A stretch of 44,210 nt of DNA from a virus. This document shows, in pieces, positions 1 through 44,210 of the stretch. The translations under genes and the position numbers were made by a program. The stretch lies in IMG/VR virus record IMGVR_UViG_3300009164_000134, positions 1 through 44,210 of that record. One strand, given 5' to 3'. Numbering within the stretch: position 1 is the first letter of the stretch; each line of letters opens with the position of its first letter. The notes below the pieces were generated by a model. It had not been told where the DNA came from and did no database searches. It saw only the letters and a list, made by a program, of their open reading frames with translations.

Positions 1-3000
1 CTTGTTTCTTTAACAGAATCCGCATCGTCAGAGCGTGAGCCAGGAAGAGGGGAATCGTGTCTGGTTACTGCGTAGTTGTCTGCAAAGGTTTTAAGCTTTC
101 TTGAAGCACCTTTACGCCATGCAGCATCATCAGTGCCCGATGCTATCGATGTAGCCATCGAATCAAGGACTTCAACGGTTCCTTTTTGCTCGGCAATTTC
201 TATGCGAATAGTTCCGTCAGCTTCTCTTCCAACAATTCTAATTTTTCCTGGAGGCATAACGACAGTTTGGTCTCCACTATCTCCAATATTGGGAAATATT
301 CCCCTGTCTTTTGCTTTAGCAACAATAACTACGCGCTGTTTTACTTTTCCTGTTTCTTCATTTATCTTGGTAGCTTCATCAATAACAGTTTTTTTCTGAC
401 CTTTAGAAATCACTCGGCCACTTAATAGTCCGTCGTTTTCTATCTCCCTACCTATGGAAACTCCCGTGAAAATAGTAGGGTCAAATTCCATTACTGTTTC
501 TATATCTAGCTGCTCTCCAAGTGAGGAAACTTCCATTGCCTCAAGTGTGGGAACTAGTATGTTTTTGATTTGGTCATCGAAAGAAGCTTCACTACTAGAT
601 TTATCATCTATTGGAAGTGCAAGACGTTTTAATCGAGCATTTTTTCTGTTTGCAGCCCTACCTACGGATATTTGCTTAGATGGCTCTAGCGCACCAGCTA
701 ACCCATCAGTATCGAATGTGCCCATCTCTTTAACGGCATCAGATTGTTCTTTTGTTATTTTTCTACGGAGCCGTGCTCTTTGCTTTTTACCCATATCTCG
801 AGCTTCGGTAGCTGATGCTACTTTCCGTGATGCTCGTGGCTTAGGCGAAAGTACAGTTTCAACTTTCCCATCAAGCTCCATCAGGATTTGCGCAGTGGTT
901 CTCTTATCGCCGGCGTCTTTTATAGATTTTGCATACTGGTTTCTGAGAAGGTCAAGTTCCTCTGCTTTATCCATGAGGTCTTTGTCTAGTGCTGCAATAT
1001 CGACAACAGTTAATTCACCATCTGGAACGGTTTCTACGTCGGCTGGAACATAGGAAGCAATTGAATTTTCTATATCTTTAATCAGTAATGAATGGTCAGC
1101 TATCTTGCGAACTAATTCTTTTTCTGACATCGAAGAAGCAAGTCCCTTTAGGTCATCAAGAGCTGCGGCCCTAGAAGCGGCCTCTATCTCTTCTGGAGCA
1201 TAAAGACCGTGAGCATCTCTAACTTCTTTTACTCTCTCTTCAAATCTAGCCAACTCAGTTTTTGAACCAACGCCATGTTCTTTTCGCCATATTTTTTTGG
1301 CGTCTTCATACATTTTGTCGTAAAATTCAAATTCTTTTTGTGCAGAATCAAAAGCGGGAGAAGTTATGTCATCTATAGAATCCATTTTTGCTGAAGCATT
1401 ATCACGCTGTGCTGCAACTAGTGCTGCGTTGTTTATCATGTCTTCTTCTGGGAGCTCCTTAAAAGCTTCACTGAAAGACTTAAGGGCTGCGCGTCGTTCT
1501 TCTGAGGTTCTTTCTCCAACTGAAATCAACTCTTCCGCCATGTCTTCCGCGGGCATATCCGGAACAGCGTCTCCAGATACGTCTGGAATAAAATCTCCAC
1601 CAGCATCACCGCTTGGAATAATTGAAGAAACTATGGCTCTATCTTCAGCTGCCGCCCTCATGGAGACATTGTCCATCCATTCAAGTGCTGCATCAATATC
1701 TTCGCCGTAAATTATTCCCTGTTCACGAAGCGCCCAAAGCTCTGCGCATACTTCTAGGGCCCAGTGCTCTCCGCCTTTTCTGTACACATCCCCTGGGTAG
1801 CTACCAGCAAGAGCTGATACAACTTCAATTCTGCTTAATGCTCCATTAAGTGCTTCAATGTTTATATCATCAGCAACATCTATCATGATGTTGGGCCAGT
1901 CGTAGCTCGTTATCTGAGTAAAATCAGTAACAGTTCTGTATCTCCCCGTAAACATTCCCGTTTTTTTGTCATATTCCGGAATGCGGATTGAACCACCAGC
2001 CATTAGTTCTGCTTTAATATGGTCCATAAATGCTTGGTACTGAAGTGTGTGAGAAATTTCGTGGAATATCTGCTGGCGCATGTACGATTTTTCGCCATCA
2101 ATCAAACCGGCCATACCTCGTGCCGTGTGGTCGGCGTTGACGAGGAAATCTGCAACTGTTGCCCGTGCTTCAGCGTCAGTAGAGGCTCCAACTGCAGCTA
2201 CCGAAAGTCTTTGATTTGGGCGCAACGATGGAAGTAGTGACTCTTGCCCAGACATGCTGTTGTGCATGTTTAGGGAGATTATGTATTTTCCACCTACGTA
2301 CCTTGTACTCATTTCGTCAGTGCTCGAGTTGTCATACTCCATGACGTTTGTGCGGCGCATCGTTGTTGGGGATTTTACATACTGGTCCAGAAGTCCCTCT
2401 AGGACTGCGCGCTCAGTGCTGTAGTACCTAGATACGTCTGCTTTTAAAACAATATCTTGTTCTTCTTTAGTTAAGTCTCTCCATCCTTTTACGGACTGTA
2501 GTCTTGCTTGGCAAAACTGCTCAACTTCAACCGGAGTAAGCATTGCTCCATCGGCTCCACCACGCTGATGAACGAGCCTTATGTCCCAACCAAGAGAGGG
2601 GTCAGAAGCCGCTAAAGCGCGAAGCGCATCAAACCCCTGCTTAAGGTCTTCATTTGTTGCTCGTGCAGTTTCACTTCTATCAACGCCGAGAGAATCAAGT
2701 ATCGATGAAACACGGGCATCTGTTTGTAACATTCTGTCCTGTGCTCTTATTGCGCCATTCTTAAACCATCTCTGGTTTTCTGGCATCTCAATACTTCGCC
2801 AGTCAGGCGTGTCTACGCGTTCTCCAGTTATGGAGTCGTACCAGACAGTTCTTCCGAGTTTTGCCAAATAAGAAGGGCTCGGTATTTCGCCAGGAACCCT
2901 GTCTGCCATTGGGTCGTATCTTTGGGAGCTCCAGTTGCCGTTAAATACCCCATCAAAGAAACGTTGAGCAGTGGTTCTGGTCCCCTGTAGTTTCCCGTCA

Positions 3001-3821
3001 GCGGTGGCTGTTTGCGCCATTCTTGCAGCAAATCTACCGAACTTAGACGGACTAAAGCCAAAACAGTTTGTCCCATACATGTCCGTAAACTGATTTGCGG
3101 CCGGCGTCCCTGGAGGGCATCTGAACTTATTTAGCTCGTCTTTTATTACTCCAAATGCGGCAGCCGCACGTGAAGCCAGGTTTCCCCCGGGAATACTGGA
3201 GCCTATTCTTTCCCCAGGAAGAATCTTTACTTCGGGGTCGAGCTTGTTTCCTGTTTCGCGACGCTTTTCTCCAACTGTTAATCCAGAAGTTATTGAGAAC
3301 GGGTTGACTACTCGTCCAGACTCTGGGACAATATCGTCAGTACGTGGATTGACATCGTATACGGTTAGTTCTACGGATGGTTTTTTTATTATCTGATTTA
3401 GTTCGTCTTGAAAAGAACTTGACTTTGGCTCTTTATCAGCAAGCCAGCCAAAGTTTGGTTTTTCTTCCAAGCCATGAATACTTGAGTATGAAGGAAAAAG
3501 TTGAAGGTGTTTTCCTTCTTCCCATGTCTCGTCTGGCATGAATCTTTCGCCAGTAGGAAGAGATTCCATCCCAGGAATTGACCCGCCGCGCATGTCGCGC
3601 TTTTTGCCATCAGTATTATCTTTGTCTACGCCTCCACCAAGAGGAGTTCCATCAAGTGCTTTGATAGATATATCTGCGTATAGACGCTCAGTAGCAGAAC
3701 TTATTGCAATTGATTTTCTGAACGAGACAGCAGTCTTGTTTATGTCTTTACAGCAAGACGTAGGCACTATTAAGCGCGCAGATAATATTACTCGTTCACG
3801 GACTATTGAATCACCCGTCAT
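1..3821 (-). CDS. Giant virion-associated or cargo protein with zincin motif, cut by the left edge
   Basis: The minus-strand frame is open from an ATG at 3821 to the window edge without a stop, so at least 1273 residues are present and the C-terminus is missing. The start is supported by an AAAGG ribosome binding site about ten bases upstream, and it lies 14 bases after the stop of the preceding gene. Residues 587-591 read HEISH, a zinc-metallopeptidase HExxH motif, and a plausible third ligand, Glu694, sits in a CAELWA stretch. Around residues 210-235 is a two-cysteine motif (RCPPGTPAANQF, then TNCFGFSPS). The second half is rich in charged helices. The position after the protease polyprotein and the 566-residue protein places it in the head block. 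A role as a packaged effector or internal virion protein is inferred; no family name is certain. Confidence 0.75.
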   Translation of the reverse strand, partial: MTGDSIVRERVILSARLIVPTSCCKDINKTAVSFRKSIAISSATERLYADISIKALDGTPLGGGVDKDNTDGKKRDMRGGSIPGMESLPTGERFMPDETWEEGKHLQLFPSYSSIHGLEEKPNFGWLADKEPKSSSFQDELNQIIKKPSVELTVYDVNPRTDDIVPESGRVVNPFSITSGLTVGEKRRETGNKLDPEVKILPGERIGSSIPGGNLASRAAAAFGVIKDELNKFRCPPGTPAANQFTDMYGTNCFGFSPSKFGRFAARMAQTATADGKLQGTRTTAQRFFDGVFNGNWSSQRYDPMADRVPGEIPSPSYLAKLGRTVWYDSITGERVDTPDWRSIEMPENQRWFKNGAIRAQDRMLQTDARVSSILDSLGVDRSETARATNEDLKQGFDALRALAASDPSLGWDIRLVHQRGGADGAMLTPVEVEQFCQARLQSVKGWRDLTKEEQDIVLKADVSRYYSTERAVLEGLLDQYVKSPTTMRRTNVMEYDNSSTDEMSTRYVGGKYIISLNMHNSMSGQESLLPSLRPNQRLSVAAVGASTDAEARATVADFLVNADHTARGMAGLIDGEKSYMRQQIFHEISHTLQYQAFMDHIKAELMAGGSIRIPEYDKKTGMFTGRYRTVTDFTQITSYDWPNIMIDVADDINIEALNGALSRIEVVSALAGSYPGDVYRKGGEHWALEVCAELWALREQGIIYGEDIDAALEWMDNVSMRAAAEDRAIVSSIIPSGDAGGDFIPDVSGDAVPDMPAEDMAEELISVGERTSEERRAALKSFSEAFKELPEEDMINNAALVAAQRDNASAKMDSIDDITSPAFDSAQKEFEFYDKMYEDAKKIWRKEHGVGSKTELARFEERVKEVRDAHGLYAPEEIEAASRAAALDDLKGLASSMSEKELVRKIADHSLLIKDIENSIASYVPADVETVPDGELTVVDIAALDKDLMDKAEELDLLRNQYAKSIKDAGDKRTTAQILMELDGKVETVLSPKPRASRKVASATEARDMGKKQRARLRRKITKEQSDAVKEMGTFDTDGLAGALEPSKQISVGRAANRKNARLKRLALPIDDKSSSEASFDDQIKNILVPTLEAMEVSSLGEQLDIETVMEFDPTIFTGVSIGREIENDGLLSGRVISKGQKKTVIDEATKINEETGKVKQRVVIVAKAKDRGIFPNIGDSGDQTVVMPPGKIRIVGREADGTIRIEIAEQKGTVEVLDSMATSIASGTDDAAWRKGASRKLKTFADNYAVTRHDSPLPGSRSDDADSVKET

Positions 3822-3835
3822 GCCGGGGTCCCTTT

Positions 3836-5536
3836 TTAAAATTCGTCGTCGAGAGTGTCTTCGAGCAACTGGAACTCGACAAGTGCTGCCATGAATTCTG
3901 CTTCATTGAGTGAGTCGCCCTTCTCTTCCGTACCAGCTAGCCAGCTTGCTGGCACAAGACTCTCAAGCTTGAGAGCGCGAGCGCGCTTCATGATGTGCTT
4001 CTTGGTCGCGTCTTTGTCTTTTGCTCGCCCAAATGCCTGAATAGCATTACGGAGGTCTGACTCTTTAACGATTGGGTAAGAACCGTCAGGCATTGCTTCG
4101 CCTGTTTTGGCTAAGTCAAAACGTCTTGTCTCTGAAAAAGCTCTCTTGAGTGCGATTTCGGCTGCTTCTGCTTCAATTGAAGCAGCTTCATCCTGTTCAT
4201 ATTTGTCGTAACCCAAAATTTCTCCATCTAGTGCAACGAAAACGTCGTATGACTTCCCGTCGAATCCTTCAATCTCTACTGCGTAGGAATCAAAGCCTTC
4301 GAAAACGTCTGGTTCAACAGCAACAACATGACCGTCAATTGATTTGACTGCAATTTCAGCAGCTTCGGTAAAGTCGATTAGTTTGTAACCACCGAAGTCT
4401 GATTTTTGCTCAAACTCAGCGTTGTCGAGTTTATGGAAACCCATAACCTCAGCACTTGTTCCATCAATGAATACTTCTTTAACAGAACCATCTTTTGTCT
4501 GAACATCAACTACGAACATGTCAGCATCAGATGAGTAACCAGAATCGATAACGACCCCGTTAAACATCTTCTCTGCAAGACCTTCTACGTGAAGAATTCC
4601 TGGCATTCCCTTTTCCGCAACACAACCGCCTGGGCAGTCATCACAAACCGGAGTTGAGCTATTATAGCCCTTGCGCTCTAGGGCACAAACGTAACCCTTG
4701 GTTCCCATTTCTGCTTCATCAATTCCCATTGATTTAATTCTCATAGAACGAATTTCTTCCCACTCTGGGTCGTTGGCAGAGAATGACTTTTCAGCCATCA
4801 TGTCGTCTTCTTCGTCATCCACTTCTTCGCCAGTTTCAGGCATTTGAAGTTTTTTCTTCTTGAGTGGCATGCCGTTTTCATCTTCTTCTTCTTCATCTAT
4901 GCCGCCGTCGAGAGCATCTTCTGCGTCAGCCATGCCCTTCTTCTTAATAGGCATACCGTTTTCGTCTTCTTCGATTTCTTCGTCAGCTGGACCATCCGCT
5001 ACATAAGCTGGGTCGACAACAAGGTTAGGGGTACCCTTCATGGCTCCGGTCTGACGTACTGGGACTCGAGGCTTTCCCGAATCATTATCTCCATCATCCA
5101 TGGTTGCATCAATCGGGTCACCAACGGTGTCTTCGTAATCGTCGTCCATTCGGTCATCTTCGCCGTAAGGGACTGTTTCTGCATCTGCAGGAATCGGTTC
5201 TTCGTCGTCTTCTGGTTTTGGTTCAAGCTTCATGTCCTCTTCAGGCATATCGTCTTCCATGACAGGATTGCCTTCGGCGTCGAGAATAGGGTTACCGTTT
5301 TGGTCAAGCTTTGGCTTTTTCTTTGGAGCAGTAGCTCCAGCCATTGGCTGTTCTGGGACAATGGATGCTGCAGGCTCTGCTGGGACCATCTTCATTTCCA
5401 TCGGCATTGCTCCGCACTTAGCGCACAAATCTGCGCCCTTTTCAAAACCGCACTCACTTACAGCAAGCGCTTTTGCGCATTTAAGCACGTTTCCATCACT
5501 GTCAATGTTGACGGTAGCCTTTTCATCGTAGCTCAT
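3836..5536 (-). CDS. Acidic head-module protein with PepSY-like repeats and a DUF6582-like C-terminus
   Basis: A 566-residue protein with a strong AGGAG site just before its ATG. Residues 1-45 hold four cysteines (20, 29, 38, 41). Residues 75-250 are very acidic and low in complexity and contain a duplicated DENGMP-(I/L)-KKK motif at 191 and 219. A second Cys cluster (284, 298, 301, 305; CDDCPGGC) follows. Residues 318-370 and 386-445 look like two PepSY-type alpha/beta repeats. Residues 472-535 (AKTGEAMPDGSYPIV, then a GRAKD and KRARALKL stretch) resemble the phage DUF6582 family. It lies directly after the prohead protease gene, where scaffold or capsid genes usually sit, and has its own promoter candidate. 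Scaffold-like or capsid-associated is the best guess; the sequence does not look like an HK97-fold capsid protein. Confidence 0.8.
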   Translation of the reverse strand: MSYDEKATVNIDSDGNVLKCAKALAVSECGFEKGADLCAKCGAMPMEMKMVPAEPAASIVPEQPMAGATAPKKKPKLDQNGNPILDAEGNPVMEDDMPEEDMKLEPKPEDDEEPIPADAETVPYGEDDRMDDDYEDTVGDPIDATMDDGDNDSGKPRVPVRQTGAMKGTPNLVVDPAYVADGPADEEIEEDENGMPIKKKGMADAEDALDGGIDEEEEDENGMPLKKKKLQMPETGEEVDDEEDDMMAEKSFSANDPEWEEIRSMRIKSMGIDEAEMGTKGYVCALERKGYNSSTPVCDDCPGGCVAEKGMPGILHVEGLAEKMFNGVVIDSGYSSDADMFVVDVQTKDGSVKEVFIDGTSAEVMGFHKLDNAEFEQKSDFGGYKLIDFTEAAEIAVKSIDGHVVAVEPDVFEGFDSYAVEIEGFDGKSYDVFVALDGEILGYDKYEQDEAASIEAEAAEIALKRAFSETRRFDLAKTGEAMPDGSYPIVKESDLRNAIQAFGRAKDKDATKKHIMKRARALKLESLVPASWLAGTEEKGDSLNEAEFMAALVEFQLLEDTLDDEF

Positions 5537-5592
5537 AGAACTCCTGTGTTATCTGGGGATGTCAAGTCGACACTGTCCAATAAATGTGTTTA

Positions 5593-5621
5593 ATTATAAC
5601 CTATCATGAGGGTCTCCCATG
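5593..5621 (-). promoter_or_regulatory. Promoter candidate with overlapping dyad upstream of the 566-residue protein gene
   Basis: On the minus strand a perfect TATAAT lies at 5593-5598, about 57 bases before the start codon at 5536. No good -35 box is seen. Instead, an imperfect dyad (CATGAGGGTCTCCCATG on the plus strand, 5605-5621) occupies the -35 region, as an operator would. The gene downstream has a strong ribosome binding site, consistent with separate high expression of this protein relative to the long polyprotein gene before it. Confidence 0.45.
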
Positions 5622-5662
5622 ACTTGCTACTAATTGACTGTTTTGCAACGGTCTTTTATTAA

Positions 5663-8600
5663 CTAAACAGCTGTTGAATCAGAAATTACTCTCGTTCCAT
5701 TTTTGTTTTTACCGTAAAGAGTTTTTCCATCTTTTTCTATACGCTCTCGCGCTGTACGAAGTTGTTCCGCACTGAAAATGTCATCTATGGAATAATTTGT
5801 TCCAAAAACTTCATTGAATCTATTTACAACACCCTGAAGCTCATTTGTTGAATATCGAGGGCTGTCGCCCTTCTTCGGAGAAAAAACTGGACCACGTGTA
5901 GCAGCCAGTTTAGGCAGCTCAGTATGTATGTCTTTTTTACCGATTATTGAATGAACAGTCTCTCTATTGGCTTTTGACTTTTCCACGCCACTCTTTTGAA
6001 TGAATTCATTTAGGGCTTCGTACACAGCATGCTTGGAACGACTCAGCTCGGAATCAAGCTGTTGACCAGCTTTCCCTTCCGTCCAAATAGAAGAAGCATC
6101 AGGTATTACTCCCTTGCGAATCATTTCATCGATATAAGCGACGGGAACGCCTTTCTTTTCCCATTCAGCAGCATCACGCCTACTTCCAAGACCAACATTC
6201 TGACTACCAAAACTTTCAGCAATCACTTGACGGAGTTTTTCGTGCCAGTTATCGTTTTTGCTAATACCGAGGTGCTCCAGAAGGGGCTCTATTTTGAAAT
6301 CCTGTCTAGATGTCTTGTCGGTTGCTATCTGCTCAGCAGTGACTGTTCCTGATGGAGTTAAGGATGCCCCAGACATTCCTTCCAGCATTAAATTATGTTC
6401 TGCTTCCGAGTCGCCATCAGTAGCACTATTCTTCTGGAATCGGCCCATTGCCTGAAACTTGGCAACAGGACTAACTTCCCCAAGAGAAGCGTATTCATCT
6501 GGCGTTATTGATTGTTGTTCTTCTTGGTCAAACCAGTGAGGGAATGCGTCTTTACCAAAAGTCTCAACAATGAATCGGTCTCGCATGCTGGCTCGGCCTA
6601 TATTCTCGGCAAATACTTCTTCAGCGTTCCACTTTTTCTGCTTTGCTTCCGCCGAATCTACTGGGGCAAAAAGCCTCCATGCTCCGAATTCTTTTTGCTT
6701 GCCGGTTTCGGCCAACATGTACCTGACTGCGTCATGGTTAATAGCTGCGCCATCTTTTTCCAACAACGCAGCGTCTCTTCTGCCAAGACCAAGCATGCTT
6801 GCTAACTCGGCATTGGTGATTGGACGAGTCTGTGAATGGAAAGACTCAGACAGTGAACCACTATCGGTATAATCCCTAGTCCACTCTGTCGGAACACGAA
6901 TGGCATCCTTGAGCTTGGATACTGGGAGCATCCATGTCTCAGCTGAAGGCTCTTGATTGCCACCATTTTGAGATATGTTTCCAATCTTAATTGATGGGCG
7001 CTCGCGCATTCTTTCAGAAATAGCATTAAGCGCATTATTCAGTGCTTTTTGTTTCTGGGCAGGGTCTGTTGAGTCGGAGTCAATATCAAGTGCTATGCCA
7101 TTATCTCTAAAGCCCTTCCATATGCTCATTGATGTTTTTGTGATTGCTCTATTAGTGCCACTATTTTTTGTAACGCTAGAGAACCCAGCAAGCTCTATGG
7201 GGTGCGCTAAACGTCGGGTGTCGCCTTCTGCACCAGACATGTCCTCGCCGGCATTACCGACCGTACGAATACGCCTGGAGAGACGTCCACCAGCATTTGA
7301 TGAAGCTGCACCACTGCTTAGTTTGGCAACGCTTCCTGAATCGCTTTCAGGGAAGTCATTAATCCAGTCTAGTGAACCAAGTTCAAGCTGTTCTTCTGCT
7401 CTTGTAACGGCAACATAAGAAAGTCGGAGTTCCTGCTCGTCAGGCATAATCCATGTTTTCTTCTCTTTGTCCCACTTTGGTTTTCTAAAGTCTGACCAAA
7501 TTTTTACTCTTGGAGACTCAAGACCCTTAGAGGTATGTGCTGTTTGAATATGCACGTAGTCGTCGCGATTTTCTGGCAGTTTTTTCTTGTCGGTAATAAT
7601 CTTGCTGAGTGCTTCACGCAAGTCTGCAACAGAGTTCTCTGCAAGCAGCTTATTAAGCATGTTTAATCTGTTGTTATCCCCGTCCTCTATGGCTTTTTTG
7701 AATTCTTCCATAGTAGTAATTCCGTCAAGGTCTTGACTTGGAGGTGGAGGAGTCTTGACTTCTTTGCCAAATTCGTTGATGTAGAAAGGGTTGCCTTTTG
7801 CTTTGTTTTCCATCCAGTCAATGTTTTGGATAAAATTTTCTAAGTCTTTCTTAAAGTTCTTACTTCCATATACAGCGCCGCCCTTGCTGAAAACATCCAT
7901 AGTTGCCGCAATGGCTCCACCGTTTGCACGAGTAAGAATCATTGTTGGTTTATCTATAGTTGTAATTACTCCATCTACAGGATTACCTGACTTGTCTGCT
8001 TTCTTTCCGGTCATGCGTTCTTTTGCACCAAGAAGCGATAGGAACTGGTTTCCTACTCCAGCAATTACTTTTCCAAATCTATAAGAATCTGTAATTGGCA
8101 TGTCATATACGGATTTTGCATCATCTAAAGTTTTTCCATCAGCCCCTCGCCAGGCGTTGATGGCCTGATTGGTATCGCCAATGTAAATTTTTTGAATATC
8201 GCCAGAGTTTGCCAGCATCTTTGCAAACACAGGGTTCATATCCTGTGCCTCGTCAACCATGGCTATATTGGCTCCGGCTATTTTCCCAATGTCTGGGTCG
8301 GTTAGTGCCCATATTTTTGTTAAATGAGCGTTGTTCGTTGGCAACATTCCCTTTTTGCCATCACGTGCAGTATTAATGTCTTCCCACATTTTCTTGGCAT
8401 ATCCGACCAACTCGGGAAGTATTTTTTCATCTTTCACTGCTAATGAACCATTGAAGGCACCGGTAAAGTGCTGAGGGCCAACTTCCTTATCATCACTGAT
8501 TACGAAAGCATCAATTGCCTTCTGTACTCTCTTGTAAACATCTATGGCACTGAGTTCATCTGCTTCAGAAACCATACCCTTTATACCGAGATATGCGGCT

Positions 8601-11600
8601 CTATCTTTGTAAGACTTGATTGGGTCTATCCAGTTGACAGCATCAGCCTCGTAGCTTTTATCAGTCAAGTTTCTATTAATTGCCTTCATGGCATTGTAGG
8701 AAAGACTGTCCATAGTTCTAATCTGGAAGAAATCTGGAGAGATGCCTTCTTTGGCTATTCTCTTTGTTACGTCGTCTTTGGCGTTAACGTTAAATACTAA
8801 ATAAGCAATTCTTGCTTCCGGTTCTGATTTCTGCAGTCTCTTAGCAAAGTTAATAACTGTTGTTGTTTTACCCGTTGCCGCTAAAGCTCTAACCTTTACG
8901 TCTGCTCCAGTCATCATTGCGTCTATAGCAACATCTTGTTCAGGGTTAGGTTTTCTGTTGGCAGGGAGGTCTGGGTAGTCGTATTTCTCAACGTCTTTTA
9001 TGTCAATTATTTTTCTAGGTTTTCTAGAGAATGGAGCACTTGGTGTACTTGGCGCACCTGGGGCATTCGGGGTGGAAGGCTTGGATGGAGTAGCGTCACC
9101 ATTTGGCCATACGGTTTTGCCGTTTTCAACGGTAGGCCAGCCATAAACCATGTTACGAAGCGTGTCCCACTGTGACTGACTAAGGACTCCATTTTTACTC
9201 TTATGCTGAGAAAGAACACTAGGTAAGAAACTTTCTTCAAAACCCTTTTTGGGAGTTTTTGCTGCGGCAGCTTCTATTAGTTTTTTCTGCTCTTCTGGAT
9301 TTGGCATGTCTCCTGGTGGATTTTTGCCAGAAGACAGGCTTTGCGGAGCAGTTACTGTTGGTGTAAATGTTGATGCTTTAGGAGCTCCACCACCGTACGG
9401 ATTCCAGTGTCCGTTTGGCCTTTGTTGTTCTGGTCCGAGTTTTGTTGGACCATTGGCAATGCCGTCAATACCGGTGTTTCTGGCTGGGTCGAATATCCAA
9501 TCGAGGCCTGGACCGGGGTCAAAACCTAATTTTGCACGAGTAAGTGCAACATACAGAAGATGTGCTTCTTCTCTTGGCAACCTATTGTTAACCTCACCAG
9601 CATCTTTCTGTGCTTGAGTGAGTGCAATCCCCATGTCACGAGCATTGGACCTTCCCCAGTCATCACCCATCATGACGTAGTCGGCTTCAAGGCCTTTTAC
9701 CCCGTGTCCGGTAATTACTTCAATATCAACGCCTTCAGTGTCGTTTACGTGGTCTGTGAGGTATCTTCCAAGTTCTGAAACAATAGAAGCACTTTCTTCT
9801 AGGGTGTCACCGGAGACAACCCACCCATCGCCAGGCGGGCGCTGCGCCTTCCCGTCTAAAGCAACACTCTTCTCATGGTAGGATATTTTCCCTTCCATTT
9901 TGTGGTCTTTAATCCATTTTTGAAGTGCAAGTCTGCTTGGCCCGAGCGCAGTAGCTTTTGTGGCTGAGCCGTTCGCGGCCGTGTATGACTTTACTCCGTC
10001 AACTCCGTTACCGGTTATGAGAATACTCTTCCCGTCCCATTTGCCTGATGCCGTAACGCCAGGACCAAGCCACGAACCAGAGTCGGTAAATAATGGTCTC
10101 CAGTAAACCCTATTAATATCTGCGTCACCATTAAGAGATGCTGGAATAATTATGTTTGGCTCAAGGCCGCCCATTATCCACGGGCCATTAGCACCAGCAC
10201 CAGATTTCTTGGGATTGAGTGCTCCCTGTATTTTTACAGCTTCAATATCAATTTGTTCAAATGGGTCTATGTCTACCCTTTCTTGAACTGGAATAATTTT
10301 TCTCTTAGAATAGTCAAATTCACCTTTTACTGAGTCCCACATGCCCTCTAAGGCTTCTACGTAATCCATGGCGCTCATGTTGGCTTGCATTATCGCCCCG
10401 GTTTGTGGGTCTCTATATGTAGCCCGTGTTCCGTCTGGGTTCATTTTAGGCAAATCAAGAAGCCTCATCAACGAGAGCGCGTCAGCATTAGCTTTACCGT
10501 CGATAGAAAGTATTCTCTTGACGTCTTGAATACTTGCAGCGTCCATCACTTTTCCACCAAGAAGCTTTGACTCCACTGGTCTTGCAAGTTTTTTGCCAGA
10601 GTTAATCCAATTCAGAACCTTCATTGCGGCAAGCATTTTAGAGTGTCTTTCCTCCGGCATGCCAAGCGTCTTACCAAGTCGCGTGCTTATTTCTATACCT
10701 TGAGAAATCATTCCCGCATTGGTCCTGAATATAACCATGTTTTTGCCAGGACGGTCAAATTTGTAGTCTCTAAGTATTTCTCCGTCAGCCTGAGCAGCAA
10801 GAGCCTGCATGGCATCGGTTAATAATTTGTCTCTATCTTTTTCATTAAGTGAGGGAAGCGCGGAAAGACTTACAATGTTTTCATCTAGACGATTGTTTCT
10901 TTTTTGTATGTCGACCCATCGAGCGTCGTACTTCTTGGCAAGTTTTTGAAATTTTTTAGTAAGTTCATCTTTGGATAGTCCAGCAATACTGAAGTCGGCT
11001 TCGACTACACCAGCAGCTCTACCAAACAATTGGTAATCGGAAGCTTCTGGGTCTACGCCATCGTTTCTGTCCTCGATATTCAGCATGTTAAGAATCGAGT
11101 TACCTAAGTATGCTTGTAATCTTCCGTATCTAAAAGAGTCACGAAGGGTTAGTTCAAATGTTGGTTTTACTTGAGCAAAAGTATCTGATGAACCTCTAAA
11201 CCCAAAGATTGACTGACGTGGGTCACCAACCATCATTATGCTGACGCCTTTTTCGGCATTGTCGGCAATTACTTGCTGAACTACCTGGTTAGTGTCTTGT
11301 GCCTCGTCGAACATGAACAGGCTCAACGGTTTGTCTTTTGTTCCAAACTGGCGGTACCACGTTGCACCTGTCTTGTTGTGTGTAACAATGCCTGTCTTGC
11401 CTTTGACGGCTCTTGTTCCGGATGGGGTGGCTTTTGGAAAACCCTGCTGGTCCCTGCTGGCGTGACCAATCAAACCTGGGTCTGTTGATAGGTCAGGCTT
11501 GGTTAATGCCCACATTTTTACTTGATGGTCAAAAGTTGGAAGAACGTTTGAATTATCGTCCGTAATGTCTTTCCACATCTGTTCCAACTGCTTAACCCAA

Positions 11601-14600
11601 GCATCTGGAACAGGCTGGGTCCACACGCGGTCTACTACAGGACTTAGGGTGGTGCTGCCTCCATTTAGAACCATGTTCTGTATGTCAAAAGCAGAATGTT
11701 CAAAGTGTTTTGCACTTATGGTCTCGTCGCCGCTTATGCAGAACCTGCTAAGAGCATTGTTGAGGATTGCTCCGTATTGAAGTGCGCTTATTTGCGTGGC
11801 ATCAAACATCTGACTACCCAAGGGAAGTGCGCCACCATTGTTGCTTCCGCCATATTTGATTTCGTCTAATTTGTATTTTTCGACAACAGCTTTAGAGCCC
11901 TCTATTTTGTCAAAAGCGGTATACCCAAGCGTTCTGTACCCAACAGACTTAACACCTACTAAATCCACAGTAGTTCCATCAAATCTTGTGATGGTTTTTT
12001 TAACGGTTGCCTGTTTATGGGTTTTACCCCAGTACGAATTGCCTCCGCCACTTGCACCAATTGAAACTTTTTCGGCAGTTTTTGGGCCGAACATTTTATT
12101 TCCGGTGCCAAACTTGAGTGACCAATACGCCAATTGATTAATTGTTGAAGAACCAGTATTTTCTGGCATTCTTCCGTTTGCTTCTTGCGCGTTTTTTCTG
12201 GCAAAAGTAATGTAATAAACTCCTGCTTCTGGGTCTTCTAGTTGAACAGCTTTAGAGACTGCTTCCAGGGTTGTCGTTTTGCCAGTTCCGGCACCCGCTC
12301 TTACTGCAGCTATCCCACCCGGTTGCTCCAAGAAATGAACTCCGGTGTCAATGATTGCAACTTGTTCTTCAGTTGGCGTGTAGTTGAGGCCTAGGCGCTC
12401 GCGAGCGCTTTCCGCGTCGCTTCTCTTGACTATTCTCTTATCGTCAAACTTGCTTACAATCGGCTTCAGGTCAGCGCCGCTGCTTAGCTTACGATAAGAC
12501 TGGTCGTATCTATTGCCGTCTTTGTCTTTAATTAAGAATCCAGGGATTCCTGCAAGGTCTTCTCCAAAGAGTCCTGATGACATTGCACCAACAACGCCTC
12601 TTCTCTTTCCTCCTGCAGGAACTCTAAATGGAGCCTGTGGAGAAAGTGGTTTTTTCTCGCCTTTCTTTGGTGGGCCGAGCTTGACTGTAACGTTTCTGGC
12701 AGTGTTTGTTCCAGGAACCGTGAAGGTAAAGTCTTGACGACCTTTTCTTTCGTCGTCTCTTTTACCAGCAAGTCTACGAAGCGTTGGCGACTTGTTCATC
12801 ATGTAGTCGATGGCCTGCTGTGCCTGTGTTAACGCATCTTGAAGTGCGTTTGGGTTATCGCGAATGGCTTGCATCCAGCCGGAAACGTACTGAGCGTGGT
12901 CTTCTCTGACTGTCGGCTCAAGGCCAAGGATTCCCATGGCGAAAGCGCTACCAATTTCAGCAATTAGTTCTTCAAATGCGTACCTAGATTTAGATTCGGC
13001 TCCAGCTCCTCGCATTCTTCCTGTTTGGTCTCTATTGAGGCGAGATGGGTGGCCGGTCCAGTGGGTTGTTTCGTGAAGCAGTGTTGAGTAGAAACCTATT
13101 GGGTCCTTAAAAGAAGAGAACGTGGGCATTGTAATAGAGTCATTGGAAGGTGAATAAAATGCTCGGCCTTGTTTTGCCTCTTTCCAATCCGGTCCTATTT
13201 CTGAAATAACGTCTTCAATGTCTTTCATTCTCTTCGCTGCGTCAAGTTCGTCATGCGAGATTGGTTTATAGAACTCCTCCGGCAAGCCTTTTACTTCAGC
13301 AACGTTAATAACTTCAGTAATGTGAAACGTTCCTGTTGGGCGACCGTTGTATAAAGTTGGTGCAATTATCTGTACGAGCTTATTCTCATATCCCGGTTCT
13401 AGTTCTCCGCCAGCTTTCTTCCATTGAGCCACCCCAGCCCAACGTGGAATCTCGTACCCACGATGCGATGCAACCTGCATGAGAAGGAATTGGTTTGTTC
13501 CTTCATATGTTCTTTTGGTATTTGGATTAGTAGCAAAAAACATTGCTCTTCTCCAAGGAAATTCCCATGTTGAATTAGGGTCATTTTGTACTTTTTCAAG
13601 AGAAGCTAAAAAGTCTTTAGCCATCAAGTCGTACATTTCCTTAAGGGAACTTTCATCTAGTTCTTGACCTGATGAAAGTTTTGCTAGCGGACCATCGTAC
13701 TTAAATCTGTCTTCGTCAGACCTGTTCTTGGGACTTGTTTTGAGATAAAACTTATAGTCGTTAGAAAGGTCTTTTCCAGGAATGCTGAATTTCTTATCTG
13801 GATTTGGTGATTTAGGAGCTGAAATTTTTGCTACAGAGTCGCCGACTTCGTTCTCTAGTTTTTGAACTGGTTTTTTAGCACTCGGAACACGGTCTTTTGG
13901 CTTGACGTCGGGGGCCCCAATAGGCTTCAATGCGTTCTGGATTCCTATGAAACGAGGATTGGTTGAACCTTCGTCTACCCAGCCGTCATTGTCGGGGTCA
14001 AAGGTACTGAATGTGGGTTTTCTGTATCCGCGAACGCCACCAGTAGGGATGTCGATATCCGTGCTTCTATTTCTACGGTTGTCGCCAAGATGACGGTCAC
14101 CAAGGGTTGGTCTGTCTATGAGACGAGAACCAATCGCCCTTCCTAAACGAAAGCCTGCGGCCTTTGTTTCGGGGTCAAACTCAATTAAAGATTTTTTTTT
14201 TAGGTTATTGAGTGCAGTGTCTACTGCATCTATGAGTTCCAGGGTTACTCCGGATGTGAGAACGATGCCTTCCGTATCAACAAAAGACTCAACTCTGTGA
14301 TAATCAAAAATTGGGTCAAGAGCTTGTTTTACTTTAAATGCATGCTCTACGACTACCGGAATGTAATACGGCTTATCATCGTATGAATCACCGAGACTAA
14401 ACTCGGCGAGGCTTTTGTACTTGCGACGGGAGAGGAATTTATTCTCAATTGCCCCACGGAGTGAAACAACAGCCAAATCTTCTGGGTACTTAACTTCTAT
14501 GTCTGTTAAATACTCGACTTCTGAATTGAGTTCATCTAGTCTGTACGACTTCATGACAGACGGACCGGCATTAACCACGCCAGGAGGAATTACGGCGAAT

Positions 14601-15772
14601 CGACACTTTCCTTCACTCTCAACAGCCATGTCAATAATCTTGCATTTTCCTTCACCTTGGAAGAATACGCAGTTTGAGCATTTGACGCCTATTCTAGCAA
14701 TTTCGTTTTCTATGGCCGGCGTATATCCAGCCCACACACCTTCGGAGTCTTCATTGAACTTTCCGTGGCGAGCTACAATCTTTAGCAAAGCGTCTCTAAG
14801 GTCCGCTTCTTCTTTATCGAGGTTTCCAGGAGTTTGCTGACCCATGTTGCTGTTGCCTGTATTCGCGTACTCAACTCGTGGAAGAGCAATAACAGCCATT
14901 CCCTCGCTAGTTGGCTTAAACGCCATCGGTACCGATGCTGCTGGTGGGCGCATGGGAACCGTTGGAGCCTGAACTCGTGGAGTCGGCATAGACATTGGCA
15001 TAGCCATTGGGGCACCGAACATGAAGCGGCCGTTGTTGTGCATGAATGGGCACTTGTACTTTTCATTTTGACCGTTTTCGCCTACATGTCCATACATGAC
15101 ATGATTATCTGCAACGTCAGTCACGGAAACTTTTTTGCCGAGCATCATCGAGAGTTGCTTCTCTAGTTCCTCTACGTCCATACCATCAGTAACAGGAGTA
15201 CCCATCTGTGGGTTCTCCATGATTGCAGACTGACCGTCAGACTTGACAGAGATGGTCCCCGTGAGTTGGTTTGCGCCATGCAATACAGGGCTTACTTCAT
15301 AGAGTTCAAGCTCGTAAATAACGTTTGCTTGAGCCTTTTGGTCATACTGAGCGCGGAGGGTTTTGTAGCCAATTGACCACTCCTGCTCTTGACCAAAGAA
15401 GGCTACGTTTGAGAACGCCTCTTTGCCTTTTTCTGAAAAAAGATTGAACTGAACGCGAGCAAAAAGTCCACCAATACCAGCCATCTTCATTTTCATTGGA
15501 AGACGATTGTCGGTTGGCGGTACTTCGTAAATTTCTAGAACCTTACCGATAGGGTCGTTCCAGTTATGTCCCCAAACAACACGCGGCTTTCTGCGCATAA
15601 GGCTCTTGGTAAATGCTCCAGTTGCACAAATGTCACCAACAGAGTCTCTATTACCAATGCCTGCCACAAAGCACTCAACGATTCCCTGCGCTTCATCTAG
15701 GTTTAGCGAGCCATTTGCTGCTGCTGTAGAACCTAGTGATGCTGCTTTGTATTCAAACATTTCTAAAGGCAT
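5663..15772 (-). CDS. Prohead protease polyprotein: HK97-type protease, ArdC/zincin, two SF1 helicases, C-terminal module
   Basis: One uninterrupted 3369-residue frame; the usual family length is about 200 residues. Residues 1-190 are an HK97-type (S78/U35) prohead protease with catalytic His69 (VVWGHNW) and Ser133 (EWSIGYK). A four-Cys segment (SNCVFF, GEGKCKI, EGKCRF) lies near 375-400 and a DPDNDGWVDEG acidic loop near 595. Residues 705-830 match the ArdC N-terminal ssDNA-binding domain, followed by a zincin with HETTH at 900-904. Helicase 1 has Walker A Lys1165, DEAQD 1489-1493, GDPRQSIFGFRG and motif VI VALTRAK near 2070. Helicase 2 has GKTTT with Lys2302, DEAQD 2507-2511, HTSKGLE near 2742 and AVTRAEE near 2787. 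Both resemble UvrD/FBH1. LSSG motifs at 699, 1096, 2146 and 2818 separate the modules. The C-terminal module has two related GLGxRRDAA segments near 2993 and 3192. Start: the first ATG, after AAGAAG. Cleavage into packaged parts is inferred. Confidence 0.92.
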   Translation of the reverse strand: MPLEMFEYKAASLGSTAAANGSLNLDEAQGIVECFVAGIGNRDSVGDICATGAFTKSLMRRKPRVVWGHNWNDPIGKVLEIYEVPPTDNRLPMKMKMAGIGGLFARVQFNLFSEKGKEAFSNVAFFGQEQEWSIGYKTLRAQYDQKAQANVIYELELYEVSPVLHGANQLTGTISVKSDGQSAIMENPQMGTPVTDGMDVEELEKQLSMMLGKKVSVTDVADNHVMYGHVGENGQNEKYKCPFMHNNGRFMFGAPMAMPMSMPTPRVQAPTVPMRPPAASVPMAFKPTSEGMAVIALPRVEYANTGNSNMGQQTPGNLDKEEADLRDALLKIVARHGKFNEDSEGVWAGYTPAIENEIARIGVKCSNCVFFQGEGKCKIIDMAVESEGKCRFAVIPPGVVNAGPSVMKSYRLDELNSEVEYLTDIEVKYPEDLAVVSLRGAIENKFLSRRKYKSLAEFSLGDSYDDKPYYIPVVVEHAFKVKQALDPIFDYHRVESFVDTEGIVLTSGVTLELIDAVDTALNNLKKKSLIEFDPETKAAGFRLGRAIGSRLIDRPTLGDRHLGDNRRNRSTDIDIPTGGVRGYRKPTFSTFDPDNDGWVDEGSTNPRFIGIQNALKPIGAPDVKPKDRVPSAKKPVQKLENEVGDSVAKISAPKSPNPDKKFSIPGKDLSNDYKFYLKTSPKNRSDEDRFKYDGPLAKLSSGQELDESSLKEMYDLMAKDFLASLEKVQNDPNSTWEFPWRRAMFFATNPNTKRTYEGTNQFLLMQVASHRGYEIPRWAGVAQWKKAGGELEPGYENKLVQIIAPTLYNGRPTGTFHITEVINVAEVKGLPEEFYKPISHDELDAAKRMKDIEDVISEIGPDWKEAKQGRAFYSPSNDSITMPTFSSFKDPIGFYSTLLHETTHWTGHPSRLNRDQTGRMRGAGAESKSRYAFEELIAEIGSAFAMGILGLEPTVREDHAQYVSGWMQAIRDNPNALQDALTQAQQAIDYMMNKSPTLRRLAGKRDDERKGRQDFTFTVPGTNTARNVTVKLGPPKKGEKKPLSPQAPFRVPAGGKRRGVVGAMSSGLFGEDLAGIPGFLIKDKDGNRYDQSYRKLSSGADLKPIVSKFDDKRIVKRSDAESARERLGLNYTPTEEQVAIIDTGVHFLEQPGGIAAVRAGAGTGKTTTLEAVSKAVQLEDPEAGVYYITFARKNAQEANGRMPENTGSSTINQLAYWSLKFGTGNKMFGPKTAEKVSIGASGGGNSYWGKTHKQATVKKTITRFDGTTVDLVGVKSVGYRTLGYTAFDKIEGSKAVVEKYKLDEIKYGGSNNGGALPLGSQMFDATQISALQYGAILNNALSRFCISGDETISAKHFEHSAFDIQNMVLNGGSTTLSPVVDRVWTQPVPDAWVKQLEQMWKDITDDNSNVLPTFDHQVKMWALTKPDLSTDPGLIGHASRDQQGFPKATPSGTRAVKGKTGIVTHNKTGATWYRQFGTKDKPLSLFMFDEAQDTNQVVQQVIADNAEKGVSIMMVGDPRQSIFGFRGSSDTFAQVKPTFELTLRDSFRYGRLQAYLGNSILNMLNIEDRNDGVDPEASDYQLFGRAAGVVEADFSIAGLSKDELTKKFQKLAKKYDARWVDIQKRNNRLDENIVSLSALPSLNEKDRDKLLTDAMQALAAQADGEILRDYKFDRPGKNMVIFRTNAGMISQGIEISTRLGKTLGMPEERHSKMLAAMKVLNWINSGKKLARPVESKLLGGKVMDAASIQDVKRILSIDGKANADALSLMRLLDLPKMNPDGTRATYRDPQTGAIMQANMSAMDYVEALEGMWDSVKGEFDYSKRKIIPVQERVDIDPFEQIDIEAVKIQGALNPKKSGAGANGPWIMGGLEPNIIIPASLNGDADINRVYWRPLFTDSGSWLGPGVTASGKWDGKSILITGNGVDGVKSYTAANGSATKATALGPSRLALQKWIKDHKMEGKISYHEKSVALDGKAQRPPGDGWVVSGDTLEESASIVSELGRYLTDHVNDTEGVDIEVITGHGVKGLEADYVMMGDDWGRSNARDMGIALTQAQKDAGEVNNRLPREEAHLLYVALTRAKLGFDPGPGLDWIFDPARNTGIDGIANGPTKLGPEQQRPNGHWNPYGGGAPKASTFTPTVTAPQSLSSGKNPPGDMPNPEEQKKLIEAAAAKTPKKGFEESFLPSVLSQHKSKNGVLSQSQWDTLRNMVYGWPTVENGKTVWPNGDATPSKPSTPNAPGAPSTPSAPFSRKPRKIIDIKDVEKYDYPDLPANRKPNPEQDVAIDAMMTGADVKVRALAATGKTTTVINFAKRLQKSEPEARIAYLVFNVNAKDDVTKRIAKEGISPDFFQIRTMDSLSYNAMKAINRNLTDKSYEADAVNWIDPIKSYKDRAAYLGIKGMVSEADELSAIDVYKRVQKAIDAFVISDDKEVGPQHFTGAFNGSLAVKDEKILPELVGYAKKMWEDINTARDGKKGMLPTNNAHLTKIWALTDPDIGKIAGANIAMVDEAQDMNPVFAKMLANSGDIQKIYIGDTNQAINAWRGADGKTLDDAKSVYDMPITDSYRFGKVIAGVGNQFLSLLGAKERMTGKKADKSGNPVDGVITTIDKPTMILTRANGGAIAATMDVFSKGGAVYGSKNFKKDLENFIQNIDWMENKAKGNPFYINEFGKEVKTPPPPSQDLDGITTMEEFKKAIEDGDNNRLNMLNKLLAENSVADLREALSKIITDKKKLPENRDDYVHIQTAHTSKGLESPRVKIWSDFRKPKWDKEKKTWIMPDEQELRLSYVAVTRAEEQLELGSLDWINDFPESDSGSVAKLSSGAASSNAGGRLSRRIRTVGNAGEDMSGAEGDTRRLAHPIELAGFSSVTKNSGTNRAITKTSMSIWKGFRDNGIALDIDSDSTDPAQKQKALNNALNAISERMRERPSIKIGNISQNGGNQEPSAETWMLPVSKLKDAIRVPTEWTRDYTDSGSLSESFHSQTRPITNAELASMLGLGRRDAALLEKDGAAINHDAVRYMLAETGKQKEFGAWRLFAPVDSAEAKQKKWNAEEVFAENIGRASMRDRFIVETFGKDAFPHWFDQEEQQSITPDEYASLGEVSPVAKFQAMGRFQKNSATDGDSEAEHNLMLEGMSGASLTPSGTVTAEQIATDKTSRQDFKIEPLLEHLGISKNDNWHEKLRQVIAESFGSQNVGLGSRRDAAEWEKKGVPVAYIDEMIRKGVIPDASSIWTEGKAGQQLDSELSRSKHAVYEALNEFIQKSGVEKSKANRETVHSIIGKKDIHTELPKLAATRGPVFSPKKGDSPRYSTNELQGVVNRFNEVFGTNYSIDDIFSAEQLRTARERIEKDGKTLYGKNKNGTRVISDSTAV
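14192..14201 (-). other. A10 homopolymer in the coding strand of the polyprotein gene, possible slippage site
   Basis: The coding strand reads CTA AAA AAA AAA TCT, giving Lys525-Lys527 within a ten-A run, so the ideal -1 heptamer A AAA AAA occurs in frame. A -1 shift or one extra A in the mRNA reads AAA ATC TTT AAT TGA and stops; loss of one A gives CTT TAA and also stops. Either slip would release a product of about 530 residues carrying the protease and Cys-rich parts but none of the ArdC or helicase modules. That the run is used is not shown by sequence alone. Confidence 0.4.
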
Positions 15773-15851
15773 TTGGCTTCTTTTCTTTAGCGATGAAACG
15801 ATAATAAACTATTTTGTAGGTCTGTTAGTGCACCTATTGTTATTATCCATT

Positions 15852-15877
15852 AATATAAAGAAACAATATAAAGAAAC
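15852..15877 (-). repeat. Two tandem copies of a 13-bp AT-rich unit before the polyprotein gene
   Basis: The unit AATATAAAGAAAC occurs twice head to tail at 15852-15864 and 15865-15877, running into the stop of the portal gene. Read on the minus strand each copy gives TTTCTTTATATT, with a TATATT that could act as a -10 box for the polyprotein gene 80-100 bases downstream. No clear -35 is visible, so the repeat is certain but its role is not. The rest of the 104-base gap is AT-rich and holds no gene. Confidence 0.5.
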
Positions 15878-17940
15878 TAAGCTACTTGAGCAAAGTTCCA
15901 AACATCCCTTGCGCCTGTTTCGGCTATTTCAAACTGTTCTTTAGCAAAGAAGTTTGCATACATATCAATCAAACCCTCCCTGAAGGAGAGGAGGCGTCTA
16001 TCTTCTTCGGCAAACTCAAAAGACTTGAGCATTATGGAGTTGATGTCAGAGAAGAATACGTCATTAACCTTTTTGATTCTAAGCAAATGTGACTCAATAT
16101 TCTTGACAACGTCAAACGGCTGAAGAGTTTTAATCTTCATACCGTATTCGTTTGACTTCTCGCTTCTTAATTCGTATGAGTCATTAATAATTGCAGATAA
16201 TACGGGTTTAATGTCGTCATCAATCTGCTTATTCCATATATCTTTTGAGAGAATTGAATCTATGTCCAAAGTTCCAGACATAAGAGACTTTCTAGCCTTT
16301 GCCCCACTGGCCTTCTCAAGAACAACTCTTTGCTGTCTTTCGACAATACGTTCAATGCTTCTAGAAAGTATGTCCGTCCAGCGCTCAATTGCAGTCTCAG
16401 ACCTATCTTCGGCTGTCGTTTCGTCACTCTTTGTTTGAATCTGAGTGTTTGAGTCAGAAGCCGTAACCATCCCAGGCATCGCCTCAGGAGCAAGCGCTTC
16501 TGGCGGAACAGTGTCTTGAGGCATTCCTTCAACTTGTCCTGCTGCTGCAAGGGCTCCCTGCATCGTATTGGGGTCAAGTGGCGGTGTTGCCCCCACTGGA
16601 GGCATTCCTGGTACTGGGGGTATTCCTGGAGCGCCTGGTGGCATTCCTGGCATTCCTGGCATTCCTGGAGCGCCTGGAATCTGTGCCGTATTTGGTTCTT
16701 CCATCTTCTTCTTAGTATTGGCAATTGGAATGAGGTTGGGGTTCATCAAAAGGGAGTCAGCCAAATCGGCTTCTACTTCTTTTCGTGAAGAACCTATTCT
16801 GTATTCGTTGTTGCTAATTAGACCTGCTTGGAATTCCTGCATCAGGTAGCGGTCGCGCTCTTGCTTGTAGAGCATCAAAATTGGGACACCGGTGGTATCA
16901 AAGTCAACGTAGTTCTTATCATCTAGTTCATCCAAAGCACGGGCGATTGGCTCCAAATGCGGAAGCATTGTCTCCATCCAGAATACCCTGATTTCCTCAG
17001 CAGCGTTACTAAACGTACGTCCTGCAGCATTTCCTATTACCGACTCCGGAACACCAAAAGCAGCAAGTATTTCCTCTTTGGTAACTTGGCGCATCTGAAT
17101 ATAGGCAGCATCTCTTGGGCTAGCCGAAGTGTCAACGAAGTCAACACCATCATCGGCCGAAATAACGGTCGTATGGCCGGCGCGTGTTATGTTTCCACGG
17201 AATCGACTACGGAGCTCCTCCTTGTCTTCTTCATCAATTTCTCCACGAAGGACAAGCAATCCACCGGGACGACCATCATTAAGCAGGTAGTTGCGGTTGT
17301 AGAGCTTTGCCAAGTTCTCAATTTCTATCGCCACGCCAGATGCCTCAAGTGGAGTTAGGGACAGGTATGGGTCAAGAGGGTGCGGGCGACGAACCCAACA
17401 AACATCATCCGGCTTCATGATTACTTTTTGACCATTTGGCATGCTTACTTCGTAACCAGAAACAAAGGTCTTGGGGTCGGGAATTGGGGCAGTTGACTGA
17501 GGTGGGAGTAGGTTTAGTCCAATTATCCCACCATCACGACCACGCACTTTTTCGATAAAAGCACCCCGTGTACCAAGGAGAAGCTGAGCGGAAAGCCTGT
17601 ATCTAAAAATAAATGAGTTTTCCCCAACATTGGACTTGACGTTTAGGAGTTCCAGCAATGTTGAGCGGTTCGCCTCGCGGCCAACTATTATCTCACCCTT
17701 GCTGGAGTTGTCTTTGCGGAGTATGGCCGGTAGACGTGCCTGGTTTCCAGCGATAGCATCAATGCACCGGTTAACCCAGGTAATTTTTGACATGCCTTCG
17801 CGGTAAGCACGCTCGATATCCCACGAGTCCCTGTATGGCTTACCCTCAAAAGAGGGGTTATTTGAGATAGGTATTCCATACCCCAACCCCTTCGACCCCG
17901 ATGACTGAACTGATTTATTCTCTGACGAGTTCCATCCCAT
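15877..17940 (-). CDS. HK97-family portal protein
   Basis: A 687-residue portal, the dodecameric ring at the capsid vertex through which DNA is packaged and ejected. The N-terminal two thirds carry the usual features of HK97-type portals: an early segment around VNRCIDAIAGNQARLP, a PDDVCWVRRPHPLDPY stretch, PGGLLVLRG, and the clip/stem-like part with KEEILAAFGVPESVIG and an N-A-A-E-E-I motif. Residues about 417-460 form a Pro/Gly/Met-rich collagen-like linker (PGAPGMPGMPGMPPGAPG), followed by a charged helical C-terminal part of about 200 residues that ordinary portals lack. The gene lies between the small membrane protein (7 bp apart) and the protease polyprotein, as in other phage head modules. 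The start has no strong ribosome binding site and is probably coupled to the upstream gene. Confidence 0.93.
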   Translation of the reverse strand: MGWNSSENKSVQSSGSKGLGYGIPISNNPSFEGKPYRDSWDIERAYREGMSKITWVNRCIDAIAGNQARLPAILRKDNSSKGEIIVGREANRSTLLELLNVKSNVGENSFIFRYRLSAQLLLGTRGAFIEKVRGRDGGIIGLNLLPPQSTAPIPDPKTFVSGYEVSMPNGQKVIMKPDDVCWVRRPHPLDPYLSLTPLEASGVAIEIENLAKLYNRNYLLNDGRPGGLLVLRGEIDEEDKEELRSRFRGNITRAGHTTVISADDGVDFVDTSASPRDAAYIQMRQVTKEEILAAFGVPESVIGNAAGRTFSNAAEEIRVFWMETMLPHLEPIARALDELDDKNYVDFDTTGVPILMLYKQERDRYLMQEFQAGLISNNEYRIGSSRKEVEADLADSLLMNPNLIPIANTKKKMEEPNTAQIPGAPGMPGMPGMPPGAPGIPPVPGMPPVGATPPLDPNTMQGALAAAGQVEGMPQDTVPPEALAPEAMPGMVTASDSNTQIQTKSDETTAEDRSETAIERWTDILSRSIERIVERQQRVVLEKASGAKARKSLMSGTLDIDSILSKDIWNKQIDDDIKPVLSAIINDSYELRSEKSNEYGMKIKTLQPFDVVKNIESHLLRIKKVNDVFFSDINSIMLKSFEFAEEDRRLLSFREGLIDMYANFFAKEQFEIAETGARDVWNFAQVA

Positions 17941-17947
17941 GTTTTAT

Positions 17948-18148
17948 TTACTCAAGTCCTAATAAAAATCCGAATATGCCGCAACAAACACCAGCAACCA
18001 CTAAACCTGCCGGCAGGTAAATCATGCTAGTGCCGACACTCGTAAACATTATAAATGAAAACATGAGCAAATTAGCGAATGTAGGCCTTTTGCTTTTGGA
18101 CTTTAGCCATATTAAGGCTTTTCTACTAACTGTACGTAGTTTTGACAT
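17948..18148 (-). CDS. Small membrane protein upstream of the portal gene
   Basis: A 66-residue protein with a basic N-terminus (residues 1-23, many Lys/Arg/Ser) and two hydrophobic segments, about 24-41 and 43-63, forming a helical hairpin with a short SMIYLP turn and a GFLLGLE end. Small two-span membrane proteins sit beside the portal gene in several actinophages, but no function is assigned here. I chose the ATG at 18148 and not the longer frame from 18253, because the longer form would overlap the terminase start and adds residues that look like noise. There is no Shine-Dalgarno sequence. A TACTGT box (18156-18161) ends 7 nt before the ATG, which fits a leaderless transcript. Confidence 0.6.
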   Translation of the reverse strand: MSKLRTVSRKALIWLKSKSKRPTFANLLMFSFIMFTSVGTSMIYLPAGLVVAGVCCGIFGFLLGLE

Positions 18149-18155
18149 ATACCAT

Positions 18156-18161
18156 ACAGTA
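18156..18161 (-). promoter_or_regulatory. TANNNT -10 box for a leaderless transcript of the small membrane protein
   Basis: On the minus strand TACTGT is followed by 7 nt and then the ATG at 18148, with no ribosome binding site between them. This box and four similar ones in the window fit the actinobacterial leaderless-gene pattern, in which transcription starts on or next to the start codon. Confidence 0.35.
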
Positions 18162-18208
18162 GCGCACAAATGCACCTTTTGGAACGACAAGAGTAGTGAA
18201 AGAAACTT

Positions 18209-19522
18209 ATGACAAAGAAACCTAACTGGGATGATGTCCTTGAGTACTTGCAACCAAAAGAACCATTGTTTTGCCCAGAAGAACCTTCAATTAACCAAAA
18301 GGTGTTCTTGAGAACAAATGGGATAGAAGCTTTGTTTGGCGGAGCAGCAGGTGGAGGAAAATCGTCGGCCTTACTAATGGCCGCTCTCCAGTACGTAGAC
18401 GTGCCTGGTTATTCAGCCCTTCTCTGTCGTAGAACTTTCGCCGACCTTTCGCTCCCTGGAGCACTCATGGACCGCTTTAGGTCGTGGATAAGTAACTACG
18501 ACGACGTTCATTGGAATAACAACACCTTTATCGCCACATTCCCATCTGGCGCAAGAATATCCTTCGGTTATCTGAATAACGTCAATGACTACCTTCGCTA
18601 CAAGGGTTCCGAATTTCAATTCATCGGAATGGATGAAGTTACAGAAATCAGAGAATCTGACTACAGATACCTGTTCTCTCGTCTCCGTCGTCCAGCATCT
18701 GGTCCAGTTTCTCAAGTTCCACTACGGATGCGCTGTGCTTCAAACCCTGCCCCCAACTGGGTTAGACAAAGATTTATCGTAGAAGGCAAACAAGAGAGCA
18801 GGGTCTTTGTTCCTTCAACACTGAAAGATAACCCAGGAATTGACGCTGATTCATACCGTCAGTCACTGTCCGCTCTTGACCCTGTAGAAAGAAGAAGACT
18901 TGAAGAAGGAGACTGGTGGAGCACCACTCTTGGAAGCCTCTTTGACAGACCAGCATTTGAAATAATTGATGGCAACGAAATCCCACCCATATCTCCGGCA
19001 GCAAGAGTTGTTAGATACTGGGACCTTGCAGCCACGGAACCATCCACGTCCTATCCTGACCCCGACTGGACGGTAGGAACGCTAATGATGTTCGACCAGG
19101 GCGTTTCATATATTTTGGATGTCAGGCGCGAACGCTTCAGAGGAGAAAAAGTTGAAAAACTGATTGCTCAAACAGCTCTCGAAGATGGCATCGGAGTTCC
19201 GATACGAATGGAGCAAGAGCCTGGTTCGTCAGGTAAAGCACTCATGGACCAGTATGCAAGGTATGTGGTTCCAGGATATGACTTCGGTGCAATTCGTCCA
19301 TCAGGAGACAAGGTAACAAGAGCCAGGCCGTTTGCTGCGGCTACTGCTAACGGAAACGTAAGAATAATCAGAGCGTCATGGTTGAGTGCGTGGCTTGACG
19401 AATTCTCATCTTTTCCTGAAGCCTGCGACCATGACGACCAAGTCGACTCTGCAGTTGGAGCTTTTACATTTTTAACTGGCTTGGGGTTGCCTCAAAGAAA
19501 ACGTGTCTCTATACTCATCTAA
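18209..19522 (+). CDS. terL: Terminase large subunit
   Basis: A 437-residue DNA-packaging motor subunit with both expected domains. The ATPase has Walker A GGAAGGGKSS (residues 44-53, Lys51) and Walker B FIGMDE (Asp142, Glu143 catalytic). The RNase H-like nuclease has Asp272 (RYWDLAATEPS), Glu336 (MEQEPGSSG) and a C-terminal Asp cluster 409-413 (HDDQVD). The size is normal for the family. No small-terminase gene was recognised next to it. The start follows a weak GAAAG site. It opens the plus-strand block and diverges from the head genes, which is unusual because terL and portal are normally co-directional. Confidence 0.96.
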   Translation: MTKKPNWDDVLEYLQPKEPLFCPEEPSINQKVFLRTNGIEALFGGAAGGGKSSALLMAALQYVDVPGYSALLCRRTFADLSLPGALMDRFRSWISNYDDVHWNNNTFIATFPSGARISFGYLNNVNDYLRYKGSEFQFIGMDEVTEIRESDYRYLFSRLRRPASGPVSQVPLRMRCASNPAPNWVRQRFIVEGKQESRVFVPSTLKDNPGIDADSYRQSLSALDPVERRRLEEGDWWSTTLGSLFDRPAFEIIDGNEIPPISPAARVVRYWDLAATEPSTSYPDPDWTVGTLMMFDQGVSYILDVRRERFRGEKVEKLIAQTALEDGIGVPIRMEQEPGSSGKALMDQYARYVVPGYDFGAIRPSGDKVTRARPFAAATANGNVRIIRASWLSAWLDEFSSFPEACDHDDQVDSAVGAFTFLTGLGLPQRKRVSILI

Positions 19523-19545
19523 ACATAACTAGATAAGGGGATACT

Positions 19546-20043
19546 ATGACCCTGAGTAAAATTCAGGAAATACAATCACTCATTACAGCTCTCGATACTG
19601 AGTTGAGTGAGTTTATGGATTCATCGCCATCTGTATCGGAAGCCTGTGCCGTACTAATTGACATGAATCTACTGAAACGAGACATGTCTCTTGTTTATGA
19701 CTTCTTTGCTACGTCGGTTGGACACACAATGGGCGACACCGAGAGTGTTCTCATTGAAGGCGGAGGAGAGGTTGAAAAGAAATCTTCTTATGACCGCAAG
19801 GGCTGGCAACACAAAGAAATAGGTTCTGCTGTTGCTGACAAGATTGTCAAAATGTCAGTCGATATGGACACTGGGGAAGTAATGAAAACCCCTCGCGAAA
19901 TAGCCGTAGAGATGCTAAGTTACTGTGCGCCGTCGTACTGGCGGATTAAAGAACTAAACAAAATTGGTATCAACCCTGACAACTACTGTGAAGTTGGGGA
20001 GCTGAAAACCAGCATCATTGTTCGCAAACCAAAGAATAAATAG
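19546..20043 (+). CDS. Hypothetical protein between terminase and recombination genes
   Basis: A 165-residue protein preceded by a good AAGGGG site. Residues 1-60 look helical with many acidic residues. The middle holds EKKSSYDRKGWQHKEIGS, and a C-terminal part (APSYWRIKELNKIGINPD) ends in a basic RKPKNK tail. I do not recognise a family. Because it lies 15 bp before the Rad52-like annealing gene and reads in the same direction, it is probably co-transcribed with the recombination genes. A helper in replication or recombination is a guess from position only. Confidence 0.8.
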   Translation: MTLSKIQEIQSLITALDTELSEFMDSSPSVSEACAVLIDMNLLKRDMSLVYDFFATSVGHTMGDTESVLIEGGGEVEKKSSYDRKGWQHKEIGSAVADKIVKMSVDMDTGEVMKTPREIAVEMLSYCAPSYWRIKELNKIGINPDNYCEVGELKTSIIVRKPKNK

Positions 20044-20057
20044 AAGGTAGAACCAAA

Positions 20058-20732
20058 ATGGACAGACATGAATCTGATATTGAAAAAGCACTAGCACAAC
20101 CATTTCCTGAGGAGATGGAAAAGGTGCTCATGAAAAGTGGCGTAGAGCTTATCTACCTGCCAATCAGCGAAGTCATCAACCGCCTCAATAAGGTACTTGG
20201 TGTTGATAGTTGGTCGTTTGAAATTATTTCCGTACGACGTGACGACATAGACCCTGACGAACTAGTCGCTCACGTAAGTATCACTGCTGAAATCAACGGC
20301 AAGTCGGTAGTCAAGCATGGCTTCGGTGGACAAAGTGTAAAGCGCGTAAAGAGCAGTGGGAAACCAGTTGACCTTGGCAACGATTTCAAGGGTGCTGTTT
20401 CTGATGCATTAAAGAAGGCAGCACAGCTACTCGGTGTTGGTTTATACTTGGCACGAAGCGCTGACGCAATGGATGCTGAAGACGCAATGAGTATGCCAGA
20501 ACATGTTGAGCCGCCACAGCCAGCTTCTCCCAAAGATGAAAAGTGGAACAATTTTGTAGACATTACAAAAGGAATGTCTAAAGAACAAAAAGATGAACTC
20601 AATAAATTCTGGGAAGAGCATGCTCCGGGCAAACCAAAGCCTACAAAATCAACCGCAACTGAAGAAGATATCCAAGCCCTTCTTGTTGAGTCATTGCGCA
20701 TTCAACTCGGCGGAACATACGTAAATGAGTGA
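20058..20732 (+). CDS. Rad52-like single-strand annealing protein
   Basis: A 224-residue protein. Residues 30-60 (LIYLPISEVINRLNKVLG, then WSFEI) and residues 105-130 (DLGNDFKGAVSDALKKAAQL) match the Rad52/22 single-strand annealing fold, in which the second stretch is the family hallmark. The core ends near residue 135 and is followed by an acidic, proline-containing linker and a helical tail that could bind an SSB or nuclease partner. Such proteins coat and anneal single-stranded DNA during phage recombination-dependent replication. Its stop overlaps the start of the Cas4-like nuclease gene by 8 bp, so the two probably work as an exonuclease-annealase pair. An AGAAGG site precedes the ATG. 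Confidence 0.85.
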   Translation: MDRHESDIEKALAQPFPEEMEKVLMKSGVELIYLPISEVINRLNKVLGVDSWSFEIISVRRDDIDPDELVAHVSITAEINGKSVVKHGFGGQSVKRVKSSGKPVDLGNDFKGAVSDALKKAAQLLGVGLYLARSADAMDAEDAMSMPEHVEPPQPASPKDEKWNNFVDITKGMSKEQKDELNKFWEEHAPGKPKPTKSTATEEDIQALLVESLRIQLGGTYVNE

Positions 20733-21501
20733 TTCAAAAGCGCCACTAGTGGCTCCGGAGTACCTCTCTCCATCTTCGATATCAACGTTTAGACAGTGCC
20801 CGTTAAAGTTTAAGTTTGGCAAAATAGATGGCTTGTATGAACCAGGCTCTGATGCAACTGTTCTAGGTAACTTCGTTCATGAAGTTCTAGAAACGATGTA
20901 TGCTCTCCCTCCGGAACAGCGTACGCAGGATACGGCAAAAGATATTGCTAGAGAACTATGGGCATCTAAGTGGCTGGAAGAGTCATCAAAGTATGTTCGC
21001 GGTGAAAAAGAATTAAACCGTTTCCGATGGACTGCATGGTGGTGCATAGAAAATATTTGGATGCTTGAAAAGCCAGAAGATGTTGAACCTTGGGGTATTG
21101 AGACACACGTAAAGGGAGAGATAGGTGGAGTCAAAATACATGGCTTTATTGACAGACTCTCGATTAGTGGCGACACGGCAAAAGTTAGTGACTATAAAAC
21201 TGGCAAGACACCCAAGAAAAACTACATGTCAGATAAGTACTTTCAACTAATTATCTACACTCAACTTCTTTACAGTGTTGGTATTGATTCTCCTAAAAAA
21301 GAAATAGAACTTCTTTACCTCAAGGACGGGGTAAGGTTTGAAAAACAAATAACTCAAGAAGACATTGATGAGGTCGTACTAACACTTCGTGAAGTCAAAG
21401 ACGGAATAGACTCAAGATGTGAATCCGGAGAATTTGAACCAAAAACATCAATACTGTGTAACTGGTGCGGTTTTAAGGCGCTATGTCCAGCTTGGAAATA
21501 A
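20725..21501 (+). CDS. Cas4/RecB-like PD-(D/E)XK exonuclease with iron-sulfur cysteines
   Basis: A 258-residue nuclease. The N-terminus holds LSPSSISTFRQCP with Cys25. His52 lies in GNFVHEVLE, Asp143 in HGFIDRL, and Asp156-Tyr-Lys158 (VSDYKTGK) is the catalytic core, followed by a QLIIY motif at 174-178. C-terminal cysteines 245, 248 and 254 (CNWCGFKALCP) pair with Cys25 to form the four-cysteine site that holds a 4Fe-4S cluster in Cas4, AddB and similar enzymes. No cas1 or CRISPR repeat is near, so a role in CRISPR adaptation is not suggested. Resection of DNA ends for the adjacent Rad52-like annealing protein is the likely task. It overlaps both neighbours (8 bp and 19 bp). Confidence 0.9.
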   Translation: MSDSKAPLVAPEYLSPSSISTFRQCPLKFKFGKIDGLYEPGSDATVLGNFVHEVLETMYALPPEQRTQDTAKDIARELWASKWLEESSKYVRGEKELNRFRWTAWWCIENIWMLEKPEDVEPWGIETHVKGEIGGVKIHGFIDRLSISGDTAKVSDYKTGKTPKKNYMSDKYFQLIIYTQLLYSVGIDSPKKEIELLYLKDGVRFEKQITQEDIDEVVLTLREVKDGIDSRCESGEFEPKTSILCNWCGFKALCPAWK

Positions 21502-22031
21502 AACAGACAAAGGCAATAGGTGTGGAACTGAATGACGACGCATTTGCTCGCATGGTGGCTGAAGAGGTAAAAAACAAACTCTCACCAATTCACAAAAATG
21601 ATTTAATGCAGGAGCACAACTGGGGCAGGTGGAAAGAAGCATTGCTGGCTCTTTCGGAGAATCTTCAGGACCAGATAGACAGCATTGAGGCCGATTCAGA
21701 GTCGGACGAGCGCAGGTACGCATCACTTGGGGCCAAAGGCAAAAGACTAAGTCGTGAGGCGACGTCGTACTACGACACTAAAGCCACGAGAATTAAACGG
21801 TTTCAATTTCATGTCGACAAACGCCTAGACGAAGTTATGCAGATGATTGAGACAGGAGAAGCTATTGTTAACGATGGCTGGTCTCAGGTTGAATTCTTAA
21901 AGAAAGCAATTACAACGCATAGGGAAATGTTGCGAGACTTTGACCTAGAAGACACATCTATCGACAGAGCTCTTTGGGCTACACTTGACAACAAGTGGTT
22001 ATTCGATTCGGTAACCGACGACAATTTGTAA
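21483..22031 (+). CDS. Hypothetical coiled-coil protein
   Basis: A 182-residue, highly charged helical protein that starts inside the end of the nuclease gene (AAGG site, 19-bp overlap). Residues 50-120 are dominated by Asp, Glu, Arg and Lys with a heptad-like spacing (LQDQIDSIEADSESDERR). The C-terminal part contains WSQVEFLKKAITTHREML and LWATLDNKWLFDSV. No enzymatic motif is visible. The tight overlap places it in the recombination operon; a structural or adaptor role there is inference. Confidence 0.8.
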   Translation: MSSLEIKQTKAIGVELNDDAFARMVAEEVKNKLSPIHKNDLMQEHNWGRWKEALLALSENLQDQIDSIEADSESDERRYASLGAKGKRLSREATSYYDTKATRIKRFQFHVDKRLDEVMQMIETGEAIVNDGWSQVEFLKKAITTHREMLRDFDLEDTSIDRALWATLDNKWLFDSVTDDNL

Positions 22032-22043
22032 ATTGGGGTATTA

Positions 22044-22388
22044 ATGTTGCGCAGAAACAAGCCCATTAAGAGACAAACAAAACCAATCGCTAACAGAAGC
22101 AAAAAGCAAGAAAAACTTTATGAAGAGCGACGCCCATTTGTTGCAAGAATCTTAGAAGAAAGACCAGCATGCGAGGCATGTAAAGTTTTCGCTGCACATG
22201 ACGAAAAACCCACATTTGTGCAATACCCAAGTCAAGACGTACACGAACTGGTACGCAGGTCGCAAGGTGGGTCAATCTTGGACGAAAAAAACGTTTTAGC
22301 CGTTTGCCGTAAATGTCATACACGAATAGGGAATTACCCTCAATTAGCAATAGACCTTGGGTTGGCTAAAAGAAGCTGGGAAAGCTAA
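22044..22388 (+). CDS. HNH endonuclease
   Basis: A 114-residue protein with a basic N-terminus followed by a zinc-bound HNH nuclease core. Cys43 and Cys46 (CEAC), His67 (DVHELV), Asn83 (EKNVLAVC), Cys88, Cys91 and His92 (CRKCH) are spaced as in HNH/5-methylcytosine-type nucleases with a beta-beta-alpha metal fold. A GGGG site precedes the ATG. It is the last gene of the plus-strand block. In many phages a small HNH protein assists terminase at the packaging site, but here terL is five genes away, so a stand-alone or homing-type nuclease is equally possible. Confidence 0.87.
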   Translation: MLRRNKPIKRQTKPIANRSKKQEKLYEERRPFVARILEERPACEACKVFAAHDEKPTFVQYPSQDVHELVRRSQGGSILDEKNVLAVCRKCHTRIGNYPQLAIDLGLAKRSWES

Positions 22389-22501
22389 TCATCATTTTTG
22401 TCAAAATACTGAAATGATAAAATAGATACAGTGCACTACTTCGTTCCGTAAAAAGAAAGGTGGTGATTTAGGTCTAGCAGGGAAACCTGCAGCAAAATTG
22501 A
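22389..22501 (+). other. Gene-free interval with a GNRA hairpin, possible small RNA
   Basis: This stretch between convergent genes has no credible open frame. It contains an inverted repeat (TCATTT at 22393-22398, AAATGA at 22412-22417), an AT-rich TGATAAAAT that could be a -10 region, an AAAGGTGGTGAT element resembling a ribosome binding site, and a compact hairpin GCAGG-GAAA-CCTGC (22477-22490) with a GNRA tetraloop. An intrinsic terminator follows 36 bases later. A short structured RNA of about 130 nt is possible but not shown. Confidence 0.3.
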
Positions 22502-23206
22502 TTAGTCATTCAGTGACGAATCTTTCCCGTCTGCCTTTTGGTCGGGCGGGTTTTTGCTTTTTAAACTCTCCACAGAGCCAATACGGTTATCTATTCGTTC
22601 ACTACCGCCAGGATAAATGTCTCGCAGTTTTTCGCCATCTGCTGTAGTAATTGCACCGCCGTGAATAACTTTGCCAGGGCTAAACCCGTAACAAGCGTTC
22701 ACAACATCACAGACGCCAAACATCATGACTGAAATCCTCTTGCGTCGCCAGTTTGGAGAAGTAGTAATCTGCTGAATCATCGGGTCTCCAGCACGCCAGT
22801 TAATCATTCCGGCCCATGTGGACATATATTCCTTCTCAAGCACCCGAGAGGCTTCTGAGCCCTCAATCACGGTGCCCCAAGGGTATCTACTGTCGGCAAA
22901 CCCAAGAAGAATTAAATGAGGAGGCTGGATATGTCGCCCGTCAAGTAGTACAAACCAAAGTTTAACTACTTCGTCTTCAGAGCCAAAGACTTCTGGACGG
23001 TAATACTTGACTACTAAATGACCTTCGGCATCAACTTCTCCGCGTCCCCACTCGGTCAGGTCTTCAGTGGGTAGTTCTTCATCAGGGCTATACCAGCGTT
23101 TGGGCGGTTGTTTATCTAGTCCGTAAGAAAACCAACGAATATCAAAGAAATTATCGCTTAATTTGTTTCCAGTATCAAGCGCAAATGTTGAGGGTAGTTT
23201 TGCCAT
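22502..23206 (-). CDS. Hypothetical protein, possibly GNAT-like
   Basis: A 234-residue protein, last of the four-gene minus-strand block. Residues 150-200 (PNWRRKRISVMMFGVCDVV, then a GGAITTADGEKL stretch) resemble motif A of GNAT acetyltransferases, where an R/Q-x-x-G/A loop binds acetyl-CoA, but the loop is not canonical and the match is weak. The N-terminal half is rich in Trp, Tyr and Pro. The C-terminal 40 residues are charged and low in complexity, and the last part of the gene also encodes a plus-strand terminator. The start has no ribosome binding site; a TAGTAT box (23213-23218) ends 6 nt before the ATG and overlaps the stop of the upstream gene. Confidence 0.75.
   Translation of the reverse strand: MAKLPSTFALDTGNKLSDNFFDIRWFSYGLDKQPPKRWYSPDEELPTEDLTEWGRGEVDAEGHLVVKYYRPEVFGSEDEVVKLWFVLLDGRHIQPPHLILLGFADSRYPWGTVIEGSEASRVLEKEYMSTWAGMINWRAGDPMIQQITTSPNWRRKRISVMMFGVCDVVNACYGFSPGKVIHGGAITTADGEKLRDIYPGGSERIDNRIGSVESLKSKNPPDQKADGKDSSLND
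22526..22563 (+). terminator. Intrinsic terminator for the terminase-recombination operon, inside a convergent gene
   Basis: On the plus strand the arms CCCGTCTGCC and GGTCGGGCGGG around a TTTT loop form a stem of about ten pairs with wobbles and one mismatch, followed at once by TTTTTGCTTTTT. It lies 138 bp after the HNH gene, within the last codons of the minus-strand gene, so one stretch serves as protein code and as a stop signal for the opposing transcript. Confidence 0.7.
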
Positions 23207-23215
23207 ACGGCAATA

Positions 23216-23905
23216 CTAGTCGTTCCACCATGCTGTCCATGGCTTGGCTGAAGCAGATGCTCCATCCCCGTGGATACCAGTGTAAGCAACGGAGATTGTC
23301 ACTTTTGCGTCATCTTCGTAGCCTGTCCAGTCTCCGCCATCAGCGTAAACGAACATTTGGAGAATTTCGTCAGTGTTCATAATTGCAACATCAGTGAGGT
23401 AGGTATTTGCCTCCCACTCATTAAAGGTGTTCCAACTGTTGTTTATCGCACGGGCTTTATCAATAGGTGTTGCTGCTGTGCTTCGGATGTCAAGAGCACC
23501 GTTTCCCCAGTACTGCTGCGTCCCCCATGCCCCAACTCTTCCAGCAGCATCATCTGGGTTACCAAGCCACATTGTTGGCTTCAGTTCTTCATTGACATCG
23601 CCATCCCACGGAACATTTTCAAAGCCAAACACCCAATCTGATGGGTTGTCAATTGCGTTGTGCTGTGTCTTTGAGTTCTTTGACTTGATTGCCGCAAGGC
23701 GAAGTAGTCTTTCAGTTGACTCAATATCAACAGTTGTTTCGTCACCCTGCCAAAGACCTGCCGTTGGACCGTAAATCTGCTGCGTGGTAAACCAGATTGA
23801 CTCAATCTTCACACGGAACGGAAACGACACATTCAGATATGAAGGGTCGCCCTCTCTTACTGTCCAGTCGTAGTTGACAATTGATGGTGCGATAATTCCT
23901 GACAT
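23216..23905 (-). CDS. Paralogue B of a duplicated, probably abundant virion protein
   Basis: A 229-residue acidic, Trp/Asn/Gly-rich protein. It shares with the upstream gene product the N-terminus MSGII-x-PSI, the stretch SFPFRVKIESIWFT (residues 27-40), a W-x-G-(N/D)-PD motif in the middle (MWLGNPDD) and the C-terminal motif FVYADGGDW, all in the same order, so the two genes arose by tandem duplication. A strong AGGAG site precedes the ATG and the gap to the paralogue is 11 bp. No signal peptide or membrane segment is seen. No known family is recognised; a capsid decoration, head fibre or other virion surface role is inferred from the strong translation signals and the decoration-like protein upstream. 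Confidence 0.82.
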   Translation of the reverse strand: MSGIIAPSIVNYDWTVREGDPSYLNVSFPFRVKIESIWFTTQQIYGPTAGLWQGDETTVDIESTERLLRLAAIKSKNSKTQHNAIDNPSDWVFGFENVPWDGDVNEELKPTMWLGNPDDAAGRVGAWGTQQYWGNGALDIRSTAATPIDKARAINNSWNTFNEWEANTYLTDVAIMNTDEILQMFVYADGGDWTGYEDDAKVTISVAYTGIHGDGASASAKPWTAWWND

Positions 23906-23916
23906 TTTGTCTCCTA

Positions 23917-24618
23917 TTAGTTGTTTCTTCCATCCCAGATACGGGTTGGATTAGAAATGTCTGAGCCGCCAATACCTGTGTATTGAACGAAGATTGATGC
24001 CAAGCCAGAGTTGTTGGTGTAGTCGCCCCAGTCACCACCGTCTTCGTAAACAAATAGCGATAGAACCTCATCTGGGTTCATGATTGACAAGTCGGTCTTG
24101 TACTTATTTGCCAGATACTCGGCATTGTCCCAGCCGTAGTTATTCCATTCTCCCATTACTTCCATGCTTGGAAGAGGGCGAGCGGTGCTGCGATACACGC
24201 TTCGCGTGTCTTGCCAGTTGTCGTACTGAACGACCTGTTCTGGAGTTTCTGGGTCGTTGTCATCAACATTGTCACGGTTGTCAGGGTCGCCGAACCAGAT
24301 GGAAGGCTTTGATTCGTACTGCAATCCAGCACCCCACTCGTTCCATAGGATGTTGTAGTCGGTCGGGTAATCATCGGTTGAATCAGGGCGAAGAGCGTTG
24401 CGCGTCTTGACACCACCAAGCCGCAACACGCGGTTGAGGTTCTTGGGGTTGTACCCGCCATCATTGTTGTCGCCGCGACCACTCAAAGCATCATCAGCAG
24501 TGAACCAGATTGACTCAATCTTAATTCGGAATGGAAACGAAAGGTTTACATACTTCTTGAAATATGTGTCTACTTCGTATTGCATGGTGAGGATTGACGG
24601 TGGAATAATTCCAGACAT
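23917..24618 (-). CDS. Paralogue A of a duplicated, probably abundant virion protein
   Basis: A 233-residue protein related to the next gene through SFPFRIKIESIWFT (residues 26-39), an SIWFGDPDN motif in the centre and FVYEDGGDWGDY near the C-terminus. The central region, with an Asp-rich tract (DNVDDNDPETPEQ), is the most divergent part, as expected if the copies now bind different partners. The ribosome binding site AGGAG is strong. A terminator lies immediately upstream, so this gene needs read-through or its own promoter; an AT-rich AATATTAACG stretch at 24635-24650 is the only candidate. Function unknown, virion component inferred. Confidence 0.82.
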   Translation of the reverse strand: MSGIIPPSILTMQYEVDTYFKKYVNLSFPFRIKIESIWFTADDALSGRGDNNDGGYNPKNLNRVLRLGGVKTRNALRPDSTDDYPTDYNILWNEWGAGLQYESKPSIWFGDPDNRDNVDDNDPETPEQVVQYDNWQDTRSVYRSTARPLPSMEVMGEWNNYGWDNAEYLANKYKTDLSIMNPDEVLSLFVYEDGGDWGDYTNNSGLASIFVQYTGIGGSDISNPTRIWDGRNN

Positions 24619-24660
24619 TTTTTCTCCTGTTAGTAAGTAACGTTAATATTGTGACATAAA

Positions 24661-24693
24661 AAATCACCCCGCCCACTAGGAACGGGGTGATTT
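24661..24693 (-). terminator. Strong, nearly bidirectional intrinsic terminator
   Basis: Perfect 11-bp arms AAATCACCCCG (24661-24671) and CGGGGTGATTT (24683-24693) enclose an 11-nt loop. Read on the minus strand the stem is followed by a T-run (GATTTTTTATG). It stands between the decoration-like gene and the paralogue pair and would make the upstream gene a separate or more abundant transcript. Confidence 0.85.
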
Positions 24694-24712
24694 TAATTAC
24701 GAAAAAGTTAAA

Positions 24713-25063
24713 TTAGCCTTCAACAACCGTGAATGCGACAGTCATGTTTGAACCGGCAGTACTAGAACCAATTTGTGAAACGTCAAGGCTAACAAGAGCG
24801 CCTGCTGCAAAATCGCAATTAGCAGCGGTAAGCGTGCCTGCGTCTGAAGTGCCGCTGATTGCGATTGAGAACGCTGCTGCGACATCAGAACCGACCTTGA
24901 GGTCTGCGTTAAGCGCTGCACCAGTAGGGGCTGTGGTGACGGCAACATAAGCGCCTGTGATTGTGCCAGCAAACGGCATAGCCATTGTGACGATACTGTT
25001 TGTTGTAAGCACGCCTGGGATTGTGAGCGTGACGGTTGTTGGGGCAAGGACTGCTGTTGACAT
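24713..25063 (-). CDS. Decoration or head-fibre-like beta-sandwich protein
   Basis: A 116-residue protein made almost entirely of small and beta-prone residues (Ala, Thr, Val, Ser, Gly), with one Cys and no Lys outside the LKVG stretch. Residues 30-60 (PFAGTITGAYVAVTTAPTGA, then LNADLKVGSDV) follow a pattern common in small phage head-fibre and appendage proteins, in which GTI-x-G is followed by TAPTGA and a D-rich strand. A strong AGGAG site and an extended -10 promoter upstream, plus a strong terminator downstream, describe a single-gene unit expressed at a high level, as for a decoration protein present in many copies. The exact virion location is inferred. Confidence 0.75.
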   Translation of the reverse strand: MSTAVLAPTTVTLTIPGVLTTNSIVTMAMPFAGTITGAYVAVTTAPTGAALNADLKVGSDVAAAFSIAISGTSDAGTLTAANCDFAAGALVSLDVSQIGSSTAGSNMTVAFTVVEG

Positions 25064-25095
25064 TTTTTCTCCTGTGAAAGTCGTTGTTAGTAGAA

Positions 25096-25104
25096 ATTAT
25101 AGCA
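25096..25104 (-). promoter_or_regulatory. Extended -10 promoter for the decoration-like gene
   Basis: On the minus strand TGCTATAAT gives a perfect extended -10 element, 33 bases before the start codon at 25063, with an AGGAG site in between. No convincing -35 is present, which extended -10 promoters do not need. Confidence 0.6.
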
Positions 25105-25190
25105 AACTCTCGAACCACAAAAAGACCACCAAACCTGTAAAGGCAAATTTTATTTTTTTAATAATTTCGCTGTGTTAAAAAATACACATG

Positions 25191-25257
25191 TATAATTAAA
25201 GTTCTTAGGACCGTTATAGGCGCAGGGGCGGGGAGTCATTGGCTCCCCGTCCCTGCG
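25191..25257 (+). promoter_or_regulatory. TATAAT box followed by a 15-bp GC-rich hairpin leader
   Basis: TATAAT at 25191-25196 is followed by a very stable hairpin: CGCAGGGGCGGGGAG (25221-25235), a 7-nt loop TCATTGG, and CTCCCCGTCCCTGCG (25243-25257), complementary throughout except one G-U wobble. The tail TCTCTTTTGTT resembles a terminator T-tract. Both flanking genes point away from it, so it does not end either one. It could be an attenuator or structured leader of the RuvC-like gene, or a very short RNA with its own promoter and terminator. Confidence 0.55.
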
Positions 25258-25269
25258 TCTCTTTTGTTA

Positions 25270-25275
25270 TATAGT
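25270..25275 (+). promoter_or_regulatory. TATAGT -10 box directly before the GTG start of the RuvC-like gene
   Basis: TATAGT is separated from the GTG at 25282 by CCCCTT, with no Shine-Dalgarno sequence. This spacing would start the mRNA at or next to the start codon. It lies just after the hairpin leader, so the gene may have one promoter before and one after the hairpin. Confidence 0.4.
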
Positions 25276-25281
25276 CCCCTT

Positions 25282-25836
25282 GTGAACATCATTGGACTAG
25301 ACCTCTCCCTGACCTCGACTGGGTACAGCATCAATGAGAAAACTGGCGTCATTGTGTCCAAAAATAAAGGGCCGGCAAGATTATCTGAAATTAATAAAAT
25401 AGTTCTTCAGTTATGTCTTGATAACGATATTGAACTAGCGGTCATTGAAAGTTACTCATTTGCTTCACGCAACTCACAGGCCCACAGTATTGGAGAGCTT
25501 GGCGGATGCATCAGAATGACCCTCTGGGAATGTTTCATTCCATACATTGACGTTCCTCCAACGTGTAGGGCAAAGTTTGCTACAGGAAAAGGAAATGCGT
25601 CAAAAGGTGAAGTCATCTCCTCTGTTTCCGCCAAGACTGGAATGGTCTTTAGTGGGGCTGGCGGGAACGACGAATGCGATGCGTGGGTCCTTGAACAGAT
25701 GGGCCTAACCATGGCAGGATTATCTAAATGGGAGTGGACCAAAGAGCAGTTATCTGCCATGGACAAAGTAGACTGGGCCAATCTAGAGAAGCTACAAAGT
25801 GGGAAAAATGAGAACATCACCAATCAGTCAAGTTGA
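25282..25836 (+). CDS. RuvC-like Holliday junction resolvase
   Basis: A 184-residue protein with the RNase H/RuvC fold. The start GTG at 25282 is preferred because the recognisable fold begins at once with the first beta-strand (NIIGLDLSLTSTGYS); a frame from 25264 only adds untypical residues. The four acidic catalytic positions are visible: Asp7 (GLDLS), Glu56 (AVIESYSF), and Asp130 and Asp133 (GGNDECDAWVL). The length matches bacterial and phage RuvC. It would cut four-way junctions left by recombination before packaging, complementing the Rad52-like and Cas4-like proteins encoded in the other plus-strand block. The C-terminal 40 residues are helical and probably phage-specific. The next gene starts within its last codons. 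Confidence 0.87.
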   Translation: MNIIGLDLSLTSTGYSINEKTGVIVSKNKGPARLSEINKIVLQLCLDNDIELAVIESYSFASRNSQAHSIGELGGCIRMTLWECFIPYIDVPPTCRAKFATGKGNASKGEVISSVSAKTGMVFSGAGGNDECDAWVLEQMGLTMAGLSKWEWTKEQLSAMDKVDWANLEKLQSGKNENITNQSS

Positions 25837-26143
25837 TATTGAACAGGAACTAATACGTCTCGTTGAGAGACTTGAGGTACAAACCGAACAATTCGAAACA
25901 CTGGCTATGGACTGTGCTAAAAAAGAAGCTCTTTATAAATCTAACTGGGCAAAAGAATATCTTTCGGCTAAGGGCTCTATCAAAGAGAGAGAATCTTGGG
26001 CTGATTACAAGATGGACCAACAGAGTTTTGAGTACAAATGTGCTGAGGCTTTGGTTAAATCTAAAAGAGAAAGTCTCTACTCAATTAGAACATCAATAGA
26101 TGCAATACGAACCCTGAACGCAAACGTAAGAACGCAGGTATAA
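25808..26143 (+). CDS. Small coiled-coil protein following the RuvC-like gene
   Basis: A 111-residue, highly charged, almost entirely helical protein with no motifs beyond a conserved-looking segment WAKEYLSAKGSIKERESWAD (residues 47-66). It overlaps the RuvC-like gene by 29 bp; the ATG at 25808 is preferred over an upstream GTG because GTGGG then serves as ribosome binding site. Proteins of similar look follow recombination genes in actinophages, but I cannot name the family. Co-expression with the resolvase suggests a part in recombination or replication. Confidence 0.75.
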   Translation: MRTSPISQVDIEQELIRLVERLEVQTEQFETLAMDCAKKEALYKSNWAKEYLSAKGSIKERESWADYKMDQQSFEYKCAEALVKSKRESLYSIRTSIDAIRTLNANVRTQV

Positions 26144-26144
26144 A

Positions 26145-27017
26145 ATGGCAAACGGAATACACAAGTCTTTACTCCCACTCGCAGTTGACATAGATACCCT
26201 GTCTCCACTCGGTGGTAACCCACGACATGGGAACGTGGAGGCAATCATGTCCTCTTATACAGAGTTTGGACAGATAAAGCCGATAGTTGTTCGCCCAAAC
26301 GTTGATGGCACTTCTACGATTATTGCGGGAAACCATCAATACCAAGCAGCCAAAAGACTTGGATGGGACAAGATTGCAGCAGTTGAATATCACGTAGATG
26401 ACAAGAGAGCTTTGGCTTTTGCGCTCGCTGACAATAGAACAATGGAGCTCGGTTACACCGAACCAGAACTACTCAACGACATCATCACGGAGATAAATGA
26501 ATTCTATCCGGAACTCATAGAAGGGCTTGGATGGGACGAGTACGAAGTTGCCGAAATAGAGCAGCGTTCAATCCGTGAAGATAACCAAGTTGTGTCTGGT
26601 GGGTCATACACAGCACCAACGATGGTAGCCAATAACGAATTTGCCGGCAATGGATTCTCACCTTCTTCAAGGGTGGATAGCTTTAGTAGTTACGAAGAAC
26701 GTGATGAAGATGAAGAACGACCAAAAGCATCAATAGACATGAATAACGTCTCAATAACGCGAGACAGGGATGGCAATCAACAAATCAATGCTCGTGCTGG
26801 AGTGGACCAGAACGATGCAGTTACTCGTGGTTCCACTACGGTTTCTCCGGGCTCTGCTCCTCAAGCTGTCGTACAGTACACAATCGTATTCGATAATCAC
26901 GACCAGCAAAGAACTTGGTACGACTTCATTAAGTGGCTCAAATCAGATGCCGCAGTAGTAGGTACAACGACCGCAGAACGATTGATTGACTTTATTCAAC
27001 AACATACGGAGATTTAA
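26145..27017 (+). CDS. ParB-like protein (first of two)
   Basis: A 290-residue protein whose N-terminal 130 residues match the ParB/Spo0J nuclease-CTPase domain: GGNPRHGN, a GQIKPIVVRP strand, and box II-like AGNHQYQAAKRLG (residues 61-73). The middle (150-235) is Ser/Asp/Glu-rich and probably disordered. Residues 240-288 form a small C-terminal domain (YTIVFDNHDQQRTWYDFIKW). In phages this class of ParB domain often accompanies DNA-modifying or nucleotide-activating enzymes and not partition ATPases, and no parA is present. It is followed without gaps by an 86-residue protein and the PP-loop enzyme, which suggests they act together, as in the IbrB-IbrA type pairs. Its own chemistry cannot be told from sequence. 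Confidence 0.85.
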   Translation: MANGIHKSLLPLAVDIDTLSPLGGNPRHGNVEAIMSSYTEFGQIKPIVVRPNVDGTSTIIAGNHQYQAAKRLGWDKIAAVEYHVDDKRALAFALADNRTMELGYTEPELLNDIITEINEFYPELIEGLGWDEYEVAEIEQRSIREDNQVVSGGSYTAPTMVANNEFAGNGFSPSSRVDSFSSYEERDEDEERPKASIDMNNVSITRDRDGNQQINARAGVDQNDAVTRGSTTVSPGSAPQAVVQYTIVFDNHDQQRTWYDFIKWLKSDAAVVGTTTAERLIDFIQQHTEI

Positions 27018-27277
27018 TGGCTATCGGTAGCGAAGGCGAAATAGGAACAACGTTTACTGTTTGGGGGAAAATGTCTCAAGCAGATAGAGACGCGTGGTTT
27101 AAGCACATGCGCGAGAATTGGGTGCCTTTACAAAAAGGTTACGCAACTCTTGTGTTGAAAAAAGAAAACAATCCGTTCTATGAGAGCAAAGAAGCTCGCG
27201 AATTAAGACAACTTAGGTCTCTTTATAATGAAGCCAAGGCCGAGATACAAAGACTTTCACAGATTGCAAAATACTAA
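27017..27277 (+). CDS. Small hypothetical protein in the ParB-PAPS reductase module
   Basis: An 86-residue protein overlapping the stop of the ParB-like gene by one base and touching the start of the PP-loop gene. A GGAG site lies before the ATG. The N-terminal half is beta-prone (IGTTFTVWGKMSQADRDAWF) and the C-terminal 35 residues form a charged helix. No family recognised. The gapless arrangement suggests a dedicated partner of one of the two neighbouring proteins. Confidence 0.75.
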   Translation: MAIGSEGEIGTTFTVWGKMSQADRDAWFKHMRENWVPLQKGYATLVLKKENNPFYESKEARELRQLRSLYNEAKAEIQRLSQIAKY

Positions 27278-28411
27278 ATGACCCGCCAAAGAATGTTTCT
27301 AGATATGAGCTGTGTTGATGCTGCGCGTCAGCGGATAAGGCATGTCTACGACACGTTTGATACGGTTTGCGTTCAATTCTCTGGAGGCAAGGACAGCACT
27401 GCAATTCTTTTACTCGCCAAAGAGGTACATGAAGAACGCGGATTAGGTCCAGTAAAAGTAATCTTTCGCGATGAAGAAATGGTTAGTCCTGCAACCATCA
27501 AGTATGTAGAGATGGTTAGAAACTATGACTGGGTTGATATGGAATGGTACTGCCTTCCATACCCTGCGGAGATATGGGTTCTTGGACACCGCATTACTAC
27601 TCTTCTTTGGAGTCAAGAAAGATTCGAGCAGAACCGCTGGGTTCGTGACATGCCTGAGTGGGCAATAACTGGGAAGAACTTTGGTTTAACTCACAGTGTG
27701 TCTCTTCCTGAACAAACCGACTACTACACCATGCAGGGGAAGAAGGGGAACGTAGCCTTCCTTACTGGAGTACGAGCAAGCGAGTCAATGATTCGTTACC
27801 GCTCTATTGTTCAGAAGCTTCATGAGAACTACATCAACACTCCATACAAGCTCAAAAAAGGAATACCTCTCAAGTTTGCAAAAGTCATTTATGACTGGAA
27901 CACGAATGACGTTTTCAAGTTCATCATTGAAGAGCATGGTGCTCCTTACTGTGAGTACTACGACTTAGCTGCCGCCACCGGGAGCAATACAAGAATCGGA
28001 ATTCCGCTTCATGCAACTGCCATTAGAAGAATTGGTGACGTGATTGCAACGGAGCCAGAGTTCTACGACAGGCTCTACGAATGCTTTCCATACATAGATG
28101 CACAGCGCCGACTGTGGCCAGAGTTTGATGTTGAGAAACTTATTGCTAGTTACGCTCGCCACGGGTTTGACGGAGCGTCAGCTTTTGTTGATGATTACTT
28201 GGTTGGTTCACGGCGTCAAATGGAAGCACGTGTCTATATAGGCAAGTTTAGGAAAAAACACCTCACGGACCCACACGGGTATCCGGTGTCGTGGCTTATC
28301 AGAAATCTAATGCTTAACGAAATAGACGTTAACTCACCTACGCCGGTTGGCCCCAAGACAAGGGCCTATACAATCAGAGCCGCAGAAGAAGAACTAGAGG
28401 AAAACCTATGA
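27278..28411 (+). CDS. PP-loop enzyme of the PAPS reductase family
   Basis: A 377-residue protein with the ATP-pyrophosphatase P-loop SGGKDS at residues 35-40 in the context VCVQFSGGKDSTAILLL, as in PAPS reductase, ATP sulfurylase CysD and DndC. A second family signature is GVRASESMIRYRS, which normally contacts the nucleotide. The redox cysteine motif of true PAPS reductases (ECGLH) is not seen, so sulfate assimilation is unlikely. The C-terminal 130 residues are an extension with aromatic and charged residues. It sits between two ParB-like genes and overlaps the second one by 4 bp (ATGA). Members paired with ParB, such as IbrA with IbrB, are regulators or act in nucleic-acid modification; which applies here is unknown. 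Confidence 0.88.
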   Translation: MTRQRMFLDMSCVDAARQRIRHVYDTFDTVCVQFSGGKDSTAILLLAKEVHEERGLGPVKVIFRDEEMVSPATIKYVEMVRNYDWVDMEWYCLPYPAEIWVLGHRITTLLWSQERFEQNRWVRDMPEWAITGKNFGLTHSVSLPEQTDYYTMQGKKGNVAFLTGVRASESMIRYRSIVQKLHENYINTPYKLKKGIPLKFAKVIYDWNTNDVFKFIIEEHGAPYCEYYDLAAATGSNTRIGIPLHATAIRRIGDVIATEPEFYDRLYECFPYIDAQRRLWPEFDVEKLIASYARHGFDGASAFVDDYLVGSRRQMEARVYIGKFRKKHLTDPHGYPVSWLIRNLMLNEIDVNSPTPVGPKTRAYTIRAAEEELEENL

Positions 28412-28968
28412 CAAAGCTAGATATCGAATACGTTGACCCAAGAACTTTAGTTATACCTGACTGGAGAGCTACGTATTTACTACGCCCAGAGATGCTTGTT
28501 GTCTCTGCTTCCCTCTCGCAATACGGGTTCATACAGCCAATCCATGTACGAACAAGCACTAGGGAAATTATAGACGGGTCAGAGCGAGTCCTTCTGGCTA
28601 TGAATATTAGACAGATACTTGACCATTCAGACGGTCTCGTCCCAGCCGTATTTCACGACTTAGACAAAATGGACGCAATGATGCTCCATTTGAGATTAAA
28701 CCGCGGACACACCCAGATGGTTGCCGCCAAAACCTCACAGATAATTAGAACAGTTAAACGTTCTGGCAAATACGGCAAAGACGATTTTGAAGCAATGTTA
28801 TGCATGAGAAGCGAAGAATTAGCCTTAATGCTTGACGGGACAATCTTCAAAGCTCGCAAAATCAAGGAACACAACTATGCAAGAGCATGGATTCCGATAG
28901 AAGCGCCATCTGGAAAAGAGAGCGGGGAAAGCGTAATTATTGAACGCCCCCCAAATGCTGACCGTTAG
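28408..28968 (+). CDS. ParB-like protein (second of two)
   Basis: A 186-residue protein with a compact ParB N-terminal domain: YVDPRTLVIPDWR, then LSQYGFIQPIHVRTS, then IDGSERVLLAM (residues 55-65). The last stretch corresponds to the G-E/H-R box, with Ser in place of His. A helical part with RLNRGHTQMVAAKTSQIIR follows, similar to the recognition-helix region of longer ParB proteins. It starts inside the stop of the PP-loop gene with a GAGGA site, so the two are translationally coupled. Together with the first ParB-like gene it brackets the PP-loop enzyme. Confidence 0.8.
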   Translation: MTKLDIEYVDPRTLVIPDWRATYLLRPEMLVVSASLSQYGFIQPIHVRTSTREIIDGSERVLLAMNIRQILDHSDGLVPAVFHDLDKMDAMMLHLRLNRGHTQMVAAKTSQIIRTVKRSGKYGKDDFEAMLCMRSEELALMLDGTIFKARKIKEHNYARAWIPIEAPSGKESGESVIIERPPNADR

Positions 28969-28982
28969 TTAACACCTTTTAA

Positions 28983-28991
28983 TGGTATATT
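28983..28991 (+). promoter_or_regulatory. Extended -10 promoter for the basic-protein gene
   Basis: TGGTATATT is an extended -10 element 24 bases before the ATG at 29016, with AAGGAG between. Short matching arms ATGGT (28982-28986) and ACCAT (28999-29003) flank it and could be half-sites of an operator. Confidence 0.45.
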
Positions 28992-29015
28992 TTAAATAAC
29001 CATAAGGAGTTTAAT

Positions 29016-29729
29016 ATGCCAGGTGTACGCTACGGCCCAGACATTGCTGATGATGCCGCATATATTATGAATAACCTTGTATCTATTAACAAGCGCCAGC
29101 GTGATTTAGAGAAAAAAGGCAAAAAACTCACGGCAAAAGAAAGCCGCAATAAAGACAAACTTGCCAGTTTGGCTGATGGAATATTTGGCGTATCACGTGC
29201 AGATATTGACCAGAACAAGTTCGGCGACATGGGCAAACTAGCGCAATATAGCGCGTACGGAAAAAGCACTAGAGGCAAAGCGTACAAACGTTCAAAAATG
29301 GCTAAAAATGCACGTACTGGCAAAATACGTCAGCGAGAAATCGCGGCTGAACACTTACGAAGAAGTGATAATAAAGTATCTCGTGGATTGGATTCGTCCT
29401 CAAGCGGAGGTGCATCTTACTTGGGAAGAACCAAAACTAAAAGATTTGCAGCGCTTCATGATGCAGCACAGGCACGTGCAGCTAAAAAAGGGGTTAGCTA
29501 CCAAGGAAGAACAGTAAGAAGCAATAGTCAGGAATCTATCGACAATCTTGGTGTTGCCAATGTAAGTAAAGGTTCACTAGGTCGGGCAGCTGCTGGCCTA
29601 TCCAAGACAGGCTCGCTTAGACCACCAAAGCAATCGTCCGTGGCTCGCAGAAACCAAGGTAGCCGTGGCGGACCAAAGAAGCCTCCTGGACCAAAGAAGT
29701 CAACTAAGCCTACAAAAAGGAAAAAGTAA
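29016..29729 (+). CDS. Very basic hypothetical protein, possibly DNA-binding
   Basis: A 237-residue protein with an excess of Lys and Arg over acidic residues. The N-terminal 60 residues are helical (INKRQRDLEKKGKKLTAKES). The middle is Ser/Gly/Arg-rich with a repeated short element SYLGRTKTKR / SYQGRTVRS (residues about 134-143 and 162-170). The last 50 residues are a disordered Lys/Pro/Arg tail (GGPKKPPGPKKSTKPTKRKK), resembling histone-H1-like or internal DNA-condensing proteins. It has its own promoter candidate and an AAGGAG site. DNA binding, perhaps inside the capsid, is inferred from composition; no known domain was recognised. Confidence 0.8.
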   Translation: MPGVRYGPDIADDAAYIMNNLVSINKRQRDLEKKGKKLTAKESRNKDKLASLADGIFGVSRADIDQNKFGDMGKLAQYSAYGKSTRGKAYKRSKMAKNARTGKIRQREIAAEHLRRSDNKVSRGLDSSSSGGASYLGRTKTKRFAALHDAAQARAAKKGVSYQGRTVRSNSQESIDNLGVANVSKGSLGRAAAGLSKTGSLRPPKQSSVARRNQGSRGGPKKPPGPKKSTKPTKRKK

Positions 29730-30134
29730 CTAGTCGCCTAGCAGTTTTTTTTCGTGCAGGCCGAGGTTTATTTCAACATCACCCAACTCCGGGTCGTAGC
29801 CTTCGACAACGTCTTCAACCATGTCTTCATAGAATGGCTGACCTTCTATAGCAAAGTCTTCGTTTATTAAAAATTGTTTAACGCTGTCTACGGGTTTTAA
29901 AATAGCGGTATAAGAACCATCTTCGTTCTTTCCAGTAATACTTAGCCCTACTGCCGCCATTGAGGATATTGATATATCCCACATGTAATCAACAAATTCA
30001 GCCAGTGCTGCATCGTCTCCAGCAAGGTCTTCCTGTTCTTCGTTGAAGAAGTAAAACAACACCTCACAAACGTGGTTCATTACGTCAATAGTTGCAAGAC
30101 GTTTTTCTTCTCTGGAGAACGGTGTGGTGGTCAT
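29730..30134 (-). CDS. Acidic hypothetical protein convergent with the basic protein
   Basis: A 134-residue protein, strongly acidic (e.g. EEQEDLAGDDAALAEFVDY), helical in the N-terminal 70 residues, then a short beta-like segment (GLSITGKNEDGSYTAILKPV) and an acidic tail. Its stop codon lies directly against the stop of the basic-protein gene, with no spacer. There is no ribosome binding site; TAGCCT (30141-30146) ends 6 nt before the ATG, which fits a leaderless transcript. No family recognised. Its opposite charge to the neighbour invites the idea of an antagonist or chaperone, for which there is no direct evidence. Confidence 0.7.
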   Translation of the reverse strand: MTTTPFSREEKRLATIDVMNHVCEVLFYFFNEEQEDLAGDDAALAEFVDYMWDISISSMAAVGLSITGKNEDGSYTAILKPVDSVKQFLINEDFAIEGQPFYEDMVEDVVEGYDPELGDVEINLGLHEKKLLGD

Positions 30135-30140
30135 GCGTGA

Positions 30141-30146
30141 AGGCTA
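30141..30146 (-). promoter_or_regulatory. TANNNT -10 box for a leaderless acidic-protein transcript
   Basis: TAGCCT on the minus strand is followed by TCACGC and then the ATG at 30134; no ribosome binding site is present. Confidence 0.3.
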
Positions 30147-30194
30147 CACCCAAGGCGCTGTGTGGTCAAGCAAAGGTTGCTAGTCTGCGTGGTG

Positions 30195-30223
30195 GCAGAT
30201 AGATGATAAAATTTAATATCTGC
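30195..30223 (+). promoter_or_regulatory. Inverted repeat in the divergent region before the tail module
   Basis: Perfect 7-bp arms GCAGATA (30195-30201) and TATCTGC (30217-30223) enclose an AT-rich GATGATAAAATTTAA that contains a possible -10 (TAAAAT). The element lies between the divergent acidic-protein and connector genes. It could be an operator over the start of the tail transcript. No clear -35 box is seen. Confidence 0.4.
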
Positions 30224-30254
30224 AATTTATTGCATCAATTGACTCGAGGAATTC

Positions 30255-30905
30255 ATGCTTGTTGGCATCAATGACATAAAGACATACATGGATATTTCCC
30301 TCACTGCTCGGCAGGAAGATGCGGCAGAAATAATCCTCGCTGGACTTCAGAGCGAACTGGAGGGCTACCTTCGTCGACCTATTGAGGTCACCGAGTTTGA
30401 GGAAGAGCATGTTCTTCCGTCTAACCATACAGGTCTACCCATGGGGAGCTTCTTGACGACCATGCGCAGTAGTGGTGGGCTCATGAACTCGTATACCACT
30501 GTTGATTCTATAGATTCAACCACATGGGCATATCCGCCTCCAACCATTTACCTCAAGAACTCTCCAGTTGTGGAGATTTTGGAAGTTCGCGTTAAGCCAT
30601 TATTTGGCTCAGACCGAGTATTGGTAGAAGAACAGGACTACACGAAGCGCGTCTATGGCCTTGATTATTACTACGGCTATGCCGACGATAGGGTTACGAT
30701 TACCTATACTGCAGGCCTAGATGGTGCAGCCATTCCAGTATTTAAGTTATTGATACTCCGTGCAGCGACAAGAGAAATGCAAAATATGCACGATGACGTA
30801 GTTGGCGTAAAAGACCTAAACCCAAGAGGCGTTTCCGTCACGTCAACAGGATTTTTAGATTCGGAACTATCGTCTGTGAGAAGATACCGCAGAGTTCGGG
30901 TATAG
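30255..30905 (+). CDS. Head-tail connector (adaptor) protein
   Basis: A 216-residue protein with a GAGGA site. The N-terminal helices (INDIKTYMDISLTARQEDAA, then LAGLQSELEGYLRRPIE) are typical of gp6/gp15-like adaptor proteins that dock under the portal. A central beta-rich insertion (residues 50-150) contains LKNSPVVEILEV and a DYTK-x-x-YGLDYYYGY stretch that precedes VTITYTAG, a frequent ending of this domain in phages. The final helices (LLILRAATREMQNMHDDVVG) and a basic RRYRRVRV tail follow. It is the first gene of the tail module. The connector assignment rests on the helical pattern and gene order. Confidence 0.78.
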   Translation: MLVGINDIKTYMDISLTARQEDAAEIILAGLQSELEGYLRRPIEVTEFEEEHVLPSNHTGLPMGSFLTTMRSSGGLMNSYTTVDSIDSTTWAYPPPTIYLKNSPVVEILEVRVKPLFGSDRVLVEEQDYTKRVYGLDYYYGYADDRVTITYTAGLDGAAIPVFKLLILRAATREMQNMHDDVVGVKDLNPRGVSVTSTGFLDSELSSVRRYRRVRV

Positions 30906-30908
30906 GTC

Positions 30909-31388
30909 ATGGCGGACATTGAAGTAAGAATTCAGGTTCGTGTTCATGGAGAAGACGTCAAAGACAGATTAGATGGAATGCACGACAGGGCTCACAATAT
31001 GAGACCCGTTCTTCATTGGGCCGGAGGACACCTAGAACGCGCACTAGGCGAGAACTTCACCACGATGGGGGCAATGTCGGCTTTAGCCATGCTTAGAGGC
31101 GGATGGGCCCCACTTACGCCAAAATATGGAGCATGGAAGATGGCCCACTTTCCAGGAGAACCAACACTCGTGCAGACCGGTGGCCTATTTGCTGCGGTAA
31201 CACATATGGATGACGACATTTCAGACATGCGTGGAACCTACAGTGTTAACTCAAAAATAGCGAAGTTCCATCAATATGGAACAAGAGACATGGTTGCGCG
31301 TCCTATAGTCTTCGTACCTCGCGACTTTGATAGGGAGCTCGGCAAGAAAGCCAGCACCTACATTATGGAAGGCAGTAAAATTACGTGA
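30909..31388 (+). CDS. Virion morphogenesis / tail completion protein (Mu gpG-like)
   Basis: A 159-residue protein. The segment GWAPLTPKYGAWKMAHFPGE with LVQTGGLFAAVT (residues about 66-99) is the signature of the phage virion morphogenesis family, in which W-x-P-L, Y-x-x-W/K and L-x-x-T/S-G-x-L are conserved, followed by the HQYGTRDMVARPIVF stretch near the C-terminus (residues 117-135), also typical. These proteins act at the head-tail joint. It lies 3 bp after the connector gene and its stop overlaps the next start (GTGA). Confidence 0.83.
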   Translation: MADIEVRIQVRVHGEDVKDRLDGMHDRAHNMRPVLHWAGGHLERALGENFTTMGAMSALAMLRGGWAPLTPKYGAWKMAHFPGEPTLVQTGGLFAAVTHMDDDISDMRGTYSVNSKIAKFHQYGTRDMVARPIVFVPRDFDRELGKKASTYIMEGSKIT

Positions 31389-31987
31389 TTGAGCTAATGA
31401 ATGGCTCTCATTATGCCAAACAGTACGTTAATAGCTACCTTTCCACGGATATGCCACTACGGCTTATTACGTACAGAAATGGGTGGGGTCTTGACAGTCG
31501 TGAACTCCCAGACCCTGAACAGTTCATAATCCACGAACCGTTAGCAATAGATAGGTGGCCGTCAGTGATAACTACGGTGCTTTCTACTAATCAGTTAACA
31601 AGAATTGGTTTTGAGGGGAATAATCCCCTCTACCGAATCTCCTATTCAATGAGAACCTACATATGGGTCCGTACAGAGGGTTCAGAAGCATGTGGGCTAA
31701 TGAGGGACAGACTTACTACTGTCGTGCGCTCAGCCCTTCTTGACTACCCATGCTTAAAGGCATTTGATGCTCGCACCAACTTCAGAGCGTTAATAGATGA
31801 GGGGACTTTTAGAGAAGAGTTTTCAGACATTACTTTGCTAAAAGGTGACAGAGTTATGTCTGGTGCTTACATCGGTTACACGCTTGAAATAGATGAAGTT
31901 GTTGATAGGCAAGACCAAGGCACCATCGGTGAGATAGATGTAGATACCACATCTGTTGGTGTAGGCCAGGAACTTCCTGTCCTATAG
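31385..31987 (+). CDS. Tail terminator-like protein
   Basis: A 200-residue protein starting with GTG, overlapping the previous stop by 4 bp. The arrangement of an N-terminal helix, a beta-hairpin with RISYSMRTYIWVRTEGSEAC and a long helix (GLMRDRLTTVVRSALL), followed by two strands (RVMSGAYIGYTLEIDE), fits the small alpha/beta tail terminator proteins that cap the tail tube. The C-terminal 25 residues are acidic. The assignment depends partly on position just before sheath and tube. Confidence 0.65.
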   Translation: MIELMNGSHYAKQYVNSYLSTDMPLRLITYRNGWGLDSRELPDPEQFIIHEPLAIDRWPSVITTVLSTNQLTRIGFEGNNPLYRISYSMRTYIWVRTEGSEACGLMRDRLTTVVRSALLDYPCLKAFDARTNFRALIDEGTFREEFSDITLLKGDRVMSGAYIGYTLEIDEVVDRQDQGTIGEIDVDTTSVGVGQELPVL

Positions 31988-32112
31988 CTTGAAATTTTAT
32001 TTAAAAGTCTCTTGGAATAAGTTAAATAGATAGTTGCACAGAATATTAATACAGCCTCTGTACAATTGAAATCACATACGGTATTCCCCCTAATCCGAAA
32101 CAGGAAGGTCCT
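31988..32112 (+). other. Leader region before the tail sheath gene
   Basis: A 125-bp gene-free stretch, AT-rich at first (TTTTATTTAAAAG, GTTAAATAGATAG, GAATATTAAT), then with a short hairpin TACAG-CCT-CTGTA and a strong AGGAAGG site before the sheath start. Several AT boxes could be -10 elements but none has a convincing -35. A separate promoter for the abundant sheath and tube proteins is likely but not pinpointed. Confidence 0.35.
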
Positions 32113-33579
32113 ATGCCAGGCGTAGTAATCTCAACTTCAGTTAGAACAGGTCCATCGACAGCGACGGTCCGCGAGTCTTCACAATTCTTCGTAGCCGGCA
32201 AAGCCGAGCGAGGTCCAGCAGGTACAGCCGTAATGGTTGAAAGTCTTGCTGAATTCGAAGACACATTCGGTGGATACGTTTCGTATTCTAACTTGCACCC
32301 AACAATCGAAACTTTCTTTGAAGAAGGCGGAACCCGTGCTTACGTTTCTCGCGTAGTAGGTTCTGATGCAACAGTAGGAACCCTCAGTCTCAACGAAGGC
32401 GGAGTAGGTGGAGATGACTGCATCGCACTCACAGCAAACGGAGCAGGCGCATGGAGCTCTAACGTGACAGTAGACGTTACTCACCCAACAGCTTCAACTT
32501 TCAAGATTGATATCAAGTATTCGGGTGTTCTCAAATACACAACCGGAACTGTCAGTTCTGTATCTCAAGCAGTTGGCAGAATAAACCTCAGCTCCATAGC
32601 TGCTCGTTATGTTTCTGCTGAAGTTATTGATGCGACAATCGCGCGACCTGAAGTATCAACTGCCTCAGCATTGAGCGCCGGTGATGATGACAGAGATGCT
32701 ATTATTGTCGCGGATTACGTAGCAAGCCTTGAAGCCTTTAACGACGCCCTCGGAACCGGAGTGGTTGCATGTGCTGAAGACTCAAGCTCAACAGTAACTA
32801 ACGCTCTTGTTGCTCATGCAAATGCATACAGCAGAGTTGCTTTCTTGTATGACACAGAAAATGCAAATACAGCAAGCGTCAAGGCCAAGGCTCTCGCTAT
32901 CCAAGCAGAAGACAATGCAGAACATGCAGCAATCTTCTATCCTTGGATAGAGGTTCCAACAGCAACCGCTGGAATCACTCGCTTTATCCCTCCAGTTGGA
33001 TATGCTGCCGCAAAACGCGCAGTTGCCCACAACCAGACTGGACCACATCTTCCAGCTGCTGGTCTCTTGTCAGTAGCAAAGTTTGTTACAGGAATCAAGG
33101 CAGAAATAAGCAAAGTAACCGGCGATGACCTTGACGAAAACTATGTCAATGCAATTCGCGTCATTCAGAACACTGTGAGAATCTACGGAGCACGTTCATG
33201 CTCAGTAGATACGGACAACTTCCGTCACATCACACAGCAAGACGTTGTAAACTCAATCGTCACAATGTGCTACCGTTCACTTGAGGACCTTGTTTTCAGT
33301 ACAATCGACGGAAGAAATACAATCTTTGCAAGCATTGAGTCTCGTATAGTTGTAATTCTTGCTGGTATGCGTGACCTTGGTGCGCTTTACCCAGCATTCA
33401 ACGTCAATGGCAAGCAACTTGACAACGGATACACCGTTAAGTGCGACACCACAATCAACCCTGCTGCACAACTTCAGACTGGCCTCGTAAAGGCTAAAGT
33501 CGGAGTAAGAGTAAGCAGCGTTGGCGACAAGATTGAAATCGATATCGTCAAATCAAACTTAACAACATCAGTGGTCTGA
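32113..33579 (+). CDS. Tail sheath protein
   Basis: A 488-residue contractile-tail sheath subunit. The N-terminus MPGVVISTSVRTGP and the early PAGTAVMVESLAEFEDTFGG stretch are classic sheath features, followed by FFEEGGTRAYVSRVVG. The central insertion (about 90-190) is a variable surface domain. The C-terminal third carries IRVIQNTVRIYGARSCSVD, NSIVTMCYRSLEDLVF and the final strand region NGYTVKCDTTINPAAQLQTG with VKAKVGVRVSSVGDKIEID. Contraction of the sheath drives the tube through the host envelope. It is the main evidence that the phage is a myovirus. Confidence 0.95.
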   Translation: MPGVVISTSVRTGPSTATVRESSQFFVAGKAERGPAGTAVMVESLAEFEDTFGGYVSYSNLHPTIETFFEEGGTRAYVSRVVGSDATVGTLSLNEGGVGGDDCIALTANGAGAWSSNVTVDVTHPTASTFKIDIKYSGVLKYTTGTVSSVSQAVGRINLSSIAARYVSAEVIDATIARPEVSTASALSAGDDDRDAIIVADYVASLEAFNDALGTGVVACAEDSSSTVTNALVAHANAYSRVAFLYDTENANTASVKAKALAIQAEDNAEHAAIFYPWIEVPTATAGITRFIPPVGYAAAKRAVAHNQTGPHLPAAGLLSVAKFVTGIKAEISKVTGDDLDENYVNAIRVIQNTVRIYGARSCSVDTDNFRHITQQDVVNSIVTMCYRSLEDLVFSTIDGRNTIFASIESRIVVILAGMRDLGALYPAFNVNGKQLDNGYTVKCDTTINPAAQLQTGLVKAKVGVRVSSVGDKIEIDIVKSNLTTSVV

Positions 33580-33594
33580 TAGAGGAGTAACCCA

Positions 33595-34098
33595 ATGTCA
33601 AAAATTGCACAGAGACAAGTACTTGCGGAAATTGTTCCAAGTAACTTTGTTAACAATTTAAAACAGCAGTCAAATGTTCAAGGTAACTTGCCAGTATGGA
33701 ACGGTTTTCGTTTTGCACAAGTTTCTGGTGGCGAAATCACTGCTTCTGTAGAGAAAATCTACGAAGGCGGAAGTCGTCGACCTACGGTATTGTGTGCTCC
33801 GTCAGAAATCGGTGACATTACGCTTACCGCTCACTATGACGACGACATGAACCCAGCTTCAACAGCTTCGGGAATTGGTGAAAAAATTCAGAAGTTGCGC
33901 CGTTACGTAGGTGTTGCTTACTACAACATCACGGTATCTGTTTACGACTGTGACATCAAAGACCCAACCAACGACCGCTTCTACTACGATGCCCTCCTTG
34001 TTGGAATCACTGAGCCAGACGGCGACTCGTCATCTGGTGCCCCAGCTACATTTGCTCTTACCTTCGCAATCTCAGACGTAACCTCTACTCCTAGATAA
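33595..34098 (+). CDS. Tail tube protein
   Basis: A 167-residue protein directly after the sheath gene, with a strong AGAGGAG site. The beta-rich pattern (GFRFAQVSGGEITASVEKIY, then RPTVLCAPSEIGDITLTAHY) and a C-terminal strand set (YYDALLVGITEPD, ATFALTFAISDV) match contractile-tail tube subunits, which form the hexameric inner rings. Order sheath-tube-chaperone-tape measure is the standard one for myoviruses. Confidence 0.9.
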   Translation: MSKIAQRQVLAEIVPSNFVNNLKQQSNVQGNLPVWNGFRFAQVSGGEITASVEKIYEGGSRRPTVLCAPSEIGDITLTAHYDDDMNPASTASGIGEKIQKLRRYVGVAYYNITVSVYDCDIKDPTNDRFYYDALLVGITEPDGDSSSGAPATFALTFAISDVTSTPR

Positions 34099-34132
34099 TA
34101 GGTAGTTGCGCTACGGCGTGATAATGATGTGC

Positions 34133-34138
34133 TAGTTT
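34133..34138 (+). promoter_or_regulatory. Extended TANNNT -10 box before the tail assembly chaperone gene
   Basis: TGC TAGTTT (34130-34138) is followed by 7 nt and the ATG at 34146, with no ribosome binding site, again fitting a leaderless transcript. No -35 is evident. Confidence 0.35.
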
Positions 34139-34145
34139 CATTCGT

Positions 34146-34715
34146 ATGAGTGATTCACCAATTTCAGTACAAGAAGACGGCACGGACGAAGTAAAGCCTG
34201 TAGCCAAGAAACAGCTCCGTGATGCTGGATTCAGCCCTTCAGGCATGTCCACAGGTCCGGAAGAGACACAACTAGACAAGTTGCGCTCAATCGTTCGCAA
34301 AAAAGTAGAACGAAGTGCTGTTCTTATTCCCGTAACAGAACGCCCTGGCGTGGCCATTAAGGTCAGTCCAAATATTACACAAACACAAATGCGCAACTGG
34401 CGTAAAAATGCCGGAGAAGACACGCGAAACGGATTAGACGCTACCAAGTTTGCTTGTTTGGTAATTGGTCACACAACAACTGGTATTTATATTGACGACG
34501 AAGAAGTATTCGATGAGGGTGGAAATTTTCTTAATTTTGCTCACCCATTGATTCTTGAAATGACAGAGACAACACGTCCTGTTCCTGATGCTGTTAGAGC
34601 CCTATTTGGAGTAGACCCACACATCGAATCTGCAGCACTTGCAATTCTTGATGCTGCTGGATACTCAGACTCGGTCGAAGCAGTGGACCCTACGAAGGAG
34701 TCTTCGACGAACTAG
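34146..34715 (+). CDS. Tail assembly chaperone (shorter product)
   Basis: A 189-residue protein between the tail tube and tape measure genes, the fixed place of tail assembly chaperones. Residues 1-60 are polar and probably flexible. The core contains RNWRKNAGEDTRNGLD, KFACLVIGHTT and IYIDDEEVFDEGG and ends in LFGVDPHIESAALAILDAAG. A second frame overlaps its end in the -1 register (open from 34652) and continues to 34888, as in the gpG/gpGT arrangement where part of the ribosomes shift to make a longer form. The two forms would coat the tape measure protein during tail assembly. Confidence 0.8.
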   Translation: MSDSPISVQEDGTDEVKPVAKKQLRDAGFSPSGMSTGPEETQLDKLRSIVRKKVERSAVLIPVTERPGVAIKVSPNITQTQMRNWRKNAGEDTRNGLDATKFACLVIGHTTTGIYIDDEEVFDEGGNFLNFAHPLILEMTETTRPVPDAVRALFGVDPHIESAALAILDAAGYSDSVEAVDPTKESSTN

Positions 34716-34732
34716 TCGTAGATTCCGGCCTA

Positions 34733-34888
34733 ATGGCAGCTGCAAGGCTGGGCGAGTTATTTAATCAGAATCCACTTACGTTCCTAGATTTAGAAGAAAC
34801 TGACTGGATACTACTTTTGGCCTGTGCTAAAGTTATAAGTAACGACCGCGAAGAGCAAGAGCGTAAGTCAAAGACTCAGAATCCGTAG
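34733..34888 (+). CDS. Second reading frame of the tail assembly chaperone (-1 extension or separate small gene)
   Basis: From its first ATG this frame encodes 51 residues (MAAARLGELFNQNPLTFLDL, then ETDWILLLACAKVISN and a charged tail). It is in the -1 register to the chaperone gene and open back to 34652, so a shift anywhere in 34652-34712 would fuse it to the longer protein, for example giving GPYEGVFDELVVDSGL before the ATG. No canonical X XXY YYZ heptamer is found in the overlap; G GAC CCT and C CCT ACG are the nearest partial candidates. Reinitiation at the ATG 17 nt after the chaperone stop is the alternative. Confidence 0.65.
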   Translation: MAAARLGELFNQNPLTFLDLEETDWILLLACAKVISNDREEQERKSKTQNP

Positions 34889-34954
34889 ATTTAATCCGGA
34901 TTTATAGCTTGACAACTTTTACACTCACGTGACTTAAAAATCACCGGAGACGTA

Positions 34955-37900
34955 ATGGCTGACGAAAAACTTAAAGTTATAGTCGATTTTGACGCCCGTA
35001 CGGGTGGTCTCAAGAAAGCCATGACGGAGCTCAAGGCGCTTGAGCAAATGGATAAAAGGTTTTCTTCTGGGGACCGAATAAGCCAAATGGCTAAAAAAAA
35101 CGCTCAAGGACTAACGGCCTTTAAGAGAAGTCTCGATGACGTCGAAAAAGGCGTAAAAATGTTCGGCAAAGGGGTAAGTAAATTCATCACCTTAGCCCTA
35201 AAAGGTGCGATAGTAGAAATGGCGGCTTTTAGCGTCGCAATGCTAGGTATTCACGCTTTATTTGCAAGCGGTCAGTTCATAATGAAAGCTTACAACGGCG
35301 CTATGCAAATGGTCTCTGTTGGTGTCGCGGGAGTTACGGTAGCGCTCTCCGCCGCATCTGCTGCTATTCGAGAACAGCAAGCAGCAATGTTTGCATATAG
35401 AGGAAAAGGTGCTGCAGCATTTGGCTCAGGCATGGCTCAAACACAAATGGGTATGAGAAACCTCCAGAGCGATGTAGACCTTGCAACTCTTGGTGTTGAA
35501 GCCCTCAACAAAGCATATGGAAACATGTCCAAGAAAATGAGTGTTGCCCAAATTAACGCTTCTAAGCCAATGATTAAATCTCTTATGGATTTTGGTTCCG
35601 CTGGTCAGGACCCAGCAAAAGGCTTAGAACAGGTCTCTGTAGTTATGCAGACAATTGCTGACAAGAAAAAAACACTCTCTCAAGTAACTACGGAGTATAA
35701 GAAGCTTGGTGAGGAAGCAAAGAAGTCGCTTAAAGGGAAAAACATAAAGTCAAAAAAAGACTTTGAAGACTTTATCATGTCTGGCGAAGCCGCTAAAAAA
35801 GGTGGAGTTACTGGACAATTTTCTGCAGTAAATAGCACTCTTGTTAGCCAGCTAAAAGGCTACATGACACTTATTAAGGGTCAATTTGCAGACCAAGGTG
35901 ACGAGATGCTTGCACCCCTGAAGGAGTCTTTTGCAAAAGTATTTGGGATAATAACCAAAGATATTACAAGGATAATGGCTGCAGTTAGTTCAAGTTTTGG
36001 AACCCAAACTTTTCTTGACGGATTTGTAAGCGCCGTAGACAAAGTCGGTAACTTTTTTGTAAAAATGGTAAGAGAATACCTTCCAAAATCAAAAGGAATG
36101 ATGACCGGCTTGTCCGATTGGTGGACTTCTTTTAGAAGAGGATGGAATAGGGTTCTTGATTATCTTCGCCCATTTATAGATGGTGCAAAAGTAATTGAAA
36201 GTGCTTTTAAACCAGTATGGAACTCAATTAAAAAGGGAGCAAGCAACTTCGGCCAATTCAATAAACTACTTCAGGCAAACGAAGTTCATGTTGTTGAGAC
36301 GGGAACAAAAGTTGCAGGGCTAATAGATGCGGTGTCAAAACTGTTCTCGGACGTTAAAAAAGTCATATTTAGTATGCTTCCATTTATAAACGACTTAATT
36401 AGTGGCGTAACAATGGTAGTAAAACTCATGTCTTCACTATTTGGAATGGTGGCAGATAAGGGATTCAATCAAGGGTTTGCTGCAATATTTGGTGGGTTAA
36501 TAGCTTCAAAACAACTAGGAAAAATTCAAGGAAGTTTTTCACCAAAAGTTCCGGTAATGAATCCCAATGTAATGCAGGTAACGGCTACTCAGGTAAACGT
36601 TAATGGGGCAACAGGAGTTGGTCCAGGAACCACACCTCAAGCTAGTGCAGCTGCTACAAGCACCGCAGCTGCCGACAAGCTATCAAGTGGGCACAAGAAG
36701 ACCCTTGCTGAAGCATCAAAGGACGCCACTAGTTTCAAAACTACCGGTTCCTCTTCTCCAGACAAGCCTGGAAAAATGGACATGATTCACCCCAAAGGCG
36801 GACTAGCTGGCGCTGGTGCAGCACTTCCTTACGAGGCTGGATACGGCACAATAAGGGACTTAAAAAATTACAATGGCGGAAAATTTAGCGGCTATGTAAG
36901 CAGCGCCATAAACATGAACAGACGAGACACGGAACGGTCTTTCCTTGAACGGGATGCGCGTAATAAGCAACTAATTGAGCAGTCAAAAAAAAGAAGTGAG
37001 GCAATAAAAGAAGCTGCCGTAACCCCGAAAGCATCTTCTTATCTCGATGCTCTTTCTATGACCCGGTTAGAAAGAGGAGGGGAATCAGCAACTGACGCAT
37101 TAACCCCACCTGGAAAATTGTCAATAGAAGACAGAAACAATCTCAATGCTGAAAAAATGGAACGCGCAAAATTACGTGTTAAACAAAAGATAAACAAAGC
37201 CGGCAGAACTGTGCGAAAGGGGGTTGCTGGATATAGAGGTGCGATAGCTTTTTCAAAATCTGGAGCTATTGACCCGGAAACCGGTGGATACTTTGACCCA
37301 AGTGCAGCAAGGGCTCAAATAGACGCCAGAAGTGATTACTCAGCATTTAAAAAATTTAGAGCTAAGAACAAAATCAATAGAGGACCAACGACAAAGTTTG
37401 GTTCCAAAGTAAATAAATTTCAAAAAGGTTTTGGCGGGAAGATGGGTACTGGCCTCGGCCTTGGTTTAGCCAGCCAGTACGCTCCCGAAGAAATGCGTGG
37501 GGCCATGGCTCTCGGCGCAACGGTCAGCCAGATAGACCCACTACTCGGTCTTGCTGTCGCTGGTCTTGGCGGAGCAATGAAAGCCAAGAGTGCTGGAGCG
37601 GGAATGGCCGCTGGTGCCATGGGTGGAGCCGCTCTTGGTGCAAAGTTTGGTGCCCAAGGAGCAGTAATTGGTGCGCTCGTTGGTGGACTTTTTGGTGGAA
37701 TTAGTGGAGCTGTAAATAAAGGAAGAATGACGGTAAAAGCTGCCCAAGAATCCGTTAAGCAAACTATGGATGGTTTCTATAAATCCATAGGCCGTGCAGC
37801 TGCGTACGACTACGAACAAAACGTCAAAAAAATAAACGCTGGAGAATCATTGAAAGGTCAGAAAGGAGCTTTTCAAGATATAGCCGGACAGATGGTTAAA

Positions 37901-39844
37901 AAACAGGAGGAGATGAAAAATATAGCTTTATCCACCACTCCTGGACTAGGAAATCTTTACAATGCAGAGGCTTTGGTAAAATCAAATGTTGGTGCAACGT
38001 ATGACACAGAAATAGGTCAAGCCGGGTTTACTAACATTCAAATGGTAGATGAAGTAAAAAAACGATTTGGTATAGACCTTTATACAACCAATAACGCCGC
38101 GCAGCAAAGTATACTAAGAGGAAAACAGTCTGACCTCATTGGCAAAAAAGGCCAGGCAGAAAATCGTAAATTGCTTACGCGGTTTAAAAAAGAAGGTTTA
38201 CTTGGGGACATAACTCCAGAACAATTCAAAGCTCAACTAGAAGCACCAGCTCATGCAATACAAGCACTGATGGGAGACAGCACAGAGGCTAGAAACCTAG
38301 CAATGATTCAAACCCAAACAACCAAACGAATGGACTTACTGACAAAGGCCACGGGAAAGAGTGCTCCTGAGCTTGAAAAAATGGCGCGGGAGATGGGCTT
38401 TGACCTTTATGACGCCACCAAAGACTACAACGACATTCTTAAAAAATTCACAGACAATATGGTTCGTACTTCTGTGCAACTCAACGATGCCATTATTGAC
38501 GTATTTCTGTCAGGTAGTGACGTTTTCAAAAAAGCAAGAGAAGCCAGAGAAGCAACACAGACTATTAATAAATCTTCTCGAGGGCTGGGAGATACCTTGC
38601 GTGCGGGAGGAAGTCCCACATCAAAGACAGAAGCTGTCAACTCGTACATGGAGACTTTTTATCCTCAGATACTTGCTGCAGCAGGCGGCGATGCGGGCAA
38701 GGCATTCATAGCAAGTCGAAAACTGATTGGCCCATCAACAACGATAGACCCCAAAACGGGTAAAAAAGTATCAACTGGCGGTGGCCTAGCTTTTGCTCCT
38801 GGACAAGAACTTGCAGGCCAAGAAGCCTTTTTCACCAACAACCCACTCAAGCAGCAAGCTGATGCCAAGATAAAAACAGGAATCGCTGACCAGTACACCA
38901 CACAAATCCAGGGCATACTAGGACAGAAGGGGTTCTCGGGGAACATAGACGCAATTAAAACTTCTATTGCCGGCATGGATGATGCTCAAATAGAAAAATT
39001 AATAAAAGACATGAGTACCCTTAATACAAACACCATGAGTGGAAAGGGAAAACGCGCGGTTGAACAAAACAATTTTAAGAAATTTAAAAAGTTCCAAACA
39101 ACAGGCGCAGTAGAAGAAATCCTTGCAAATGCCGGAATTCAAACATCCATAACATCTCAAACCTCGGGTACGGACGCCGCCCTAGCCAACAGCGTATATG
39201 ACACACTTGCTGGACTTAAACCGGCAATAGCGGGCATGGACGATGCCATAACGTTGTTTAATGAGTCTGCCAAGGAATTCATGAAGGGTCCACTTACGGG
39301 GGTCCCCGAATGGTGGGCTAGGGGTCTTAAAGTTACCGGAACCGGCGACGACATGAGACTGATGCCAGATGGTGATACTTCATCACCTCGTGGCGGACAC
39401 ATTGGCGATACAGCAACAAGCAAACTGTCACAAACAATGGCTCGCCATCAGGCAATGAACTCACAGTTGACTGGTACGCGTCAAATAACTTCATCTCTCA
39501 GAACAACCAACCTTGGTTCACCAAGTTCAGACCACGCAACTGGCGCTGCCTATGACTTGACCGGACAAAACCTTGGGGCCTACTCCAAGCTTGTTCATGC
39601 AAATGGTGGTTTTGCCGAATTCCACGGAAGCATGGCAACTAGACATCTTCACGTAGTGCCAGGTCCAGGAAACTTGAACTCAACAGTTGCTCCGTCTGGA
39701 CAGGCCGGAGGCCAGATTGGCGCACCAATAACAAACCATTACAACATCCACGTAAATGGCGCAAAGCATTCGCCACAAGAAATAGCTTCTGAAGTAATGT
39801 CTCACATACGTCGTGAAGACAGGGTCGGAAGAGAGCGTTCATAA
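34955..39844 (+). CDS. Tape measure protein with C-terminal M15-type peptidase domain
   Basis: A 1629-residue protein that sets tail length; about 0.15 nm per residue suggests a tail near 220-245 nm. The N-terminus is helical with a hydrophobic stretch (residues 77-110). Residues 830-920 form a Gly/Ala-rich hydrophobic region that may enter the host membrane. A Pro/Thr/Ser linker near 555-610 contains KLSSG (575-579), the same motif as in the protease polyprotein. Residues 1500-1575 look like an M15 D-Ala-D-Ala or L-Ala-D-Glu peptidase, with SDHATGAAYD (His1527, Asp1534) and RHLHV (His1564, His1566) as zinc ligands. This domain would open peptidoglycan at infection. A GGAG site precedes the ATG. 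Confidence 0.93.
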   Translation: MADEKLKVIVDFDARTGGLKKAMTELKALEQMDKRFSSGDRISQMAKKNAQGLTAFKRSLDDVEKGVKMFGKGVSKFITLALKGAIVEMAAFSVAMLGIHALFASGQFIMKAYNGAMQMVSVGVAGVTVALSAASAAIREQQAAMFAYRGKGAAAFGSGMAQTQMGMRNLQSDVDLATLGVEALNKAYGNMSKKMSVAQINASKPMIKSLMDFGSAGQDPAKGLEQVSVVMQTIADKKKTLSQVTTEYKKLGEEAKKSLKGKNIKSKKDFEDFIMSGEAAKKGGVTGQFSAVNSTLVSQLKGYMTLIKGQFADQGDEMLAPLKESFAKVFGIITKDITRIMAAVSSSFGTQTFLDGFVSAVDKVGNFFVKMVREYLPKSKGMMTGLSDWWTSFRRGWNRVLDYLRPFIDGAKVIESAFKPVWNSIKKGASNFGQFNKLLQANEVHVVETGTKVAGLIDAVSKLFSDVKKVIFSMLPFINDLISGVTMVVKLMSSLFGMVADKGFNQGFAAIFGGLIASKQLGKIQGSFSPKVPVMNPNVMQVTATQVNVNGATGVGPGTTPQASAAATSTAAADKLSSGHKKTLAEASKDATSFKTTGSSSPDKPGKMDMIHPKGGLAGAGAALPYEAGYGTIRDLKNYNGGKFSGYVSSAINMNRRDTERSFLERDARNKQLIEQSKKRSEAIKEAAVTPKASSYLDALSMTRLERGGESATDALTPPGKLSIEDRNNLNAEKMERAKLRVKQKINKAGRTVRKGVAGYRGAIAFSKSGAIDPETGGYFDPSAARAQIDARSDYSAFKKFRAKNKINRGPTTKFGSKVNKFQKGFGGKMGTGLGLGLASQYAPEEMRGAMALGATVSQIDPLLGLAVAGLGGAMKAKSAGAGMAAGAMGGAALGAKFGAQGAVIGALVGGLFGGISGAVNKGRMTVKAAQESVKQTMDGFYKSIGRAAAYDYEQNVKKINAGESLKGQKGAFQDIAGQMVKKQEEMKNIALSTTPGLGNLYNAEALVKSNVGATYDTEIGQAGFTNIQMVDEVKKRFGIDLYTTNNAAQQSILRGKQSDLIGKKGQAENRKLLTRFKKEGLLGDITPEQFKAQLEAPAHAIQALMGDSTEARNLAMIQTQTTKRMDLLTKATGKSAPELEKMAREMGFDLYDATKDYNDILKKFTDNMVRTSVQLNDAIIDVFLSGSDVFKKAREAREATQTINKSSRGLGDTLRAGGSPTSKTEAVNSYMETFYPQILAAAGGDAGKAFIASRKLIGPSTTIDPKTGKKVSTGGGLAFAPGQELAGQEAFFTNNPLKQQADAKIKTGIADQYTTQIQGILGQKGFSGNIDAIKTSIAGMDDAQIEKLIKDMSTLNTNTMSGKGKRAVEQNNFKKFKKFQTTGAVEEILANAGIQTSITSQTSGTDAALANSVYDTLAGLKPAIAGMDDAITLFNESAKEFMKGPLTGVPEWWARGLKVTGTGDDMRLMPDGDTSSPRGGHIGDTATSKLSQTMARHQAMNSQLTGTRQITSSLRTTNLGSPSSDHATGAAYDLTGQNLGAYSKLVHANGGFAEFHGSMATRHLHVVPGPGNLNSTVAPSGQAGGQIGAPITNHYNIHVNGAKHSPQEIASEVMSHIRREDRVGRERS

Positions 39845-41349
39845 TGGCATATGGAGACATACTGTTAATTACGGTCGGTTATACATCTTCTGACCCAAGT
39901 AGCTTGCGCAAGCATTATCCAATCAAAAAAAGGTATCGCCAGACTACAACAAACCGGGCTCCAGAGTTTCCAACTGATTATTCTCTTTATCCGGCACCAA
40001 CACTAGAGAACCCAATATCAAAGACTTACTGGTTTCCATACACCAGTATTACGCCTTCCGATGCTTTATATATTGAATATACATACGGGGATGAATATGC
40101 ATGGAATGATATTGATTCTAAAAGACCTGCCCTAATCGCTGCCCCAAATAAAAACTTATTAAAATCTTACGATTTCCCAGTTGGGGAAAGACGAATTTAT
40201 TCAGATGCAGCATATGAATGCACTCAGTATTTGTTTCACTGGACTGATACCAATTATCCAGAATCAAAAAATCCATATAGAACAAACCTTATACACAAAT
40301 GGAGACGTCTAGATGACACCTCTACGCCGTGGGCACAGTTCTGGTTTCACCCTCAATTAAAAAGATTTTATGCACTGGAAAATACAGATGCCCTACAAAT
40401 GTTACCGGACCCAGATTTATTTAACTCTGGAGCATGGTCTTCATTTACTGGAGACGCTCAAGAAATAAATTTAGCGAACTTTACACTTGCAAAAATACGC
40501 GAGTTGGTGTCTGCTGGATATTCGACACCATCTGCAACAGCATTAATAAACTCAAACGAAGCTAAAGCTGCAGGGACAGAAGCAATTGCAAAAAAAGCAA
40601 ATATAGGCGCAGATAAATTACTAGCAAAAGTCGGCTCAATAGCTGAAGCAACAGTTAAAACTGTTTCTGTTCTTACATCAACAGCCGTAAGTAGTTCACC
40701 GGCTTCACAAGCCGCAACAATGACTCAAATATTTACAAACAAATCAGGACAATCGGATTCTGTTTCATATGAATTTAAATACCGTCCAAACAATGCCACT
40801 TACAGCAATATAGGGGCTGAATGGACTGAAATAGATAGAGTTAACAATACGCCATTAGTAGATTTTAGAAACTTTAAACTGATGAAAGTTAGTTTTGATT
40901 TTGTTGTTGGAGACAATTTGAATTTATTTTCGAACTGTGATGATGAATTGAAAAAATTAAGACAAATGGCGTCCAGGCCTTATCCCGTAGCTTTAACTGG
41001 CCTGGATAACATGTTTGCAGAACAATTAAGTTTTTATAAAGACGATAAAGCAAAACAGATGGTTTTTGTTATTGCTGATTTATCTATTACTTCAGCACAA
41101 AGAAGCAATGGTACCGATGCACAATCTTCACTGGGTAAGATAAATAGAGCGACTGTTTCAATTACTCTTCAAGAGATACCATTGAGCGGAATACAGCTAA
41201 TAGTCATGCCAAAACTCACACCAGACAGTATTGCACCAAGAAGAAGAACCACTAACGGAACCGATACTATCCCCGCCATTCTTGACACAACCGGGTTTAC
41301 TACAATCGAGTCTGTTGGCACTCAAGTTGTAGATAGTACACCACCTTAA
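39844..41349 (+). CDS. Baseplate / distal tail protein
   Basis: A 501-residue protein whose ATG overlaps the tape measure stop (TAATG). The N-terminal 200 residues are aromatic-rich (SKTYWFPYTSITPSDALYIE; YLFHWTDTNYPESKNPY). The middle is Ala/Ser/Thr-rich. The C-terminal half (YEFKYRPNNATYSNIGAEW, then FRNFKLMKVSFDFVVGDN, and RATVSITLQEIPLSG) resembles tail-hub adaptor proteins located between tape measure and hub in many myoviruses, often with a LysM-type domain that is not obvious here. The exact baseplate position is inferred from order. Confidence 0.7.
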   Translation: MAYGDILLITVGYTSSDPSSLRKHYPIKKRYRQTTTNRAPEFPTDYSLYPAPTLENPISKTYWFPYTSITPSDALYIEYTYGDEYAWNDIDSKRPALIAAPNKNLLKSYDFPVGERRIYSDAAYECTQYLFHWTDTNYPESKNPYRTNLIHKWRRLDDTSTPWAQFWFHPQLKRFYALENTDALQMLPDPDLFNSGAWSSFTGDAQEINLANFTLAKIRELVSAGYSTPSATALINSNEAKAAGTEAIAKKANIGADKLLAKVGSIAEATVKTVSVLTSTAVSSSPASQAATMTQIFTNKSGQSDSVSYEFKYRPNNATYSNIGAEWTEIDRVNNTPLVDFRNFKLMKVSFDFVVGDNLNLFSNCDDELKKLRQMASRPYPVALTGLDNMFAEQLSFYKDDKAKQMVFVIADLSITSAQRSNGTDAQSSLGKINRATVSITLQEIPLSGIQLIVMPKLTPDSIAPRRRTTNGTDTIPAILDTTGFTTIESVGTQVVDSTPP

Positions 41350-41350
41350 T

Positions 41351-44210
<2,860 letters not shown>

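Follow-up and report, generated by a model that had tools for sequence, protein, structure and literature searches.

The window, by which we mean the whole 44,210-nucleotide stretch of viral DNA analysed here, carries on its minus strand a giant ORF of 3369 residues which starts with ATG, ends at a single terminal stop and, judging from both the ORF listing and the translation, has zero internal stops. The same phage is also represented by a 158,714-bp contig (G001), in which the ORF differs at one residue (191). The polyprotein gene is found in a virion/late-gene setting, with the portal protein encoded next upstream and the capsid gene present in the same contig. The features of the window considered here are:

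15877..17940, minus: portal protein, the gene next upstream (PF04860, E 6.5e-50)
5663..15772, stop codon included, minus: polyprotein ORF, 3369 aa
15248..15682, minus: Peptidase_S78 (PF04586) domain, residues 31-175, with His69 and Ser133 (Pfam E 3e-8)
14192..14201, minus: A10 run (T10 on the plus strand), residues 524-527, candidate slippage site
14181..14187, minus: nearby stops in both alternative frames, TAA at 14187-14185 (one A lost) and TGA at 14183-14181 (one A gained)
13922..14152, minus: tag preceding the first motif (residues 541-617), also present in a second giant polyprotein
13667..13681, minus: motif KLSSG, residues 698-702
12833..13639, minus: ArdC-N (ArdcN), residues 712-797, and zincin (MPTase-PolyVal), residues 852-980, with HETTH at 900 (Pfam and fold match)
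12572..12586, minus: motif-like AMSSG, residues 1063-1067, no K/R preceding
12476..12490, minus: motif KLSSG, residues 1095-1099
9335..12484, minus: SF1 helicase 1 module, residues 1097-2146 (Pfam match ~1146-2081)
9326..9340, minus: motif SLSSG, residues 2145-2149
7319..9334, minus: SF1 (UvrD-type) helicase 2 module, residues 2147-2818 (Pfam match ~2276-2796)
7310..7324, minus: motif KLSSG, residues 2817-2821
5666..7318, minus: C-terminal module, residues 2819-3369, conserved in relatives
3..3821, minus: polyprotein of 2645 aa, truncated at the window end after its first 1273 aa

Domains of the 3369-aa protein were placed with Pfam and PHROGs. Residues 31-175 combine the S78 profile with the conserved catalytic His and Ser of the family, His69 and Ser133 being at least 97% identical across 38 homologues, whereas ArdcN, MPTase-PolyVal and the UvrD helicase 2 were matched at E values of 9e-13, 6e-35 and 6.5e-27, respectively. 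The catalytic motifs listed in the original prediction, namely, His69, Ser133, HETTH, Walker A, DEAQD and motif VI, were all found as described, with HETTH at 900, TGKTT at 1163 and 2300, DEAQD at 1489 and 2507, and VALTRA/VAVTRA at 2075 and 2787. The one-frame fusion that it had announced, without giving the strand, is likewise borne out: the S78 prohead protease, the ArdC-zincin and the two SF1 helicases are genuinely joined in one uninterrupted ORF. In fold searches, the model of the ArdC-zincin region matched ArdC of R388 and the solved ArdC structures 6i89/6sna (E 5e-14 to 4e-11, TM by target 0.71-0.75); ArdC-N, zincin, HExxH and the ArdC fold are all present in this region, whose anti-restriction activity is putative. 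The model of helicase 2 matched FBH1 first and UvrD/Rep-type helicases next, which would be compatible with work on DNA ends or filaments. The C-terminal module has neither a Pfam nor a PHROG match, and a fold search with a model of helicase 2 plus this module (mean pLDDT 61.9) listed no matches other than helicases at E <= 0.001.

Three scans of IMG/VR yielded at least 103 loci, several of them sharing contigs (one scan kept 80 of 145 relatives). We defined as complete those ORFs of at least 2500 aa that had an S78 match, with rows identical in the first 560 aa removed. The resulting 27 polyproteins include several near-copies, and one, from the 11-kb contig L002, which matches the window's protein to about residue 2971, then diverges and stops at 2981 near the contig end, belongs to the window's own phage, its end being shortened; the phage is counted once. 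The ArdC-zincin is present in all 27, its zincin residues being invariant in a 16-row alignment, and some match was obtained for helicase 1 in 23, for the C-terminal module in 22 and for helicase 2 in 21, with the reservation that the helicase queries cross-match and some matches of the C-terminal module are near 20% identity. The order of the modules varies, with helicase 2 located before ArdC in one relative (L007) and after it in another (L009). Because ArdC-zincin is found in 27 of 27 polyproteins and module order differs, the fusion is a conserved and shuffled architecture. The cargo of other family members includes matches to sigma-70 region 4 and WYL, and three distant giants (L020, L021, L023) match the helicase queries but contain no xSSG at all. 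A scan of species genomes for a host gave 30 pattern matches and no relative.

The tetrapeptide LSSG occurs 4 times in the 3369-aa protein, in each case at one of the four domain joints, against 0.094 occurrences expected from 2000 shuffles. The cuts at 700, 1097, 2147 and 2819 by which the domains had originally been delimited coincide with the LSSG at 699, 1096, 2146 and 2818. Because the motif was first spotted by eye in this protein, it was then tested in other genomes. When 4-mers seen at least 4 times in ORFs of at least 1500 aa were ranked in ten related genomes (two near-whole, eight partial), the top-ranked 4-mer was LSSG in eight and FSSG in the remaining two (G002 and G008); the ten genomes are relatives and their rows related, so that the sites are not independent and P values are not literal. 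Among 203 distinct motif contexts, K or R precedes the motif in 132 and R or K follows it in 114. Among the 157 ORFs listed for G001 (46,340 aa), the 22 occurrences of [LFM]SSG are all confined to four giant ones, with 11 in an ORF of 4250 aa, 5 in that of 3369 aa, 4 in that of 2645 aa and 2 in the tape measure protein. Almost every one of these motifs has its own coding (21 of 22 distinct), and selection therefore acts on the peptide. A DNA-level repeat or recombination site was considered as the cause of the motif and rejected, as the codons vary within each of the ten genomes.

The placement of the motif was also assessed across relatives. Of 316 motifs in 33 polyproteins, 12 fall within the interiors of aligned domains, compared with 134 expected. 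For helicase 2, a motif is located at most 9 aa from the start and at most 11 aa from the end in 10 of 10 nearly full-module alignments, six partial rows being cross-matches and the row of the window's phage being left out as too long. In the structure models holding the motifs, both of middling quality, the motifs at 1096 and 2818 fall in stretches with pLDDT below 50, and that at 699 lies in a confidently modelled loop rather than a disordered linker. Repeated [LFM]SSG was absent from the long frames of cultured relatives (L148-L151), including most of the Gilgamesh giant ORF, as well as from the giant ORF of DSL-LC01. Taken as a peptide signal, [LFM]SSG, often after K or R, separates modules and is a candidate processing site.

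A segment of about 75 aa preceding the first motif, the tag (541-617), has a counterpart near the start of the 4250-aa ORF (residues 31-100); when G001 was searched with a tag profile, no protein beyond these two was found at E <= 0.001. A viral scan for the tag gave 67 loci, reduced to 34 non-redundant rows, of which 14 are in S78 ORFs and 20 are N-terminal in ORFs without an S78 match. In 27 of the 34 rows, an [LFMIV]SSG comes no more than 150 aa after the tag; in six of the other seven, the next motif comes 198-221 aa further on, and the available piece of L157 has none. In the FSSG genome G008, the tag-bearing second polyprotein likewise has FSSG beside the tag. We consider this segment, from its recurrence and position, a candidate capsid-targeting segment. 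It lies N-terminally in the 4250-aa ORF and internally in the 3369-aa ORF; a capsid-targeting propeptide would be a terminal segment common to packaged proteins, with a cleavage site after it.

Between protease and tag lies the A10 run, at which, by translation, A9 would yield a product of 528 aa and A11 one of 530 aa in the window's phage. The 91 S78 ORFs contain 29 distinct run contexts, comprising 26 in-frame A10/A11 runs, two A9 runs (L066 and L092) and one unrelated run (L069). In the two contigs with A9, the gene is split at that one place between protease and tag, as a real variant or through a homopolymer error. In all 26 in-frame contexts, the loss of one A leads to a stop 0-2 codons past the run and the gain of one A to a stop in 3-4, compared with a control in which both kinds of stop are found at 3.5% of 91,862 codon positions in S78 ORFs. 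When the joint was located by protein pattern, KKK was encoded as AAA AAA AAA after xTA in 23 of 23 distinct cases, a 24th, in L069, being an unrelated run elsewhere that was set aside; Lys is encoded by AAA just 48% of the time in S78 polyprotein ORFs, a background drawn from sequences chosen by the run and used for that purpose only.

The run is not universal: 13 of the 91 S78 ORFs lack any run of at least 8. When the site was searched for solely by protein homology, 43 non-redundant segments were obtained, 33 of which have a run of 9-11 (A9 in 2, A10 in 17, A11 in 14), none a run of 7-8, and 10 at most A6, one of the latter (L065) being cut by a contig end. In a tree of 26 S78 rows, the run is present in 19 and in both large clades, with three changes needed. 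Given that run-less fused lineages exist, slippage would not be essential everywhere. Ribosomal frameshifting is less favoured than transcriptional slippage, as no simple Shine-Dalgarno match was seen in 24 upstream stretches; the mean z of downstream structure is -0.75 relative to mononucleotide shuffles. We infer that the amount of cargo chain is probably set by the slippery A-run.

The sequences themselves show that the fusion exists and is conserved, and where the motif, the tag and the A-run are placed. On this basis, we propose that the gene serves a tailed phage as its 'Gag-Pol', in which the N-terminal ~528 residues would constitute the prohead protease and a head-associated region. 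At the A10 run, RNA polymerase would slip on a fraction of transcripts; slipped transcripts would stop within a few codons to give a short protease of 528-530 aa, and unslipped ones would give the 3369-aa fusion. The fusion and the second, tag-bearing giant polyprotein would then enter the prohead core via the protease region and/or the tag. Cleavage of the chain at [K/R][L/F/M]SSG, for which the S78 protease is the likeliest enzyme, would release the ArdC-zincin, the two helicases and the C-terminal protein inside the head, and these would pass into the host together with the DNA, to shield or process it. For the scheme as a whole, from slippage ratio through packaging and cutting at the motif to injection, we see an even chance of its being right. 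The original prediction had taken the fusion to the protease as the packaging route and expected cut products; both ideas gain indirect support from a repeated boundary motif, a tag that precedes the first motif and is shared with a second giant, and a conserved slippage-type joint. The injection of the products, and their action on RecA filaments, DNA ends or host defence proteins, which that prediction also put forward, are conjectural. The motif, the tag, the A10 run and the genome's two other motif-bearing polyproteins had escaped it.

The cutter would be either S78 or zincin, and in our main proposal S78 is the most likely. SSG is absent from 10 of 10 capsid proteins, although S78 is expected to cut them; in all 10, IKSIG is preceded by QL[ST]S or HLSS, the capsid protein of the FSSG genome G002 keeping QLSSR, and the capsid protein as a substrate of the same motif was abandoned as unsupported. 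A serious contender, although an unlikely one, is cleavage of the packaged polyprotein at [LFM]SSG by the embedded zincins rather than by S78, either inside the head or once injected. HExxH is carried by every one of the 27 complete S78 polyproteins, and by 21 of the 22 ORFs in which the motif occurs twice or more, so that the zincins are as well placed as S78; the invariance of the zincin residues and the lack of the motif in capsid proteins point the same way, as does the processing role suggested for the zincins of polyvalent proteins by Iyer et al. 2017 (PMC5512222). By contrast, packaged proteins of T4 and SPN3US are cut by the prohead protease (PMC9026906, PMC10052503), and ArdC and TraC1, with such a domain, are transferred full length (PMC5512222). 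The motif might alternatively stay uncut, serving as a docking peptide or linker that binds each module to the prohead core, with the chain carried, and acting, whole. The motif is indeed very short and seen solely as a boundary mark, and the N4 virion RNA polymerase, of polyvalent type, is packaged uncut (PMC5512222); nevertheless, a strict peptide kept at module ends across module orders, with L-to-F changes in two lineages, looks more like enzyme recognition, and we consider an uncut chain quite improbable.

Other explanations concern the joint. The A-run could be kept for some other reason, with the close stops merely guarding against slippage and a single product being made, and the several fused lineages without a run would fit this reading; yet one synonymous AAG would remove the run, which nonetheless persists in every KKK at the joint in spite of the mixed use of Lys codons, rendering this reading improbable. 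Far less credible still is an artificial fusion, in which a homopolymer error in sequencing or assembly would have joined two genes. Indel errors are common at homopolymers, the joint is a 10-base one, and L066 and L092 split there; against this, 26 contexts are in frame and two are split, and, because fused homologues without a long A-run at the joint exist, an error of this kind, which would have undone the original prediction, is unlikely. The scheme of slippage, packaging and cutting, most likely by S78, is our preferred reading.

Polyvalent proteins, prohead-protease maturation and slippage are each already known, and the system described here can be compared with several precedents, as far as the available parts of the cited papers go. 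Polyvalent proteins (PMC5512222) share with it many unrelated domains per chain, ArdC-N with zincin, helicases and a phage late-gene setting, and their injection and processing have been proposed (Iyer et al. 2017, PMC5512222). However, their assemblin-like peptidases are described as always C-terminal, whereas S78 is N-terminal (31-175) here, and a boundary motif, shared tag or slippage site is not named in the available part of that paper. The dnaX gene of Thermus thermophilus (PMC5009743) has a long product in one frame, a homopolymer of about nine and stops near in the other two frames, and the joint studied here has the same anatomy: its homopolymer reaches nine or more, a single ORF holds the long frame and stops lie close by in both others; it differs in being a phage protease-cargo fusion with 10-11 As, for which slippage is proposed from sequence. 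In retroviral Gag-Pol, recoding sets the ratio of virion part to enzyme fusion, aiding packaging before cutting, and fusing enzymes to capsid parts is a way of packaging them (PMC5009743). The two systems are unrelated: ours is that of a DNA phage, the long frame would be the default and slippage would shorten it, and the protease would be on both products. Packaged proteins whose propeptides are removed by the prohead protease at a short motif are described for T4 (internal proteins with capsid-targeting sequences, PMC9026906) and SPN3US (ejection proteins, PMC10052503), but they are encoded by separate genes and cut at L/I-X-E or A-X-E sites, as opposed to one chain with an SSG motif. The Dar proteins of P1 (PMC9024508) are packaged anti-restriction proteins, DarB having a capsid localisation signal; these again are products of separate genes, and processing of DarA is believed to occur, its site not having been found according to that paper. 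The nearest S78 domains among those compared (37-43% identity) are from Brevibacterium phage Cantare, Gordonia phages Gray and GMA6, and Streptomyces phage Gilgamesh, and the nearest capsid proteins among the matches listed (45-48%) are from Cantare and Gordonia phages. In Cantare, Gray, GMA6 and Gilgamesh, by contrast, the protease is a separate gene of ~420-640 aa, and nearby long frames lack repeated [LFM]SSG.

In the open-access literature subset that we searched, there was no account of the motif or of slippage in a prohead protease gene, nor a description of one system in which a protease at the N-terminus is combined with a motif at module boundaries, a tag shared between proteins and a slippage-type site. 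The loading and release of injected enzymes have been worked out in few phages. Tentatively, and with somewhat less than an even chance of being correct, we suggest that a strategy of the Gag-Pol kind has evolved in a tailed DNA phage: programmed slippage of RNA polymerase would set the ratio of head protease to protease-cargo polyprotein, a shared tag would load this polyprotein and a second giant one into the prohead, and cutting at a single motif would free a shuffled set of invasion enzymes, the arsenals being swapped as motif-bounded cassettes. If this is true, one short motif would allow giant phage polyproteins to be parsed into injected parts, with many unannotated counter-defence candidates among them; the programmed ratio of protease to cargo would be a convergent DNA-virus counterpart of Gag-Pol; and the tag would become a possible label for addressing proteins to phage heads.

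Several other genes deserve mention. The 4250-aa ORF (L119 with L118; G001 79462-92211, minus), with its 11 [LFM]SSG and tag, has two HExxH as well as exonuclease and ParB C-terminal-domain matches, most of its modules being without a good family match. The later part of the 2645-aa polyprotein, seen in the 158.7-kb contig, has three LSSG and one FSSG. The tape measure protein (34955-39844) has one KLSSG at residues 575-579, with a probability of ~0.45% by shuffling; it may be processed too, or the match may be due to chance. A second homopolymer, A9, is located at 41566-41574 (plus), near the start of a 590-aa tail-region ORF (41351-43123). By eye, the ORF at 27278-28411 (plus) is PAPS-reductase-like and lies between ParB-like ORFs at 26145-27017 and 28408-28968 (plus), perhaps forming a DNA modification set. 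Finally, within a plus-strand region, the minus-strand segment 22502-24618 includes two adjacent ORFs, 23216-23905 and 23917-24618, which start alike (MSGII.PSI) and appear, also by eye, duplicate-like.
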